Part shown: piece after piece, positions 1-64,000 of the stretch | How positions within the stretch are numbered: the stretch's first letter is position 1 | How the letters are laid out: the number at the start of each line of letters is the position of its first letter | Origin: Rhodocyclaceae bacterium | GTDB taxonomy: Bacteria > Pseudomonadota > Gammaproteobacteria > Burkholderiales > Rhodocyclaceae | Reading direction: 5' to 3' | NCBI GenBank assembly: GCA_013791905.1 | Contig: VMSX01000017.1 | Coordinates: 124,001-188,000 of the forward strand | DNA: 64,000 bases | Program-made: the position numbers and the translations under genes | Notes under the pieces: model-generated | Seen by the model: only the letters and a program-made list of their open reading frames with translations | Told to the model about the DNA's origin: nothing | The model's database searches: none

Positions 1-550
1 TCTGGTTGAATGCCGATATCCTGGAGAAGCTCCAGCGAATGCCTTTTTTTTCAAGTAGCTCATTGGCGGCACTCCACAAGCGGGCGAGCGTTCTGCCCAT
101 GCGGAAGTCCGGTTCGACATGAACATCGAAGTCCCAAACCGAGGCGCCTGGATCTGCGAGTTCGAAGCGGCAGCGCACCTCGTCTTCTTCATAGAAATTT
201 CTGGCATACCAGAAGAATCCGGCGAATCGTCCTTTGACCGTGGCGGCAAGGCAGGTGTAGCCATTACGAAAGCGCGCTGCAACAATGTTTTTCGGGCGCG
301 GAAACGCTGCACAGATTGCACTATCGGGAAGCGTGCGTTCGACCGCGCTGTGCGGCGATGGGCGGCAATTCAAGGCAGCCGGGCCAGGGATGGGTTGGGC
401 GACGATGTGGTAGCGCAGCAGGCGCCAATGCCCATTGCTGATCTTTTGCAGCAATCTCCCCAACAGGAAAAGCAGGCCGTTTGCGGCCCCCAGCCTGCGT
501 ATCGGGCCGGTGAGTCGTTTAAGTGTCATGTGGTCGACCAAGTGAGGCAT
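1..550 (-). CDS. GNAT-family acyltransferase, partial at left window edge
   Basis: An open minus-strand frame enters from the window edge, so the C-terminus is missing. About 180 residues are visible, ending in a stretch (VWDFDVHVEPDFRMGR, then GIRWSFSRISAFNQ) that resembles the acetyl-CoA-binding motif A and following strand of GNAT acyltransferases: an R-x-G-R-type loop, a helix, then a beta strand ending near an Asn. Two in-frame ATG codons are possible, at 550 and 529, and neither has a strong ribosome binding site; an in-frame stop lies near 620. It sits downstream of the asparagine-synthase-like gene in an exosortase-A polysaccharide cluster, where GNAT/FemAB-like proteins are common. 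Substrate unknown. Confidence 0.6.
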   Translation of the reverse strand, partial: MPHLVDHMTLKRLTGPIRRLGAANGLLFLLGRLLQKISNGHWRLLRYHIVAQPIPGPAALNCRPSPHSAVERTLPDSAICAAFPRPKNIVAARFRNGYTCLAATVKGRFAGFFWYARNFYEEDEVRCRFELADPGASVWDFDVHVEPDFRMGRTLARLWSAANELLEKKGIRWSFSRISAFNQ

Positions 551-670
551 TCGAGCGTCGGATACTTGCGCGAATTGTGCCAAGATCCCGGTGCCCCGGT
601 GCGCTAAGGCTTGCGTTCATGCGCTTTGAAAGACGGGCATGACGGCACGGTGCTTGACTCGGGGGAATGA

Positions 671-2335
671 CTAGGACGCCTTGAAGCCGGGCGCATGTAC
701 CCGCAGCCATTGTTCCAGCATTGTCATTACCCAGACGAGTTCGCCGTAGAAGCCGGGGTGGGCTGGCAGATGTTCCTTGAGCAGCGTGTCGATGAATTCC
801 CTGCGGATGATGCCGCGGTCGGCAAGGCCGTGCAGGGATTCCGTGGCGAGTTGGTTGAGTGGCGCGTGACTGACCGCCCACGGGCCGAAAGGCAGGCCGA
901 AGCCGTGTTTCTTCTTGGTGAGGATCTCGTCCGGCAGGAAGCCGCGCAGAGCTTCCTTGAAGAACCAGCGCAGCTTGAAACCTTTGAGTTTGTACGCCGT
1001 GGGCAGCTTGAGGGAGAAGTCGAGCAGGCGGTCATCCAGCAGCGGGAAGCCTACCGCCATATTTGCCAAGCGTGCGGAACCGATGACCTTGGGAAGATCG
1101 TTTTCGGCCAGGGTGTAGCGCCAGTCGTAGGCGAGCATCTTATTGATCAGCGATGCTGGCGGGCAGGCGTTATAAACCGCGCGCTGATGGCGCTCGGGTT
1201 CGCCGCTGTCGACCTGCTGAAGAAAGTCGGCAGTGAATATCTGGCCAAGCCCCATGCGCATGAGCAGGTTGTAGGTTTGCATCCGGTCGGGCATCGGCAC
1301 GCGCGCCTGGCGCACGTAGCTGGCACCTTTCTTCAGCAGGGGGATGCGGTCGAAGAGGCCGGTATCGGCGAGCGGTTCGGCAAGCCCCTTGCGCAGAATG
1401 CCGGGCAGGGCGTCATAGGCGCCAAAGACGCGCTGTTTGGCATAGCGGGTATTGCCGCCGAACAGTTCGTCGCCACCGTCGCCGGCCAGCAGCTTTTCGA
1501 TGCCGTCCTGTTTTGCCATGCGCGCGCAGTAGTAGGCAGGCACGGCGGAGGAGTTACCGAAAGGTTGGTCATAGCTGGCGGCTACGGCGGGCATGCCGGT
1601 TACCAGGTCGTCCGGGGTGATGTAGTACTCGTGGTGGTGGGTACCGAAATGACGGACAGCGATTTGCGCGTATTCCATTTCATCGTAGCCCGGCACATCG
1701 AATCCGATGGAGTAGGTTTCCGCAGGGCGGCCAGTGATCTGCGTGAGCATACCGGCGATGGTTGAGCTGTCGGTGCCACCACTGAGATAGCAGCCCACCG
1801 GGCCACCATCCAGTCGTGCTGTCACGGCATCCCTGATTGTTTGACGGAATTCGTCGCGCAACGCAGAGAAGGATTCACCTTGACCTTCTTCGAACTTGGG
1901 TTGCCAGTAGGGTGCGACAGCCAGCTTGCCGTTTTCGAACCGGGCGCTGTGGCCGGGCGGCAGGCGGAAGACATCCTTGAAGATGGTGCGAGGCGAGGGA
2001 ATGACATGGAAATAGAGGTAATCGAAGATCGCCTGCGGGTCGAGTTCCGCCCCGGCATCGGCCAGTGCGTCAGCGCGCGGCGCGAACTGCAGGCGACTGT
2101 CGGTGATGCGGTAGCAGAGGGTCTGGATGGCGAAGCGGTCGATGGCGAGAAAGCTGCGGCCGTCGGCCAATGTCATGGCGACCGCAAAGTCGCCGGTTAC
2201 CCGCGCCGGGGCACTGGCGCCGTATTTTTCGAATGCCTGTCGCCAGGCGGCTGGCACGCCGTCGCGCGCAGCGATGGCGGCGATGTCGCTATCAGCAAAG
2301 CGCGGCTGACCAATGCAAAGGTGAAGCTCTGTCAT
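671..2335 (-). CDS. Asparagine-synthase-like amidotransferase of exosortase-A cluster
   Basis: A 554-residue protein of the asparagine synthase B fold. The C-terminal synthetase domain carries the pyrophosphate-binding loop SGGTDSS at about residues 185-191, followed by conserved GDGGDELFGG. The N-terminal region looks like a class II glutaminase domain, but the residue after Met is Thr, not the catalytic Cys, so glutamine hydrolysis is probably lost; the protein may use free ammonia or a different nucleophile. I chose the ATG at 2335 because its ATGA overlaps the stop of the upstream hydrolase; a 38-residue upstream extension is not family-like. In exosortase-A loci such enzymes are thought to amidate or modify the exopolysaccharide. 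Precise substrate unknown. Confidence 0.8.
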   Translation of the reverse strand: MTELHLCIGQPRFADSDIAAIAARDGVPAAWRQAFEKYGASAPARVTGDFAVAMTLADGRSFLAIDRFAIQTLCYRITDSRLQFAPRADALADAGAELDPQAIFDYLYFHVIPSPRTIFKDVFRLPPGHSARFENGKLAVAPYWQPKFEEGQGESFSALRDEFRQTIRDAVTARLDGGPVGCYLSGGTDSSTIAGMLTQITGRPAETYSIGFDVPGYDEMEYAQIAVRHFGTHHHEYYITPDDLVTGMPAVAASYDQPFGNSSAVPAYYCARMAKQDGIEKLLAGDGGDELFGGNTRYAKQRVFGAYDALPGILRKGLAEPLADTGLFDRIPLLKKGASYVRQARVPMPDRMQTYNLLMRMGLGQIFTADFLQQVDSGEPERHQRAVYNACPPASLINKMLAYDWRYTLAENDLPKVIGSARLANMAVGFPLLDDRLLDFSLKLPTAYKLKGFKLRWFFKEALRGFLPDEILTKKKHGFGLPFGPWAVSHAPLNQLATESLHGLADRGIIRREFIDTLLKEHLPAHPGFYGELVWVMTMLEQWLRVHAPGFKAS

Positions 2336-3240
2336 TTGCGGCTGGTACCTGTGCCATGAATTGAGGGGATTATAGAAGCCATGACGCCGGGAACCTCTGA
2401 TTGCCCGTTCAGCCACTTCAGGCAGCATCGCTCCACGGCATTTCGCCAAGTCGTCGACGCGAAAGTATGGTCCGCATTTTCGATGTCGATGCGTTCGAGG
2501 GTCGGCCGTTTCAACACAGCGCGCCAGGCTTCGGCACTGCCGGCATATTCCAGAAATTCCTTGGCGGTGTAGTCGTTACTGCTGAGCAACAGCAGAACCT
2601 GCCCGGAGAAGTCGCGCAGGGCGCGAGCCATGCGATCCTGGAAGATGAGTTGCGGGTTGCTGTCAGTTTTTCTGACGGCTTGGCCAACCTTGTGCAGCAA
2701 CTCCGCAACTGATTTGGCGACATTCAGGCGGCCGCTAAACAGTTTCTGCCAGAACTCCTTCTGCAGCAGGCGCTGGCCATAGTAGTGCTTGACCTGCGTC
2801 CTGGCCAGGGTTGCCTGCGAGCGCACCCATGGGTTCAGCAGGCAGAGGCCGGCAATGCGCGGATCGCGCGTTTCGTCCCAGTAGAGCAGCGCGGCAGCGG
2901 CAGCATCGCACAGGCCCCAGAGCACGATGCGGGAGACGCCGGGACAGGCGGACTGCAAGGTATCGATGGCGGCATGGATGTCTGGGTTTATGGCTTCGAA
3001 ATCGCGCTTTGCGCCTGCGCTATCTCCCATGCCACGGTAATCGAAGCGCAGCACAGAGTAGCCGGCAGCGGCCAGGGCACGTGACAGCAAGACGAATTGC
3101 CGGTGGCTGCCGACGCGGGTTTGCGGCCCGCCGACGATGATGATGACACCAACTGCAACCGCTTGCTCTGGGCGTGCCAGAATGCCAATCAGATTTTCAT
3201 TGGCGCAGGGGAAAACCAGGGCTTCTTCCGAATAGTTCAT
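2332..3240 (-). CDS. Exosortase-A-associated hydrolase 1 (alpha/beta fold)
   Basis: A 302-residue alpha/beta hydrolase matching what is known of exosortase-A system hydrolase 1. It has an early VGGPQTRVGSHRQF loop in oxyanion-hole position, the segment RFDYRGMGDS, and the nucleophile elbow GLCDAA, in which Cys replaces the usual Ser; this Cys is characteristic of the group. A late Asp-His pair (NADHTF) would complete the triad. Start ATG overlaps the stop of hydrolase 2 by four bases and its own stop overlaps the next start, so the genes are translationally coupled. Likely cytoplasmic; substrate unknown, presumably a polysaccharide precursor or acyl/thioester intermediate. Confidence 0.85.
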   Translation of the reverse strand: MNYSEEALVFPCANENLIGILARPEQAVAVGVIIIVGGPQTRVGSHRQFVLLSRALAAAGYSVLRFDYRGMGDSAGAKRDFEAINPDIHAAIDTLQSACPGVSRIVLWGLCDAAAAALLYWDETRDPRIAGLCLLNPWVRSQATLARTQVKHYYGQRLLQKEFWQKLFSGRLNVAKSVAELLHKVGQAVRKTDSNPQLIFQDRMARALRDFSGQVLLLLSSNDYTAKEFLEYAGSAEAWRAVLKRPTLERIDIENADHTFASTTWRNAVERCCLKWLNGQSEVPGVMASIIPSIHGTGTSRK

Positions 3241-4052
3241 GGCGCCTGGGTTTCCAGTGCCGCCAGCGTTGCTTCAAGCAGCGCCGGGGCCTCCTCGATT
3301 TCAGTGGTCTGCCAGAAAGTCGGCGCTGGCAGGACGGCGCTGCTGGCGCGATAACCGGCACCCTGCCATTGCTCCAGTCGCTTGAGCGACGCGGGTGCCA
3401 GCGTGGCATCCGCTCGCGTCGAGAGTTCCAGCCAGATCAACTGGCCCGACTGCGGTGGCGGCAGAAGTTCCGCCTCTTCCAGCCCTTGGGCCAACGCGGC
3501 AGACAGCGTGTAGCCGGAGACTTCCACGGTCTGGCCGCTGGCGAGCTGTTGTTTGAGTGCGGCCATCACGCCCTTGCTCTCACCGGTCATCAGTTCGCCC
3601 GCAACTTTGAGGCGCAGGAATTGCTGCAGGAACTGCTTGCCCGAAGCGATCGGTTGCCAGAACAGGAAATTTGCGGGTTCGTTAATTTGTTCTGCAGCCT
3701 GCGTAGCCAGCAGGCAGCCGGTGCGCAGGCCCCACAGCCAGAGCGGCGCCTGACAGCGCTTGCGCAGCCAGGCGTGGGCATCGAGCACATCCTGAATCCA
3801 GCCCTGCCAGGTGGCGTCGCCGAAGTCGCCGGAACTGTCGCCACAACCATGCAGGTCGATTTGCAGAACTGCGTAGCCATGCGCTGCCAGCATTTGCGCC
3901 TGCAAGGCCGCCATGCGGCGGGACTTGTTCATTTCCTCGGCGAATGGATGCAGATAGAGCAATGCAGCTTTGGGCTGCCCGCCTGACGGTGCGTAGTAGA
4001 GGCAGAGGCGCTGGCCGTTGGCGACCGGAAGGAAGAAGACTTCAGGCACCAT
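3237..4052 (-). CDS. Exosortase-A-associated hydrolase 2 (alpha/beta fold, Ser-less)
   Basis: A 271-residue alpha/beta hydrolase-like protein, second of the paired hydrolases typical of exosortase-A clusters. It shows a HPFAEEMNKSRR oxyanion-type segment and QIDLHGCGDSSG, but the expected nucleophile elbow reads GLRTG, so no Ser or Cys is present there; it may be non-catalytic or use another residue. It follows the acyl carrier protein gene and overlaps hydrolase 1 by an ATGA. Near its C-terminus, LPAPTFWQ is encoded by the dispersed repeat sequence found elsewhere in the window. Function is inferred only from context. Confidence 0.8.
   Translation of the reverse strand: MVPEVFFLPVANGQRLCLYYAPSGGQPKAALLYLHPFAEEMNKSRRMAALQAQMLAAHGYAVLQIDLHGCGDSSGDFGDATWQGWIQDVLDAHAWLRKRCQAPLWLWGLRTGCLLATQAAEQINEPANFLFWQPIASGKQFLQQFLRLKVAGELMTGESKGVMAALKQQLASGQTVEVSGYTLSAALAQGLEEAELLPPPQSGQLIWLELSTRADATLAPASLKRLEQWQGAGYRASSAVLPAPTFWQTTEIEEAPALLEATLAALETQAP
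3315..3339 (+). repeat. Dispersed GTCGGCGCTGG element, coding copy in hydrolase 2
   Basis: Shares GAAAGTCGGCGCTGGC and GGACGGC with the other copies; read on the gene strand it encodes the residues LPAPTF. No hairpin extension. Confidence 0.55.
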
Positions 4053-4072
4053 TGACGGTTGTGCGGGCGGGC

Positions 4073-4324
4073 TCAGTCCGCCAGCTTCTCTTCGACGAAT
4101 GTGATCAATGTGCCGACGGTGGCGAAGGTTGCGCCGTCAATCTCGTCGTCATCCACCACAAAGCCAAAGCGCTCCTCCATGCCGGTGATCAGCGCGACGA
4201 CGGCCATGGAGTCGAGTTCGGGAATGGCGCCGAGCAAAGCGGTGTCTGTGCCGAAGCTGGCGGCGCGACCGTTGAGGCTGAGAGTTTCGTCGAGCAGCCC
4301 AAGAATTTCCGATTTTATGTCCAA
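4073..4324 (-). CDS. Acyl carrier protein, exosortase-A cluster
   Basis: An 83-residue acidic helical protein with the phosphopantetheine attachment site ELDSM, Ser at about residue 39, as in acyl and peptidyl carrier proteins. I chose a TTG start at 4324 because GGGAG lies just upstream and the length then fits the carrier family; the frame stays open further upstream but without family-like sequence. It lies divergent from the acyl-CoA ligase at 4455, which presumably charges it, and upstream of the two hydrolases. It likely carries an acyl group used to decorate the exopolysaccharide or its lipid carrier. Confidence 0.85.
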   Translation of the reverse strand: MDIKSEILGLLDETLSLNGRAASFGTDTALLGAIPELDSMAVVALITGMEERFGFVVDDDEIDGATFATVGTLITFVEEKLAD

Positions 4325-4454
4325 CGCGAACTCCCGATGTCTGGTGCAAAAACAGGGCCAATTATAGGAGTAAACAGGTTTCAGGGACTGTGCGATACTT
4401 CTTGTCGTCATAGCCGTCGGCTGACTTTGCCCAGTTCTATTCGGTTGCCCCGCC

Positions 4455-6053
4455 ATGCCAGATTCCACTTTACTGCACGAACTTATTGCACTTTCCGCGC
4501 AGCGCAGCCCGCACGCCATGGCGCTGGCGTATGGCAAGGATTCGCTGTGCTACGGCGATTTGCAGGAAGCGGTAAGCCATTTTGCCGGGGGCTTGATGAA
4601 CTTGGGCTTGCAGCGCGGCGAGCGAGTGGCGATCTACCTCGAAAAGCGTTTTGAGACGGTCATTGCCAGTTTTGGCGCCCCGGCGGCGGGTGGTGTGTTT
4701 GTGCCGCTGAATCCCTTGCTGAAGGCCGAGCAGGTCGCATACATCCTGCGCGACTGCAATGTCCGGGTGCTGGTGACGTCGCCCGAACGACTGTCGTTGC
4801 TGGAACCCATCCTCGCCGAATGCCACGACCTGCGCCAGGTGGTGGTACTCGAATCCGAACAGGAATTGCCCGCTGGCGGTGCGCTGTCGTATTGCCGCTG
4901 GAGCGAACTGCTGGCCGCGCCGCCACGGACCGGGCACCGGGTGATCGATACCGACATGGTCGCCATCCTTTATACCTCGGGCAGCACCGGGAAACCCAAG
5001 GGTGTCGTGCTCTCCCACCGCAATATGGTAGCCGGCGCCAAGAGCGTGGCGACTTACCTGGACAATCGGCCGGAAGACACACTGCTGGCCGCGCTGCCGC
5101 TCTCATTCGACGCCGGTTTCAGTCAATTAACGACAGCCTTCCACGTCGGCGCCCGGGTGGTGCTGCTCAACTACCTGCTGCCGCGCGACGTGCTGAAAGC
5201 CCTGGAGCGCGAGAAGGTCACCGGCCTTACGGCGGTGCCACCGCTGTATATCCAGCTTGCCCAACTGGAGTGGCCGGCAAGCATCACCGAGCACCTGCGC
5301 TACTTCGCCAATACCGGTGGCCGCATGCCACGCGAGACACTGGTGGCCTTGCGCGAGCGGATGCCAAAGACCACGCCATTCCTGATGTATGGCCTGACCG
5401 AGGCCTTTCGCTCGACCTTCCTGCCGCCGGCGGAAGTGGATCGCCGTCCCGACTCCATCGGCAAGGCAATCCCCAACGCGGAAATTCTGGTGCTGCGCGA
5501 AGACGGTTCGCCATGCGCCCCCAATGAACCGGGCGAGCTGGTGCACCGGGGCGCGCTGGTCGGCATGGGCTACTGGAACGATCCGGAAAAAACCGCCGAA
5601 CGCTACAAGCCGCTGTCTGCGCATGCGCCCGGACGACAGGCTGGATTGGTTCTGCCTGAACTGGCGGTATTTTCCGGGGACACGGTACGCATGGACGAGG
5701 AGGGTTTCCTCTATTTCATCGGCCGCCGCGACGAGATGATGAAGACTTCGGGCTATCGGGTGAGTCCGACCGAGGTCGAGGAGATTCTCTACGAGACCAA
5801 ACTGATCGGCGAATGTGTTGCCTTTGGCGTCGAGCATCAAACGCTCGGCCAGGCCATTCAGGTCATCGCCACCGCGCCGGCGTCCGGGACGCTCGATGTC
5901 GAGACGCTGTTGGCCGAGTGCCGCAGCCGCATGCCAGCCTACATGGTGCCGGCGGGGATCGAGGTGCGGCCGGGTCCGCTGCCGCGCAACCCGAACGGGA
6001 AGATCGATCGAAAAACCTTGAGCACCGAGTGGATTGACAGATCTGGCCGCTGA
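4455..6053 (+). CDS. Acyl-CoA ligase (AMP-forming), exosortase-A cluster
   Basis: A 532-residue member of the ANL adenylate-forming superfamily. The AMP-binding P-loop YTSGSTGKPKG is at about residues 173-183, the YGLTEAFR motif follows, and the C-terminal catalytic Lys lies in NPNGKIDRKTL. It would activate a carboxylate as acyl-AMP and transfer it to CoA or to the carrier protein encoded just upstream on the other strand. No signal peptide, so cytoplasmic. ATG at 4455 gives a normal-length N-terminus. Belongs to the group named acyl-CoA ligase, exosortase-A-associated; substrate unknown. Confidence 0.88.
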   Translation: MPDSTLLHELIALSAQRSPHAMALAYGKDSLCYGDLQEAVSHFAGGLMNLGLQRGERVAIYLEKRFETVIASFGAPAAGGVFVPLNPLLKAEQVAYILRDCNVRVLVTSPERLSLLEPILAECHDLRQVVVLESEQELPAGGALSYCRWSELLAAPPRTGHRVIDTDMVAILYTSGSTGKPKGVVLSHRNMVAGAKSVATYLDNRPEDTLLAALPLSFDAGFSQLTTAFHVGARVVLLNYLLPRDVLKALEREKVTGLTAVPPLYIQLAQLEWPASITEHLRYFANTGGRMPRETLVALRERMPKTTPFLMYGLTEAFRSTFLPPAEVDRRPDSIGKAIPNAEILVLREDGSPCAPNEPGELVHRGALVGMGYWNDPEKTAERYKPLSAHAPGRQAGLVLPELAVFSGDTVRMDEEGFLYFIGRRDEMMKTSGYRVSPTEVEEILYETKLIGECVAFGVEHQTLGQAIQVIATAPASGTLDVETLLAECRSRMPAYMVPAGIEVRPGPLPRNPNGKIDRKTLSTEWIDRSGR

Positions 6054-6093
6054 AGGATTGGCAAATTTCTGGCCAAGACCTGTGGAAGGCGAC

Positions 6094-8532
6094 TCATTGG
6101 CTTTTCCTGCGCCCCTGGATGCCGATCAGCAGCAGCAGGAAAAACAGGAATGCCAGGCGGGGAACATCCAGAAGGCTATCGAACAAGCCGACGACCATGA
6201 AGCCGACGATGCCCGCAATGATCGCCGGTGCCAGCGGATGATATGAGCGCCGCCCGACCAACGATCGGGACAAGGCAGCAAGAACCAGCAAGCTGAACGT
6301 GGCAAGGCCGACAATGCCTTGCTCGAACAACACATGCAGGTACATGCTTTTCATGTGCCAGGGCATGTGATGGTGGTCGCTGGTGAAAAACCAGCGGGCG
6401 ATGTCGGCCGAAAAATCACCATTGGCGATTACGCTGCGGCCCTGCGGATCGGTGACGGTCAGGTTGTCAATATCGATTCGGCCGCCCATGGTCTCGAGTG
6501 CGATCGAGAAAACCACAAGCTGTGGTGCGTACCAGGGGCCATCTGATAGTTTGCGGCCGTCCAGTTCGAACGCCTGGCGTTGCCAATTGGTTTCTGTTTT
6601 TTTAATATGGATATTTTTTGCCGCGCACGTTTCTGCATAGAGCAGATGCTTGGTACAGATTTCCACTCTGATGATGGCATCGGCAGGTGCCCGGCCGTCC
6701 AATTTGACGCGATATAGCCCCGCTGGGCCTAGTTGGACGCGCTGGGTAATGCGGAGTACCTCGCCATAGCCAATCTGGTACCGGGGGCCGGAGAGCGCAA
6801 GAAAGGCATTCTGCTCTTCGTGGCTCAGGCGATAACCGCCTGGATGATCGTTGCCCGGAGCGCCGAAGAAAAAAGACTGGGGAACGCGACCCATGCCTTT
6901 GCCGAACAGCCAGTCATCATTGGATCGCAAGAGATCAAGCCCGGCGTTCCAATGTTGAACGCGGCCTGCCAGGTCTTGTTCGCTCGTCGAAAAACGATCC
7001 CCCATGTAGGTGCCACCCCCAAATACCGCCGTCACCGCCGACAAGGCGAACACGCTGGTTAGCAAGGCACCGCGCTTGCGCGTCTCGGTCGGCCAGACCG
7101 GCTGGTCCTTGAAGATGTTCCAGACGGCAAGTGCGACGATCAACAAAAGCGGTATCGCCGCATCGCCGAGTGCCGCTATGCCACCCCAATGTTTCGAAAC
7201 TTGCGCTGCGGCGACCGGCAACGCAAGCGCGGCGGCGAGGGCCAATCCGGCCCAGGGTGGTTTCCCGGATAAGCGGTTTGCCAATATGGCGCCCACCGCC
7301 AATGTCAATATTCCTCCATAGGCCCAATAAACTCCCTTTGCAATCAACCAGTCGCTCAGCAGGGCGCCTGCCGTCAGCAATATGCCCGTACCGATCGCAA
7401 CCGCCCATGTCCTGTTTGATGCTTGACGGGCAAAGGTGCTCGTCATCACATAGACAGCAAGACAGCCAAGCACGGCGACCAAGGCGCGGTAGCCACCGCT
7501 GCGGAAAACCAGATAGGACAGCCCGAGACTAACTGCGACCCAGATCAGAACAAAAACCCCCTGGGCAAGTCTGGATCGGCCCTGTTGTGTCGGCGCAGCC
7601 GGCATTCTCATGATCAATAGAAAGGCCATGACCACCATCGATACCAGTACAGCCAGATAGACGCCGCGCGAAAAGGTGGTCAGGCTGGCATAGGTTCCCA
7701 GCGCCAGGATTATCGCGGCGGGCAGCAGTTGCTTGACGCCGTGGGCACGCAGCAGCAGCAGGGCGGCAAAGGGCAGGGTGAGCGCCAGATAGCCGTCAAG
7801 CGCAGCCCCCCCGACGTGCATTTCCCAAAACAGCGCGGTCGTCCGGTAGTCGGCGGAAAAGTTGAGCAGCCCTGGAAATGCCAGCCGCTCCCAGGTGGCA
7901 GCCGCCGCGGCCATGGCCAAGCCAAGCGCCATGCCCCACGCAAGCATGGTGACCCCGCGCGGCTCCCGGCTCGACATGGCACGCCCGAGCAAGGGAGCGA
8001 ACAGCGCAGCGAGGAGAAAACTCTTGGCCAGTCGAACGCTGTTCATTGGACCTTCGTAGCCCTGGAACCAGCCAAACTCGAAGCCCCCTGCATCTTGAAT
8101 TCCACGCATGAACGACCATGCCAGACCAGGCAAGAGTAGAGCTACCAGACCGAGGAGTGCCAGCGAGGGTCGATATCCATGATCAGTCGGGGATTGCCAG
8201 CCGTGGTGCAGCCAGGCGCCTGCTGCCGCGCCCAGTACGAGGATGTCGAACTCCTCGAAGGTGAGCCATCCTGTCCATGGTGCCAGGTCAACGATCGGCA
8301 GCAAGGCTGGCAATAGCAACAGCCAGACATGGGGAATCAGTGCGCAAAGCAGCATGGCGATGCCACAACCCAGCATCGCCATCATGGGCGATAGCGGGTG
8401 ATGGCCGGCAAGGAACATTCCCGCCGCCAGAGCGAGCAAGGCTGGTAGCGAAGAATAAATCACTTTGGGTATATTGGGTTTCAAGCTGGGTAGTCCCGCA
8501 GGGTCCTGATTCGCAACGATACCGGCCAACAT
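6094..8532 (-). CDS. Wzy/O-antigen-ligase-like polysaccharide polymerase, large form
   Basis: An 812-residue membrane protein with many hydrophobic segments. A long membrane region (about residues 25-500) is followed by a polar loop of about 150 residues rich in beta-type sequence (from about GRVQHWNAG to FFTSDHHHM), then more membrane segments. The polar loop contains a domain resembling carbohydrate-binding or jellyroll modules (IDIDNLTVTDPQGRSV), placed in the usual Wzy_C periplasmic loop. Ordinary O-antigen ligases are about 400-450 residues, so this is roughly double length. In an exosortase-A cluster it is probably the polymerase or ligase for the exopolysaccharide. Converges with the ligase gene, 40 bp apart. 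Confidence 0.75.
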   Translation of the reverse strand: MLAGIVANQDPAGLPSLKPNIPKVIYSSLPALLALAAGMFLAGHHPLSPMMAMLGCGIAMLLCALIPHVWLLLLPALLPIVDLAPWTGWLTFEEFDILVLGAAAGAWLHHGWQSPTDHGYRPSLALLGLVALLLPGLAWSFMRGIQDAGGFEFGWFQGYEGPMNSVRLAKSFLLAALFAPLLGRAMSSREPRGVTMLAWGMALGLAMAAAAATWERLAFPGLLNFSADYRTTALFWEMHVGGAALDGYLALTLPFAALLLLRAHGVKQLLPAAIILALGTYASLTTFSRGVYLAVLVSMVVMAFLLIMRMPAAPTQQGRSRLAQGVFVLIWVAVSLGLSYLVFRSGGYRALVAVLGCLAVYVMTSTFARQASNRTWAVAIGTGILLTAGALLSDWLIAKGVYWAYGGILTLAVGAILANRLSGKPPWAGLALAAALALPVAAAQVSKHWGGIAALGDAAIPLLLIVALAVWNIFKDQPVWPTETRKRGALLTSVFALSAVTAVFGGGTYMGDRFSTSEQDLAGRVQHWNAGLDLLRSNDDWLFGKGMGRVPQSFFFGAPGNDHPGGYRLSHEEQNAFLALSGPRYQIGYGEVLRITQRVQLGPAGLYRVKLDGRAPADAIIRVEICTKHLLYAETCAAKNIHIKKTETNWQRQAFELDGRKLSDGPWYAPQLVVFSIALETMGGRIDIDNLTVTDPQGRSVIANGDFSADIARWFFTSDHHHMPWHMKSMYLHVLFEQGIVGLATFSLLVLAALSRSLVGRRSYHPLAPAIIAGIVGFMVVGLFDSLLDVPRLAFLFFLLLLIGIQGRRKSQ

Positions 8533-8665
8533 GCTGCCTGGCTACTCCGATTTCAGCTTGGCTCGCCATGGCAGCGGAGGGATGCTGCTAAAATTTCTCG
8601 GTCTTGCTTGGTAAATACGGACTGGCGTGGTGCAATGCCGGAACCGATTCGTGTCAAGGGTCCAT

Positions 8666-9904
8666 ATGCCGAATAATGCCGCTCCTGTTCATGTGCCGAT
8701 GATCCAGTTCCCGGTCGTCAACGACGAATTGCTTGTCGGCGCCATGCCGCTGACGCAGCTTGCTGCACGCGTGGGCCGTACGCCATTCTATGCCTACGAC
8801 CGTGCACTGCTGGAAAAACGGGTGGCCGAATTGCGCGCCGCCTTGCCGACTGCCATCAAGCTGCACTACGCCATGAAGGCCAATCCGATGCCGGCCCTGG
8901 TCTGCCACATGGCCGGCCTGGTCGATGGCATCGATGTCGCCTCGGGCGGCGAATTGAAGGTTGCGCTCGATGCGGGTGCTTCCCCGCACGAGATCAGCTT
9001 TGCCGGCCCCGGCAAGAGCCGGGCGGAACTGACGCAGGCCGTCGCCGCCGGCATCTTGGTCAATCTCGAATCGTTTCGTGAAGTCACTGAGCTCGCCAGC
9101 ATCTCGCAGGAACTCGGCTTGCCGGCGCGGGTGGCGGTGCGGGTGAATCCGGACTTCGAGCTCAAGTCATCCGGCATGAAGATGGGCGGCGGGCCAAAGC
9201 AGTTCGGCGTGGACGCCGAGCAGGTGTCCGCACTGCTTGGCGAGATAGCGCGTCATGGCTTGTCTTGCGAAGGTTTTCATCTCTTCGCCGGTTCGCAGAA
9301 CCTCAAGGCCGAGGCGATTGTCGAGGCACAGAACAAATCCTACGAACTGGCGCTGCGCCTGGCCGCAGACGCCCCGACACCCATCCGCTCCCTGAACCTC
9401 GGGGGTGGCTTCGGTATTCCTTATTTTCCGGGCGAGCAGCGGCTCGACCTCGCAGCCATCGGCGCCAACCTTGCGGCTCTGTCGCAGCGGGCGAGCGCCG
9501 ATATGCCGTCTGCCGAACTGGTGATTGAACTGGGGCGTTACCTGGTGGGTGAAGCCGGCATTTATGTTACCCGGGTGGTCGACCGCAAGATATCGCGCGG
9601 CCATATATTCCTTGTGGTGGACGGCGGCTTGAACCATCATCTCGCGGCCTCCGGTAATTTCGGCCAGGTGATCCGCAAGAATTATCCGGTCGCCATTGGC
9701 AATCGCATGGGTGCAACGGAAAAGGAATCCGCCTCGGTGGTCGGCCCACTGTGTACGCCATTGGATCTGCTGGCGGATCGCATGGAACTGGCGAGTGCCA
9801 AGCCCGGCGACTTGGTGGTAATTTTTCAGTCAGGCGCCTATGGTGCCAGCGCCAGCCCGCAGGGTTTTCTTGGCCATCCTGCCGTGGTGGAAGTACTTGT
9901 TTAG
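8666..9904 (+). CDS. PLP-dependent decarboxylase, exosortase-A cluster
   Basis: A fold-type III PLP enzyme of about 412 residues related to diaminopimelate and ornithine decarboxylases. The Schiff-base Lys lies in HYAMKANP at about residue 71, the phosphate-binding loop in LNLGGGFGIPY, and a C-terminal GAYGASASPQ motif is present. I favour the ATG at 8666 with AAGG upstream; a longer frame to 8627 and a shorter start at 8699 are possible. In exosortase-A loci this family accompanies the acyl-CoA ligase, suggesting that an amino-acid-derived amine is made for polysaccharide decoration. The exact amino acid is not predictable here. Confidence 0.87.
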   Translation: MPNNAAPVHVPMIQFPVVNDELLVGAMPLTQLAARVGRTPFYAYDRALLEKRVAELRAALPTAIKLHYAMKANPMPALVCHMAGLVDGIDVASGGELKVALDAGASPHEISFAGPGKSRAELTQAVAAGILVNLESFREVTELASISQELGLPARVAVRVNPDFELKSSGMKMGGGPKQFGVDAEQVSALLGEIARHGLSCEGFHLFAGSQNLKAEAIVEAQNKSYELALRLAADAPTPIRSLNLGGGFGIPYFPGEQRLDLAAIGANLAALSQRASADMPSAELVIELGRYLVGEAGIYVTRVVDRKISRGHIFLVVDGGLNHHLAASGNFGQVIRKNYPVAIGNRMGATEKESASVVGPLCTPLDLLADRMELASAKPGDLVVIFQSGAYGASASPQGFLGHPAVVEVLV

Positions 9905-10007
9905 TCACTTGTGATTCAAGTCCGCGGGCTTGGGGGAAACTTATTCGGGTGCCGGCTCCCTGGATAGTTGCCTGGGATTGGACTACCTTGCTTGTTCCAT
10001 AGCATGC

Positions 10008-11351
10008 TCACGGCGCCTTGTCCGGCTGCAACGTCTGTCGCGCACCCGGCAGTGTGGGGGTGGTAATGAGTGGCCGGGTCGCGGCTGGATGCACATATTC
10101 CCGTATTGGCGCGAGCTCCATGCCGCTGTTGGCGGTGCCGGGTGACCGGTAGCTTCGATGCAGCGGGCTTTCCCGCCTGATCCGGTAATCCTGCCGGTCG
10201 GCCAGGACAAAGCTCGCGGCATCGACGTTGGGGTTGTTGATGAACTCGCCGTCGATGCCGGTGTTGAGCGGCCGCTTGCCCAGCAGCAGGTTGTTGTAAG
10301 CCTTGACGATCTGGGCACCGGGTCTGACGATCAGGAAACTGCCACCCTCGGGCCGGTCGTTGATCAACGTATTGTTGATCAGGTAAAGCTCGTTGTCCGG
10401 GTGCTGGTAGCCCTCCGCGCCGAATGAAATGATATTGGGGTTTTCCGTGGCGGCGCTTTGCTGGATGATGTTGCCGATCACATAGGCAATCCCCCCGTTG
10501 GGAAACTCCAGTTCATAGCTGGCGCGGCCACCGCTTTCGTCGGTGAGGCGGTTGTAAAGGATGTGGTTCTCGGCGGCACGGCTCTTCAGCAGATGGCCGC
10601 CTTTGCCGTGATGAAAATAACTGCCAACGACGCGCAACTTCTTGATCGCCCCGATGTAGATGTTGTGATTGTGGCCTTCGCTACGGCCATTGTGGCCGAA
10701 TTCGCTGTCTTCGATATCCAGCTCGCCGTCGCCTCCTCCCGTGAGGATGCCGTTTTCATTATCATGAAAGTGACAGTTGCGGACGATCAAACGGCCCCTC
10801 TCGAAGCGGATGCCCGCGCCGTTTTTATCAGGCACGCGAGCACCCGTGAATTCGATGTTCTCGACGGTGATGTCACCTCCGCGGACAACCCAGATGGCTT
10901 TTTGCTCGGCGCTGGCGCCGGCGGCAATCAGGCGCGGGCGCCCGCCAACGCCGCGCAGGGTCAGCTTGTTCTGCGTCCAGATGGCGACGTCACCCATATA
11001 GTCGCCGGCCTCGATTTCAATGATGTCGCCGTCCCGTGCCAGGGCGGCAGCGGCCGCGATAGTGCGGATTGCCAGTTGCGGGCCGACCCGCAGGATGCGC
11101 GCGGTCCCGCTTGCCGACTGTCCTGCTGCTTCAGCAGCAGGGGCCTTGGCCGGCATGACGATCAGTTTGCCGCTGGCATCGCGACGAATTTCGCCCAGAT
11201 AGGGTGAAGTTGGCGGGAAGGTGTCGGCGGCGGCCGCGAACGAGTTAAGGCCAAGGGCTGGAACGGCGAGCAGGGCACATAGCAATCCTGCAGTTGCCCA
11301 ACCGCCGATTTTTCGGGGGCCTGCTGTATGGCTATCGGTGAGAACTTTCAT
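10008..11351 (-). CDS. Secreted right-handed parallel beta-helix protein
   Basis: A 447-residue exported protein. The N-terminus has a hydrophobic signal segment (WATAGLLCALLAVPALGL) with likely cleavage after AAA. The body is a run of short beta-helix repeats (DGDIIEIEAGDY, GGDITVENIEF, RGRLIVRNCHF, DGELDIEDSEF and more), as in pectate lyase-like or polysaccharide-modifying proteins. The start at 11351 has a strong GGAGG eight bases upstream, better than an upstream ATG at 11387. No PEP-CTERM sorting tail is visible. Its place beside the polysaccharide cluster suggests a lyase, epimerase or structural glycan-binding role, which is inference. Confidence 0.75.
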   Translation of the reverse strand: MKVLTDSHTAGPRKIGGWATAGLLCALLAVPALGLNSFAAAADTFPPTSPYLGEIRRDASGKLIVMPAKAPAAEAAGQSASGTARILRVGPQLAIRTIAAAAALARDGDIIEIEAGDYMGDVAIWTQNKLTLRGVGGRPRLIAAGASAEQKAIWVVRGGDITVENIEFTGARVPDKNGAGIRFERGRLIVRNCHFHDNENGILTGGGDGELDIEDSEFGHNGRSEGHNHNIYIGAIKKLRVVGSYFHHGKGGHLLKSRAAENHILYNRLTDESGGRASYELEFPNGGIAYVIGNIIQQSAATENPNIISFGAEGYQHPDNELYLINNTLINDRPEGGSFLIVRPGAQIVKAYNNLLLGKRPLNTGIDGEFINNPNVDAASFVLADRQDYRIRRESPLHRSYRSPGTANSGMELAPIREYVHPAATRPLITTPTLPGARQTLQPDKAP

Positions 11352-11439
11352 CAAGCGTTCCTCCGTCGGCTGATCGTCTGAAGACAACTATTGAGGATAA
11401 TACGGTTCTCGGCACACCACCACTCTGATTCTCCTGCGC

Positions 11440-12213
11440 ATGAACCTGCTCTTTCTTCTGAAAAAGTTCTTGTCGGTCATTTTGCTGCCGCCATTGCTGC
11501 CCCTGCTCTGGATCGCTGCGGGACTGCTGCTGTTGCGCCAGCGGCCACGACTGGGACGGGCCTTGGCCTGGAGCGGTCTGTTGCTGGCCCTGCTGCTGAC
11601 CACGCCAGCCGGCGTCAAACTTCTGGTGCGACCCCTCGAAAACCTGCCGACCTTGCAGGAGCAAGACCTGGCTGCCGGACAGGCGATTGTCATTCTTGGC
11701 GGCGGGCAGCGGCGCTATCTGGCCGAATATGGTGGTGCAGCGCCGAATCACATCACCCTTGAACGACTGCGCTATGGGGCGCGGCTGGCGCACTATAGCG
11801 GCTTGCCCGTCATGCTGAGTGGCGGAGCTGTCATCGACGGCTATGATTCAGAAGCGAAAATCATGGCCGAGAGCCTGCACCGGGACTTTGGCGTCGCACC
11901 GCAGTGGATAGAGGCCAGTTCGCGGGATACGCAGGAGAACGCACGCTTTTCCGCGAATATTCTCGAAGCAGCCGGCATCCGCCGCATCGTGCTGGTCACG
12001 CACGCGGCGCACATGCGGCGGGCGGTCAACGAGTTCGCCGCACAAGGGATTGCGGTGATCCCGGCACCCACTGCCGCCTTGTTTGCCGATTCCGACCCGG
12101 ATTGGCCCTCCGACCTGATACCCAGCCCATCAGCGGCCTATGCCGGATGGTATGCAACGCACGAATGGCTGGGGCTGGCGGCGCAGGCGCTACGCCTGCG
12201 CCTGTCGCCCTAG
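11440..12213 (+). CDS. YdcF/ElyC-family envelope protein (DUF218)
   Basis: A 257-residue inner-membrane protein with two N-terminal hydrophobic segments (about residues 5-30 and 45-62) and a DUF218 domain. Conserved family motifs are visible: AIVILGGG, LERLRYGARLA, MLSGG, SRDTQENA and VLVTHAAHMRRA. The E. coli relatives ElyC and SanA act in envelope integrity, possibly at the step of lipid-carrier recycling for peptidoglycan and enterobacterial common antigen. Divergent from the beta-helix gene; its stop overlaps the convergent SDR gene by a few bases. Confidence 0.82.
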   Translation: MNLLFLLKKFLSVILLPPLLPLLWIAAGLLLLRQRPRLGRALAWSGLLLALLLTTPAGVKLLVRPLENLPTLQEQDLAAGQAIVILGGGQRRYLAEYGGAAPNHITLERLRYGARLAHYSGLPVMLSGGAVIDGYDSEAKIMAESLHRDFGVAPQWIEASSRDTQENARFSANILEAAGIRRIVLVTHAAHMRRAVNEFAAQGIAVIPAPTAALFADSDPDWPSDLIPSPSAAYAGWYATHEWLGLAAQALRLRLSP

Positions 12214-12980
12214 ATCGCGGGCGGAACCCCGCGCGGCTTGCGCCCGGCGCGCGCAGCCAGCGCATCGAAGAGGGGGCGCGGCAGAATTCTTAGCAAGCGG
12301 GCGACGAGGCTCATCTGCCAGGGCACTACGGCGAAGCGGGCGCCCCGGTCGATGGCGGCGACCATGCTGCTGGCCGCCTGCTCGACCGGCATCAGGAAGG
12401 GCATGGGATAGGGGTTCTGCTCGGTCATTGGTGTGGCGATGTAACCGGGCGCCAGCGTCACGACCTTGACGCCGCTGCCGCGCAGTTCGACGCGCAGGCT
12501 TTCCAGGTAGGTGATGGCCGCCGCCTTCGATGCGGAATAGGCGCCGGCACCCGGCAAACCACGAATGCCGGCTACCGAGGCGATGCCGACCAGCCGGCCC
12601 CGGCCGGCCGTGCGCATGGCGGCGACGAAGGGCTGGAAGGTGTGCACCATGCCCATGACGTTGGTGTCGAAGACGCGCCGGAAGGCGGACAGATCGGCGG
12701 CCTCTTCGGTCAGCGTACCGACCGAGACGCCGGCATTGGCGATGACGATGTCGGGAACGCCGGCGCGGGCAATGAAGTCCGCCCCCGCCGTCGCCAGCGC
12801 GGCCGCATCGGTGACATCCAGGGGATAGAGGTGGCAGGTGGCAGTCTTCAGTTCGACCACCAAAGCCTGCAAGGCCGCTTCGCGCCGCGCTGCCAGCCCG
12901 AGGATTGCTCCGCGCGCGGCGTAGTGACGTGCCAGCGCCACGCCGATGCCCGACGAGGCACCGGTGATAAAGACGCGCAA
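12210..12980 (-). CDS. Short-chain dehydrogenase/reductase
   Basis: A 256-residue classical SDR. The NAD(P)-binding TGASSGIG motif is at the N-terminus (about residues 6-13), NAG appears in IANAGVS, and the catalytic Ser and YSASK (Tyr-x-x-x-Lys) are present. Substrate cannot be read from sequence. Located 16 bp downstream of dsbA on the same strand, so possibly cotranscribed, and overlapping the end of the YdcF gene on the other strand. Confidence 0.85.
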   Translation of the reverse strand: MRVFITGASSGIGVALARHYAARGAILGLAARREAALQALVVELKTATCHLYPLDVTDAAALATAGADFIARAGVPDIVIANAGVSVGTLTEEAADLSAFRRVFDTNVMGMVHTFQPFVAAMRTAGRGRLVGIASVAGIRGLPGAGAYSASKAAAITYLESLRVELRGSGVKVVTLAPGYIATPMTEQNPYPMPFLMPVEQAASSMVAAIDRGARFAVVPWQMSLVARLLRILPRPLFDALAARAGRKPRGVPPAI

Positions 12981-12996
12981 AGCTTGTGTCAGGGGA

Positions 12997-13629
12997 TTAC
13001 TTCTTGATTTCGGCGCGGCTCTTGGCGATCAGGCCGTCGACAGTCTGCAATTTATCGCCGAAGGATTTGATGTTGATTGGCTTGTATTTGCCGCCGACGA
13101 TGATCACCGGCACGCCGTCGACGCCATAGCCGCGGGTCATTTCTGCGGCACGCCGGACATTGGTTTCGACGGTGAACGATTTGTAGGTGTCGGCAAATTT
13201 CTGGCGGTCGACACCCTGCTTGGCCACCCAGTCGAAGAGTATTTGCTCTTTGTTCAGATTCACCCGTTCCTTGAGCACGGCATGAAACACGGCGTCATTA
13301 AGCTTTTCGAGCAGGCCCATCGCTTCGAGGGTGTAATAAATGCGTGCGCCGGGTAGGGAATTGTCGTTGAAGATGACCGGCACCTTCTTGAAATTCACGT
13401 CGGCGGGCAAGGTTTTCACCCAGGACTTCAGCAGGGGCTCGAAGTCGCCGCAATGCGGACAGCCATAGGAAAAGAACTCGACGGCCTCGACCTTGCCGCC
13501 CTTTTCGGTAGCTTGCGGTGTCGGCAGGCGGGCAAACTGCTTGCCTTCGACCAGCTCGGCGGCCAGCGCCGGCGTGGCGGCCAGAAAACTCATTGTAAAA
13601 ATCGCCAGCAGGGTGTTCAGGAATTTCAT
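12997..13629 (-). CDS. dsbA: Thiol:disulfide interchange protein DsbA
   Basis: A 210-residue periplasmic oxidase with an N-terminal signal peptide (LLAIFTMSFLAATPALA) and a thioredoxin fold carrying the CPHC active site at about residues 57-60, the standard DsbA dipeptide. A late VDGVPVIIVGGKY segment supplies the cis-Pro loop. It would introduce disulfides into exported proteins. The ATG at 13629 is preceded by GGAGGAACC; this Shine-Dalgarno sits inside a repeat hairpin at 13635-13665. Followed by the SDR gene. Confidence 0.93.
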   Translation of the reverse strand: MKFLNTLLAIFTMSFLAATPALAAELVEGKQFARLPTPQATEKGGKVEAVEFFSYGCPHCGDFEPLLKSWVKTLPADVNFKKVPVIFNDNSLPGARIYYTLEAMGLLEKLNDAVFHAVLKERVNLNKEQILFDWVAKQGVDRQKFADTYKSFTVETNVRRAAEMTRGYGVDGVPVIIVGGKYKPINIKSFGDKLQTVDGLIAKSRAEIKK

Positions 13630-13634
13630 GGGTG

Positions 13635-13665
13635 GTTCCTCCGCAGGGCCGCCCCAAGGGGGAAC
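13635..13665 (-). repeat. GC-rich hairpin repeat containing the dsbA ribosome binding site
   Basis: On the minus strand, arms GTTCC and GGAAC enclose CCTTGGGGCGGCCC and TGCGGAGG. The related unit occurs twice upstream of livM (36551-36666), where it likewise supplies GGAGG, and in an inverted form near 42862. Confidence 0.5.
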
Positions 13666-13747
13666 GGCCAAAAACAAGGAGCGGGCGCGGCCCGCGAACA
13701 ACCGTCACCCCCTTCTTCAAGAAGGGGGGCGGGGGGATGTGGCCATA

Positions 13748-14410
13748 CTATTCTTTGACCCGGACCACCGTGGCCGGGATGCCGTTCTGAGACAATTGAC
13801 TGCGTGCGCGGTTCATTTCTTCCGGATTCGCATAGGGGCCGATCCGCACGCGGTGCATCGTACCCTTCTCCGGCACATCGGCTTCAAGGATGGACGCTTC
13901 GAAACCCTGCATGGCCAGGCGCGCCTTGAGGTTTTCAGCGTCGGCGGCTTTCTGAAAGGCGCCCACCTGCAGGAACAATCCCTGATTGGTTGTTGCCGCA
14001 GCCGGGGGCGGAGCTTGCAGCGGCGCGGACTGAGCGACTGGGGCCGCCGGTGCAGGGCCATCAGGCGTTGCGGATTTCTTGCCCTCGAGGATCTCGTAGA
14101 AATCGAACTTGCGCTCCATGGGCTTGTCGCCCGGCTTGCCCGGCAGGGCGGTGGGCGTCTGCGCACCTGTCGTGCCGGCAGCGTTTTCCTTCGGTTCCTG
14201 CTTGGCGACCCGATCGACAAACGGCAGTGGGGTCTTGTTCAGGTACCAGACCACCCCAAAGGAAATCAGCACGCCGATGACCAGCCCGAGCGCTACGCCG
14301 AGGAGCGTGCCGCCGCGCATGTTGCCGCGCATGTTGCCGTCTTGCCAGTCCCGAAAAGGGGATTCCCTTCGGTCACGCCGACTGTTGTTTATCGTGGTTT
14401 TCATAGGCAT
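13748..14410 (-). CDS. SPOR-domain cell-division-type membrane protein (FtsN-like)
   Basis: A 220-residue protein with a short cytoplasmic N-terminus, one membrane segment (GTLLGVALGLVIGVLISFGVV, about residues 33-55), a Pro/Ala-rich linker and a C-terminal SPOR domain of about 75 residues beginning LFLQVGAFQKAADAE and including HRVRIGPYANPEEMNRA. SPOR domains bind denuded glycan at division sites. Start ATG overlaps the argS stop by one base, an arrangement seen in many betaproteobacteria. The N-terminal residues SRRDRRESPF are encoded by a copy of a second dispersed repeat. Confidence 0.85.
   Translation of the reverse strand: MPMKTTINNSRRDRRESPFRDWQDGNMRGNMRGGTLLGVALGLVIGVLISFGVVWYLNKTPLPFVDRVAKQEPKENAAGTTGAQTPTALPGKPGDKPMERKFDFYEILEGKKSATPDGPAPAAPVAQSAPLQAPPPAAATTNQGLFLQVGAFQKAADAENLKARLAMQGFEASILEADVPEKGTMHRVRIGPYANPEEMNRARSQLSQNGIPATVVRVKE
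14355..14385 (-). repeat. Dispersed GTCGGCGTGACC element, coding copy
   Basis: Near-identical to 47270-47300: GTCGGCGTGACCGAAGGGAA shared, followed by a TCCC arm. Here it encodes the N-terminal SRRDRRESPF of the SPOR protein. Confidence 0.5.
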
Positions 14411-16146
14411 TACATGGAGTCCGGAGCCGAAACTCCAAGGAGGCGCAGACCATTGCGGATGACCTGGCGTACTGCCACCGCCAGGGCGAGGCGCGCCTGC
14501 TTCTGCGCTGCATCATCGACCAGCAGCCGCTCGGCGTTGTACCAGGCATGGAATTCCGCCGCCAGTTCGCGCAGCCAGAAGGCCACGGCGTGCGGCGCAT
14601 AGTCGTGCGCGGCGCTGTCGATCAGTTCCGGGAAAGCCGCCAGCTTGGCGGCCAGGGCGAGTTCGCGTTCGCTGGCCAGCAACGCGAGGTCGGCCGCAGC
14701 CAGGGTGCGGGCTTCGCCGCCCCACTGCGCCAGCACCGAGCAGACGCGGGCGTGGGCATACTGGACGTAGTAGACCGGGTTGTCGTTCGACTGGCTCTTG
14801 GCCAGGTCAAGGTCGAAGTCGAGCGACTGGTCCTGCTTGCGCAGCAGGTAGAAGAAGCGGCAGGCATCGTTGCCGACTTCTTCGCGCAACTCGCGCAAGG
14901 TGACGTAAGAGCCGGAACGGGTCGACATCGACACCTTCTCGGTACCGCGGAACAGGCTGACGAACTGCACCAAGGCGACATCGAGCACCTTGTCGTCGAG
15001 TTCGAGCGCCTGCAGCGCGCCCCGGACGCGCGGGATATAGCCGTGATGGTCGGCGCCCCAGATGTCGACGAGCTGCGTGAAGCCACGTTCGAGCTTGTTG
15101 CAGTGGTAGGCGATGTCGGAGGCGAAATAGGTATACAGACCATTTTCGCGCTGCACGACGCGATCCTTCTCGTCGCCGAAATGGGTGGAACGGAACCACT
15201 TGGCGCCGTCCTGCACGTAGATGTGGCCGCGCTTTTCGAGCGCGCCAACCGCCTGTGCGACCATGCCGGTATCGTAGAGCGAGCGCTCCGAGAACCAGCA
15301 GTCGAAATGCACGCCGTAGGCTTCGAGGTCTTCGCGGCAATCGGCCAACTGCTCGGCAAGCACATGCTGGTGGATGTAATGCCATTCTTCGCCAAGCAGG
15401 TCCTTCGCGGCGGCGATCAGGCCGTCGAGATGTGCTTCCGGCTCCGCTTCCGCCGGCGGCACGCAGGCCAGCACGGCGGCGGTCGGGTGTACGTAACGGT
15501 CGGCGTGGGCGGTGCGGATCTGCCCGGCCATGTCGCGCACATATTCGCCCTGATAGGCGTTAGGCGGGAAAGCCACGCGCTCGCCGAACAGGTCCAGATA
15601 GCGCAGCCAGGTCGACACCGCGAGGATGTCCATCTGCCGGCCGGCATCATTGACATAGTATTCACGGCAGACCGTGTGGCCGGAAAACGCCAGTAGATTG
15701 GCGAGGCTCGCGCCGTAGGCGGCGCCCCGGCCGTGGCCGACATGCAGCGGGCCGGTCGGGTTGGCCGAGACGAACTCGATCTGCAGTTTGCCGGGCTTCT
15801 TGGCGCCGCGCCCGAAATCGTCGCCCTGCGCCAGCACGGCGGCCACCACCGCCGTCTTGGCGGCGGGTGCGACGGTCAGATTGATGAAGCCGGCACCAGC
15901 GACTTCGGCCTTGATGAGCCAGGGCGATGCGGGCAGTTCGCGCACCAGCCGCTCGGCAATCTGCCGCGGGTTCTGCTTGAGCGTGCGCGCCAGTTGCAGC
16001 GCCAGATTGCTGGCAAAGTCGCCGTGGCTGGCATCGCGCGGGCGTTCGAGATGGATTTCGGCGCTCGTGCCGGGCGCCACGCTGGCCAGCGCAGCGCGCA
16101 GCAGATCGGCAAGGTGAATCTTGATGTCGGCAGGTAGGGAGGGCAT
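14410..16146 (-). CDS. argS: Arginyl-tRNA synthetase
   Basis: A 578-residue class I aminoacyl-tRNA synthetase. The HIGH motif appears as HVGHGRG after SANPTGPL, an ArgRS hallmark, and a KMSKS-like EKVSMSTR is seen in the second half. The C-terminal anticodon-binding DALR domain ends HAWYNAERLLVDD and RNGLRLLGVSAP. Charges tRNA-Arg in the cytoplasm. Full family length. The downstream SPOR gene is overlapped by one base, so the two are coupled. Confidence 0.96.
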   Translation of the reverse strand: MPSLPADIKIHLADLLRAALASVAPGTSAEIHLERPRDASHGDFASNLALQLARTLKQNPRQIAERLVRELPASPWLIKAEVAGAGFINLTVAPAAKTAVVAAVLAQGDDFGRGAKKPGKLQIEFVSANPTGPLHVGHGRGAAYGASLANLLAFSGHTVCREYYVNDAGRQMDILAVSTWLRYLDLFGERVAFPPNAYQGEYVRDMAGQIRTAHADRYVHPTAAVLACVPPAEAEPEAHLDGLIAAAKDLLGEEWHYIHQHVLAEQLADCREDLEAYGVHFDCWFSERSLYDTGMVAQAVGALEKRGHIYVQDGAKWFRSTHFGDEKDRVVQRENGLYTYFASDIAYHCNKLERGFTQLVDIWGADHHGYIPRVRGALQALELDDKVLDVALVQFVSLFRGTEKVSMSTRSGSYVTLRELREEVGNDACRFFYLLRKQDQSLDFDLDLAKSQSNDNPVYYVQYAHARVCSVLAQWGGEARTLAAADLALLASERELALAAKLAAFPELIDSAAHDYAPHAVAFWLRELAAEFHAWYNAERLLVDDAAQKQARLALAVAVRQVIRNGLRLLGVSAPDSM

Positions 16147-16168
16147 GGGCGGGGATTATAGCGCCCAG

Positions 16169-16197
16169 GAAAGTCGGCGCTGGTGGGACGGCGTGCC
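16169..16197 (+). repeat. Dispersed GTCGGCGCTGG element, intergenic copy
   Basis: GAAAGTCGGCGCTGGTGGGA then CGGCGTGCC in the 115-bp gap between argS and ahpF. The hairpin second arm is not preserved. Confidence 0.6.
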
Positions 16198-16261
16198 GTT
16201 CAGGGGGGTGCCGGCCTGCTGACCTTCGATGCGCCCCTGATTCCCGCGCCCTGCCCGCGGA

Positions 16262-17818
16262 TCAGGCCGGGAGCGGACTGCGCATCAGGTGGTCGAAGGC
16301 CGACAGGCTGGCCTTCGCACCTTCCCCCATGGCAATGATGATCTGCTTGAACGGCACCGTGGTGGCGTCGCCGGCGGCGAAGATGCCGGGCACGGAGGTC
16401 TGCCCGCGCGCATCGATTTCGATTTCGCCACGCGGCGAAAGCTCGATCGCGCCCTTCAGCCAGTCGGTGTTCGGCAGCAGGCCGATCTGCACGAAGATGC
16501 CTTCGAGCTCGACGCGCCTGGTCTCATTGCTGATGCGATCCTGATAAACCAGCCCGGTCACCTTGCTGCCGTCGCCGACCACTTCGGTGGACAGTGCGCT
16601 GACAATCACCGTCACATTTGGCAGGCTGTGCAGTTTGGCCTGCAAAACCGCATCGGCGCGCAGCTTGCCGTCGAACTCGATCAGCGTGACATGGGCAACA
16701 ATGCCGGCGAGGTCGATGGCCGCCTCGACACCGGAATTGCCGCCACCGATCACCGCCACACGCTTGCCCTTGAACAACGGGCCGTCGCAGTGCGGGCAAT
16801 AGGCGACACCCTTGCCGCGATACTCCCTTTCGCCCGGCACGTTCATCTCGCGCCAGCGCGCGCCGGTGGCGAGCACCACGGTTTTGCTCTTGAGCACCGC
16901 ACCATTGGCGAGCCGCAGCTCGTGTACGCCCTCACCGGGAATCAATGCGGTGGCGCGTTGCAGGTTCATGATGTCGACGGCGTATTCCTTGACGTGCTGT
17001 TCCAGCGCAGCCGCCATCTGCGGACCTTCGGTGCGCTGCACGGAAATGAAGTTCTCGATGGCCAGCGTATCGAGCACTTGGCCGCCAAAGCGCTCGGCCA
17101 CCACGCCGGTGCGAATGCCCTTGCGCGCCGCGTAGATCGCCGCCGCCGCGCCACCCGGGCCGCCGCCGACGACCAGCACGTCAAAGGTATCCTTGGCGTC
17201 GAGTTTTTCGGCAGCGCGCGCCGCGCTGCTGCTATCGAGCTTGGCCAGAATCTCTTCCAGCGTCATGCGTCCCTGGCCGAACTGCTCGCCGTTGAGCAGA
17301 ATCATTGGCACGGCCATCACCTGTTTTGCCTCGACCTCGGCGCGATACAGCGCGCCGTCGATCATCACATTGCTGACGCCCGGATTGAGCACCGCCATCA
17401 GGTTGAGCGCCTGAACGACGTCGGGGCAGTTGTGGCAGTCCAGCGAAACATAGGTTTCGAAGTGAAACTCGCCGGGCAGGGCGCGGATCTGCTCGATCAA
17501 CGCGGCCTCGATCTTGGGCGGATGGCCGCCGGTTTGCAGCAGCGCCAGCACCAGCGAGGTGAACTCGTGGCCCATGGGCATGCCGGCGAAACGGATGCGC
17601 GCCGGCTCTCCCGCACGGCCGACTGAAAAGGAAGGCTGGCGCGCGTCGTCGCCATCCTCGCGCACGCTGACCTTGGGCGAAAGCGCGGCAATGTCGGCGA
17701 GCAGTGTCCGCATCTCGCCGGCGGCGACGCTGTCGTCAAGCGAGGCGACGAGTTCGATGGGTTGTTGGAGCTTTTCGAGGTAGGCACCGAGTTGGGCCTT
17801 GATATTGGTGTCGAGCAT
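16262..17818 (-). CDS. ahpF: Alkyl hydroperoxide reductase subunit F
   Basis: A 518-residue flavoprotein disulfide reductase that reduces AhpC with NAD(P)H. The N-terminal tandem thioredoxin-like domain carries CHNC in [12 protein letters not shown], the central FAD-binding motif is [10 protein letters not shown], the NAD-binding motif is [10 protein letters not shown], and the thioredoxin-reductase-type active site is CPHC in [11 protein letters not shown]-terminal [10 protein letters not shown] completes the FAD site. The ATG at 17818 with GGAGA upstream gives the normal AhpF N-terminus. Lies downstream of ahpC, separated by two strong hairpins. Confidence 0.95.
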
Positions 17819-17846
17819 GGGGTTCTCCGCAGATGGATTGCAATGA

Positions 17847-17915
17847 AAAGGCGCCAGGTAGTCACTGCTGGCGCCTTTGCGCTGAAATCCCGTTCCCGAG
17901 GTCACCTCGGGAACG
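17847..17915 (-). terminator. Two tandem hairpins between ahpC and ahpF
   Basis: Reading the minus strand, a 12-bp perfect palindrome (17891-17915, arms CGTTCCCGAGGT and ACCTCGGGAACG) is followed by a second hairpin (17847-17878, arms AAAGGCGCCAG and CTGGCGCCTTT) with a short T-run. This could partly terminate after ahpC or stabilise its mRNA, giving more AhpC than AhpF. Confidence 0.6.
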
Positions 17916-17924
17916 GCGCCAGCT

Positions 17925-18488
17925 TTAGATCTTGCCGACCAGATCGAGGGAAGGCTTCAGCGTCGCGGCGCCTTCCTGCCACTTGGCGGGACAAACCTCG
18001 CCCGGGTGGGCGGCGACGTATTGCGCGGCCTTCACCTTGCGCAGCAGTTCGGCGGCGTCGCGGCCGATGCCGAGATCATGGATTTCGCAGACCTTGATGA
18101 CCCCCTGCGGGTCGATGACGAAGGTGCCGCGCAGCGCCAGGCCCTCTTCCTCGATCATCACGTCAAAGTTGCGGGTGATGGCGCCGGTGGGGTCGCCGAT
18201 CATCGGGTACTGGATCTTCTTGATGGTGTCGGAAGCGTCGTGCCACGCCTTGTGGGTGAAATGCGTATCGGTCGAAACGCTGTAGCACTCGACGCCGATC
18301 TTCTTGAACTCGGGATAGACATCGGCCAGATCGCCCAGCTCGGTCGGGCAGACGAAGGTGAAGTCAGCGGGGTAGAAGAACACTATCGACCACTTGCCCT
18401 TGAGGGAAGCATCGGTGACTTCGACAAACTGGCCGTTATGGAAAGCTTTTGCCTTGAAGGGCTTGAGGGTGGTGTTGATCATGGACAT
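17925..18488 (-). CDS. ahpC: Alkyl hydroperoxide reductase subunit C (peroxiredoxin)
   Basis: A 187-residue typical 2-Cys peroxiredoxin of the AhpC/Prx1 group. The peroxidatic Cys lies in [10 protein letters not shown] and the resolving Cys in [10 protein letters not shown] near the C-terminus. It reduces peroxides in the cytoplasm and is recycled by AhpF. The ATG at 18488, with AAGGAG upstream, gives the standard N-terminus [11 protein letters not shown]; a longer frame is not family-like. An OxyR-like site and promoter are seen upstream. Confidence 0.96.
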
Positions 18489-18549
18489 ATGAAGTGCTCC
18501 TTGGTTATGTTTGCGTTGAAGTGATAGGAAAAATCGTTTGGTGGAACGC

Positions 18550-18615
18550 ATATTAGCCACTGCTTATCAATCAATCTAATTGATTGAATCCATAGCATTG
18601 ATAGCGCATGGCTAT
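18550..18615 (-). promoter_or_regulatory. Candidate ahpC promoter with OxyR-like site
   Basis: On the minus strand, a TAATAT -10 (18550-18555) has a weak -35 TAGATT 17 bases upstream. Just upstream, ATAG-N7-CTAT (18601-18615) matches half of the OxyR consensus and lies about 58-72 bases before the predicted start, a normal activating position. The second half-site is poor. Confidence 0.4.
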
Positions 18616-18743
18616 TGCTTGGGCAGCTTGTGCGGATTTGCCGACGCTGGCGCGTCGGGGCGGGCATTCAAAACACGCCATCCCATCCACGGCGCAACCT
18701 TGACAAGCAAGGGGTCCCGCCGGGATAATCCCGCCCCTCTATT

Positions 18744-18820
18744 GGTGATGTAGCTCAGTCGGTTAGAGCATCGGATTCATAATCCGGGGGTCGGTGGTTC
18801 AAGTCCACCCATCACCACCA
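18744..18820 (+). tRNA. tRNA-Met (CAT anticodon)
   Basis: A 77-base cloverleaf: acceptor arm GGTGATG pairs with CATCACC, D-arm GCTCAGTCGGTTAGAGC, anticodon loop TTCATAA between GGA and TCC, T-arm GGTGGTTCAAGTCCACC, and encoded 3' CCA. The CAT anticodon could also be read as tRNA-Ile2, but the G-rich variable region and overall form resemble betaproteobacterial elongator tRNA-Met. Confidence 0.93.
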
Positions 18821-18830
18821 GTATTCAAGC

Positions 18831-18858
18831 GGCCCTCCGGACGGAGGGCCGTTTTTTT
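18831..18858 (+). terminator. Rho-independent terminator of tRNA-Met
   Basis: GGCCCTCC and GGAGGGCC form an 8-bp stem around a GGAC loop, followed by G and seven T, ten bases after the tRNA CCA. Confidence 0.92.
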
Positions 18859-18913
18859 GTACGGATTATGTGAAGGGCAGGACCTGTGGGACCAACCGTT
18901 TGCCTGTCCAGGT

Positions 18914-20239
18914 TTACGCTGACGCCGGCCCCTGTATCTCCAGCTTGCGCATCTTTTCCCAAAGGTTCTTGCGGCTGATGCCGAGTTCGCCAGCGGTGTC
19001 GGCGATGCGTCCGCCGTGGCGGGCGAGGGCCTGCTGGATGTAGCGCCGCTCGCTGTCGGCGAGATAGCTGCCCAGTGTTGGGGAAATGTCCGGGGTGTCG
19101 GCACCCTCCCCTTCAAATTTTCCGCACAGCATGTCAACGGTGATGACTTCGGCATTGCCCAGGATGCGGGCGCGTTCGAGACAGTGGCCCAGTTCGCGCA
19201 CATTGCCGCGCCAGGGCCGTTCCAGCAAAGCCTGCTCCGCAGCGGGATGGAGGCGGGGCGGCGGTCCGTCGGCAATAAATTTTTCCATCAGGCGGCCAGC
19301 CAGCCAGAGGATGTCTTCCTTGCGCTCGCGCAACGGCGGGATATCGATCTGCACCACGTGAATGCGGTAATAGAGATCCTCGCGAAACTTGTCTTCCTCG
19401 ACCATGGTGCGCAGGTCGCGGTGCGTGGCGCAGATCAGACGGATGTCGATCGGGATGACCCGGTGGCCGCCGACGCGCACGATGACCCGTTCCTGGATGG
19501 CGCGCAGCAGTTTGATCTGCATGCCCAGTGACATGTCGCCGATTTCGTCGAGGAACAGGGTGCCGCCGGCGGCCTGCTCGAAACAGCCCTTGCGCTCCTT
19601 GATGGCGCCGGTGAAGGCGCCTTTTTCGTGGCCGAACAGCGCGTCCTCCATCAGCGACTCGGTGACGGCGCCGCAATTTACCGCAACGAAGGGCTGGCTC
19701 CCCGTGGGGTCGGCATGGCCATGCAGGGCGCGGGCGACGACTTCCTTGCCGACGCCCGATTCGCCGGTGATGAGCACCGAGCGTGCCTGGCCGGCAATGC
19801 GGGGCAGCATGGCCTCGATGCGGCGCATGGCGCTGGAAATGCCCAGCTGCGGCGCGCCGGTCGTCTCGGGTGTGGCGCGCGAGCTCAGCAAGCGCACCTT
19901 GTCGAGCAGCAGCGGCACGTTGAGCGGCTTGGTCAGATAGTCCTCGGCACCCAGCTTGAGCAGGCGCACGGCCTGGTCGATGGCGCCGTGGCCGGTGATG
20001 AAAAGAAAGGGCGGCAGTGTCTGCCCCGACTTCTGCAACTCGGTGAAGAGTTCCTCGCCCGAGATGTCGGGCAGGCGGATGTCGCTGATGACCAGTTGGT
20101 AGCCCTTGTGCAATAGTCCCGCCAAAGCCTCACGGCCGCGCTGAAACCAGTCACAGGCATAACCTTCCATGTCGAGCCGCTCGATCAGCGCCTCGCCCAT
20201 GATGGTGTCGTCTTCGATCAGGCAAACTTTTGGTTTCAC
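18914..20239 (-). CDS. Sigma-54-dependent response regulator of the arsenic locus
   Basis: A 441-residue NtrC-type activator. The receiver domain (about residues 1-120) has the phospho-acceptor Asp53 in ISDIRLPD and Lys in LTKPL. The central AAA+ domain has Walker A GESGVGKE, the sigma-54 contact loop GAFTGA, and Walker B LFLDEIGD. The C-terminus is a Fis-type helix-turn-helix (GRIADTAGELGISRKNLWEKMRK). It overlaps the kinase stop by four bases. Such activators form part of ArrSTR or ArxXSR-type regulatory sets. Its likely target is the sigma-54 promoter at 22776 before the divergent respiratory operon, which is inference. Confidence 0.9.
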   Translation of the reverse strand: MKPKVCLIEDDTIMGEALIERLDMEGYACDWFQRGREALAGLLHKGYQLVISDIRLPDISGEELFTELQKSGQTLPPFLFITGHGAIDQAVRLLKLGAEDYLTKPLNVPLLLDKVRLLSSRATPETTGAPQLGISSAMRRIEAMLPRIAGQARSVLITGESGVGKEVVARALHGHADPTGSQPFVAVNCGAVTESLMEDALFGHEKGAFTGAIKERKGCFEQAAGGTLFLDEIGDMSLGMQIKLLRAIQERVIVRVGGHRVIPIDIRLICATHRDLRTMVEEDKFREDLYYRIHVVQIDIPPLRERKEDILWLAGRLMEKFIADGPPPRLHPAAEQALLERPWRGNVRELGHCLERARILGNAEVITVDMLCGKFEGEGADTPDISPTLGSYLADSERRYIQQALARHGGRIADTAGELGISRKNLWEKMRKLEIQGPASA

Positions 20240-21744
20240 GTCGGTCTTTCCAATGTGGTCGGCGTCCCGCCAGCGCCGACTTTCGCAGACTGTGCGGTTA
20301 CCTCGTAGTGCAGGGGCAAATTGATCAGGAAGCGTACTTCACCCGCGTCACACTCGACGGCGATACGGCCGCCGAGTTGATTGACGGTCTGGTAACTCAC
20401 CCATAGCCCCAGGCCGTGGCCACCATCGCGACCCGACACAAAGGGCTCGAACAAGTGGGCCAGAATTTCTGGCGTTGGTGGTTCGCCCACATTGGCGACG
20501 AGGAGTAGCAGTTGATCACCGTTCGCGTGCGCTTCCACGCGAACCGTATCACCGGGTTGGGTGGCCTCGATCGCGTTGAGCAGCAGATTGATCAGCACCT
20601 GCCGGACGAAACCGGCCGGCAGCGGCAACGACTCCGCGATGTCGATGTCGAAGGCGAGTTGCAGCGATTTCCGGGAGGCCTGCGGTTCGACCAGCGTACG
20701 GATGTCTTCGAAGTCCTGCCGGTTCAGGTCGCGTGACTGGACCCGTGCCTGCACCAGCAAGGCGCCCACGGTTTCGGTGATCTGCTGCAGGCCGCGTTCG
20801 AGCAGTGCGACGGTGCGGGCCGTCGGCGGATCGAGCGGGCCGCGCTGCTTGAGCGTGTCGAGCGCCATCAGCATGCCACCGAGGGGATTGTTGACCTCGT
20901 GGGCAATGCCAGCAGCGAGCCGGCCGACCGCCGCCAGGCGCTCGGATTGCATCACTTCACGCTCAAGCGCGGTCTTCTGGCGGATCTCGGTCGCCGCTTC
21001 GCGATAGGCGGCGAACAGCTGGCCCAGTTCATCGTGAAACGCATACAGATCAGGGCTAAGGTCGGCGGGCGCCCCATGCACGATCTCGCTCATGCCATGC
21101 GCCAGCTGCACCAAGGGTTCGGCCATGCGCCGGCCCCAATACCAGTTCAGCGGCAGCAGGATCGCCAGCACCAGTACACCCATGCCGGCGCCACCGAGGG
21201 CAAAACCATAAAAGCGCGGCAGGAACACGTTCTTGGAATGGGTGATGACCAGTGTGCCAAGGAGCTTACCTTCCTCGGCAACCGGTATCGTCACATACAA
21301 ATAGTCCGAATCAGGGAACTCGAAGACGCCTTTGAAATCCAGATTCGCTCTAGCGAGCGCTTGCGCCAGTTTTGGATAATCGGCACCGAGGCTGGACAAT
21401 TCCGCGAGCAATGGCATGATCCGCGGTGCCGAGGAAACCAGTACTTTGAGGTCGCGGTCGATAACGAAAATTTCCTTGGCCTCCAGCGGTAGATCCGGCC
21501 GGTCCTCATGGAAGGGAGCGCGCACGAGTTCAAAGGCACGCCAGGCGTCGTCATGCAGCAGCACCGGGAAAAGTGTCTTGGCCAGGGTGAAACCGAGGTT
21601 CTCCGAGCTGCTGACCAGGTCCTGCTTCAGGTAATCATAGGCGCGCAACATTGTCGCTGCCGAGACGGCCAGCGCCGTGGCTATGATGAGCGCACTGCCC
21701 CACAAGGGAATCTTGTGGCGGAAGCTCAGATCGAACAGCCGCAT
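20236..21744 (-). CDS. Membrane sensor histidine kinase of the arsenic locus
   Basis: A 502-residue kinase. Two membrane segments (about residues 13-33 and 180-200) enclose a periplasmic sensor domain of about 145 residues, followed by a HAMP-like linker. The phospho-acceptor His282 lies in GIAHEVNNPLGG, the N box is INLLLNAIEA and the G box HGLGLWVS. The neighbouring periplasmic binding protein probably delivers the signal, as suggested for ArrT/ArxX with their kinases. The last residues after the catalytic domain (AKVGAGGTPTT) are encoded by a copy of the dispersed repeat, giving a possibly extraneous tail. Confidence 0.9.
   Translation of the reverse strand: MRLFDLSFRHKIPLWGSALIIATALAVSAATMLRAYDYLKQDLVSSSENLGFTLAKTLFPVLLHDDAWRAFELVRAPFHEDRPDLPLEAKEIFVIDRDLKVLVSSAPRIMPLLAELSSLGADYPKLAQALARANLDFKGVFEFPDSDYLYVTIPVAEEGKLLGTLVITHSKNVFLPRFYGFALGGAGMGVLVLAILLPLNWYWGRRMAEPLVQLAHGMSEIVHGAPADLSPDLYAFHDELGQLFAAYREAATEIRQKTALEREVMQSERLAAVGRLAAGIAHEVNNPLGGMLMALDTLKQRGPLDPPTARTVALLERGLQQITETVGALLVQARVQSRDLNRQDFEDIRTLVEPQASRKSLQLAFDIDIAESLPLPAGFVRQVLINLLLNAIEATQPGDTVRVEAHANGDQLLLLVANVGEPPTPEILAHLFEPFVSGRDGGHGLGLWVSYQTVNQLGGRIAVECDAGEVRFLINLPLHYEVTAQSAKVGAGGTPTTLERPT
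20261..20285 (-). repeat. Dispersed GTCGGCGCTGG element, coding copy at kinase C-terminus
   Basis: Minus-strand GAAAGTCGGCGCTGGCGGGA then CGCCG, in the last codons of the sensor kinase; reading frame gives KVGAGGTP. Confidence 0.6.
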
Positions 21745-21759
21745 GTTTTTCGTCTGGCG

Positions 21760-22659
21760 TCAGTATTCGCCGAATGCGCGCATCATCACGACCACGCTGT
21801 CGTACAAGCTGCGATCGCCGGGGATGAAGCCATCATTGATGTTGAGGCGCGCGAGCAATACCTGGCCGGCCGGGTCGCTCGACATACCGAGCAGCACGCG
21901 CTGCATGGCGTCGAAATCCTGCGCCGCTACTGCACGATGGGCAACGAATGGGGGGAACCCGTATTCGGCTGAGCGGCCGATGATGCGCGTACCCGCCGTC
22001 ACTTCGGGTTTGACGCGGACCAGCGTGTCCCAGACAAAGCTGTCCATGGCCGCACCATCGGCCATGCCGGCAGCAACCGCCTCGATGGCCTTGCGGTGCG
22101 ACCAGGTGAAAAAGGTTTTACGAAAGAAGGTGGCCGGATCCTCGCCAAGTTGCCGCACTTGATAGCGCGGCACCAGATAGCCGGTGTTGGAATAAAGATC
22201 GGAATAGGCAAACACGGCGCCCTTGAGGTCGGCCATGCTGTTGCGCTTGCGATCGTCGGCACCCACGACCAGATAGGAACGGTAGTAGGGCCGCCCCTGA
22301 TTCAGTGGGACCGCCAGCAGACGCACCAAGTCCTTGAGGTAGAGGAAGGGATAGACGCACAGCCAGGCGAAATCGAGACGCCCCTGGTGCAGCAGGTCCA
22401 TGGTTTCGCGGTAACTGTTGCGCGGCACGAATTCCACCGGCACCCCGAGTTTCACTTCAATGTAGCGGCGCCAGTCCGCCATCAGGGCGTGCTGGTCATG
22501 GACGAAAGCAGGGGTCAAGCCAACCCGCACCGTGCGACCCGGTGTGGTCTGGGCCAGCACCCGGCCCGGACCCAGCATGCCGGCGAGTGCGCCGGTGACT
22601 AAGGAACGCAATATCCTGCGGCGGCCGCGATTACCGTCTGGTAACTCGATGGGCTTCAT
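21760..22659 (-). CDS. Periplasmic PhnD-type oxyanion-binding protein (ArrT/ArxX-like)
   Basis: A 299-residue exported binding protein. The N-terminus is basic (GNRGRRRILRS) then hydrophobic (LVTGALAGMLGPGRVLA), giving a signal peptide, possibly Tat-like. The body belongs to the phosphate/phosphonate-binding PhnD family: VRVGLTPAFVHDQ, FVPRNSYRETMDLL, GRLDFAWLCVYPFLYL and DLKGAVFAYSDLYSNTGYLVP. No ABC permease or ATPase follows; instead the sensor kinase starts 15 bp downstream. This is the arrangement of arrT or arxX with its kinase and sigma-54 regulator, so it is probably a sensor subunit for arsenate, arsenite or a related oxyanion, not a transporter. Confidence 0.85.
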   Translation of the reverse strand: MKPIELPDGNRGRRRILRSLVTGALAGMLGPGRVLAQTTPGRTVRVGLTPAFVHDQHALMADWRRYIEVKLGVPVEFVPRNSYRETMDLLHQGRLDFAWLCVYPFLYLKDLVRLLAVPLNQGRPYYRSYLVVGADDRKRNSMADLKGAVFAYSDLYSNTGYLVPRYQVRQLGEDPATFFRKTFFTWSHRKAIEAVAAGMADGAAMDSFVWDTLVRVKPEVTAGTRIIGRSAEYGFPPFVAHRAVAAQDFDAMQRVLLGMSSDPAGQVLLARLNINDGFIPGDRSLYDSVVVMMRAFGEY

Positions 22660-22680
22660 ATCAGTGACTCCGTTACTGAT
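22660..22680. promoter_or_regulatory. Candidate activator-binding palindrome
   Basis: Arms ATCAGTGAC and GTTACTGAT around three bases match at 8 of 9 positions. The centre is about 110 bp upstream of the sigma-54 promoter, a usual enhancer distance. It also overlaps the ribosome binding site of the divergent binding-protein gene, so binding could repress that gene. TGGTAAC-type direct repeats flank it at 22639 and 22681. Confidence 0.5.
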
Positions 22681-22775
22681 TGGTAACCGATTATAGGACT
22701 ACGTTTGCGGACACAGCATGACGGAAAGCATTAATAACCATACTTTGGATTGAGATTTGGCCCGCCGCGCCTCTG

Positions 22776-22791
22776 TGGCATGGTTCATGCG
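22776..22791 (+). promoter_or_regulatory. Sigma-54 promoter of the respiratory operon
   Basis: TGGCATGGTTCATGC has the invariant GG (-24) and GC (-12) at correct spacing and departs from the TGGCACG-N4-TTGC consensus at two positions. Start of transcription would be near 22802, about 90 bases before the first gene. The only regulator encoded next to it is a sigma-54 activator. Confidence 0.65.
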
Positions 22792-22890
22792 TGATATTCA
22801 GCGAGACGCGCCAGATTAACGGTGTGTCGTGCTTGCAAATGACTGTATCGCTGCTGCCCTGCAACAAACCAGAATGAGGGGGAAATACGC

Positions 22891-23892
22891 TTGACTCTCC
22901 ACCAGATACGCACCGTGATCGCCGGGCTGCTGCTCTTTGCCGTGGTGCTGTTCCCCGCCTATGCGCAGGAAGAAAAGACCAGCGCAGCGATGACGCCCGA
23001 GCTCCTCGAAAAGATCCGCAAATCCAACAACGAGTGTTTCGCCTGCCATTCCGAGGAAGGATTCAAGAATCCACCGAAGGTGGAGATGGATCTAGTAAAG
23101 CTGCGCACGCTGGTGCAGGACACCAAAGCTTTCAACGGCTCCAACCATGGACTGATGGAATGCAAGCAGTGCCACGGGCAGGGCTACAACGATTTTCCTC
23201 ACGAGGCTGAAGCAAGCGCCAAGCTCAGTCCCTGCGAAGAGTGCCACGCCGTCAAGGTGCTGAAAATCGAAATGCAGTTCGATGCCTCGGTGCATGCGGT
23301 CAACGTCAAAGAAAAATTTACTTGCAACACCTGCCATAGCCCGCACATCGACTTGATCGCTTCCAAGCTGATCGATCCGCGCAAGATCGTGGCGCAGGAC
23401 AATCGTCACTGCCTGGACTGCCACGACTCTGACCTGCAGTTTGCCAAATTCGCCCCGGATGACGAAAAAACCCTGCTCAAGAAGGCGCGGCCGAACATCG
23501 ACACCATTCATGACTGGTTGCCGAATACCCGCCGGCACTGGCAGAGGGTGCGCTGCATCGAATGCCACACACCGGAAGGCAAGGGCGGAAAAATCCTTTC
23601 GCACCAAATCATGGACAAGGAAAAGGCCGAGAAGAAATGCCTGGCCTGCCACAACACCAACAGTTCGCTGATGACCCGCCTGTATCGTCACCTGATCAAG
23701 GAAGAGCAGCAGAAACTGGGCTTCGTCAATAGCGTCATTCTCTCCAATTCCTACGTGCTCGGCGCAACGCGCAATCCGCTGCTTGACGCCGTCCTGATGA
23801 TCACTGTCGGAGCATTGCTCCTTGGTTTGTTGCTACACGGTCTAGGCCGGATCGTCGTCCGCCTCATGCAAAGGAGAAACAACCATGGCTGA
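22891..23892 (+). CDS. Membrane-anchored heptaheme cytochrome c
   Basis: A 333-residue multiheme cytochrome beginning at TTG with GAGGGGG upstream. A signal peptide (IAGLLLFAVVLFPAYA) is followed by seven CXXCH heme sites: CFACH, CKQCH, CEECH, CNTCH, CLDCH, CIECH and CLACH. A C-terminal membrane helix (AVLMITVGALLLGLLLHGL) and basic tail anchor it with its hemes in the periplasm. First gene after the sigma-54 promoter; its end overlaps the cytochrome b start by eight bases. Likely passes electrons between cytochrome b and the periplasmic molybdoenzyme, taking over the role of CymA or ArrC in known arsenate respirers. Its specific family is not recognised. Confidence 0.88.
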   Translation: MTLHQIRTVIAGLLLFAVVLFPAYAQEEKTSAAMTPELLEKIRKSNNECFACHSEEGFKNPPKVEMDLVKLRTLVQDTKAFNGSNHGLMECKQCHGQGYNDFPHEAEASAKLSPCEECHAVKVLKIEMQFDASVHAVNVKEKFTCNTCHSPHIDLIASKLIDPRKIVAQDNRHCLDCHDSDLQFAKFAPDDEKTLLKKARPNIDTIHDWLPNTRRHWQRVRCIECHTPEGKGGKILSHQIMDKEKAEKKCLACHNTNSSLMTRLYRHLIKEEQQKLGFVNSVILSNSYVLGATRNPLLDAVLMITVGALLLGLLLHGLGRIVVRLMQRRNNHG

Positions 23893-24499
23893 GCGCGAAT
23901 ACCTGATCTCGCTGTGGATCCGCGTCTGGCACTGGATCAACGCGATCCTGATTCTGGTCCTGACGGTCACCGGCATCAGCCTGCACTTCGCCGACCCCAA
24001 TCTGCCGCTGGTTGAGTTTGCACTGTCGGTACGGCTGCATAACATTGCCGGCGTGACGCTGATCTTTGCCTATCTGTTCTTTGTCATCGCCAACATCGTC
24101 AGCGGCAACTGGTGGCAGTTCGTGCCCAAGCCGCCCGGCATCATGCAACGCGCCATGGCGCAGGGCCGCTGGTATGTTATCGGGATTTTCAAGGGTGAGC
24201 CTCATCCGCACACCCCATCAAAAACCACCCACTTCAATACGCTGCAGTCGCTGACGTACTGGAGTGTCATGTATCTGGTCATGCCGGTCGTCATCGTCAC
24301 CGGGCTGATCTACCTCTATCCGGAATTCGCGCCGGACCAGTTGTTCGGGTATGACGGCCTGCTGCCCGTGGCGCTGCTGCACTACCTGTCGGCAGCAGTG
24401 ATTCTGTTGTTCATGTTGTCTCACATCTACCTGGGCACGACCGGCAAGACTGTCGGCTCAATGTTCAAGATGATGATTACCGGCTGGCACGAGCACTAA
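23885..24499 (+). CDS. Membrane cytochrome b (cytochrome b561/thiosulfate-reductase-b-like)
   Basis: A 204-residue protein with four hydrophobic segments (WHWINAILILVLTVTGISL, IAGVTLIFAYLFFVIAN, VMYLVMPVVIVTGLIYL and LLHYLSAAVILLFMLSHIYL) and conserved His in WIRVWHWIN, VRLHNIAG, LLHYLS and MLSHIYLG. This fits the di-heme cytochrome b subunits of hydrogenases, formate dehydrogenases and PhsC-type thiosulfate reductases. It probably oxidises or reduces quinone and exchanges electrons with the heptaheme cytochrome encoded immediately before it. Start ATG has AGGAG upstream. Confidence 0.87.
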   Translation: MAEREYLISLWIRVWHWINAILILVLTVTGISLHFADPNLPLVEFALSVRLHNIAGVTLIFAYLFFVIANIVSGNWWQFVPKPPGIMQRAMAQGRWYVIGIFKGEPHPHTPSKTTHFNTLQSLTYWSVMYLVMPVVIVTGLIYLYPEFAPDQLFGYDGLLPVALLHYLSAAVILLFMLSHIYLGTTGKTVGSMFKMMITGWHEH

Positions 24500-24555
24500 C
24501 AACCCACTCTCGTCTCGGCATATTCGCAGGCCTCACCAATAGAGAGGAAATGCAA

Positions 24556-25626
24556 ATGAACTTCGTTAAAAGCTCAATCACTCTGGCTGTTGTCGCTACT
24601 CTGGCAAGCTCCGGCGCCTTCGCGCAGGAAAAGAAAGAGAAGCCAAAACCCTTCAAGCCGGTGACCGTGACCGCAATCAAAGCCGCCGCCGCACCGACAC
24701 TTGACGGTGTCGCGGATGACGCCGTATGGAAAAGCGCTCCCGTCCTGAACTTCAAGGCCGTCAAAGGCGTCAACTTCAAGGACAACAAGGGTGATACGCA
24801 AGGCACCTTGCAGGTGGCCTACTCGGCGGACATGCTCTACATGCTGATCACTTACGATGACCCGACCCTCTCGGTGCGGCGCAGCCCCTACGTCAAGAAA
24901 GCCGATGGTTCCTGGGAAAAGCTGAAGGATCCGGACGACAAGGGTGGCGACAACAACAAGTATTACGAAGATAAGCTGGCCGTGATCTGGAACATTGACG
25001 ACAGCATCTTCGGCTTCAACGAGCGTTTTTCCTGCCAGGCCGCATGCCATGGCGGCGAGCCTGGCAAGCCCTACGGCAATAAATACACCGGCGAAGAAGG
25101 TGAGCTGGGCGACATGTGGCACCTGAAATATGTACGTGGCGGCGTGATCGGACAGATCGACGACCAGTATCTTGACCACACACGTTTTGATCCGGTCAAG
25201 GCACCCGGCGCCGGACGCAAGTCCGATCCAAAGCTCGGCGGCGGCTACGAGGACATCAAGCTGGTCAACGGCAAGCCGGAGTTCATGAACAAGGACGCCA
25301 AGGCCGCCAACAAGGGTGGCACTTACTGGCTGAAGACGGAAGACAAGGTTGCCTTTGACGACTCGAAATTCAAGGTCGGGGACGAAGTCGCTTCCGTCGT
25401 GATCGCCCCGTTCACCGGTGACCGCGGCGATATCGCCACTGGCGCCAAATGGGCTAATGGCAAATGGACGATTGAAATCGCCCGCAAGCTGGTCACCGGC
25501 TCGAAGTTCGATGTGAACTTCAGTGACCTGAACAAGGGTTATGGCTTCGGCCTGGGCCTCTTCGACAACGCCCAGGTGCGCCACGCCTACACGCAAGAGC
25601 CACTGATTCTGAAGTTCCAGAAGTAA
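24556..25626 (+). CDS. Ethylbenzene-dehydrogenase-gamma-like periplasmic heme protein
   Basis: A 356-residue exported protein (signal peptide SSITLAVVATLASSGAFAQ). Its domain resembles the heme-binding gamma subunits of ethylbenzene dehydrogenase, DMS dehydrogenase and selenate reductase (EB_dh family): LDGVADDAVWKSAPVL near the N-terminus, VAYSADMLYMLITYDDP, and a WTIEIARKL segment late. Unlike classical b-heme gamma subunits it contains CQAACH, a CX3CH motif that might bind heme covalently. I prefer the ATG at 24556, eight bases after AGAGAGG, over one six bases earlier. In other systems this family pairs with type II DMSO-reductase enzymes; here it precedes an ArrA-type enzyme. Probable electron shuttle. 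Confidence 0.8.
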   Translation: MNFVKSSITLAVVATLASSGAFAQEKKEKPKPFKPVTVTAIKAAAAPTLDGVADDAVWKSAPVLNFKAVKGVNFKDNKGDTQGTLQVAYSADMLYMLITYDDPTLSVRRSPYVKKADGSWEKLKDPDDKGGDNNKYYEDKLAVIWNIDDSIFGFNERFSCQAACHGGEPGKPYGNKYTGEEGELGDMWHLKYVRGGVIGQIDDQYLDHTRFDPVKAPGAGRKSDPKLGGGYEDIKLVNGKPEFMNKDAKAANKGGTYWLKTEDKVAFDDSKFKVGDEVASVVIAPFTGDRGDIATGAKWANGKWTIEIARKLVTGSKFDVNFSDLNKGYGFGLGLFDNAQVRHAYTQEPLILKFQK

Positions 25627-25639
25627 ATAAATCCTGAAA

Positions 25640-25671
25640 CCGGTTTTCCGCCGCCCGCGGTGGAAAACCGG
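25640..25671 (+). other. Intergenic hairpin before arrA
   Basis: Arms CCGGTTTTCC and GGAAAACCGG form a 10-bp stem with a further GC-rich pair inside. No T-run follows, so it is more likely an mRNA-stability or processing element than a terminator. Confidence 0.5.
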
Positions 25672-25759
25672 ACAACTCAGGGCCCGGCTGGGTCACTTTT
25701 TCAAGGATTGACTGATCCAGTATGCTGCGATGCACATGTATTTGGAGAGGAAAACTTCA

Positions 25760-28309
25760 ATGAAACTGACAAGGCGCTCTTTCATTCAAGGGTCTGCCGC
25801 TGCGGCAACCCTTTTTATGGTGGGCGGATTGCATGCCGCTCAACCCAAAACCAGCGCCATCGTGATTCGCGACGGCGAGCCTGCCAGCCCGGCCAAGGGT
25901 GACTGGGTGGCCAGTTGTTGCCAGGGTTGCACGGCCTGGTGCGCAATCGAGATTTTTGTCCAGGACGGTCGTGCCGTCAGGGTGCGCGGCAACCAGCTCA
26001 GTAAAGCAAACGGTGGTTACGTGTGTCCGCGCGGCCATTTGATACCGCAGCAAACCTATGATCCGGATCGCATCAAGGTGCCGATGAAGCGCACCAACCC
26101 GTTGAAGGGGCGCGGTGTCGATCCGAAGTTTGTTCCCATCAGTTGGGACGAAGCGCTCGATATGGTCGCCGACAAGATGATCGAGCTGCGCAACAACAAC
26201 GAGCCACACAAGCTGACCTACATTCGCGGGCGCTATTCCTCGACCGCCACCCAAATTCTTTACGGGGCGCTCCCTGCCGTATTCGGCACCCCCAACTATT
26301 TTTCGCACAGCTCGATCTGCGCCGAAGCCGAAAAAATGGGCCCCGGCCTGACGCAGGGTTTCTTTGGCTACCGCGACTACGACCTGGCTCGCACGCAATG
26401 CCTGGTGATCTGGGGTTGCGATCCGGTTTCGTCGAACCGCATGGTGCCGGCGGCCATCGCCAACCTGAGTGGCATCATCGATCGCGGCACCCTGATTACC
26501 GTCGATCCGCGTCTGTCGACCTCGGCAACCAAGTCGCATGAATGGCTGCCGATCAAAGTCGGTACCGATGGCGCGTTGGCCAGTGCCATCGCCCATGTGC
26601 TGCTCGTTGAAGGACTATGGAACAAGGCTTTTGTCGGCGACTTCAAGGAAGGCAAAAACCTGTTCGTGGCCGGCAAGATGGTCGATGAAGCGGCCTTTGC
26701 GGAAACCGAGACCAACGGCCTCGTCAAGTGGTGGAATCTTGAACTGAAAGACAAGACCCCCGTCTGGGCCGAGAAGGAAACATTGATTCCGGCTGCGCAG
26801 ACGCTTCGCGTTGCGCGCCTGATGGCCAAGTCCGCGCCCCAGACCGCCGTCTGGATGGGACCGGGCGTCGGCATGAACCCGCGCGGTACCTATGCCTCGA
26901 TGGCGGTGCATGCCCTGAACGGCTTGCTCGGCTCGATCGACGTCGAGGGCGGCGTGCTGCAAACCAACAGCGTGCCGCTGGGCGCCTATCCAAAATACGA
27001 CGCCTATCTGGACGAAGTCACCAAGAAATACGGCAAGGGTAAAAAGATCGATGGGCGCGGCGACAAGGACATGCCGGCCATGATGAACGCGCGGCCCGGC
27101 AGTGGCGTGGTCGCCAACAATATCGCCAACACCATGCTGAAGGATCCGGATGCCGTCAAGGTGCTGCTCAGTTCCTGGTCCAATTTCAACTTCTCCTGCA
27201 CCGACCCGGCGCGCTGGGACAAGGCGCTTTCCAAGTTGCCGTTCTTTGCCCATATGGTCACCAATGCCTCGGAAATGACGCAGTTTGCCGACGTGGTGTT
27301 GCCCTCGACCTTCAATGCCACCGAGGGTCTGTCGGTCATTACCAATAACGGCGCGACGCATGGCTTTGCTTCCATCCAGCAGCCGGCGGGCAAGCGTTTG
27401 TGGGATGTGAAGCAGGAAGAGACCGAGGTTTGCTGGCTGCTGGCCGCCAAACTCAAGGCCCGCGGCTTCGCGAATCTCTACGATTACTTCGCCACCGAGT
27501 TCAAGGACCCGGAAACCGGCAAGACGGCGAGCAACGAGATGGAGTTCAGCGAAATCCTGGCCAAGATCTCCAGCGCAACAATGTGGATGCCCAAGGAGCC
27601 GCTCAAAGGCGACAAGCTTTCCGGCTGGGCGGACTTCAAGAAGAAGGGCATTTACAACACGCAGCAGTACACATTCAAGAAGGGCTGGGGCGGCAAGTTC
27701 AACACGGCCACCAAGAAATTCGAGTTTTTCAGCGAAACCATGAAGAAGGGTTTGCTGGAGCACGCGACCAAGCACCAAACCACGGTCGACGACATTCTCA
27801 AGGTTTCCGGGTATCTGGCCCAGGGCGATCTGGCCTTCGTGCCGCACTATGAACCACCGAAGCGCCATGGCAGCCTCAAGGACTATCCCTTCGAGTTTGT
27901 CGATTACAAGTCGCGCCTCAACCGCGAGGGCCGTTCGGCCAACCTGCCCTGGTACCAGGAGTTCAAGAAGCTCGACGACGGCGATGTGTCGTGGGGCGAT
28001 GTGCTCAAGATGAATCCTGTCGATGCCAAGAAGCTGGGTCTGAAGACGGGCGACACGGTCAAGGTTTCCTCCATGGCCGGTGCAATTGTCACCAAGCTCA
28101 AGCTGTGGGAGGGCATCCGTCCGGGAACGATCACCAAGGCCTTCGGCCAGGGGCACTGGGCCTATGGCCGGATTGCAGCAAAGGACTATGCCAAGGCGCA
28201 GCCACTCGGGGGCAACAACAATGAAATCCTTGTTGATGACTACGATCGTCTGAGTGGCTCCACAGCCCGCAATGGCGGATTCACCGGCGTCAAGGTTCAA
28301 AAAGTCTGA
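25760..28309 (+). CDS. arrA: Respiratory arsenate reductase-type molybdoenzyme, large subunit
   Basis: An 849-residue bis-MGD enzyme of the DMSO reductase family, with a Tat signal (TRRSFIQGSAAAATLFMVGG). One [4Fe-4S] site is C54-x2-C57-x3-C61-x27-C89, and the Mo ligand is probably Cys187 in HSSICAEAEK. The region IRGRYSS, HSSICAEAEK, GYRDYD and DPRLSTSATKSHEWLP reads like ArrA. From memory of the Shewanella ANA-3 ArrA structure, R158, H183, C187, K192 and Y204 correspond to arsenate-pocket residues R165, H189, C193, K198 and Y210. RGRY is the ArrA form; ArxA arsenite oxidases are reported to carry GRGWG instead. Start at 25760 has GGAGAGG upstream. A related reductase of another oxyanion or sulfur compound is the main alternative. 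Confidence 0.78.
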   Translation: MKLTRRSFIQGSAAAATLFMVGGLHAAQPKTSAIVIRDGEPASPAKGDWVASCCQGCTAWCAIEIFVQDGRAVRVRGNQLSKANGGYVCPRGHLIPQQTYDPDRIKVPMKRTNPLKGRGVDPKFVPISWDEALDMVADKMIELRNNNEPHKLTYIRGRYSSTATQILYGALPAVFGTPNYFSHSSICAEAEKMGPGLTQGFFGYRDYDLARTQCLVIWGCDPVSSNRMVPAAIANLSGIIDRGTLITVDPRLSTSATKSHEWLPIKVGTDGALASAIAHVLLVEGLWNKAFVGDFKEGKNLFVAGKMVDEAAFAETETNGLVKWWNLELKDKTPVWAEKETLIPAAQTLRVARLMAKSAPQTAVWMGPGVGMNPRGTYASMAVHALNGLLGSIDVEGGVLQTNSVPLGAYPKYDAYLDEVTKKYGKGKKIDGRGDKDMPAMMNARPGSGVVANNIANTMLKDPDAVKVLLSSWSNFNFSCTDPARWDKALSKLPFFAHMVTNASEMTQFADVVLPSTFNATEGLSVITNNGATHGFASIQQPAGKRLWDVKQEETEVCWLLAAKLKARGFANLYDYFATEFKDPETGKTASNEMEFSEILAKISSATMWMPKEPLKGDKLSGWADFKKKGIYNTQQYTFKKGWGGKFNTATKKFEFFSETMKKGLLEHATKHQTTVDDILKVSGYLAQGDLAFVPHYEPPKRHGSLKDYPFEFVDYKSRLNREGRSANLPWYQEFKKLDDGDVSWGDVLKMNPVDAKKLGLKTGDTVKVSSMAGAIVTKLKLWEGIRPGTITKAFGQGHWAYGRIAAKDYAKAQPLGGNNNEILVDDYDRLSGSTARNGGFTGVKVQKV

Positions 28310-28342
28310 TCCCCGCACGCACAAATTCACTAGGAGATAAAT

Positions 28343-29113
28343 ATGCCTAAATTCGGTATGGTCATCGACCTGCAAAAGTGCGTCGGCTGCGGATCTTGCG
28401 CCCTCGCCTGCAAAGCAGAAAACAACACCCGCTCACGCGGTAACGCTCAAAGCTACAACTGGGCCGACTTCATCAGCAAGACCGAGGGGATTTTCCCCAA
28501 CACCAAGCATTTCACGATGCCGGTGTTGTGCAACCACTGCTCGGAACCGGCGTGTATCAAGAGTTGTCCGACCGAACCGACGGCCATCTTCAAGACGCCG
28601 GAAGGTTTTGTGCTGATCAACGAGGAACTCTGTGTCGGCTGCCAGGCCTGCCAGCAATCGTGTCCGTACAGCTCGCCCACGCTGGATGATCGCAGCCTTA
28701 ATGGCGAGACCTACAGCGTGCTCAGCTTCAACCCGAAGCGTCGCCCAACCCAGCCGCAATGGGCGGACAAGGTGGCAATGATTCCGGGTTGCACGGCGTC
28801 CGGGGTGGAAACTGCCGAGAAGTCCGGCGCGGCCGCACCCAACCTGAATCACTACGAATCGGAAAATTCGTATGCGATTCGCAACCAGAATGTGGTGGAA
28901 AAATGCACTTTCTGCCATCATCGCGTCAGTCACGGCCTGCAGCCCGCTTGCGTCGAAGTTTGTCCATCCAAGGCGCGCATTTTTGGTGACCAGCTGGATG
29001 CGGGCTCTGAGATCGCGAAGATCCTGGCGAAAGAGAAAACCTTCCGCCTGCAGGAGGACAAGGGAACAAAGCCGAACGTGTATTACATCAACAAGTACAG
29101 CCCCCGCGCCTGA
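28343..29113 (+). CDS. arrB: Four-cluster ferredoxin subunit of the arsenate reductase-type enzyme
   Basis: A 256-residue iron-sulfur protein of the DmsB/ArrB type. Cysteine groups for four [4Fe-4S] clusters are visible: CVGCGSCALAC, CNHCSEPACIKSC, CVGCQACQQSC and CTFCHHRVSHGLQPACVEVC. No signal peptide, as expected for a subunit exported with the Tat-bearing ArrA. It starts 33 bp after arrA with AGGAGATAA upstream. It would wire the molybdenum site to the heme proteins encoded upstream. A stretch of about 30 residues (NPKRRPTQPQWADKV to ENSYAIRNQN) before the last cluster group is longer than in shorter ArrB proteins I recall. Confidence 0.82.
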   Translation: MPKFGMVIDLQKCVGCGSCALACKAENNTRSRGNAQSYNWADFISKTEGIFPNTKHFTMPVLCNHCSEPACIKSCPTEPTAIFKTPEGFVLINEELCVGCQACQQSCPYSSPTLDDRSLNGETYSVLSFNPKRRPTQPQWADKVAMIPGCTASGVETAEKSGAAAPNLNHYESENSYAIRNQNVVEKCTFCHHRVSHGLQPACVEVCPSKARIFGDQLDAGSEIAKILAKEKTFRLQEDKGTKPNVYYINKYSPRA

Positions 29114-29132
29114 AATTGGCCGGGTTTCAACA

Positions 29133-29163
29133 GGGAGGCAGGGCGCGCCCTGCCTCCCTTTTT
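29133..29163 (+). terminator. Rho-independent terminator/attenuator between arrB and the chaperone gene
   Basis: A perfect 13-bp inverted repeat, arms GGGAGGCAGGGCG and CGCCCTGCCTCCC, is followed by TTTTT. The next gene starts only 14 bp later on the same strand, so it probably limits chaperone expression by partial read-through. Confidence 0.85.
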
Positions 29164-29176
29164 ACTGGGAAACAGA

Positions 29177-29824
29177 ATGTCAGACTCTGAAAATCGGATT
29201 GCCCTGGCGCGCGAAGACCTGTGCCGCTACATTGCCGCGTGCTACTACCAGCCTGAACCCGCTTTCGCCGAAGAGGGCGTTTTCGTCACCCTGCTCGACG
29301 CCGCCAAACTGGTCCACCCCGACCTGGTGCCCCATGCGGAAAAGCTGGGTGCAGAGTTCGCTAGCGCGGCAACGGCAGACCTGCTGCTTGATTACACCCG
29401 CCTGTTCCTCGGCCCTTCACACATCCTGGCCAAGCCCTACGGATCGTTCTGGCTGGAGGGTCAAAAAACGCTGATGGGCGAAAGCACCATGGCGGTCCTC
29501 GATCTCTACCGGGAGGGCGGTTTCGACATGGATGATGAGTTCAAGGAACTCCCCGACCATGTTGCTGCTGAACTTGAGTTCCTCTACCTGCTGATCTTTC
29601 GCCAGAATGAGGCGCGCGCGAATGGCGATCTGGAACGGCTGAACGCGATGACTGCCCTGAAAAATCGTTTTCTCGCCGAGCATCTGGGCCGCTGGATCGG
29701 GCCTTTTACCGATACCGTCAAGGAAGGTGCGGAAAGCGTTTTCTACCGCCAGCTTGCCGAACTCACCGCATTGTTCGTCAGCATGGAAATGCGCGCCGAA
29801 GAGGTTGATTCAGCGCTGCACTAA
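29177..29824 (+). CDS. TorD-family molybdoenzyme chaperone
   Basis: A 215-residue all-helical cytoplasmic protein of the TorD/DmsD/NarJ family, recognisable from CRYIAACYYQPEPAF, DLLLDYTRLFLGPSHILAKPYGSFWLEG and the E-x-PDHVA-ELEFLYLL motif. These proteins bind the Tat signal and guide cofactor insertion, here most likely for the ArrA-type enzyme; arr and arx operons commonly end with such a gene (ArrD/ArxD). It lies just past a strong terminator-like hairpin, with GGGA as a weak ribosome binding site. End of the respiratory operon. Confidence 0.87.
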   Translation: MSDSENRIALAREDLCRYIAACYYQPEPAFAEEGVFVTLLDAAKLVHPDLVPHAEKLGAEFASAATADLLLDYTRLFLGPSHILAKPYGSFWLEGQKTLMGESTMAVLDLYREGGFDMDDEFKELPDHVAAELEFLYLLIFRQNEARANGDLERLNAMTALKNRFLAEHLGRWIGPFTDTVKEGAESVFYRQLAELTALFVSMEMRAEEVDSALH

Positions 29825-29833
29825 GCGATCTTA

Positions 29834-29879
29834 GAAAGTCGGCGCTGGTAGGACGGCGTGCCCCGCATGGGGCACGCCG
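29834..29879 (+). repeat. Dispersed GTCGGCGCTGG element with complete hairpin
   Basis: The best-preserved copy: GAAAGTCGGCGCTGGTAGGA followed by an 11-bp stem (29854-29864 and 29869-29879, arms CGGCGTGCCCC and GGGGCACGCCG) with a GCAT loop. It lies between two convergent operons and could act as a bidirectional terminator. Confidence 0.7.
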
Positions 29880-29888
29880 ATGCCTGGT

Positions 29889-30683
29889 TTATTGCGCCAA
29901 TTTCCGCACCAGCGAACGCAGTCCGGTCACCGGCCAGCTGCCTTTTGGCAAGCGGGGCAGTGGTGCAACGCTAGCGACCACGATCAGCGGCAACTTGTAG
30001 TCTTCCGGATGGTTCGTACCATGCAACTGCGCGTGGCCCGCATGATCGCTGGTCACGACGATCACGAAGCTGCCGCGCTGGCGCAGGTCGTCGAACAGGG
30101 GCGCGAGGCTGGCATCGATAGTGGTCAGTTCGTCGAGGTATTCTTGGGAAAGCCAGCCGAAATCTCCACCCGCCCATTCGAGCCCGCTCAGATGCAGGAA
30201 GGCGAAGCGCCGGCCCTCACCTTGAAAATAGGCACGTACCATGGCGATGCCTTCTTCCGGTTCGAGACCGTATTCATCGACTGCAGCATTTACCAGATAG
30301 CCAAGCTTGGGTTTTGAAAAGTAATAAGCGGTCCGATAGCCCGCCTGCCTGGCGTCGTCGAACAGCGTCGGCTTCGCGACTTGCGGTTCCCCCGGCTGCC
30401 AGTCGTTGTCGCGCTTGCCATTTTGCGCGGGCGGCAGTCCGGTCAGCATCGCCGCGTGGGCGATCAGTGTCTTCGGCGGCTCGGTGCTGCGTCCGTTCAG
30501 GGTGAAGCGGCCCGCCTGCATCAGTGCGTGCAGGGTCGGGCTGGTCTTGGCATTCAGCGCGGCCGGATGCAGCGCGTCGATGGACACGACAAGAACGCTG
30601 TCCGCAGCGCGGGCATACGCAGCTGCGCCGAGGAGTAATCCCAGAAACAGCAGCTTGACGATATGCGTACTCATTTTCCTCAT
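29889..30683 (-). CDS. Exported alkaline-phosphatase-superfamily phosphodiesterase
   Basis: A protein of about 264 residues with a signal peptide (LLFLGLLLGAAAYARA) and the type I phosphodiesterase/nucleotide pyrophosphatase fold. Metal and nucleophile motifs seen: VVSIDALHP, the Thr nucleophile in PPKTLIAHAAMLTGL, and VVTSDHAGH with a late HGTNHPEDY. Start ATG at 30683 overlaps the acr3 stop; a second ATG at 30674 is also possible. It is the last gene of the arsenic resistance operon. Phosphodiesterases are not standard ars genes, so a link to arsenic is only positional. Confidence 0.75.
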   Translation of the reverse strand: MRKMSTHIVKLLFLGLLLGAAAYARAADSVLVVSIDALHPAALNAKTSPTLHALMQAGRFTLNGRSTEPPKTLIAHAAMLTGLPPAQNGKRDNDWQPGEPQVAKPTLFDDARQAGYRTAYYFSKPKLGYLVNAAVDEYGLEPEEGIAMVRAYFQGEGRRFAFLHLSGLEWAGGDFGWLSQEYLDELTTIDASLAPLFDDLRQRGSFVIVVTSDHAGHAQLHGTNHPEDYKLPLIVVASVAPLPRLPKGSWPVTGLRSLVRKLAQ

Positions 30684-31747
30684 CCCCTTTCGTACCAGCC
30701 CTTGCTGGTGTTGACCATGCGCACCAGCCACAGCATCACCGGTACTTCGATCAGCACGCCGACCACCGTCGCCAGAGCGGCGCCGGATTCAAAGCCATAG
30801 AGTACGATGGCGACGGCAACGGCGAGTTCGAAGAAGTTACTGGCGCCGATCATGGTCGAGGGGCCGGCGACATTGTGAGCGACGTGACAGCTACGGTTGA
30901 GCCAGTAACCAAGCCCGGCGATGAACAGCCCCTGGAGCAGGATGGGCACCGCGAGCATGGCGATGATCAGGGGCTGGTCGATGATGGCCTTGCCCTGGAA
31001 AGCGAACAGCAGCACCAGGGTCATCAGCAGTGCAGTAATCGACCAGGGGCTGATCTTTGCCATGGCAGCATCGAAATGCGCCTGCCCCTTCTTCAGCAGC
31101 GCCCGGCGCCAGAGTTGGGCCAGGGTGAGCGGGATGACGATGTACATCACCACCGAGAGAAAGAGCGTATCCCAGGGCACGGGGATGGCCGAGACGCCGA
31201 GCAGGAAGGCAACGATGGGCGCGAAAGCGAAGACCATTACCAGATCGTTGAGGGCGACCTGGGTGATGGTGAAGTTGGCGTCACCCTTGCACAGGTTGCT
31301 CCAGACGAAGACCATCGCCGTGCAGGGCGCGGCGCCGAGCAGGATCAGGCCGGCAATGTAGCTGTCGAGCTGGTCGGCGGGCAGGTACGGGGCGAAGACG
31401 TGTCGGATGAAAAGCCAGCCGAGCGCTGCCATGGTGAAGGGCTTGATGGCCCAGTTCACGAAGAGTGTAATGCCAATGCTGGTCTTCTGCCTGCGCACCT
31501 CGTGCAGGGAGTTGAAGTCGACCTTCATCAGCATCGGGATGATCATCACCCAGATCAGCAGGCCGACCGGCAGATTGACCTGTGCGAACTCCATGCGACC
31601 GAGCGCCTGGAACGGTGCCGGCAACCATTGACCTAGCGCGATGCCGATAATGATGCAAAGAAAAACCCAGACCGTCAGGTAGCGCTCGAAGAAACTCATG
31701 GGGGCATCGGCGACGGCCTTCGCGGTGGCTTCGCATTGCGCGGACAC
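30680..31747 (-). CDS. acr3: Arsenite efflux transporter Acr3
   Basis: A 355-residue membrane protein with about ten hydrophobic segments, of the ACR3 family. The conserved Cys needed for As(III) transport is in LLGAAPCTAMVFVWS, and the following GDANFTITQVALNDLVM and GPSTMIGASNFFELAVAVAI are family signatures. It exports arsenite from the cytoplasm, the product of both ArsC and any internal arsenate reduction. It starts one base after arsC ends and overlaps the phosphodiesterase gene, consistent with tight coupling. Confidence 0.95.
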   Translation of the reverse strand: MSAQCEATAKAVADAPMSFFERYLTVWVFLCIIIGIALGQWLPAPFQALGRMEFAQVNLPVGLLIWVMIIPMLMKVDFNSLHEVRRQKTSIGITLFVNWAIKPFTMAALGWLFIRHVFAPYLPADQLDSYIAGLILLGAAPCTAMVFVWSNLCKGDANFTITQVALNDLVMVFAFAPIVAFLLGVSAIPVPWDTLFLSVVMYIVIPLTLAQLWRRALLKKGQAHFDAAMAKISPWSITALLMTLVLLFAFQGKAIIDQPLIIAMLAVPILLQGLFIAGLGYWLNRSCHVAHNVAGPSTMIGASNFFELAVAVAIVLYGFESGAALATVVGVLIEVPVMLWLVRMVNTSKGWYERG

Positions 31748-31748
31748 G

Positions 31749-32264
31749 TCAAGCTACCAAGTGAATTCGGCGCGCGGCGAAGCAGGCTTCGTCGGGACTC
31801 ATGCCTTCGAGCGGCAGCGCGAGGAAGGCCTCGATGCGCCGTTTCAATTCCTGATAAGCCTGCTCGAAAGCGGTACGGCGTGCTGCCAGCGGCTCGACGT
31901 GTGCCGGATCGTCGATGCCCCAGTGCGCCGTGACTGGATGACCCGGCCAGACCGGACAGGTTTCCTTTGCCGCATTGCCGCACACCGTAAAAATGTAATT
32001 GAAAGTCGGCGCTGGCGAGATGAAATGCCCCGCATGGGGTACGGTGTTCTGGCCGAATTCATCCCACGACTTGCTGCGCGCCCCCGCGCAAGGAATGCCA
32101 TGCCTTTGCAAGGTCTCGATGGCGACCGGGTTCACCTGCCCCGCCGGTTGGCTGCCGGCCGAATAGGCCTTGACGCGCCCCTTGCCGAGATGATTGAACA
32201 GCATCTCGCCGAGAATCGAACGCGCCGAATTGCCGGTGCACAGCACGAGGATGTTGATCGTCAC
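31749..32264 (-). CDS. arsC: Cytoplasmic arsenate reductase ArsC (LMW phosphatase type)
   Basis: A 171-residue low-molecular-weight tyrosine-phosphatase-fold arsenate reductase. The anion loop is CTGNSARS near the N-terminus; SAGS, ARSKSWDEF, FTVCGNAAKETCPVWPG and TAHWGIDDPA follow as in the ArsC family. GTG start at 32264 overlaps the stop of the thioredoxin-like gene. Between WDEF and FTVC the loop is about 21 residues where I recall about 11, and the extra NTVPHAGHFI is encoded by the hairpin part of a dispersed repeat. The insertion keeps frame and leaves catalytic motifs intact, so the enzyme may still work. Confidence 0.92.
   Translation of the reverse strand: MTINILVLCTGNSARSILGEMLFNHLGKGRVKAYSAGSQPAGQVNPVAIETLQRHGIPCAGARSKSWDEFGQNTVPHAGHFISPAPTFNYIFTVCGNAAKETCPVWPGHPVTAHWGIDDPAHVEPLAARRTAFEQAYQELKRRIEAFLALPLEGMSPDEACFAARRIHLVA
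32001..32045 (+). repeat. Dispersed GTCGGCGCTGG element with hairpin, inside arsC
   Basis: GAAAGTCGGCGCTGGCGAGA then ATGAAATGCCCCGCATGGGG; the second part is shared over about 25 bases with the intergenic copy at 46077. On the gene strand it encodes the loop NTVPHAGHFISPAPTF. Confidence 0.7.
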
Positions 32265-32494
32265 GCGAACCAGCCCTCGACCTTGGCGCGCGCCGGCACG
32301 CCGCCGGCATGGACGACCTGGCCATCGATCACCACGCCCGGAGTGCTCATCACGCCAAAACCCATGATCTTCTGCAGGTCCTCGACCTTCTCCAATTCGA
32401 TTTGCGCGCCCCTGGCCTGCGCGACTTCCGCAACCAACTTGTAGGTGTTCTGGCAGTTGGCACAGCCGGTGCCCAGGATCTTGATATTTTTCAT
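32261..32494 (-). CDS. Small thioredoxin-like redox-active disulfide protein
   Basis: A 77-residue thioredoxin-fold miniprotein with the redox motif CANC in LGTGCANCQNTYKLV and the cis-Pro loop MSTPGVVIDGQVV, resembling the TM0996/MTH895 redox-active disulfide protein 2 family. ATG at 32494 has AAGGAG upstream. It lies directly before arsC and overlaps its start, so it may deliver electrons to ArsC or handle As(III); this family often accompanies ArsP-type permeases. Confidence 0.88.
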   Translation of the reverse strand: MKNIKILGTGCANCQNTYKLVAEVAQARGAQIELEKVEDLQKIMGFGVMSTPGVVIDGQVVHAGGVPARAKVEGWFA

Positions 32495-32504
32495 GCGAGG
32501 CTCC

Positions 32505-33551
32505 TTACAGGACAGCATTGAAGACGATACCGACCAACAGTATTCCGGTAGCAACAATACCGGCGAAGGTGGCGATCAGCGGCAGTTTGAGTACCTTGCG
32601 CAGGATGATCATCTCGGGCAGCGAGAGCGCGATCACGCTCATCATGAAGGCGAGCACGGTGCCCAGTGCCGCGCCCTTGCCGAGCAGTGCCTCGACTACC
32701 GGAATGATGCCGGCGGCGTTGGTGTACATTGGTACGCCGAGCACAACGGCTGCCGGCAGCGACCACCACGGGGCATCCTTGCCCATGATGGCGGCCATGA
32801 AGTCCTGCGGCACGTAACCATGGATCGCCGCGCCGACGGCGATGCCGAGCAGAATCCAGCGCCAGACCCGGCCGACAATTTCCTTCACGTGGGAGACGCC
32901 GGCGGCGATGCGCTCGGCCCAGAGGAGTTTTGTTGCATCGTAGTCCGCCGACTGGCTGGCCTGCATGGCCCGCACCCAGTCTTCAAGGTGTTTTTCCATG
33001 CCGAGCCGGCCGATCACCAGCCCCGCGCCGATGGCCACGCTGAGTCCGAGTCCCAGATAAAGCAGGGCGACCTGCCAGCCGAACAGGCCAAACAGCAGCG
33101 CCAGCGCAATTTCATTCACCATCGGCGCCGCGATCAGGAAGGAAAACGTCACGCCAAGTGGTACGCCAGCCGACAGGAAGCCGATGAACAGCGGCACCGC
33201 CGAGCAGGAACAGAACGGCGTAACCACGCCCAGACCGGCCGCCATGACATTGCCGATGCCGAGCCGCCGCCCGGCCAGCAGCGCACGGGTGCGCTCCGGC
33301 GTGACGAAGGTGTGGATCACGCCCATGACGAAAACGACGCCGGTGAGCAGCAAGAGGACTTTCGGCGTGTCATAGACGAAGAAGTGGATCGCCTCGCCCA
33401 GATGCGTACTGCGGTCGAGTCCCAGCGCGCCTACCAACGCATCCGCAAAGGGCAGCAGGTTCGCGTAGGCGGCAACCCAGGCAACCAGTCCCAGCAGCAG
33501 CCAGCCCCAAGGGGCGCGTCGTGCGCCGCCGTTGTCGGCAAGCGTGCTCAT
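32505..33551 (-). CDS. ArsP_1-family membrane permease
   Basis: A 348-residue protein with eight or more hydrophobic segments and the family signature TPFCSCSAVPLFIGF followed by GVPLGVTFSFLIAAPMVNEIAL; a second PMYTNAAGIIPVVEALL repeat lies in the C-terminal half. Members include ArsP, which exports trivalent methylarsenicals, and less defined metal permeases. Between arsR (ATGA overlap) and the thioredoxin-like gene, a role in arsenic efflux is likely, although which arsenic species is uncertain. Confidence 0.82.
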   Translation of the reverse strand: MSTLADNGGARRAPWGWLLLGLVAWVAAYANLLPFADALVGALGLDRSTHLGEAIHFFVYDTPKVLLLLTGVVFVMGVIHTFVTPERTRALLAGRRLGIGNVMAAGLGVVTPFCSCSAVPLFIGFLSAGVPLGVTFSFLIAAPMVNEIALALLFGLFGWQVALLYLGLGLSVAIGAGLVIGRLGMEKHLEDWVRAMQASQSADYDATKLLWAERIAAGVSHVKEIVGRVWRWILLGIAVGAAIHGYVPQDFMAAIMGKDAPWWSLPAAVVLGVPMYTNAAGIIPVVEALLGKGAALGTVLAFMMSVIALSLPEMIILRKVLKLPLIATFAGIVATGILLVGIVFNAVL

Positions 33552-33901
33552 GCCAGGCTCCTGGTGCGACGCTTGGTTATGGTGGCGACCTGCTGCGTCT
33601 GCGGCAGGCAGGCTGCGCCCTGGCAGCAGTTATCCGTCAGGAAGGCAATCAGATCGTCCATCACTGCATAGTTGGCCGCATAAATAACAAACCGCCCTTC
33701 CTGCCGCGACGTGACCATGCCCGCCTGCGCGAGGGCCTTCAAGTGGAAGGACAGGGTGTTGGCCGGTATTCCCAGCTGGGCGCCGACATCCCCCGCCGCC
33801 AGACCGGTCGGCCCGGCCGTAACCAACAGACGGAAGACCTTCAGGCGAGTTTCCTGGGCAAGCGCGGCAAGGGCATCGACAGCGGTGGCGGGCGTCATCA
33901 T
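33548..33901 (-). CDS. arsR: ArsR-family arsenic repressor
   Basis: A 117-residue winged-helix repressor: ALAQETRLKVFRLLVTAGPTGL, GAQLGIPANTLSFHLKALAQAGMV and RFVIYAANY define the ArsR fold. No ELCVC-type site is visible in the DNA-recognition helix; instead a C-terminal NCCQGAAC cysteine cluster probably binds As(III). First gene of a six-gene overlapping operon. Two adjacent ATG codons serve as possible starts. A small inverted repeat lies just upstream. Confidence 0.9.
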   Translation of the reverse strand: MMTPATAVDALAALAQETRLKVFRLLVTAGPTGLAAGDVGAQLGIPANTLSFHLKALAQAGMVTSRQEGRFVIYAANYAVMDDLIAFLTDNCCQGAACLPQTQQVATITKRRTRSLA

Positions 33902-33909
33902 TTTGATAT

Positions 33910-33925
33910 TTCCAGAAACATGGAA
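33910..33925. promoter_or_regulatory. Candidate ArsR operator
   Basis: TTCCA and TGGAA arms spaced by six bases lie 9-24 bases upstream of the arsR start. A CATAAT -10-like hexamer follows at 33929-33934 on the minus strand, with no clear -35. Confidence 0.4.
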
Positions 33926-34003
33926 TCATTATGGCAAAAAAACAGGGGCAGCGCCCCCGATTTTTTGCTTGCCCGTCTTCACACCAGCGCGCTAAGCGTC
34001 CAC

Positions 34004-34738
34004 TCACTCGCCCAGATACGCAGCCCGCACGCGCGGGTCGGCAAGTAAATTCTCGGCTGTGTCGGCCAGCGTGATTTCGCCGCTTTCCATCACATAGCCG
34101 CGCGAACAGGTTTGCAGGGCAAGCCGGGCGTTCTGTTCAACGAGGAAAATCGTCACGCCTTCGGCAGCGACGGCGCGGATCACTTCGAACACCTTCTCGA
34201 CCATCAGCGGCGCCAGTCCCATCGAGGGTTCGTCGAGCAGCAGAAGTTTGGGCCGGCCCATCAGTGCGCGCCCGATGGCGAGCATCTGCTGCTCGCCGCC
34301 GGACAGGGTACCGGCAACCTGCACCGCGCGTTCCTTGAGGCGCGGCAGCATCTCGAAGATGCGTTGCAGGTCGAGCTCTATCTCGGCCTTGTCATTGCGG
34401 TGATAGGCGCCCATCGTGAGGTTTTCGGCGACCGTCAGCCGGGCGAAGATGCCACGCCCTTCGGGTACCAGTGCCAAGCCGTGGCGAATCAGATCATGGC
34501 TCTGCATCTGATCAAGCCGCATGTCACGGTAGCGCATTTCGCCACTAGACGGGATCATGCGGGCGATTGCCTTGAGCGTCGAGGTCTTGCCTGCGCCATT
34601 GGCGCCGATCAGGCAGACCAGTTCGCCCAGCTCGACAGCGAAGGAGATGTTCCTCACCGCGGCAATGCCGCCGTAATGCACATCGAGATTGACCGCCTGC
34701 AGCAAGGCGAAGCGTTCAGGCTTGGACTGTTCAGTCAC
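34004..34738 (-). CDS. livF: Branched-chain amino-acid ABC transporter ATPase LivF
   Basis: A 244-residue ABC ATPase: Walker A GANGAGKT, signature LSGGEQQML, Walker B LLLDEPSMGLAP, and late EQNARLAL, a LivF hallmark. Last gene of livK-H-M-G-F on the minus strand; start overlaps livG by a few bases. Energises uptake through LivHM. The substrate is not defined by sequence and may be amino acids, amides or urea-like compounds. Confidence 0.92.
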   Translation of the reverse strand: MTEQSKPERFALLQAVNLDVHYGGIAAVRNISFAVELGELVCLIGANGAGKTSTLKAIARMIPSSGEMRYRDMRLDQMQSHDLIRHGLALVPEGRGIFARLTVAENLTMGAYHRNDKAEIELDLQRIFEMLPRLKERAVQVAGTLSGGEQQMLAIGRALMGRPKLLLLDEPSMGLAPLMVEKVFEVIRAVAAEGVTIFLVEQNARLALQTCSRGYVMESGEITLADTAENLLADPRVRAAYLGE

Positions 34739-35507
34739 CGCCGCCTCCCAGATAAGCCTCGATCACCTTGGGATCCTTTTGCACAACGGCGGGTACATCC
34801 TCAGCAATCTTTTCGCCATAGTCGAGTACGGCAACGCGGTCGCACAGGCCCATCACGAGTTTCACGTCATGCTCGATCAGCAACACCGTCAAGCCGTCGG
34901 CGCGCAGCCCCTCGATCAATTTGCGCAGGGCGGCGGTTTCGGTGGCGTTCATGCCGGCGGCCGGCTCGTCCAGCGCCAGCAGTTGCGGTTCGGTCGCCAG
35001 GGCGCGGGCAATTTCGAGGCGGCGCTGGTCGCCATATGAAAGGTTGCGCGCCAGATCGTTGGCACGGTGGGGAATGCCGACGTAGTGCAGCAGTTCCTCG
35101 GCACGGCGGCGGATTGCTTCTTCTTCCTCACGTTGGGCCGGCGTGCGCAGAATTGCCCCGAAAACACCCACGTGGGTGCGTGAATGGCGGCCGACCATGA
35201 CATTCTCGATCGCCGTCATGTTGCCAAACAGGCGGATGTTCTGGAAGGTACGGGCGATGCCGGCCTGTGCTACGAGGTGCGGACTCTCCAGGTTGAGTGG
35301 TACGCCACCGAATAACACTTCTCCGCCATCGCGTGGGTAGAGGCCCGTCATCACATTGAAAAAGGTGGTCTTGCCGGCGCCGTTGGGTCCGATCAGGCCG
35401 TAAATCTCCTTGGCGCAGATGGTCAAAGAAACATCCTTCAATGCCTGCACACCGCCAAAGCGCTTGCCGATGTTGCGCGCTTCCAGCAATACTTCGCCCG
35501 CGCTCAT
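34731..35507 (-). CDS. livG: Branched-chain amino-acid ABC transporter ATPase LivG
   Basis: A 258-residue ABC ATPase with Walker A GPNGAGKTT, signature LSYGDQRRLEIARAL, Walker B LLALDEPAAGMNATE and IEHDVKLVM, typical of LivG. Overlaps livM upstream and livF downstream by four to eight bases. Pairs with LivF on the cytoplasmic side of the permease. Confidence 0.92.
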   Translation of the reverse strand: MSAGEVLLEARNIGKRFGGVQALKDVSLTICAKEIYGLIGPNGAGKTTFFNVMTGLYPRDGGEVLFGGVPLNLESPHLVAQAGIARTFQNIRLFGNMTAIENVMVGRHSRTHVGVFGAILRTPAQREEEEAIRRRAEELLHYVGIPHRANDLARNLSYGDQRRLEIARALATEPQLLALDEPAAGMNATETAALRKLIEGLRADGLTVLLIEHDVKLVMGLCDRVAVLDYGEKIAEDVPAVVQKDPKVIEAYLGGGGD

Positions 35508-36550
35508 TTCGCTTCATTCATTTCAAGTTTGTGTCGCGACTCAGGCCACAGGCCGGCGGGGCGGAAACGCATTGTCAGCACCAGGGCGCCGCCGAAGATC
35601 AGCATGCGCAGCACCTCGGGATCAATCAGCAACTGGCCAAACAGCATGTGCTGCACCGGTTCGACGGTATAGCGCAGGAACTCCGGCACAAAGGAAAGCA
35701 GCATCGCCCCGGCCAGCACGCCCCAGACATTGCCCATGCCGCCCAGCACCACCATCGACAGGACCAGAATCGACTCGTGCAAAATGAAGCTTTCGGGGCT
35801 GACGAAACCCTGCATGGCGGAGAACATGCCACCGGCAATGCCGCCGAAGGTGGCACCCATGGCAAAGGCCAGCAGTTTCATGTTACGGGTATTGATGCCG
35901 GCCGCCTTGGCGGCGAGCTCATCCTCGCGGATGGCGACCCAGGCCCGGCCGATGCGCGACTTTTGCAGGCGCAGATTGACGACGATGACCAGTAACAACA
36001 GGATCAGCAGCACGTAGTAGTACTTGGCCGGGCCGGTGAATGGGATGCCGAACAGCGTGTGGGTGTTGACAAAATCCATCCCGGCAATATTCAGGCCGTC
36101 GATGCGCGTGATGCCTTTGGGGCCGTTGGTGATATTGAAGGGCTGCGAAAGGTTGTTCAGGAAAATACGCACGATCTCGCCGAAGCCCAGAGTGACAATG
36201 GCGAGATAGTCGCCGCGCAACCTCAAGGTCGGTGCGCCGAGAATGGCGCCCGCCATGCCGGCACACAAGGCGCCGATCGGCAGGATGAGCCAGAACGGCA
36301 GGTGCAGGCCAAAGTGCGGCGAAGAGAGTAGCGCATAGACATAGGCGCCGACAGCAAAAAACGCGATATAGCCCAGATCGAGCAGTCCGGCCATGCCGAC
36401 GACGATGTTCAGCCCCAGCGCGAGAAAGATGAAGAGTATGGCCAGGTTGGTAATGCGCACCCAGGCCGTGCCAACCGTCGTCAACACCAGCGGCAACGCC
36501 AGCAGCGCCAGCGCAACCAGCACGAGACCAATCCATTTTTTGGTACTCAT
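35504..36550 (-). CDS. livM: Branched-chain amino-acid ABC permease LivM
   Basis: A 348-residue permease with about eight to ten membrane segments, and signatures NLAILFIFLALGLNIVVGMAGLLDLGYIAFFAVGAY, GDYLAIVTLGFGEI and GINTRNMKLLAFAMGA. The ATG at 36550 has GGAGGCAGC upstream; the reading frame continues through a repeat to 36658 but that extension is not family-like. Followed by livG with ATGA overlap. Confidence 0.92.
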   Translation of the reverse strand: MSTKKWIGLVLVALALLALPLVLTTVGTAWVRITNLAILFIFLALGLNIVVGMAGLLDLGYIAFFAVGAYVYALLSSPHFGLHLPFWLILPIGALCAGMAGAILGAPTLRLRGDYLAIVTLGFGEIVRIFLNNLSQPFNITNGPKGITRIDGLNIAGMDFVNTHTLFGIPFTGPAKYYYVLLILLLLVIVVNLRLQKSRIGRAWVAIREDELAAKAAGINTRNMKLLAFAMGATFGGIAGGMFSAMQGFVSPESFILHESILVLSMVVLGGMGNVWGVLAGAMLLSFVPEFLRYTVEPVQHMLFGQLLIDPEVLRMLIFGGALVLTMRFRPAGLWPESRHKLEMNEAK

Positions 36551-36666
36551 GCTGCCTCCGCCGGGACGCCCCAAGGAGGCAGACACCCACCCGTGGGGGG
36601 CAGCGAGCCGATTTTGCGAGCGTGGGGGGGCATCGCTGCCTCCGCCGGGCCGCCCCAAGGAGGCAG
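36551..36666. repeat. Two 32-bp hairpin direct repeats upstream of livM
   Basis: Copies at 36551-36582 and 36635-36666 differ at one or two bases; each has arms CTGCCTCC and GGAGGCAG. The proximal copy supplies the livM ribosome binding site. A related unit precedes dsbA. The remaining gap to livH (36667-36752) is a G-run-rich, low-complexity stretch with no gene seen. Confidence 0.65.
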
Positions 36667-36752
36667 CAAGTCAACAACCCGGAAGCCGCGCAGTGGCTGA
36701 ACCGAAGTCACCCCCCGTCCTCGGGAAGGGGGGGTGGGGGGGGAGGGGGCCA

Positions 36753-37745
36753 TCATGCTCTTTCCGAGACGCGCTCGCCGAGCAGGCCGGAAGGGCGGAA
36801 TACCAACACCAAGATCAGTACCATGAAAGCGAACACGTCCTGATAGTTGCTGCCGAAGAGCACCACATGACCACCATTGGCGCAACGTTCCACCAGCAGG
36901 CCGTCAAGGAGCGGCCAGCGGCACAAGTCGGTAAATTCGCCGATGTAGCCGGCACCCAGCGCCTCGACCAACCCCAGCAGAATGCCACCCAGCATGGCGC
37001 CAGCCAAGTTGCCGATGCCCCCCAGGACTGCTGCGGAAAATGCCTTCAGGCCGAGCATGAAGCCCATCGTGTAGTGGGTGATGCCGTAGTAGGTGCCATA
37101 CATCACGCCGGCGACAGCAGCCAGCGCGGCACCGATGACAAACGTGGCGGCGATGGTGCGGTTGGCATCGACACCCATCAGAGCTGCCACATTCACATTT
37201 TCTGCGGTGGCGCGGATGGCAATGCCGAAGCGTGTGCGGTAAACAAACCAGGTGAGGGTTGCCATGATCAGCACCGACATCAGGATGATGGCAATCTGCA
37301 CCGAGGTGATTGAAGCTCCGGCGATGATGAAACTCTTGTTTTCCATGATCTGCGGGAAGGCTTTCGGATCACGTCCCCAGATCAGCAAGGCCACTTGTTG
37401 CAGGACGATCGACATGCCGATGGCGGTGATCAGTGGCGCCAGACGGGGTGCATGGCGCAGCGGCCGGTAAGCGGCGCGCTCCAGAAAGAAGCCGATCCCC
37501 ATGCAGATGGGGATGGCGGCGAGAATGCCGGCCAGCACCAGAACAATCGGCGGCAAGGGCAGCCCCATGCCGACCAGCGCGGTGATGACGGTGAGCGCAA
37601 CCATCCCGCCGATCATCACCACTTCGCCATGCGCGAAGTTGATCAACTGGATGATGCCATACACCATGGTGTAGCCCAATGCCACGAGTGCATAGACGCT
37701 ACCGGCGGTCAGGCCGTTAATGATTTGTTGCAGGAAGATTTCCAC
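36753..37745 (-). CDS. livH: Branched-chain amino-acid ABC permease LivH
   Basis: A 330-residue permease with eight or so membrane segments; starts with QQIINGLTAGSVYALVALGYTMVYGIIQLINFAHGE, the LivH N-terminal signature, and has AFSAAVLGGIGNLAGAMLGG later. Forms the membrane channel with LivM. Separated from livK by a hairpin that probably reduces read-through. Confidence 0.92.
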   Translation of the reverse strand: MEIFLQQIINGLTAGSVYALVALGYTMVYGIIQLINFAHGEVVMIGGMVALTVITALVGMGLPLPPIVLVLAGILAAIPICMGIGFFLERAAYRPLRHAPRLAPLITAIGMSIVLQQVALLIWGRDPKAFPQIMENKSFIIAGASITSVQIAIILMSVLIMATLTWFVYRTRFGIAIRATAENVNVAALMGVDANRTIAATFVIGAALAAVAGVMYGTYYGITHYTMGFMLGLKAFSAAVLGGIGNLAGAMLGGILLGLVEALGAGYIGEFTDLCRWPLLDGLLVERCANGGHVVLFGSNYQDVFAFMVLILVLVFRPSGLLGERVSERA

Positions 37746-37771
37746 GGGCGCGGATGTTACACGAAGTTAAA

Positions 37772-37804
37772 ACGGCAACGACACCCCTGGGGTGACGTTG
37801 CCGT
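37772..37804 (-). terminator. Hairpin with T-run between livK and livH
   Basis: On the minus strand, ACGGCAACG pairs with CGTTGCCGT around a second small stem, followed by TTTT. Likely partial terminator giving excess binding protein over permease. Confidence 0.65.
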
Positions 37805-37819
37805 GATGCTGCGTAAGGC

Positions 37820-39115
37820 TTACTTCTGCGCGGGAGCAGCAGGAGCCGCCGGTGCTTCAGCCGGCTTGGCCATTTCGACGGGTGCAGCAGCCGGTGCGGG
37901 AGCGTTCAGCACAGCATACTCGTCGAGCGTCAGCGACTTGCCGCCCTTGATGATGGCGAGCGGGGTGACCTTGCCGCTCTTCATGGTGAAGATGGTCATC
38001 TCGGCGTCCTTGCGATCGCCCACCGCGTCAAACTGGATATTGCCGGAAGCGCCGTTGTAGTCGCTGGCGACCAGTGCCGGCAAATACTTGGCCGGGTCGG
38101 CCGAGTCAGCCTTCTTCATCGCAGCGATCAGCAGCTTGGCGGCATCATAGGTGAAGGGCGAGTAAAGGATCGGATCGATATTGAACTTGGCCTTGTAACC
38201 ATCGAGGAACTTCTTGCCGGACGCCTGCACGGGAATGCCGGCCTGCGAGCAGACCAAGCCCTCGGCGGCATCGCCAGCCAGCTCCCCCATTTTGTCGGTA
38301 CACGCGCCATCGCCGAAGCTGAACACCGCGCCGAGCTTCAGTTCGCGTGCCTGCTTCAGCAGCGGGCCGCCGGTGGCATCCATGCCGCCGTAGAAGACGA
38401 CATCGGGCTTCTTGCCCTTGACCTTGGTCAGGATCGCCTTCCAGTCAACCGTCTTGTCGGTGCCCTTCTCGCGTGGCAGCACCGTAACGCCAGCGGCCTT
38501 GAGCGCCTTCTCGACTTCATTGGCGAGTCCCTCGCCATAAGCGGTGGCATCATCAATGACCGCAGCGGTCTTCGGATTGGCGGTGGCGATCAGGTAGTTG
38601 GCAACGGCCGGGCCTTGCTGGTCGTCTCGACCAACCACACGGAACACCGCCTTGAAGCCTTGCTCGGTGAGCGCTGGGTTGGTGGCGGAACCGGAGATCA
38701 TCGGCAGGCCGGCCTGATTGTAGATGGCCGATGCGGGAATTGTGGTGCCGGAATTCAGGTGACCGACCACGCCGGCAACCTTGGCATCAACAAGCTTTTG
38801 CGCGACGGTATTGCCGATTTTCGGGTCGGCCTGGTCATCCTCGGCAACCAGTTCGAACTTGATCGGGTTACCGCCAATCGTGATCCCTTCGGCATTGGCT
38901 TCTTCGATCGCCAGACGCGCGCCGTTTTCATTGTCCTTGCCCAGGTGGGCGATACCGCCAGTCAGCGGGCCGACGTGGCCGATTTTGACAACCACAACGG
39001 CGGGGGCGGCCGGTGCGGCAGCCTGCGGCTTGGGCGCTTCTTCTTTTTTGCCACAACCCATCATCAGGACGGCAGCGGCGACGGACAGGGATAGAACTTT
39101 GACAGGAACGTTCAT
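37820..39115 (-). CDS. Branched-chain amino-acid ABC substrate-binding lipoprotein LivK-type
   Basis: A 431-residue periplasmic binding protein. The N-terminus (VKVLSLSVAAAVLMMGC) ends in a lipobox-like LMMGC, so it is probably a lipoprotein. Type I binding-protein features: VVKIGHVGPLTGGIAHLGKDNENGARLA and GVVGHLNSGTTIPASAIYNQAGLPMISGSATNP. A Pro/Ala-rich tail (PAPAAAPVEMAKPAEAP) is unusual. The ATG at 39115 follows GGAGA. A TTGACA -35-like hexamer on the minus strand at 39189-39194 may belong to its promoter. Ligand unknown. Confidence 0.88.
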   Translation of the reverse strand: MNVPVKVLSLSVAAAVLMMGCGKKEEAPKPQAAAPAAPAVVVVKIGHVGPLTGGIAHLGKDNENGARLAIEEANAEGITIGGNPIKFELVAEDDQADPKIGNTVAQKLVDAKVAGVVGHLNSGTTIPASAIYNQAGLPMISGSATNPALTEQGFKAVFRVVGRDDQQGPAVANYLIATANPKTAAVIDDATAYGEGLANEVEKALKAAGVTVLPREKGTDKTVDWKAILTKVKGKKPDVVFYGGMDATGGPLLKQARELKLGAVFSFGDGACTDKMGELAGDAAEGLVCSQAGIPVQASGKKFLDGYKAKFNIDPILYSPFTYDAAKLLIAAMKKADSADPAKYLPALVASDYNGASGNIQFDAVGDRKDAEMTIFTMKSGKVTPLAIIKGGKSLTLDEYAVLNAPAPAAAPVEMAKPAEAPAAPAAPAQK

Positions 39116-39221
39116 GCATTTCTCCAAGGTGGCGGGGGGTTGGATGGGAACTTTTGAAATGATTAATCTGTGCAACTGTATACGATGTTGTCAATGCTGG
39201 TGCAGATACGGCAAGCAACAA

Positions 39222-39245
39222 AATTCCCGGCTGCAGCCGGGAATT
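39222..39245 (-). terminator. Terminator after the small cytochrome c
   Basis: A perfect 12-bp palindrome, arms AATTCCCGGCTG and CAGCCGGGAATT, is followed on the minus strand by TTTTG, 22 bases past the cytochrome stop. Confidence 0.7.
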
Positions 39246-39266
39246 CCTTTGGTGGGGTGCGCCGGT

Positions 39267-39578
39267 TTACTTGGCGCCCGCCAGAATCCATTTGACGAGA
39301 GTTTCGATATCGGCGTCCTTGACTGCGGCATTCGGCGGCATCGGGATCGGACCCCAGACATCCTTGCTGCCCTTCTTTACATGACCGGACAACAAGGCGA
39401 CGGCGTCCTTGTTGCCAGCGTATTTTTTGGCAACATCCCGATAAGCGGGACCAACCAGCTTTTTGTCTACCATGTGGCAGGACATGCAGTTGCTCTTCTT
39501 GGCCAGGTCCAAGTTGGCCATGGCAGGAGCGGAAGCCAGCACACTGGCGGCAATAAATGCGGTAATGATCAGTCTCAT
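39267..39578 (-). CDS. Small periplasmic class I cytochrome c
   Basis: A 103-residue monoheme cytochrome with a signal peptide (LIITAFIAASVLASAPAMA), heme site CMSCH and the distal-Met region PIPMPPN, in the c551/c8 family. A soluble periplasmic electron carrier; it could serve the respiratory systems in the window, but nothing links it to a specific partner. Monocistronic with its own terminator. Confidence 0.92.
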   Translation of the reverse strand: MRLIITAFIAASVLASAPAMANLDLAKKSNCMSCHMVDKKLVGPAYRDVAKKYAGNKDAVALLSGHVKKGSKDVWGPIPMPPNAAVKDADIETLVKWILAGAK

Positions 39579-39685
39579 AATTATCCTCTGCGGGTTTGCT
39601 GTGGTTGATATATATGTACTTGAAAAATTGGGCCGGAGAAGTCTAGCGGAATTCAGCAGGCTTGCAAACTGGGCCTCGGCGAGGG

Positions 39686-41698
39686 TTACGCCTTGGCAAG
39701 CGCCGCTGCAAGCTCACTTTGATCAGCCAAAGGCACACTACAACTAACGCCCCGACAGACCCAGGCGTTGACGTGGAGTGTTTCCGGCTTGGCGAGCGCT
39801 GGCGGCAGGCTGGTCAAACCGTTGGGGAGCGCCAGCGTAATCGCTGATTTCCTCTGTGCCAAAGAATGCTGCCATCCCGGCAAGTCTCGGGCCGGGCCAC
39901 GCAGTATCACGATAGTGGGCGGCGTAATGGCTTCTTCGAGGGCCTGCAGTAGGGTCGTACAACCTCCCGCCTGATGTTCGAGTTGCGGCCAGAATGCCTC
40001 GATCGTCCGCCGTGCCGCATCGAGGTAGCGCGTCTCACCAAGCAGATGGCCGAGACGTTGCAAGGCCAGGGCGGCGACGCCGTTGCCTGCCGGCATTGCA
40101 GAATCGTGGCAGCTCTTGGGACGCTGGATCAGGGTTTCGTGATCGTGGGCGGTGAAGAAGAAGCCCCCCGCCTCACGGTCTTCGAAATGTTCAAGCAGGG
40201 TATCGGCAAGCTGGCACGCGAAGTCAAGATCGCCAGCATTGAATTCGGCCTGCAGCAATTCCAGCAAGGCGGCAATCAAGTAAGCGTAGTCGTCAAGATA
40301 GGCGGGCAGATGAGCGCGCCCCTGCCGCGACGCAGCCAGCAAGCGACCATTCTGCCAATGGGTTTTCCGCAGGTACGCAAGTGCGCCTTGTGCCGCTGCC
40401 AGCCAGTCCGGTCGGTCGAGTACGCGTGCCGCGTGCACCAACCCTTTGATCATCAGGGCATTCCAGGAGGTCAGCGTCTTGTCGTCAAGACCGGGGCGGA
40501 TCCGTTTTGCGCGCTCGGCAAAGAGCTTGCGGCGCGCCGATTCGAGCAGGGAGGCGTCTTCCTCCGCCAACGCAGCACTGACCTTCAGGTGCCAGTGTTT
40601 GTTCTCGAAGTTTGGCGGCTCGTCCAATCCCCAGTGCCGTCCCGCCAGCGCCGACTCTTGCGGCGTCAGCAAACGTTCGACTTCGGCGCGATCCCAGACG
40701 TAGAACTTCCCCTCTTCGCCTTCTGAATCGGCGTCGAGGGACGAATAAAACCCCCCGGTCGGCCCGGTCGGCCCGGTCATCTCGCGAATCGTCCAGGCGG
40801 CGGTTTCCTCCGCCACGCGACGAAAATCAGCCAAGCCGTTGATGGCCCAGGCGTCGGCATAGAGCGACAACAGTAGGCCGTTGTCATAGAGCATTTTTTC
40901 GAAATGCGGGATTTCCCAGCGTTCATCGACGCTGTAGCGGGAAAAGCCGCCGCCAAGCTGGTCATAGATGCCGCCTGCCGCCATGCGCTGCAGGGTAAGC
41001 AGTGCGGCCTCGTGTGCCTGTGGGTCATTCGGTCGCTGCAGCAGGAATGCCAGGTCGGTCGGGTGCGGAAACTTCGGTGCACCGCCAAAGCCGCCCCACT
41101 CAGGGTCAAAATTTCCCAGCAACGTGGCGCGCAGCGCATGGATGGGTTTGACGTCAAGCTGCGCTGGGCCGGCGGCCGGTGCGGTGTGTTGCGCAAGGGC
41201 ACGGCGCAACTCACTGTTCTGCGCCTCGACATCCGACCGACGTGTGCGCCAGACCCCGGCGATCTGCCGGCACAGACCGACAAAACCGGGCAGACCGTAA
41301 AGCGCCTCTTTCGGGAAATAGGTGCCACCAAAGAATGGCGTGCCATCGGGGGTGAGGAACATGGTCAGCGGCCAGCCACCGTGGCGGGTGGCCAGCATCT
41401 GGTGTGCGGTCTGATAAATCTGGTCGAGGTCGGGGCGCTCCTCGCGGTCAACCTTGATATTGACGAACAACTCGTTCATCACCGCCGCCACTTCGGCGTC
41501 CTCGAAGGATTCGTGGGCCATGACATGGCACCAGTGGCAGGCCGAGTAGCCGATGGAAAGCAGAATCGGCTTGTCATGGCTGCGAGCCAGAGTAAGCGCT
41601 TCCTCACCCCAAGGCAACCACGCGACGGGGTTGTCGGCGTGTTGCAACAAGTACGGGGAGGTCTCGGCGGCTAACTTGTTCTGCGGTATGGCGCTCAT
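39686..41698 (-). CDS. Thioredoxin-domain protein, YyaL/spermatogenesis-associated-20-like
   Basis: A 670-residue protein with an N-terminal thioredoxin-like DUF255 domain ([20 protein letters not shown]) and a long alpha/alpha-barrel like N-acylglucosamine 2-epimerase. [21 protein letters not shown] and [26 protein letters not shown] are family hallmarks. Molecular function is not established. Its segment ESALAGRH is encoded by DNA matching the dispersed repeat without any indel. Start ATG at 41698. Confidence 0.88.
40634..40659 (-). repeat. Dispersed GTCGGCGCTGG-like sequence in a conserved coding region
   Basis: Minus-strand AGAGTCGGCGCTGGCGGGAC then GGCAC, nearly the full repeat core, encoding ESALAGRH where homologues have a residue-for-residue equivalent. 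Confidence 0.5.
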
Positions 41699-41758
41699 GT
41701 CGGGTCTCCGGAACGGAAACCCGACTATACCCGATTAAATTAGTCGCCTACTTGCCGC

Positions 41759-42331
41759 TCAGGGCATGAGGTCTTTCAGCAGGGAGTCGACATCCCGCTG
41801 CGAAAGTCGCTGCTCCTCGGTGGAGCCGCCGCCTTCGACAACGATGATCGCCCCGACCAGTGCCTTCACGGCCTTGCGCAGGGCCTGACCGGCCAGATCT
41901 TGAAATTCCTGGGCGACGATGATATTGGTGAGGTGGTTGCCGACACCCTTTAGCGCGCTATCGAGTTCCCGGCGATTCCAGTCCTTGCCGAGCGAGGCGA
42001 GCGCTTCGCTCACCAGTTGCTTGGCCGACTCGGCCTCGATCAACGACTTGGTGGCCGCCTCGGCGGTCATGCGCTCGACGTTGACGAGGATCGACGAAAC
42101 CTCTCTCGGGTGGCTGCTCGCCGAGCGTTTGCCCAGACCTTTGGCCGCTTGGCTCAGCTCTCTTGCCAGCAGTTTCAGCTCGCTCAGAACCTGGCCGGTG
42201 GACTGCGCCGGTTTTTTTGCGGCGGGCTTTCGCGCCGTTGCCGTGTTGGGTTTGGCGACAGGCTTGTTGACGGGTTTTACCGTGATAGCTTTCACGCCGG
42301 GCTTGGGTTTGCTGACTGCTGCCTTCTTCAT
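41759..42331 (-). CDS. CheZ-like chemotaxis phosphatase with Lys/Ala/Pro-rich N-terminus
   Basis: A 190-residue protein. Residues 1-45 are Lys/Ala/Pro-rich (KPVNKPVAKPNTATARKPAAKKP), followed by long helices. The segment NIIVAQEFQDLAGQALRKAV matches the CheZ catalytic motif (QDFQDLTGQ, with the key Gln), and the C-terminus SQRDVDSLLKDL resembles the CheY-binding tail of CheZ. No CheY gene is adjacent, and chemotaxis-type receivers are 15 kb away (pilG, pilH) or in the TPR protein at 48756. Probably dephosphorylates a CheY-like protein; the partner is unknown. Confidence 0.7.
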   Translation of the reverse strand: MKKAAVSKPKPGVKAITVKPVNKPVAKPNTATARKPAAKKPAQSTGQVLSELKLLARELSQAAKGLGKRSASSHPREVSSILVNVERMTAEAATKSLIEAESAKQLVSEALASLGKDWNRRELDSALKGVGNHLTNIIVAQEFQDLAGQALRKAVKALVGAIIVVEGGGSTEEQRLSQRDVDSLLKDLMP

Positions 42332-42352
42332 GGTTTCCCCTTAGTATGCATC

Positions 42353-42772
42353 TTATCCAAATAGCGCCCGCCACCAGCGCCTGCGTCCTTCTGGCAGCGG
42401 CGCGTCAGGTTTGAGATCCTCGGGCGGCACGCGGCAGAGGATCCAGCCCGGCAGCGGCGGATTGTCCGAAAACCCGCAGGATACGCCGAGGTTGTTCGGA
42501 TCGAATATTTTTACAAAACCCGGCATATCGAGCTGATCGGCATAGACGATGCCGCAATAGTCGTGCTGGTGCTCCTTGCGCAGCAGGTCATCGATCTTCG
42601 CGATGAAGGCGCTCACCTGTTCGGCCGCGGCCGGCGACGTCGGCACGGGTTCGCCCACGGCATACAGGTACCAGCCGGCGGCAGGATCGATGCGATCCCA
42701 GAAGTCGCTCAGTTGCTCCCAAGACATCACCGACCAGAGACGACCGGTATGGAGGTTGTGAAATTCGCTCAT
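42353..42772 (-). CDS. Conserved hypothetical protein
   Basis: A 139-residue soluble protein of no family I recognise. It is rich in Trp and acidic residues, with SWEQLSDFWDRIDPAAGWYLYAVGEPVP, DYCGIVYADQLDMPGFVKIFDP and a basic tail. No signal peptide or membrane segment. Lies 20 bp downstream-adjacent to the CheZ-like gene, so possibly in the same transcript. ATG at 42772 is the only good start. Confidence 0.7.
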   Translation of the reverse strand: MSEFHNLHTGRLWSVMSWEQLSDFWDRIDPAAGWYLYAVGEPVPTSPAAAEQVSAFIAKIDDLLRKEHQHDYCGIVYADQLDMPGFVKIFDPNNLGVSCGFSDNPPLPGWILCRVPPEDLKPDAPLPEGRRRWWRALFG

Positions 42773-42881
42773 ATTGCCCTCCCCTCCCGACCTCCCCTCC
42801 CAGGGAGGTGACGGGTGTTCGCCGCTGCGCGGCTCCGGTTCGTTGGCTGCGCCGCCCTTGGGGCGGCCCTGCGGGCGGCGC

Positions 42882-44738
42882 TCATCCGAGTTGTGTCACG
42901 TCGCGCACCGCGCCGGTATCCGCGCTGGTGGTCATGGCGGCATAGGCGCGCAGTGCCGCCGACACCTCACGTTGGCGGCTAACCGGTTTCCATGCCCCAT
43001 GTTCGCCCGGACCCTTTGCTTCCATCGCGGCGCGCCGTGCCGCCAGCGCCGACTTTTCCACGGCGAGGTTGATGCTGCGGTTGGGAATATCGATTTCGAT
43101 GATGTCGCCCTCTTCCACCAGCGCGATCTCGCCGCCCATCGCCGCCTCGGGGCTGACATGGCCAATGCTTAATCCCGATGTACCGCCGGAAAAGCGTCCG
43201 TCGGTGAGCAGGGCACAGGCCTTGCCCAGCCCTTTGGTCTTGAGGTACGAGGTCGGGTAGAGCATTTCCTGCATGCCGGGGCCGCCCTTGGGACCTTCGT
43301 AGCGGATCACCACCACGTCGCCCGGCTTGACCTGGTCGGCGAGGATGGCGTTGACGGCGTCTTCCTGGCTCTCGAACACGCGGGCCGGACCGGAAAACTT
43401 GAGGATGCTTTCATCGACGCCCGCGGTCTTGACGATGCAGCCATTGCGCGCGATGTTGCCGCTCAACACTGCGAGGCCGCCGTCCTGCGAGAAGGCGTGC
43501 GCCTTGTCACGGATCACACCGCCCTTGCGGTCGAGGTCGAGCGTCGGGTAGCGGCGCGACTGCGAGAATGCAGTCTGGCTCGGGACGCCGCCGGGCGCCG
43601 CGCGGTAGAAGTCATGCACTTTCTTGTTGCTGCTGCGCATGACGTCGCAGCAGTCGAGCGCCTCGCCCATGGTCGGGTAGAGCACAGTGGGGCATTCGCG
43701 ATTCAGCAGCCCGGCGCGATCCAGCTCGCCGAGGATGGCCATGATGCCGCCGGCGCGATGCACGTCTTCCATATGGACGTCCGACTTGGCCGGCGCCACT
43801 TTCGACAGACAGGGCACGTGGCGCGAAATGCGGTCGATGTCCTTCATGGTGAAATCGACCTGCGCCTCGTGCGCGGCGGCCAGCAGGTGCAATACCGTAT
43901 TGGTCGAGCCGCCCATGGCGACGTCGAGGCACACCGCATTCTCGAAGGCTGCGAAGCTGGCGATGCTGCGCGGCAATATGGTGGTGTCGTCCTTCCCGTA
44001 ATAGCGTTGGCACAATTCGACGATCAGCCGACCGGCCTTGAGGAAAAGCATCTTGCGATCAGCGTGGGTGGCGAGGACCGAGCCGTTGCCGGGCAGCGAC
44101 AGGCCCAGTGCCTCGGTCAGGCAGTTCATCGAATTGGCGGTAAACATGCCGGAGCAGGAACCGCAGGTCGGGCAGGCGGAGCGCTCGTAGGAATCCGATT
44201 CCTTGTCGCTCACCGTGCTGTCGGCGCCCTTGACCATGGCATCGACCAGATCGACGGGGATGATCTTGCCGCCCCATTTCACCTTGCCGGCCTCCATCGG
44301 CCCGCCGGAAACGAACACCGTGGGGATATTTAGACGCAGGCTGGCCATCAGCATGCCCGGGGTGATCTTGTCGCAGTTGGAGATGCACACCATGGCGTCG
44401 GCGCAGTGCGCATTCACCATGTATTCCACCGAGTCGGCAATCAGCTCGCGCGACGGCAGCGAATAGAGCATGCCGCCATGCCCCATGGCGATGCCGTCAT
44501 CGACGGCGATGGTATTGAATTCCTTGGCCACGCCGCCAGCCGCTTCGATCTCGCGCGCCACCAGCTGGCCCATGTCTTTCAGATGCACGTGGCCGGGCAC
44601 GAATTGGGTGAAGGAGTTGACCACGGCGATGATCGGCTTGCCGAAGTCGCCGTCGGTCATGCCGGTGGCGCGCCACAGCGCGCGCGCGCCGGCCATGTTG
44701 CGACCGTGGGTGGAGGTGCGGGAACGGTAAGCAGGCAT
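42882..44738 (-). CDS. ilvD: Dihydroxy-acid dehydratase
   Basis: A 618-residue IlvD/Edd-family enzyme that dehydrates 2,3-dihydroxy-3-methylbutanoate and its isoleucine-pathway analogue in the cytoplasm. Fe-S cluster and active-site motifs: [46 protein letters not shown] and [16 protein letters not shown]. Length and ends are normal. A stretch KSALAARR is encoded by DNA matching the dispersed repeat, without any indel. About 100 bp downstream is an inverted GC-rich unit related to the dsbA/livM repeats. Confidence 0.95.
43031..43058 (-). repeat. Dispersed GTCGGCGCTGG-like sequence within ilvD
   Basis: Minus-strand GAAAAGTCGGCGCTGGCGGC then ACGGCGCG encodes EKSALAARR; closest to the intergenic copy at 55392. 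Confidence 0.5.
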
Positions 44739-44834
44739 AACGGTCTCCAGTAAGCGGATAGGTCACTACAGCAGCGTGAGCGACGTAGAATCTTGATTCT
44801 AGCTCAAGCCCAGAGCGACTTAGCGCACCCTGAC

Positions 44835-45617
44835 ATGCTGATCCATCCCCAGATTGACCCGATTGCCCTGAGCCTCGGCCCGCTCGCCGTGCGCTGGTAT
44901 GGCCTGATGTATCTGGCCGGCTTTATCGCCTTTCTGCTGCTGGGGCGGCGTCGCGCAGCGACACAACCCTGGCATGGCCTCAAGCCCGCGGCGCTCGACG
45001 ACTTGCTGTTCTATGGCGTGCTCGGCGTCATCATCGGTGGGCGGCTCGGTCAGGTGCTGTTTTACGAGCCGACTTACTACCTTGCCCACCCGCTGGAAAT
45101 CCTCGCCGTCTGGAAGGGTGGCATGAGCTTTCACGGCGGCTTCCTCGGCGTGCTGGCGGCGATGGCGCTGTTCGCCAGCAAGCGCGGGCTGTCCTTCTGG
45201 CAGATCACCGACTTCATCGCGCCGCTGGTGCCACTGGGTCTTGGCGCGGGCCGCATCGGCAACTTCATTAATGGCGAACTGTGGGGACGGGGGACCTCCC
45301 CCGACCTGCCATGGTCAATGGTCTTCCCCTTTGTCGACGCGCTGCCGCGCCACCCCTCGCAGCTTTACCAGGCGCTCGGCGAAGGCCTGCTGCTGTTCCT
45401 TCTGCTGTGGTGGTATTCGGGCCGGCAGCGGGCGCGCGGCACGGTGTCGGCATTGTTCCTGATCGGCTACGGCAGCGCCCGCTGGATCGGCGAATATTTT
45501 CGCGAGCCCGACGCTGGCGTCTTCGGCCACTCCTACCTGGTCAGCATGGGGCAATGGTTGTCGCTGCCGATGATCGTCGTCGGCATTGTGCTGTTTCTCA
45601 AATGGAAGAATAAATGA
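44835..45617 (+). CDS. lgt: Prolipoprotein diacylglyceryl transferase
   Basis: A 260-residue inner-membrane enzyme that attaches diacylglycerol to lipoprotein Cys. Motifs: [34 protein letters not shown] and the signature [16 protein letters not shown], with the C-terminal [13 protein letters not shown]. About seven membrane segments. ATG at 44835 gives the standard N-terminus; a TTG at 44793 is possible but less likely. Its stop overlaps the VOC gene (ATGA). Confidence 0.94.
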
Positions 45618-46078
45618 CAAGACCATTCAAGGTGCTGGGCATCCAGCAGATTGCCATTGGCGGCGCGTCGAAGGAAAAGCTGCGCACCCTGTGGGTCGAC
45701 AAGCTCGGCCTCGCGGTCACCGGCAATTTCGTTTCGGAACGCGAAAACGTTGATGAAGACATCTGTTCGATTGGCAGCGGCCCGTACAAGGTCGAGGTCG
45801 ACCTGATGCAGCCGATCGACCCGGAGAAAAAACCCGCAGTTCATGCCACGCCGCTCAACCACGTCGGCCTGTGGATCGACGACCTGCCCAAGGCGGTCGA
45901 ATGGCTCAGCGCGCAAGGCGTGCGCTTCGCGCCCGGCGGCATCCGCAAGGGCGCGGCCGGTTATGACATATGCTTCCTACACCCCAAGGCAAGCGACGAG
46001 TTCCCCATCGGCGGCGAAGGCGTGCTGATCGAACTGGTGCAGGCGCCCCCGGAAGTCATCGCGGCACTCGGCAAGTAA
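45614..46078 (+). CDS. VOC-family (glyoxalase-like) protein
   Basis: A 154-residue vicinal-oxygen-chelate protein with two beta-alpha-beta-beta-beta modules: [24 protein letters not shown] and [24 protein letters not shown], and a late [10 protein letters not shown]. Resembles methylmalonyl-CoA epimerase and glyoxalase I; candidate metal ligands are Glu and His in LNHVGLW and LIELVQ. Coupled to lgt by a four-base overlap. Substrate unknown. Its stop codon merges into a repeat copy. Confidence 0.82.
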
Positions 46079-46120
46079 AAGTCGGCTCTGGCGGTATGAA
46101 ATGCCCCGCATGGGGTACGG
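46077..46120 (+). repeat. Dispersed GTCGG-headed element with hairpin, intergenic
   Basis: AAAAGTCGGCTCTGGCGGT then ATGAAATGCCCCGCATGGGG; its second half matches the arsC copy (32001) over about 25 bases. Confidence 0.65.
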
Positions 46121-46165
46121 CGGCAGGCGCTCATCGACTGCCGTTGGCCAGCTTTACGCAGCGGG

Positions 46166-47152
46166 TCACCACCGCGTCTTGCGCCATGCCGCCTGCTGCG
46201 CCGGATTCAGGAAAGTCCAGGCAACCAGGCGACTTTTCTTTTGGCCCTGGCTCATGGCGATGGTCTTGTGTTCAAGTACCTTGGCGCGCTGCAGCGCCGC
46301 GTAAATGTCGGGCAAGCTCGCCGCTTTCGACACCAGCGTGCTGAACCAGCAACAACGGGTGGGAATCTGCGCGCTTTCCTCGATCATCTGCCGGATGAAG
46401 GATTGCTCACCCCCCGGGCACCACAGTTCCGCGTCCTGACCGCCGAAGTTCAAGCCCGGGCTGCCTGCTTGCCCGCCCTCCGGTTTGCCGAGATTTTGCC
46501 ATTTGCGCTGTGTGCCGGCGCGCGCCTCGGCCGGCGACGCATGAAATGGCGGATTGCACAGTGTCAGGTCAAACCATTCATCGGACAAGACCATCCCGCT
46601 CAGAATCGCGGCGGGCGCTGGCTGCCAGCGCAGCGTGATCAGCCGCGCCAGAGCGGGGTTGGCAGCCAGAATCGCCTGTGCATTTTTCAGCGCGGCCGGA
46701 CTGATGTCGGTCGCGACAAAATACCAGCCGAACTCGCTGGCGCCGATCAAAGGGTAAATACAGTTGGCACCCGTACCAATATCCAACACCTGCACTGTCT
46801 TGCCGGCCGGAATGACGCCGCGATTCATGCCGGCCAGCAGGTCGGCCAGGTAATGCAGGTAATCGGCCCGGCCCGGGACGGATGGGCATAGATGCTGCGG
46901 CGGGATGTCCCAGGCTTGAATGCGGTAGCTGTCTTTCAATATGGCGCGATTCAATGCCTTGACCGCCAGCGGGTTGGCGAAATCGATGCCCGGTTCGCCA
47001 TGTGCATTGACGCCAACATAATTGCCCAGTTCGGCGTCAGCTTGTATCAAGCGTGGCAAGTCATACCGCCCTCCATGACGGTTACGCGGATGCAGCTTGC
47101 CTGCCAGTATTGCCCCATCGGTCGCTGGCGACCCGTGGCTGGTTTTTTTCAT
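46166..47152 (-). CDS. rlmF: 23S rRNA (adenine-1618-N6)-methyltransferase RlmF
   Basis: A 328-residue SAM-dependent methyltransferase. The N-terminal LHPRNRHGGRYDLPRL segment is the RlmF signature, SAM binding is at VLDIGTGANCIYPLIG, and the catalytic motif NPPF is in LTLCNPPFHAS. It methylates A1618 in 23S rRNA. Convergent with the VOC gene. Confidence 0.93.
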   Translation of the reverse strand: MKKTSHGSPATDGAILAGKLHPRNRHGGRYDLPRLIQADAELGNYVGVNAHGEPGIDFANPLAVKALNRAILKDSYRIQAWDIPPQHLCPSVPGRADYLHYLADLLAGMNRGVIPAGKTVQVLDIGTGANCIYPLIGASEFGWYFVATDISPAALKNAQAILAANPALARLITLRWQPAPAAILSGMVLSDEWFDLTLCNPPFHASPAEARAGTQRKWQNLGKPEGGQAGSPGLNFGGQDAELWCPGGEQSFIRQMIEESAQIPTRCCWFSTLVSKAASLPDIYAALQRAKVLEHKTIAMSQGQKKSRLVAWTFLNPAQQAAWRKTRW

Positions 47153-47269
47153 CTCACTGATGATGCTGACGGTATCTGTGTTTCCGGATTTATAAAGGTC
47201 AGCTTAGTTGACCTGACCCGCGTAGGCTTAGCGATCAATAGGCAGGAAGTCCTGGCTATGATACTTCCC

Positions 47270-47300
47270 AAGGGATTCCCTTCGGTCACGCCGACTTTTA
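47270..47300 (-). repeat. Dispersed GTCGGCGTGACC element, intergenic copy
   Basis: Minus-strand AAAAGTCGGCGTGACCGAAG then GGAATCCCTT; a 13-bp near-palindrome AAGGGATTCCCTT forms its end. Same unit as at 14355. Confidence 0.55.
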
Positions 47301-47305
47301 TTGTT

Positions 47306-48505
47306 TCACTCGGCGCGTAGCGCCGCGACCGGATCGAGCCGGGCTGCGCGGCGCGCCGGCAGCACGCCCGCGAGCAGGCCGATGAGGATGGCGACCACCT
47401 CGGCGAGGATGACAAAACTCAGCGGGGTCTGGACCGGCAAGGCCGGCACAAACAGATGCAGCAGTTGCGCGAGGCCGATGCCGAGAATCAGGCCAAACGC
47501 GCCGCCAATGGCCGACAGCGCCACGGCCTCGCCGAGAAAGATGCCGAGGATGGTGCGTTCCTGCGCGCCGAGCGCCTTCAGCAGGCCGATCTCGTTGGTG
47601 CGCTCGGTGACGGCGATGGTCATGATGGTGACGATGCCGACGCCGCCGACCAGCAGCGAAATACCGCCCAGTGCGCCGACCGCCGCCGTCAGCACATTGA
47701 GGATGTTCGACAGGGTGCGCAGCATGTCTTCCTGCGTGGTGAGCGTGAAATCTTCGCGACCGTGCCGTGCGGCCAGCGCCGACTTTATGGACGCTGCCAC
47801 ATCGCTGGACTTGAGCCCTTCGCGATAGGTGAGGTTGATGCGCATCAGGCCTTCGCGGTTGTAAAGCTCCAGGGCGCGGGCCGTCGGGATGAATACCGTG
47901 TCGTCGAGGTCCATGCCGAGAAACTGACCCTTCGGCGCCATCACGCCGACGATGCGAAACTGCATGCCGCCGATGCGCAGACGCTGGCCGAGTGCCGGTT
48001 CGCTGCCGAACAACTCCTGTTTCAGCTTCGGTCCTAGGACGGCCAGCGGGCGCGCATGCTCAAAGGCCTCGTCCGGCAGAAAGTTGCCGCTCAGCACGGT
48101 CATTTTGGTGATCTCGAGCATGGCTGGGCCGGCACCCTGCACGGTGGTACGTCGCAGGCGCCCGTTTGCCGAGACTTCCGAATTACCCCAGACGATCGGC
48201 GTCACGGCGCGTACGCCAGGTACGCGTTCCAGCGCGCGGGCGTCGTCGAGTGTCAGCAGTCGCACGGTGGTATTCAGTCCGCCCGGCCCGCCGCTCGCCT
48301 TGGTTTTGCCGGGCGCGATCTCGATGACGTTGGTACCGAACTGGGTGAATTCCGCCAGCACGAAGCGATGCACGCCCTCGCCGATGCTGGTGAGCAAAAT
48401 CACCGCCGCAATACCGACGGCGATACCCAGCAGGGTCAGAAAACTGCGCAAGCGGTGCGCCGTCAGGGCGCGCAATGACAGGGTAATGAGGTCGCGGGCA
48501 ACCAT
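47306..48505 (-). CDS. MacB-type ABC transporter permease (second copy)
   Basis: A 399-residue membrane protein of the MacB/FtsX permease type: one N-terminal helix (FLTLLGIAVGIAAVILLTSIGEG), a large periplasmic domain (about residues 50-270) and three C-terminal helices (VGALGGISLLVGGVGIVTIM onward). It has no ATPase of its own; the sole LolD-like ATPase nearby is at 51768, so the two permeases may form a heterodimer. Start at 48505 (MVARDLITLSL) preferred over 48538. KSALAARHG in the periplasmic domain is encoded by a repeat-like sequence. Confidence 0.85.
   Translation of the reverse strand: MVARDLITLSLRALTAHRLRSFLTLLGIAVGIAAVILLTSIGEGVHRFVLAEFTQFGTNVIEIAPGKTKASGGPGGLNTTVRLLTLDDARALERVPGVRAVTPIVWGNSEVSANGRLRRTTVQGAGPAMLEITKMTVLSGNFLPDEAFEHARPLAVLGPKLKQELFGSEPALGQRLRIGGMQFRIVGVMAPKGQFLGMDLDDTVFIPTARALELYNREGLMRINLTYREGLKSSDVAASIKSALAARHGREDFTLTTQEDMLRTLSNILNVLTAAVGALGGISLLVGGVGIVTIMTIAVTERTNEIGLLKALGAQERTILGIFLGEAVALSAIGGAFGLILGIGLAQLLHLFVPALPVQTPLSFVILAEVVAILIGLLAGVLPARRAARLDPVAALRAE
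47761..47786 (-). repeat. Dispersed GTCGGCGCTGG-like sequence within permease gene
   Basis: Minus-strand TAAAGTCGGCGCTGGCCGCA then CGGCAC encodes IKSALAARH at a position that appears conserved in the family. Confidence 0.45.
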
Positions 48506-48755
48506 GGCATCAATCCCGGCAGCGCGCCGTCTGGTCATTCACCTTTGCCAGTCTGCCGACCGCCATCTCGTTCATCGGAAAATAGCCTTTCCCTTTCATT
48601 AACCCCTGGCGCCGTCAATGTGACGACGAGTCGGTCATAATACGGCGCTGCCACACTAAATGCAGCCGCGCCAGCCGGCTTTTTCCTGATCCGGGGCGCT
48701 GCCGACACACGGGAATCACACTGCAACGCACCCCTTGGCGAATGCCGCCATTTTC

Positions 48756-50537
48756 ATGAACAGTTTTCTAAGCAGCGACGAACTGAATGATCTGCTGGCC
48801 ATGACGGGCGACAGCCCGGATGCGGTGGTGCCCGCGGCAGCGGCTCCGGGCGCGCCAGTAGGCGCCCGACCGGGACCGCTCCCCTTTGCCGAGTTGTCCT
48901 ATCTCGTCATCGAGGATTCGCCCATGATGCGCGTCTGGTTGCGCAATGCCATCGCCGAGGCGGGCGGCAAGCGCATCGACCAGTCCGACACCTATTTCGA
49001 CGCGCTCAATCGCATCCGCCAGAAGGGTGACTATGACATTGTGCTGTGCGATTACATCCTTTCCGACACGCGCGACGGCCAGCAGCTGCTGGAGGAGGTG
49101 CGCCGCAACCGCCTGCTGCCGCAGACGACGCTGTGGATCATGGTCACCGGCGAGCAGAAGTACGAGCAGGTGTTTTCCGCCGCCGAACTGGCGCCCGACG
49201 ACTACCTGATCAAGCCGATCACGCCCGCTCTGCTGATGGATCGCATGCAGCGCGCCTGGGCGCGCCGCAGCACACTAAAGGTGGCCACGCAGCTGTTCGA
49301 TGCAGAACGCTACGAGGAGGCGTTGTTGGTCTGCAACAAGATGATCGAGTCGCGCGCCCGTTTTTCGATCGGCTTCCGCCGTATCGCGGGCGAGTGCCTG
49401 CTGGCACTGGAGCGCTACGGCGATGCCCACGACCACTACGCGGCAATCCTGGAGGAATTTCCTCTCCTGCCCTGGGCGAAGCTCGGCAAGGGGCGGGCGT
49501 TCTTTCGCCTTGACCGCCACGACGAGACGCAGGAAATTCTCGAAGATCTGGTTGCCAGCAATCCGGATTTTCTCCAGGCGCACGACCTGCTCGTCAAGGT
49601 GCATGAGCAGCAGGGCAACCTGGAGGAGGCGCACGAGCTGCTGAAACTCGTGCTGCAGAAGAATCCGAAGGCGCTGCACCGTCACCGCGATGTGGTGCGC
49701 GTGGCGAGCGCCACCGGCGACATCGATGCCGCCATTGATGCCTTTGCGTTGATGCACCAGCACGGCAAGGGCTCATCATTCATCCGCCCCGGAGATTTCT
49801 GCGAATACGCGAATCTGTTGATGAGCACCGGCAGCAAGGCGGCGCGCGAGCGTCTCGACACGCTGACCGGCAACCTCCGCGACTTCCACCGCGCCGACCC
49901 GGAATTCCAGTTCGCCCAGCAGATGGTCGGCTACGCGACAGCTAAATCAGCCGGCAAAACCAGTGATGCGAAGCTGGCTTACACGCAGATGAGCCAGATC
50001 ATGAAGCGCACCAAGGAGGACGGTACGGCCGTCGATACGAGCGAACTCATGGCCATGCTGGCGGCGGCGGCGGACATGGAAGACGTCGGCATGGTGGAGA
50101 AGTGTGCGTATGCTCTGTATGCGGACCATCTCGGCAACAAATCGATGATTGCCCGTATCAATGCGACGATGGAGAAAGCCGGCATGAGCGACCTGGCCGC
50201 CAGGCTGCGCGAGAAGGCCGCCGAGGATCTGCGGCAGTTGAACGTTGCCGCAGTCAACCTGGCCAAGCACGGCAAGTTCAAGGAAGCGATCAAGGAGTTC
50301 CTGCTGCTTGCCGATACCAACCGCAGCATTGCCGTCTATCTAAACGCGGCTACGGCCATCGTCAAGCTCTACCAGGAGGTGACCGCGCGCCGGCAGTCCA
50401 TCGCGCCAGCGGAACACCGCCACTACCGCGAGCGCATGGAACGCACCTTGAACTATGTCGGCAAGCATGATCCCGGCAACGTCAAGATGAAGAAAATCAT
50501 GGAGGAGTGGCGCAACCTTTCGCAGTCGTTTGCCTGA
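48756..50537 (+). CDS. Response regulator receiver - tetratricopeptide protein
   Basis: A 593-residue cytoplasmic protein. A receiver domain at about residues 50-170 (YLVIEDSPMMRVWLRNAI, phospho-acceptor in VLCDYILSD, Lys in DDYLIKPI) is followed by a helical region with TPR-like repeats (DAERYEEALLVCNKMI, ERYGDAHDHYAAILEEFPLL, DRHDETQEILEDLVASNPDF, GNLEEAHELLKLVLQKNPKAL). No DNA-binding or enzymatic output domain is seen, so output is likely by protein-protein contact. ATG at 48756 is preferred to a TTG at 48735. It lies on the opposite strand between two efflux permease genes. The 250-bp region 48506-48755 holds no other gene. Confidence 0.85.
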   Translation: MNSFLSSDELNDLLAMTGDSPDAVVPAAAAPGAPVGARPGPLPFAELSYLVIEDSPMMRVWLRNAIAEAGGKRIDQSDTYFDALNRIRQKGDYDIVLCDYILSDTRDGQQLLEEVRRNRLLPQTTLWIMVTGEQKYEQVFSAAELAPDDYLIKPITPALLMDRMQRAWARRSTLKVATQLFDAERYEEALLVCNKMIESRARFSIGFRRIAGECLLALERYGDAHDHYAAILEEFPLLPWAKLGKGRAFFRLDRHDETQEILEDLVASNPDFLQAHDLLVKVHEQQGNLEEAHELLKLVLQKNPKALHRHRDVVRVASATGDIDAAIDAFALMHQHGKGSSFIRPGDFCEYANLLMSTGSKAARERLDTLTGNLRDFHRADPEFQFAQQMVGYATAKSAGKTSDAKLAYTQMSQIMKRTKEDGTAVDTSELMAMLAAAADMEDVGMVEKCAYALYADHLGNKSMIARINATMEKAGMSDLAARLREKAAEDLRQLNVAAVNLAKHGKFKEAIKEFLLLADTNRSIAVYLNAATAIVKLYQEVTARRQSIAPAEHRHYRERMERTLNYVGKHDPGNVKMKKIMEEWRNLSQSFA

Positions 50538-50557
50538 GTACCGACCGTTCGGGTCGT

Positions 50558-51766
50558 TCAGCGTTTCGACAGCGCCTGCACCGGATCGAGCCGCGCCGCC
50601 TGGCGCGCGGGCAGGACGCCGAACAGCAGGCCGGTAATCAGCGCGGTGGCGAGCGCTGCCACCACGGCCCAGTCCGGCGGATAGGCCGGCAAGGCGGGGA
50701 GTGCCGTCCGCAGTGCAAAGGCGCCGGCCTGGCCGAGCGCGTAACCCAAAAACGCGCCGGTAGCCGACAGCAGGGCCGCCTCGGCAAGAAAGGCGTTGCG
50801 GATTGTCGCACCCGGCGCACCGAGTGCCTTGAGCAAGCCGATTTCGCCGGTGCGCTGGGCTACCGCCACCAGCATCACGTTCATGACGAGAATGCCGGCA
50901 ACGGCGAGGCTGATGGCGGCGATGCCGGCGACACCATAGGTCAACGTGCCGAGGATGCGGTCGAAGGTGGCGAGTACGGCATCCTGGGTGATGACCGTCA
51001 CGTCCTCCTCGCCGTCGTGGCGTGCCTTGAGGATCTCCAGCGTCTGCGTGCGGGCCCGCTCGATCGCTGCCCGACTCCGCGCCTCGACGAGAATGCGGAA
51101 CAGCGTGTTGGTGTTGAACATTGCTTGCGCGGCAGCCACCGGCAGGATGACCACTTCGTCGGCGTTCATGCCCAGGCCCTGGCCGGATTGCGCGAGTATG
51201 CCGATGATGCGGAAGCGTCGGTCGCCGACGCGCAGGACGCGGCCGATGGCTGAATCGACACCAAACAGTTCGCTCTGGATTTTCGTTCCGATCACCGCCA
51301 CCGCGGTAGTGCCGCTGCTCTCCTCATCAGAGAAGAAGCGCCCCTGCGCCAGGTTCATCTGGCGGATTTTCAGATAGTCGGATGTGGCGCCGAGAATGGT
51401 GACATCGCGCAACTTGCCGCCATAAGTGGCCTCGGAGGTGCCGATGGTGATCGGCGCGGTGCGCAGCACTGCCGGTGCGCGGGTAATCGCCTGGGCATCC
51501 TCGACGGTGAGGTCGCGCGGCGTGCCGGTGATGGCATTGACCGGATTGAAGCCACCGGTTTCCGAGCGGCCGGGCAGCACGATGACGAGATTGCTGCCGA
51601 GCGAGGAGAATTCATCGACCACATAGCGCCGCGCGCCGTCGCCCAGCGCCGTCAGCACCACCACGGCGGCAACGCCGATGCTCATCGCCAGCACCATCAG
51701 GAAGGTACGCAGTGGATAGCCGGTGGCGGCGCGTATGGCAAAGCGCAGGGTGTCTGTGGGGGTCAT
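50558..51766 (-). CDS. MacB-type ABC transporter permease
   Basis: A 402-residue permease of the MacB/FtsX type, with an N-terminal helix (FLMVLAMSIGVAAVVVLTALGDG), a periplasmic domain and three C-terminal helices (YGVAGIAAISLAVAGILVMNVMLVAVAQRTGEIGLLKALGA). The ATG at 51766 sits just after the ATPase stop, so it is coupled. It belongs to the adaptor-ATPase-permease set that exports an unknown compound across the envelope. Similar in layout to the permease at 47306. Confidence 0.88.
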   Translation of the reverse strand: MTPTDTLRFAIRAATGYPLRTFLMVLAMSIGVAAVVVLTALGDGARRYVVDEFSSLGSNLVIVLPGRSETGGFNPVNAITGTPRDLTVEDAQAITRAPAVLRTAPITIGTSEATYGGKLRDVTILGATSDYLKIRQMNLAQGRFFSDEESSGTTAVAVIGTKIQSELFGVDSAIGRVLRVGDRRFRIIGILAQSGQGLGMNADEVVILPVAAAQAMFNTNTLFRILVEARSRAAIERARTQTLEILKARHDGEEDVTVITQDAVLATFDRILGTLTYGVAGIAAISLAVAGILVMNVMLVAVAQRTGEIGLLKALGAPGATIRNAFLAEAALLSATGAFLGYALGQAGAFALRTALPALPAYPPDWAVVAALATALITGLLFGVLPARQAARLDPVQALSKR

Positions 51767-51767
51767 G

Positions 51768-52490
51768 TCAGCCACTGCCATTGGCCAGCGCTTGGGAAGC
51801 GCGTGGCCCGGCTCCTTGGATGTCGGCCACCTTTCCCCCGTCTTCCATGCTGATCTGCCGCCGCGCCCGCGCACCGAGTGCGGCGTCGTGCGTCACAACC
51901 ACCAGGGTGACGCCGCTGGCATTCAGTACTTCGAGCAGGCGCATCACTTCTTCGCCGGTGGCGCGGTCGAGGTTGCCGGTCGGCTCATCGGCCAGGATCA
52001 TCGCCGGCCGCATGATGGTGGCGCGCGCAATCGCGACGCGCTGGCGCTGACCGCCGGAAAGCTGGTCGGGGCGGTGGTCGGCTCGATCGGCCAGACCGAA
52101 ATCGGCCAGTGCCTGTTTGACCCGCTGCACCCGCTCGGCGGGCTCAATGCCCGCCAGCATGAGGGGCAGGGTGATGTTCTCGGCGGCCGTCAGGCGCGGC
52201 ACCAGATGAAAGCTCTGGAAGACGAAGCCGATGCGCTCGCGCCGCACGCGTGCCTGCTCGTCGGCGGACAGCGTGGTGACATCGCGTTCCTCGAAGCGGT
52301 AGGTGCCGGCATTGGGGCGGTCGAGCAGGCCGATCAGGTTGAGCAGTGTCGATTTACCCGAACCGGACGGCCCCATGATGGCGACGTATTCGCCGGCCTC
52401 CAGGGTGAGGTCGAGCGCATGCAGGGCATGCACTTCGCTGTCGCCGAGCGTGAAAACGCGCTCGATGCCGGTGAGTTCAATCAGGGGCAT
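51768..52490 (-). CDS. MacB/LolD-type ABC transporter ATPase
   Basis: A 240-residue ATPase with Walker A GPSGSGKST, signature LSGGQRQRVAIARA, Walker B ILADEPTGNLD and H-loop VVVTHD, all typical of the LolD/MacB efflux group. It would power one or both neighbouring permeases. Starts 15 bp after the adaptor gene ends. Confidence 0.93.
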   Translation of the reverse strand: MPLIELTGIERVFTLGDSEVHALHALDLTLEAGEYVAIMGPSGSGKSTLLNLIGLLDRPNAGTYRFEERDVTTLSADEQARVRRERIGFVFQSFHLVPRLTAAENITLPLMLAGIEPAERVQRVKQALADFGLADRADHRPDQLSGGQRQRVAIARATIMRPAMILADEPTGNLDRATGEEVMRLLEVLNASGVTLVVVTHDAALGARARRQISMEDGGKVADIQGAGPRASQALANGSG

Positions 52491-52505
52491 GACGGTAAGC
52501 AGCGC

Positions 52506-53666
52506 TCATTTTGTGCCAGTTGCTGACTCTTCCACCGCGTGGGCGCCGGGCTTGACGCCTTCCTTCTCCAGCGAGAGCACGATGCGTTCGCCGGCTGTCA
52601 GGCCTTCCAGCACCTCGGTAAATTCCCAGTTGGCGAGTCCCGTCTTGATCTGGCGCGCCTCCAGTTTCCCGGCGGCGGCATCAAAGACCAGCACGCGACG
52701 GCCTTCCTGCAGGGCGGCCGTCGGAATGCGCAGCACGGCGGGGCGTTCTTCCAGCAGGATTTCGACGTCGGCGCTGTAGCCCACCAGCAGGCCGGCGCTT
52801 TTTTCGGGCGAGACAAAATCGACTTCGACATCCACCGTGCGCGCCTGTTTTTCAACCGCCGTCACGAAGGGCGCGACGCGCCGTACCTTGCCTGCAAAGT
52901 CCTGCTTGGGATAGGCGTCGAGGCGGATGCGTACGCTCTGGCCAGGATGGATTTTCGGTGCATCCACCTCGTCCATCGGCGCCTTGACATACAGGCAGCT
53001 GTCGTCGATCAGGTCGATGGCCGGCGGCGTCGGCACACCGGGCGGCGAGGGCGTCGAATATTCGCCGACTTCGCCGACGATCTTCGCTATCGTGCCGTCA
53101 AACGGTGCGACGAGCGTGATGCGCCGCGGTTCGACGCGCGCGGCAGCGAGGCGCGCCTGCGACTGGTCTACGTCGGCCTTGGCGGTTTCGCAAGCGGCCT
53201 GTTTCGCCGCCGCATTGGTGCGGGTCGTGTCCGCCGCCGCTTCGGAAATGAAGCCGCGCTGGCGCAGGTCGGCGTTGCGCTTGGCCTCGCGCTCAGCATT
53301 GGCCGCAAGGGTGCAGGCTTCGACGACGCGCCGCCGGGAGAGCTCCAACTGACTGGCGGCGACCGCCTGCTGGGCCTGCTGGTCGTCGTTCCAGAGCTTG
53401 AGCAGCAGTTGCCCTTTCTTGACGCGGTCGCCTTCCTTGACGCCCAGATATTCGATGCGCCCGCCCATGATGGTCGACAGCTTGGTGCGCTGGCAGGCTT
53501 CGACCGTGCCGGCGCGGGTATTGGCCAGCGTCGCCTCGACGCGGCCGGCGGCGACTTCGTGCAGGCGCACCGGGATGGGTTTGGGGCGGGTCAGCCACCA
53601 ACCGGCCGCGACCAGCGCGGCGAGGATGACAAGGGCAATGACGAGGCGGCGCAAGAAAAGTTTCAT
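52506..53666 (-). CDS. HlyD/MacA-type periplasmic adaptor
   Basis: A 386-residue membrane-fusion protein: an N-terminal membrane helix (VIALVILAALVAAGWWL), a biotinyl-lipoyl-like half (MGGRIEYLGVKEGDRVKKGQLLL), a long coiled-coil hairpin (about residues 85-180) and beta-barrel segments (VEPRRITLVAPFDGTIAKIVGEVGEY). Works with the ABC ATPase and permeases as a tripartite efflux pump; no outer-membrane TolC gene is present in the window. First gene of its operon. Confidence 0.9.
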   Translation of the reverse strand: MKLFLRRLVIALVILAALVAAGWWLTRPKPIPVRLHEVAAGRVEATLANTRAGTVEACQRTKLSTIMGGRIEYLGVKEGDRVKKGQLLLKLWNDDQQAQQAVAASQLELSRRRVVEACTLAANAEREAKRNADLRQRGFISEAAADTTRTNAAAKQAACETAKADVDQSQARLAAARVEPRRITLVAPFDGTIAKIVGEVGEYSTPSPPGVPTPPAIDLIDDSCLYVKAPMDEVDAPKIHPGQSVRIRLDAYPKQDFAGKVRRVAPFVTAVEKQARTVDVEVDFVSPEKSAGLLVGYSADVEILLEERPAVLRIPTAALQEGRRVLVFDAAAGKLEARQIKTGLANWEFTEVLEGLTAGERIVLSLEKEGVKPGAHAVEESATGTK

Positions 53667-53729
53667 GACACAGATCCGATAACTATCGATGCATTGTAGG
53701 ACGATGCCGACTCGATCGCCGGCTATGGC

Positions 53730-54065
53730 CTATTCTGAAACCAGCTTCAAGCCGAGGATGCCGGCGACGATCAGCCCGATGCACACCAGCCGCGCCACCT
53801 CGCGCGATTCGTTGAACAGCAGCATGCCGAGCAGCGCCGTGCCGACGGCGCCGATCCCGGTCCACACGGCGTAGGCGGTGCCCACCGGCAGGGTTTTCAG
53901 CGACCAGCCCAGCAAGACCACCGAGATTGCCATTGCTGTCAGCGTCCACAGGCTGGGAATCAGCCGCGAGAAGCCTGCGGTGTATTTGAGGCCGATGGCC
54001 CAGCCGACCTCGCACAGGCCGGCGACGAGCAGGATGCCCCAGGCGGCTGCCGGCGAGAGCGTCAA
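53730..54065 (-). CDS. SugE/SMR-family small exporter
   Basis: A 111-residue four-helix membrane protein of the small multidrug resistance family, SugE (Gdx) branch, which exports guanidinium and some quaternary ammonium compounds. Motifs: [24 protein letters not shown] (active Glu in GLCE) and [23 protein letters not shown] chose a TTG start at 54065 with AGGGG seven bases upstream, giving normal family length. Lies directly after hemL. No guanidine riboswitch recognised. Confidence 0.85.
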
Positions 54066-54069
54066 CGCA

Positions 54070-55347
54070 CTACCCCTGGCGGAAGATCGTGTCGGCCGCG
54101 GCCAGCGTCGCCGCGATGTCGGCATCGGTATGTGCCGCCGAGACAAAGCCGGCTTCGAAAGCCGACGGCGCAAGATAGACGCCCGCTTCGAGCATGGCGT
54201 GGAAGAAGCGGTTGAAGGCGTCCTTGTCGCAGGCCATTACTTCGGCATACGAGGTCGGGGGCGTGGCAGCGAAATAGACGCCGAACATGCCGCCGACCGA
54301 TTGGGCGCTGAAGGTGACGCCGCGCGCCTGGGCCGCCGTCGTGAGGCCATTCACCAGCGCGCTGGTGCGGGCGGTGAGCGCTTCATAAAAACCCGGTGCG
54401 GCGATTTTCTTCAGCGTCGCCAGACCAGCCGCCACCGACAGCGGGTTGCCGGACAGGGTGCCGGCCTGATACACCGGGCCGAGCGGTGCAATCTTTTCCA
54501 TGATGTCACGCCGGCCGCCGAAGGCGCCCAGCGGCATGCCGCCGCCGACCACCTTGCCGAAGGTCGACAGGTCGGGGGTGATGCCATACAAGCCCTGGGC
54601 GGAGCCCGGCCCGACGCGGAAACCGGTCATCACCTCGTCGAAGATCAGCACCGCGCCGTGTTGTGTGCATAGTTCGCGCATCGCCTGGAGGAATTCGAGC
54701 TTGGGCGCGATCAGGTTCATGTTGCCGGCCACTGGTTCGACGATGACACAGGCGATCTTGTCGCCATGTTTGGCGAAGGCGTCGTGCAGTTGCTGGGCGT
54801 CGTTGTAGTCGAGCACCAGCGTGTGCTGTGCCAGGTCGGCGGGTACGCCGGAGGAGGAGGGGTTGCCGAAGGTGAGCATGCCGGAGCCGGCCTTCACCAG
54901 CAGGCTGTCGGCGTGACCGTGATAGCAGCCCTCGAACTTGACGATGGCGTCGCGCCCGGTGAAGCCGCGCGCCAGACGAATCGCGCTCATGGTGGCCTCG
55001 GTGCCCGACGAGACCAGCCGCACCAGCGCCATGCTCGGCACGCGCTGTACCAGCAGTTCGGCCAGTTCGATTTCGGCCTCGGTGGGCGCGCCAAACGACA
55101 AGCCCTTGGTCGCGGCTTCCTGCACGGCACGCACCGTGTCGGGATCGGCATGGCCGAGAATCAGCGGGCCCCAGGAGCCCACGTAGTCGATGTAACGCTT
55201 GCCGTCGGCATCCCAGACATGCGCGCCCTCACCACGGGCAAAAAATCGCGGCACGCCGCCCACCGAGCGGAAAGCGCGCACGGGCGAATTCACCCCGCCG
55301 GGAATGGTTTTCTGGGCGCGGGCAAACAGGTCTTCATTGCGGGTCAT
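54070..55347 (-). CDS. hemL: Glutamate-1-semialdehyde 2,1-aminomutase
   Basis: A 425-residue fold-type I PLP enzyme that makes 5-aminolevulinate in tetrapyrrole synthesis. Motifs: [11 protein letters not shown] near the N-terminus, [26 protein letters not shown] and the PLP-Lys region [17 protein letters not shown]. Full length. Next gene sugE starts within a few bases of the stop. Heme demand is high given the cytochromes here, though no regulatory link is seen. Confidence 0.96.
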
Positions 55348-55391
55348 GGAAATATCCTTGGAGTTTTCGCCACGCCGCGTTGCGGCCGCAA

Positions 55392-55422
55392 GAAAAGTCG
55401 GCGCTGGCGAGACGGCGTGCGG
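55392..55422 (+). repeat. Dispersed GTCGGCGCTGG element, intergenic copy
   Basis: GAAAAGTCGGCGCTGGCGAG then ACGGCGTGCGG in the 80-bp gap between hemL and thiE. No complete hairpin second arm. Confidence 0.6.
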
Positions 55423-55426
55423 CTGA

Positions 55427-56095
55427 TTAGCTCAGTCGTGATTTATGGTTTTTGAACAATTTACGAAATTTTTCAGCCTGGCTCTTGATGTCCATGGCGT
55501 TGAACAGGTCTGACAATACGGCAACCATGTCGGCGCCGGCGGCCAATACCTGCGGCGCATTTTTAGCGGTAATGCCGCCGATGGCGACAACCGGCAACTT
55601 GAAGCGTGATGTTGCCTCGGTCAGCGTCGCCAGCGATGCGCGGGTCGCTTCGGGCTTGCTGGCCGAGGCAAAAACGCTGCCGACGGCGATGTAGTCGGCC
55701 CCTGCGTGTACCGCCAGTTCGGCGCGGGCGAGGTCGTCATAGCAGGAAACGCCGAGAATGCGCTTGGAGCCCAGTGCGTCGCGCGCCGTGGCCAGCCCGC
55801 CACCCGGCATGTCGCTCTTGCCAAGGTGGACGCCGTCGGCGCCGATTTCGACCGCCAGCCAGACATCGTCGTTGATGATCAGTTTTGCGCCATGCGTACG
55901 ACAGATGCGCAGCAGCTCGATGGCCTGGGTGCGCCGCAAGGGCGCCGGGGCAGTCTTGTTGCGGTACTGCACCCATTTAACACCACCCTGCAGGGCGCTT
56001 TCGACCAGCGCAGCGAGGCGCGGCGTCAGATTGTCGTCAGGCGTCAGGGCATACAGTCCGTGCAGGGGTTCGCTGGCTTCAGGCGCCGAGGACAT
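55427..56095 (-). CDS. thiE: Thiamine-phosphate synthase
   Basis: A 222-residue TIM-barrel enzyme joining hydroxymethylpyrimidine pyrophosphate and thiazole phosphate. Motifs: [62 protein letters not shown] and [26 protein letters not shown]. The ATG at 56095 has a strong AGGAGG upstream and overlaps the end of thiD by 17 bases; longer frames upstream are spurious. Confidence 0.93.
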
Positions 56096-56966
56096 GGGCT
56101 TCCTCCTGTGATGACGCGGATTGCGGGGGTGTTGATGGCAACTGCCACAAGCGGTTCGGTACATGCTGGCCCATGCCCGGCCGGAAACCCGCTGCCAGAG
56201 CATGCCAGGTGTAATGCTGCGCAGCCTGCACGGCGGCAGGCATGTCACGCCCGAGGGCCAGCTGGGCAGCAATCGCCGCAGCCAGCGTGCAGCCGGAACC
56301 GTGATAGCTGCCGGGCAGCCGCGGCCAGCTATCGTCGCGCAGGGGGCCATGCGAACCATATAAGGTATTGACCACGCCCGCGCCGGGCTCGTGGGTGCCG
56401 GTAATCAGGACATGCTCGCAACCGGCACCGATCAACAGGCGCGCGCATTCGGCGAGGTTGGGCGATTTGCGGCTGGGGGAGACCAGCTCCTGGGCGAGGC
56501 GGCGCGCTTCGAGACTGTTGGGGGTGAGGATGTCGGTGTGCGGCAGCAGCAACTCGATCATGGCGGTGACGATGTCTTCGTCGGCGAAGGCATCGCCGCG
56601 CCCCGAAGCCAGCACCGGGTCGAACACCACCGGGGTGTCGGGATAGTCGGAAAGCACTTCGGCGACGGCAGCGACGGCTTCGACGCTGCCGAGCATGCCC
56701 AGCTTGAAGGCAGCCACCGGCATGTCCTCCAGCAAAGCACGCGCCTGGTCGGCAACCCAGCCGCCGGCTATCGGCAGCACGTCCTCGACGCCCGCAGTGT
56801 CCTGTACCGTCAATGCGGTCACCACCGTCAACGGGTGGCAGCCGAGGGCGGCCAGCGTCAACAGGTCGGCCTGCAAGCCGGCGCCGCAGGTGGGATCGGC
56901 GGCCGCGAAGCTCAACACGATAGGTCTCGAGGAAGGGGGTAACGGTTGCGGAGCAGTGGTTGACAT
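56079..56966 (-). CDS. thiD: Hydroxymethylpyrimidine/phosphomethylpyrimidine kinase
   Basis: A 295-residue ribokinase-fold enzyme that phosphorylates HMP and HMP-P for thiamine synthesis. Motifs: VLSFAAADPTCGAGLQADLLTLAALG, VFDPVLASGRGD and the anion-hole region GSYHGSGCTLAAAIAAQLALG. Start at ATG 56966 preferred; a GTG at 56978 in frame is possible. Overlaps thiE, so the two are coupled. No TPP riboswitch recognised upstream. Confidence 0.93.
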   Translation of the reverse strand: MSTTAPQPLPPSSRPIVLSFAAADPTCGAGLQADLLTLAALGCHPLTVVTALTVQDTAGVEDVLPIAGGWVADQARALLEDMPVAAFKLGMLGSVEAVAAVAEVLSDYPDTPVVFDPVLASGRGDAFADEDIVTAMIELLLPHTDILTPNSLEARRLAQELVSPSRKSPNLAECARLLIGAGCEHVLITGTHEPGAGVVNTLYGSHGPLRDDSWPRLPGSYHGSGCTLAAAIAAQLALGRDMPAAVQAAQHYTWHALAAGFRPGMGQHVPNRLWQLPSTPPQSASSQEEAHVLGA

Positions 56967-57144
56967 CGACAGGTGCACGGCTGGGAAAGTGCGAAAGAAT
57001 CCAGCAATTCTAGCTTATGCGGCTCCGGGGCCATCACTGGCAAGGTTGTCCGCGGGGTGTGCAGCAGGCAACAGGAAACGGCGCGCCCGCAACGGCCCTG
57101 AAGGCAGGGTTTCAAGGAATCAGAGCTGAACCCCCATTGGGTTA

Positions 57145-57172
57145 TTGACCGATCATTAAAGACAAGTATCCT
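57145..57172 (+). promoter_or_regulatory. Candidate promoter in the 360-bp thiD-pilG gap
   Basis: TTGACC, 16 bases, TATCCT resembles a sigma-70 promoter 155 bp before pilG. The rest of the gap (56967-57326) holds no gene, RNA or strong hairpin that I can recognise; an AT-rich TATATT lies closer to pilG at about 57259. Confidence 0.3.
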
Positions 57173-57326
57173 TGGCGCACTGCGTACATCAGTGGCATTA
57201 ATGCTACAAGCCATATGTTATGTGCAAGAAATTCCACGGGGGCAAAGAACAATTAAAGTATATTCAGCCCCGCTCCGTTAGTTGGTGGAGCAGGAAGGGC
57301 CTGGAAGCGCAAAGGGGATGTAGCCG

Positions 57327-57725
57327 TTGTCTGTTACGAGCGATCTGCAAGGCGTCAAGGTGATGGTGATCGATGATTCGAACACCATCCGCAAAAGTGC
57401 CGAAATATTTCTGGTGCAGGCTGGCTGCCAAGTTTTGGTGGCCGAGGATGGCTTTGATGCGCTGGCCAAGATTGCCGACCACCATCCTGCCGTGATCTTT
57501 TGCGACATTCTGATGCCGCGTCTCGATGGCTACCAGACCTGCGCCCTGATCAAGAAAAACCCCCGCTTCGCCGGCACCCCGGTAATCATGCTGTCCTCCA
57601 AGGACGGTTTGTTCGACCGCGCGCGTGGACGCATGGTCGGTTCCGACGAATACCTGACCAAGCCATTTACCAAAGAAAGCCTTATCAAGACGGTAGCCGC
57701 CCATGCCGCGCGTGCTGCTGCATAA
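57327..57725 (+). CDS. pilG: Twitching-motility response regulator PilG
   Basis: A 132-residue single-domain CheY-like receiver: VMVIDDSNTIRKSAEIFL at the N-terminus, phospho-acceptor Asp in VIFCDILMPRLDGYQTC, Lys in EYLTKPFTKE. In the Pil-Chp system PilG receives phosphate from the ChpA kinase and promotes type IV pilus extension. TTG start at 57327 with AGGGG upstream. First gene of pilGHIJ-chpA. Confidence 0.92.
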   Translation: MSVTSDLQGVKVMVIDDSNTIRKSAEIFLVQAGCQVLVAEDGFDALAKIADHHPAVIFCDILMPRLDGYQTCALIKKNPRFAGTPVIMLSSKDGLFDRARGRMVGSDEYLTKPFTKESLIKTVAAHAARAAA

Positions 57726-57748
57726 CAAATATTATCCAAGGAGCTCAA

Positions 57749-58114
57749 ATGCCCATTAAAAAAATTCTCGTGGTTGATGATTCGCCGACTGAACGGCACG
57801 TCCTCACCGAGTTGCTCAGCAAGAACGGTTTTCACATCATCACCGCCGAGAGCGGCGAGCAGGCTGTCGCCGTGGCCAAAGAGCAGTTGCCCGACCTGAT
57901 CCTGATGGATGTCGTCATGCCCGGCATGAATGGTTTCCAGGCCACCCGTTCCGTCGCGCGCGATCCGGCAACGCAGCACATCCCGGTCATTATGTGCACC
58001 ACCAAGGATCAGGAAACCGACAAGATCTGGGGTATGCGCCAAGGCGCCCATGATTACATGGTCAAGCCGATCGATCAGGCTGCTCTATTGGCCAAAATAG
58101 CCGCGTTCGGCTAA
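57749..58114 (+). CDS. pilH: Twitching-motility response regulator PilH
   Basis: A 121-residue CheY-like receiver: ILVVDDSPTERHVLTELL, Asp in LILMDVVMPGMNGF, IPVIMCTTKDQETDKIWGMRQGAHDYMVKPI. The TTKDQETDKIWGMRQGA segment is typical of PilH. ATG at 57749 has AAGGAG upstream. Thought to act as a phosphate sink or for pilus retraction. Confidence 0.93.
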   Translation: MPIKKILVVDDSPTERHVLTELLSKNGFHIITAESGEQAVAVAKEQLPDLILMDVVMPGMNGFQATRSVARDPATQHIPVIMCTTKDQETDKIWGMRQGAHDYMVKPIDQAALLAKIAAFG

Positions 58115-58136
58115 TTCTGGGCCACGGGGCAGATTG

Positions 58137-58649
58137 ATGGCGAAGCGCATCAGCCTGAGGGAGTTTCAGGCCGGCCTGGCCGAGCGGCTCACCTCTGCGC
58201 GACGCGGCCAAGCGGCGCAGGCGCTGCTCGGCGCGATTGCCGGCAAGCATCACTACCTGCTCGACCTGTCGGATTCGGGTGAGGTTGTGCCGTTGCCGTC
58301 GCTCACCAGCGTGCCGCTGACCAAATCGTGGTTTGCCGGTGTCGCCAACGTCCGTGGCGAACTTTATAGCGTGGTCGACTTTTCCGCCTTTTGTGGCGGG
58401 GAGGCAACCCCGAAAAATAGTGCGGCGCGACTGTTGCTGGTTGGTGTCCGCTATGGCATCAACAGCGCGCTGCTGGTCAATCGCACCCTCGGCCTTAAAA
58501 GTCTCGCCGAAATGCGCGAGGAGGCCTTGACGGAAAGTCAGCCGGCCTGGGTCGGCACGCGATATGTTGATGGGACCGGCCAAGCCTGGCTCCGGCTGCG
58601 CCTCAGACCGCTGCTTGAAGATCCGGAGTTTCTCAGCGTGGCCAGCTGA
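58137..58649 (+). CDS. pilI: CheW-like adaptor PilI
   Basis: A 170-residue CheW-domain protein with LREFQAGLAERL near the start and WFAGVANVRGELYSVVDFSAFC, the CheW-type core. Couples the PilJ receptor to the ChpA kinase. ATG at 58137 preferred over TTG three bases earlier. Separated from pilJ by a 143-bp gap with a strong hairpin. Confidence 0.88.
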   Translation: MAKRISLREFQAGLAERLTSARRGQAAQALLGAIAGKHHYLLDLSDSGEVVPLPSLTSVPLTKSWFAGVANVRGELYSVVDFSAFCGGEATPKNSAARLLLVGVRYGINSALLVNRTLGLKSLAEMREEALTESQPAWVGTRYVDGTGQAWLRLRLRPLLEDPEFLSVAS

Positions 58650-58745
58650 GATGGTGTTCGATGCCACTGATGATACCCAACATGAACCACAGGGAAAATA
58701 TATGACCCCCACGCTCACTTTGTGCGGCGCAGCCGCATCCTGCTT

Positions 58746-58773
58746 CGCGGGATCAGCCAACGGCTGTCCCGCG
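58746..58773 (+). other. Hairpin between pilI and pilJ
   Basis: CGCGGGATCAGCC pairs with GGCTGTCCCGCG (one bulge) around AAC, 20 bases before the pilJ start. No T-run; perhaps translational control or RNA stability. Confidence 0.45.
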
Positions 58774-58792
58774 GTCCATCGGGAGATTTGTC

Positions 58793-60895
58793 ATGGCTTT
58801 TAAGTTGCCAACATTCGGTCGTGGCGATCAGGCATCGCCCAAGCAGGATGCGGTCGCAGAGGCGTCGGTCAAGCCGGCGGCAACTGCCGGGAGCGCTTCG
58901 GCCAAGGAGGAATCGCGCAAGCAAATCAAGCTGCCGCTAATCGGCAGCAAGCCGGCAAACATACAGATACAGATCCTGGGTGCCCTCTCCTTTGTTTTTC
59001 TGGTGCTGATGGTGTTTGTGCTGTGGCAACAAATTCGCAATACTGAACAGCGTGACACGCACCGGGCCATCGTGGCGGAAATGCGCGTGTTCTCCAACGT
59101 GATCGGCAAAGGCGCGGTGCGCGTGTCGACGCAGGCTTCGGCCAACGATTTCATCGAGATTCAGCAAGGCCGCGGACGCTTCGACAAACTGCTCGGCCTG
59201 CTGGTCGCCGGCGGCAGCGAAATCGGGTTCGATGCCGTTCCTGTCGATGCGGAACTCCGTCCCGCGACCGATGGGGTCGCCGAAATCTGGAAGGGTCTGG
59301 ATAAGGCGCTGGCAACGGTGCTAGCCAAGGAAAAATCCCTCCGTGCGCTCGATGCCAGCAGCAAAAAAGCCGCTGCCGCTGCCGCGGTGATCGTCAATCT
59401 CATCCAGGACCGCCCGGCCTTTCAGGAACTCGCCAGGCACGTCGGCGGCGCTATGCGCCGCACCCGTGCCGTCTTGTTTCTGCCGCCCCCACAGCACCTT
59501 GAATCTTTTGACGTGATGCGGGGCAACCTGCGGTTTATTGCCGAGCGTGCAGAAACCGCAATTCAAGCCGTCGATGAAAAGGATCGCGAGGCGCTGAAGA
59601 AGGCATTTGCCGATCTCGCGTCGGTTGGCGAGGAATATGAGCTCGACATTCTGGCGATCGACGAAGCCAAGGCCGGCGCTGCCAAGCTGCAGCCGCTAGC
59701 CGAGCAGTTGGCCGACGAGACCGAGGGGCTGTTCCAGGCCCTCGGCGCGCGCGCTGCCGAGGCTGCCGCCGCCACCGTGTTGGTGGTCGCGGCGGGTTCC
59801 TTGGCGCTGCTGCTGGCACTGCTGATGCTCAAGATTTATAACGATGACATTCAGTCACGTCGGCTGGAAGCCGAGCGGCAGAGGCGCGAGGCGGAAGCGA
59901 CCAAGGATGCGACCCAGCAGGCCATTCTGCGGCTGATGAACGAGATGGGCGACCTTGCCGACGGTGACCTCACGGTACGCACCACGGTTACCGAAGACAT
60001 TACCGGCGCCATCGCCGACTCGGTGAATTACGCCATTGAAGAAATGGCGGTGCTGGTGAAGCAGATCAACGAGTCTGCCGACCAGGTGGCCGTCGCCTCG
60101 GAAGTCACCCAGGACACCTCGAAACAGTTGCTTGAGGCCACCGAGCGCCAGTCGCGCGAAATCCAGCAAACCAGCGCCCAGGTGCTGGAAATGGCCGATT
60201 CGATGAATACGGTTTCGGGTAACGCGCTCGAGTCGGCGCGCGTCGCCCACCAATCGCTGGAGGCAGCGCAGAAGGGCGCCGCCGCGGTGGAAAACTCGAT
60301 CAAGGGCATGAACGAAATCCGCGGCCAGATCCAGGAAACTTCGAAGCGGATCAAGCGTCTCGGCGAATCGTCGCAGGAGATCGGCGAGATCGTGGAACTG
60401 ATCTCCGACATTACCGAACAGACCAACGTGCTGGCGCTCAACGCCGCCATTCAGGCGGCCTCGGCCGGCGAGGCGGGCCGCGGCTTCACGGTGGTGGCGG
60501 AAGAGGTGCAGCGACTGGCCGAACGCTCCGGCGAGGCGACCAAGCAGATCGCGGCGATCGTCAAGACCATTCAGGCCGATACCCACGATGCTGTTTCGGC
60601 CATGGAATACTCGACGCAAGGCGTGGTCGAGGGCGCCAAGCTGTCCGACGCCGCCGGCCAAGCGCTGGGGGAAATTTCCAACGTGTCGCAGACCCTGGCC
60701 GAACTGATCGGCAAGATATCGACCGACACGCAGCATCAGGCCGGCGTGGCTACCGGGGTGGCCTCGGCCATGGAAGACATTCGCCAGATTACCGACCAGA
60801 CCACGGAAGGTACCAAGCGCACTGCGGTGTCGATTGGGGAACTGGCCAATCTCTCGGCTGAATTCAAGCGCTCGGTAGCGGGCTTCAAGGTCTGA
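58793..60895 (+). CDS. pilJ: Methyl-accepting chemotaxis protein PilJ
   Basis: A 700-residue chemoreceptor: N-terminal cytoplasmic basic segment, membrane helix ([20 protein letters not shown], about residues 58-78), PilJ-type periplasmic sensor domain with helical bundles, second membrane helix ([19 protein letters not shown], about residues 323-342), HAMP and a long signalling domain with the hairpin tip [24 protein letters not shown]. Senses surface or pilin state and controls ChpA. Confidence 0.93.
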
Positions 60896-60923
60896 GCACG
60901 CGGCTATCCCTGGGCATTCACGC

Positions 60924-63900
60924 ATGAATATGGCGACAGAACTGGATATCGGCCCACTCACCTGGGTCAAGGGCGAGATTGATCTGGCGTGCGAGCGCGC
61001 CAGCGATGCGCTTGGCCAGTATGCCGGCAGCCAGGAAGCGAAACAGATCGCTCTGGCGCGCAATCAACTGCGCCAGGCGCGTGGTGCCCTGACCATCGTC
61101 GGTCTGGCGGGTGTCACCCAGTTTGCCGAGGCCATTGAAGCCTTGCTCGCCGGCTTCGAAGATGGTTCGATCGAGGCGTCGCCACATGCCGTTGATGCCG
61201 GACGCAACAGCCTCGCCGCGATTCGCCATTACCTCGACGATCTTGTTGATGGCTGGCCGGACCAGCCGTTGCGGCTGCTGCCGGTTTACCGTGAACTCGC
61301 CCTGGCGCGCGGTCTGCCTGAACCCGCGCCCGCCGAGCTCTTTTTCCCCGACCTGACGCTGCGCCCGCCACGTCGTGAGCATGACGCCGCCGCGCTGGGC
61401 GCTGCAACATTGAAGGCCCGCATCAGGACGGCGCGCCTGGATTTCCAGCGCGGCCTGCTCAAATGGCTCAAGCAAGATGTGCGTGGCGCAGCCGAGATGG
61501 GCGACGCGGCAGCCTTGGTCGAAATGACCCAGACACAAGCCGCTCCACGTGGCTTCTGGTGGGCAACCATGGCTTTTTTCGATGCGCTCGCCGATGGGGG
61601 CATTGCCGCCGATAACAGCGTCAATAAGCTGTGTGGCCGAATCGAGGGCCAGTTGCGCAAAATGCTCACGGGGTCAAGCAAGGTGCCCGACCGCTTGATG
61701 CGCGATGTGCTCTATCAGGTGGCCCGTACCTCGGGCGGCACGGAGCACCTTGAGTCCGTGCGTGCCGCCTATCGCTTGGGTGGTCTCATTCCCGGAGTGG
61801 GCGAGACGCAGGACATCACACCACTCAAGCCGCTGCTGCGCGCCAGCCGTGACCTGCTGGCAAGCACCAAGGATCACTGGAACCGGTATTGCGCCGGCAC
61901 GACGGTGGCTCTTGCACAGTTTCGAGATGGCGCTGCACAGATCGCTGCCCGCGTCGCTGAACTCGGCCAACCGGATATTGCTCGTCTGGCTGGAGCATTG
62001 CTGGAAGTCGCCGAGGCCGTCCATGCCGCACCTGACCGCCACAATGACGCCTATGCGATCGAGGTTGCCACAGCCCTGTTGCTGCTGGAAGGCGCGCTCG
62101 AAAATTTCTCCGAAATCGGCGACGAATTTTCCCATCAGGTCGATACCGTTGTCGGACGACTCACGGCGCTGTTGCGCGGCGAGGAACTGTCGGCGCTGGA
62201 ACTGCCGCAACTCGACGAAATGTCACGCAAGGCGCAGGAGCGCTTGCTCATGCACCAGGTGGCGAAAGAAATCCTCGTCAGCCTCGCCGTCATTGAGCAG
62301 ACCCTCGACAGCTTCTTCCGCAACCCTGCCCAGCGTGACGATCTGGTCCAGCTGAACAAGCCGCTGAACCAGATCACGGGTGCGCTAACGGTATTGGGCC
62401 AGGATCGCGCCGTCGAAGTGCTGCGCGAGTGTGGGGCGCGCATCGCGACCTTCAGCGCTGAACTGTACATGCCGGAACAGAACGACTTCGAGGAAGTCGC
62501 CGCGATGCTCTCCGGCCTCGGCTTTTTTGTTGAGAAGCTGCAGTTCGGCGCGGCGGATATCGATGCCATCCTCAACCCCGCTCCAGCTGCGGCGCCTGAT
62601 GATGAGGCGAGCGAGTCAAGTGTTGAACAGGAAATCTACAAGGCACTGACACAAACGCAAATTCTCGCCGCGCAGCTAAGGTCAACGCCGGAGGATGCGC
62701 AAGGTGAGCTGCGCGAGGAACTCAAGCAAAACCTCGAGGCCCTGCGCGAGGATGCCCAGCTCATTGCCGATCATGATCTTGCCGACCAGGCTAGTGTGGC
62801 GATTGCCGCGATCGATAGTGATCAGACGTCAATGGTCATTGAGGCCGCACTCGAGATCACCGGCGAGAAAATTGCACCTGCCCCCGTGGCGCCTTCAGCC
62901 GAAACAGTGCGCCTGGCTGCCGCGAGCAACGCCGAGGTTGACGCCGAGCTGCTCTCGATTTTCCTCGAGGAGGGGCATGAGGTGCTGGCGACCATCGCTG
63001 CAGCCCTGCCGCAGTTGGCTAGGCAGTCTCATGATCGCGAAACGCTGACCACGGTGCGCCGCAGTTTTCATACGCTTAAAGGTAGTGGGCGGATGGTTGG
63101 CCTTACCGATCTGGGCGAGGCCGCTTGGGAAGTGGAGCAGACGTTTAACAAATGGTTGCAGCAGGAACAACCCGCCACGCCGCCATTGCTGGCAATGCTT
63201 GAAAATGCCCATGTCCTGTTCGAGGATTGGGTTGCTCAGCTTGAAACGAGCGGCGATACCTGGCATGACGCGACCGCTCTGGTCGCGGAGTGCGAGCATT
63301 TGCGCCGCGAGGAAGAGGTCATGCCCGAGGGGGCCGAGATTTCTCCAGAATTGCCGGCCGTGCCTGAGGCAGCGACAGTCGCGCCTCCCGCAGAACACCT
63401 CACGGCAGAACCATTGCCGGACGATCTGGCAGAGCCAGCCGCCGAACCTGAAAGCATCGAGATACCGGAGCTTTCCAGTGAAACCTTGCCCGAGCTGTTT
63501 TTCGAGGCGCCTGCCGAACCGCCGCCTGATACGGTCATGGTCGGCGATCGTGAAATCTCGCGGACGCTTTATGAACTTTACCTGGCCGAGGCGCGTGGTC
63601 ATGTGGCCGGACTGCAGGCGGGGCTGGAAAGCGCCGGAGATGTCGACCGCGAACTGCTGCGTCTGGCCCATACGCTCGCCGGCATTTCCGCCACCACCGG
63701 ACTGCAGGCTGTGCAAGGTGTTGCCCACGCACTGGAACTTGCCTTTGGTCGGCTGATAATCAGCGAGGCGGTTCCCGACGAGCCGCAGCGCATGTTGCTG
63801 GCGCGCGCCGTCGGCGCGCTGGATGGCATGATTGGCGCAATCGCCGAATTGCGCTTGCCCGCGCCAGAAGCCGGACTCACAGCGGAACTCGACGGCCTGA

Positions 63901-64000
63901 TCCCCCCGCTGGTGTCTGTATTGCCAGCGCTAGCTGAAGAAGCAGTGGCACCGGAAATGCCTGCCGCCGCGGCTGCGCTTGCTACCGACGCAGCGGTGTC
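60924..64000 (+). CDS. ChpA/PilL-type hybrid chemosensory kinase, partial at right edge
   Basis: The frame is open from ATG 60924 to the window edge (over 1020 residues), so the kinase core, CheW and receiver domains would lie outside. The N-terminal half is helical, with domain-like modules as in PilL/ChpA. A canonical HPt site is FHTLKGSG, His at about residue 716; a second, HTLAGI at about residue 916, is also HPt-like. Between them is an acidic, Pro-rich linker (from about residue 790 on). Follows pilJ by 28 bp, the usual ChpA position. Confidence 0.85.
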   Translation, partial: MNMATELDIGPLTWVKGEIDLACERASDALGQYAGSQEAKQIALARNQLRQARGALTIVGLAGVTQFAEAIEALLAGFEDGSIEASPHAVDAGRNSLAAIRHYLDDLVDGWPDQPLRLLPVYRELALARGLPEPAPAELFFPDLTLRPPRREHDAAALGAATLKARIRTARLDFQRGLLKWLKQDVRGAAEMGDAAALVEMTQTQAAPRGFWWATMAFFDALADGGIAADNSVNKLCGRIEGQLRKMLTGSSKVPDRLMRDVLYQVARTSGGTEHLESVRAAYRLGGLIPGVGETQDITPLKPLLRASRDLLASTKDHWNRYCAGTTVALAQFRDGAAQIAARVAELGQPDIARLAGALLEVAEAVHAAPDRHNDAYAIEVATALLLLEGALENFSEIGDEFSHQVDTVVGRLTALLRGEELSALELPQLDEMSRKAQERLLMHQVAKEILVSLAVIEQTLDSFFRNPAQRDDLVQLNKPLNQITGALTVLGQDRAVEVLRECGARIATFSAELYMPEQNDFEEVAAMLSGLGFFVEKLQFGAADIDAILNPAPAAAPDDEASESSVEQEIYKALTQTQILAAQLRSTPEDAQGELREELKQNLEALREDAQLIADHDLADQASVAIAAIDSDQTSMVIEAALEITGEKIAPAPVAPSAETVRLAAASNAEVDAELLSIFLEEGHEVLATIAAALPQLARQSHDRETLTTVRRSFHTLKGSGRMVGLTDLGEAAWEVEQTFNKWLQQEQPATPPLLAMLENAHVLFEDWVAQLETSGDTWHDATALVAECEHLRREEEVMPEGAEISPELPAVPEAATVAPPAEHLTAEPLPDDLAEPAAEPESIEIPELSSETLPELFFEAPAEPPPDTVMVGDREISRTLYELYLAEARGHVAGLQAGLESAGDVDRELLRLAHTLAGISATTGLQAVQGVAHALELAFGRLIISEAVPDEPQRMLLARAVGALDGMIGAIAELRLPAPEAGLTAELDGLIPPLVSVLPALAEEAVAPEMPAAAAALATDAAV

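Follow-up and report, generated by a model that had tools for sequence, protein, structure and literature searches.

Why would an arsenate reductase contain, within its reading frame, a piece of DNA that also lies between genes? The question arises from the arsC gene of the window, by which we mean the whole 64,000-nt stretch of Rhodocyclaceae DNA that was analysed. The first-pass annotation had noted a loop of about 21 residues between the WDEF and FTVC motifs of ArsC, had attributed about ten of them to a hairpin found again between genes, and had likened this to the palindromic elements of Rickettsia. The 21-residue loop and the in-frame translation of a dispersed hairpin repeat are both borne out. 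So is the intergenic recurrence, whereas the repeat had been drawn too short: it spans 44 nt and encodes SPAPTF as well (Table 1).

Table 1. The arsC gene and the copies of the repeat in the window (window positions).
Feature	Position	Strand	Remarks
arsC, thioredoxin-type arsenate reductase	31749..32264	-	LMWPc fold, 171 aa; PF01451, E=3.1e-16
Long copy in arsC, 44 nt	32002..32045	-	in frame; encodes TVPHAGHFISPAPTF in the ArsC loop
Hairpin module, 21 nt	32020..32040	-	ACCCCATGCGGGGCATTTCAT; exactly 7 codons; missing from the G009 orthologue
3' block of motif	32002..32019	-	CTCGCCAGCGCCGACTTT; in frame also in 9/10 14-residue ArsC loops
5' block of motif	32041..32045	-	GCCGT (ACCGT at the ArsC site)
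Long copy, intergenic	46078..46121	-	matches the ArsC copy at 90% identity (48 nt)
Long copy, intergenic	29835..29878	-	near-perfect hairpin; adjoins a nitrate-reductase-delta (chaperone) family gene
Short copy	3316..3338	-	in exosortase-associated hydrolase 2 gene (3237-4052, -); sense frame 0
Short copy, intergenic	16170..16192	-	
Short copy	20261..20283	+	3' end of histidine kinase gene (20236-21744, -); reads KVGAGGTP
Short copy	40636..40658	+	in DUF255/thioredoxin-like gene (39686-41698, -)
Short copy	43034..43056	+	in ilvD, dihydroxy-acid dehydratase (42882-44696, -)
Short copy	47764..47786	+	in MacB/FtsX-type permease gene (47306-48505, -)
Short copy, intergenic	55394..55416	-	

The window ArsC scores below the NCBIfam ArsC cut-offs and has the P-loop CX5R and the two later cysteines, with C9, R15, and C103 invariant and C95 nearly invariant among 35 sequences. 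We compared the loop in 37 genes, comprising 35 of 44 ArsC loci (nine distant ones were dropped), the window gene, and the genome's own paralogue. Its length is 11 residues in 22 genes, 14 in ten, and more in five (20, 21, 23, 24, and 25). With at most three mismatches, the short form of the repeat already lies in frame in nine of the ten loops of 14 residues, including that of the paralogue, and also in three of the 22 11-residue loops. The closest relative, ArsC of genome G009, has a 14-residue loop, and over it the hairpin adds seven residues rather than ten; the other three come with the older short motif. The expectation that relatives free of the repeat family would not share the loop agrees with G006, which has no copies and an 11-residue loop without the repeat in an ArsC of just 57% identity. 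In two further ArsC genes, L077 and L089 from two other lineages, the motif is broken by different in-frame inserts of 27 nt. On the ArsC tree, alleles with and without the motif (scored by a 14-nt core at no more than two mismatches, L077 and L089 counting as bearers) alternate among relatives, with a minimum of 12 state changes, which is an indication only because the tree is weak, with 21 of 40 inner branches open. A motif-like stretch at the 3' end of arsC in L076, L080, L091, and L093 represents a second motif site within the gene.

In the AlphaFold model of the window ArsC (mean pLDDT 81.7), residues 72–83 fall below 50 and are followed by a strand, residues 90–95, which ends at C95. The predicted disorder fits a tolerated surface loop, the placement for which modelling had been proposed, and the enzyme most likely works, with the insert as a flexible loop. 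The adjacent genes at 25730-29824 had been described as a respiratory arsenate locus. This is likely but not certain because both components score below the NCBIfam cut-offs: the best profile for the reductase is ArrA (1024 bits against 1600), and the partner reaches 230.7 against 450 for ArrB.

In its short form, the repeat is a bipartite motif of 25 nt with sharp boundaries, C-GCCGT-(CCC)-GCCAGCGCCGACTTT-T. Judged from 68 short copies, conservation covers positions -1 to +23, drops sharply at both ends, and is lower in the centre (CCC at 5-7). Its 23-nt core, GCCGTCCCGCCAGCGCCGACTTT, occurs 527 times in the 3.64-Mb genome at three mismatches or fewer, 261 times forward and 266 times in reverse, compared with 0 and 0 for the reversed control, which excludes a chance origin. 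The core contains no stop codon in any of the six frames. As RNA it folds weakly (-2.6 and -5.1 kcal/mol) and forms no stable hairpin, so that a palindromic nature of the short core was ruled out. We searched 61 genomes for the core and found 311–728 copies in 18 of 19 genomes of the genus, G006 having none, and 528 and 751 copies in G019 and G026 from two other genera; the other 40 have 0–5, and the controls give 0–1 per genome. The named relatives include Rhodocyclaceae of the Sulfuritalea/Sulfurisoma group, among others. In G017, the strands are balanced as well (229/229; exact copies 37/26), and exact copies are spread along the whole chromosome; one sampled stretch, C4, has a local strand skew of 22 to 9. 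The spacing of copies is more even than random, significantly so in G017 (p=0.001), with p values of 0.08–0.11 in three other samples. An Rfam scan of the 64-kb window returned a single match, a tRNA. The window also contains a separate 32-nt repeat, GCTGCCTCCGCCGGGACGCCCCAAGGAGGCAG, at 13634-13665, 36551-36582, and 36635-36666, the last two lying 84 nt from each other, close to the start of the gene at 35504-36658.

The hairpin forms a separate, smaller layer: a 21-nt module that, in this lineage, occupies the variable centre in a minority of motif copies, nine of 77 in the first sample. The long form (module plus core, at most three mismatches) occurs 27 times in this genome, 29 times in G008, one to seven times in seven more genomes, and in none of the other 52 of the 61. 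By open frame and codon score, 12 of the 27 were judged genic and 15 not. The genic long copies read VPxAGHFIxPAPTx or KVGxGGMKCPxxGTA. Since 21 nt make seven codons, the host proteins stay in frame. We refer below to genes that we take, from their conserved motifs, to be IspE, GlnRS, Lnt, RibD, MltA, DsbD, a P-type ATPase, and a methyltransferase. Four genes, namely ArsC, IspE, and two others, hold the short motif in G009 and are longer by exactly seven residues at that site in this genome. Among the eight long-copy genes searched besides ArsC, three display this clean seven-residue step against G009; in L235, the gap is of six residues and the motif cannot be recognised in G009, the whole GlnRS insert is missing there, and L229, L230, and L239 gave no G009 comparison. 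With the 21 nt removed on paper, the ArsC copy shows a single difference from the G009 motif, and the rarer T of CTCGCC is common to the two. Insertion of the module into pre-existing motifs is the simplest explanation, with loss in G009 possible for single genes. The seven residues gained by ArsC lie in a flexible loop that directly precedes the strand leading to its second cysteine. In the IspE-like gene L223 (G000:C25:29430-30670) and in L236, a further module of ~33 nt lies upstream of the motif and ends in GCCGT, which suggests that the GCCGT edge is where modules are added.

What, then, keeps the motif itself? Gene positions were predicted with a codon-usage gene caller. By these predictions, a 464-kb sample of this genome holds 74 copies, 49 of them genic; the corresponding counts are 45 of 75 in G017 and 34 of 53 in G002 (400 kb each). 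The genic copies are not placed at random with respect to the frame: their phases 0/1/2 are 13/7/0 in sense and 17/1/11 in antisense orientation (p=3.6e-5), so that 48 of 49 fall in four of the six frames. Over the three genomes, the sums are 34/15/1 and 53/5/20, which are non-independent because G017 and G002 have many sites in common; the two rare readings are arginine-rich. Intergenic copies are enriched between convergent genes (8/25 in this genome, 7/30 in G017, and 7/19 in G002); such regions make up 17%, 8%, and 8% of the intergenic bases, respectively.

The stretches sampled from G017 and G002 contain 282 reciprocal-best gene pairs, with a median identity of 90%. Where the gene that holds a copy has an orthologue, the two genomes carry the copy at the same site in 32 of 41 cases seen from G017 and in 26 of 30 seen from G002, 58 of 71 together. 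Four-fold sites inside the motif differ at 15/167 and 9/139 positions (9.0% and 6.5%), compared with 274/1045 and 212/812 (26%) in the flanks, whereas amino-acid differences are no lower inside the motif (46/258 vs 270/2020, and 33/203 vs 236/1615). Choosing low-mismatch copies biases the divergence inside the motif downwards. A simple simulation of this sampling bias under neutrality, made with rounded site numbers and rates for this one genome pair, expects a four-fold divergence of 0.19–0.25 where 0.090 and 0.065 are observed (p<=3.1e-4). Because four-fold divergence is low inside the motif, amino-acid divergence is not, and the effect exceeds the simulated bias, the motif is maintained for its DNA sequence and not for the protein sequence. 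Genes lacking an orthologue in the other of these two genomes hold fewer copies per kb, 4 in 74 kb vs 41 in 279 kb for G017 and 4 in 73 kb vs 30 in 281 kb for G002. Such depletion is a trait of the DUS and USS signals of DNA uptake.

Lineages also carry different consensus versions of the motif, or dialects. At position -1, 59 of 72 copies here have C, whereas T prevails in G017 (66 of 72) and G002 (49 of 53). G028 has a version CGCCGT-N8-GACTGACTTT: a degenerate pattern finds 240 copies against one for the control, and in 140 kb, all 18 occurrences of GACTGACTTT have a GCCGT-like block 13 nt upstream. Further versions are present in G026 and G086 among the matches listed. The generic pattern CGCCGT-N12-GACTTT has at least 20 copies in 24 of 199 family genomes, which belong to ten of 68 genera, and at most nine in all others; controls give 0–4 in the 24 genomes and up to seven elsewhere. 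G002, G004, and G017 score low with this pattern. G016, unlike other members of the genus, has 313 core copies (at most three mismatches) and only 69 by the degenerate pattern, possibly another dialect. Counts of k-mers in 20–100 kb of G006, G023, G025, and G036 brought up no prominent further dialect; the approach is insensitive because the known G028 dialect did not surface either.

Copies arise by more than one route. Thirteen genic copies are missing from the orthologue in the comparison of G017 and G002: five, ArsC among them (DEFAVPSAPTFDFI vs DEFAAPDAPQIDFI), by substitution without a unit-length gap, three rows in two genes by tandem gain, and five uninformative because of gene ends, gene calls, or doubtful orthology. 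G017 has in-frame tandem gains of ~54–57 nt with an extra copy in a RibD-like gene (L152) and an MltA-like gene (L144), at ~394000 and 228000 of G017:C1, and their module differs from that of the window. Against homologues in family genomes with 0–5 core copies, 12 of 33 comparisons have no gap in the motif region, including eight of nine for an Lnt-like gene; most of the others differ by 1–4 residues, one by seven, and none by a clean eight. This set covers seven of ten fragments, three having no spanning match, and includes four comparisons with the dialect-bearing G028. The methyltransferase and DsbD copies differ slightly in length from their homologues. A GlnRS-like gene (L240, G000:C27:48963-50201) has a 32-residue in-frame stretch with a long copy that is missing in all seven relatives compared. 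The GlnRS gain and those in G017 imply that some copies arrive by insertion. Both routes exist, and whole-unit insertion is the rarer in the comparisons made. The only Y1/RAYT-like transposase gene found in the genome, L068 (G000:C25), was considered as a mobiliser and rejected: the repeat on either side of it, at ~1127-1150 and 1903-1930, is not the motif but a separate inverted repeat of its own, ggggtcagaccacggttttc. No matching RAYT gene flanked by the motif was found in this genome.

We favour an uptake-like signal because the abundance on both strands, the frame bias in genes, the conservation as DNA, the dialects, and the depletion in genes without orthologues all resemble DUS and USS. 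In the account that we put forward, a signal resembling a DNA-uptake sequence is kept in Rhodocyclaceae and has been colonised by a frame-keeping hairpin module; we regard this two-layer account as close to an even call. For the motif alone, a role in uptake, argued by analogy, is nearly as probable. Cells would preferentially take up DNA that bears the motif; transformation would then favour motif-bearing alleles, producing new copies and retaining old ones at any site where the protein tolerates the encoded peptide. The module might spread by conversion between motif copies or by some motif-targeting activity, and ArsC would be a bystander. More doubtful, yet a serious possibility, is the wider proposal that Rhodocyclaceae possess a third family of DNA-uptake signals, hitherto undescribed and with dialects of its own; its copies would serve as landing sites for small hairpin modules, and the in-frame peptides in ArsC, IspE, and GlnRS would be by-products. 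ComEC is present in seven of seven genomes searched and does not discriminate, since the motif-less G006 has it too. Counted against the two-layer account are the length of the motif (23–25 nt, longer than uptake cores of 9–12 nt), the even spacing that is significant only in G017, the strand skew in C4, the gains by insertion in GlnRS and G017, and the module pattern, which is not universal. Our literature search, thin on subscription journals, found no paper joining "uptake sequence" with Rhodocyclaceae or containing the motif strings.

The DUS of Neisseriaceae, another betaproteobacterial family, likewise occur in many copies and in both orientations, many of them genic with a bias in orientation or frame, and in versions that follow lineages (PMC3630211, PMC2346458). 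DUS are 10–12 nt long with thousands of copies, whereas the Rhodocyclaceae motif is 23–25 nt long, consists of two blocks, and has hundreds. All DUS dialects but one are reported to contain a stop codon (PMC3630211), unlike the stop-free core described here, which is a putative uptake signal and belongs to a motif that in addition hosts hairpin modules. The USS of Pasteurellaceae similarly include genic and intergenic copies and are biased in orientation and position within genes (PMC2346458). They differ in being unrelated in sequence and length and in belonging to a different bacterial class, the present motif being a candidate signal.

The alternative that survives best, although we consider it unlikely, is a mobile palindromic selfish element, of the REP/MITE kind or like the Rickettsia palindromes, able to insert both within and between genes, with one such insertion in ArsC. 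The hundreds of copies, the hairpin modules, the GlnRS and G017 gains, the enrichment between convergent genes, and the small length differences at the methyltransferase and DsbD copies would suit such an element. The weak folding of the short core would not, nor would the conserved synonymous sites; of the 13 orthologue-missing copies, five show substitution and no unit-length gap, three rows are tandem gains, and five are uninformative, the low-copy genomes offered gapless comparisons and never a clean eight-residue gap, and the only Y1 transposase found in the genome goes with another repeat. REP/BIME sequences are extragenic palindromes associated with RAYT transposases. They too are short, number in the hundreds, sometimes form hairpins, and are enriched between convergent genes, whereas here about two thirds of the sampled copies are genic (25 of 74 being intergenic), the core is not a palindrome, and a search of the same genome found no matching RAYT. 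Rickettsia palindromic elements, described in the review PMC10969869 as ~150 bp long and integrated into genes, are similar in that a repeat is read in frame inside unrelated genes. Compared with that account, the present repeat is a 25-nt non-palindrome (44 nt in the long form), mostly common to the two species compared, rarely inserted as a unit, and conserved as DNA. The comparison made in the first-pass annotation is thus useful as an analogy only; it is the 21-nt hairpin alone that resembles a small insertion element in its behaviour, nearer to the Rickettsia elements but confined to one specific place in the motif.

Somewhat less probable still is a binding site for a protein that organises, segregates, or repairs the chromosome, kept genome-wide for that purpose. 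Conservation as DNA within genes and the exact copies along the whole G017 chromosome are compatible with such a site. Signals of the Chi and KOPS type are strand-unbalanced, unlike the motif, whose copies are balanced genome-wide both here and in G017, and the dialects and the depletion in orthologue-less genes fit uptake at least as well. Finally, an ordinary lineage-specific ArsC insertion retained for altered function, with an incidental resemblance to the repeat, could appeal to the proximity of the loop to the redox cysteine C95 that follows it, but it is very improbable, being already contradicted by the genome-wide repeat family, which places the same DNA in intergenic regions, in unrelated proteins, and in different frames, and agreeing poorly with the predicted disorder of the loop and with the alternation of alleles on the weak ArsC tree.

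A DNA-level signal with several hundred copies, mostly in genes, would mean that parts of many proteins of these environmental bacteria are dictated by a reader of DNA and not by protein function. The hairpin module offers a natural series of precise seven-codon insertions, present and absent in matched orthologues. If the uptake signal is real, DUS-like specificity would be extended to another betaproteobacterial family, with dialects that can be put to the test.
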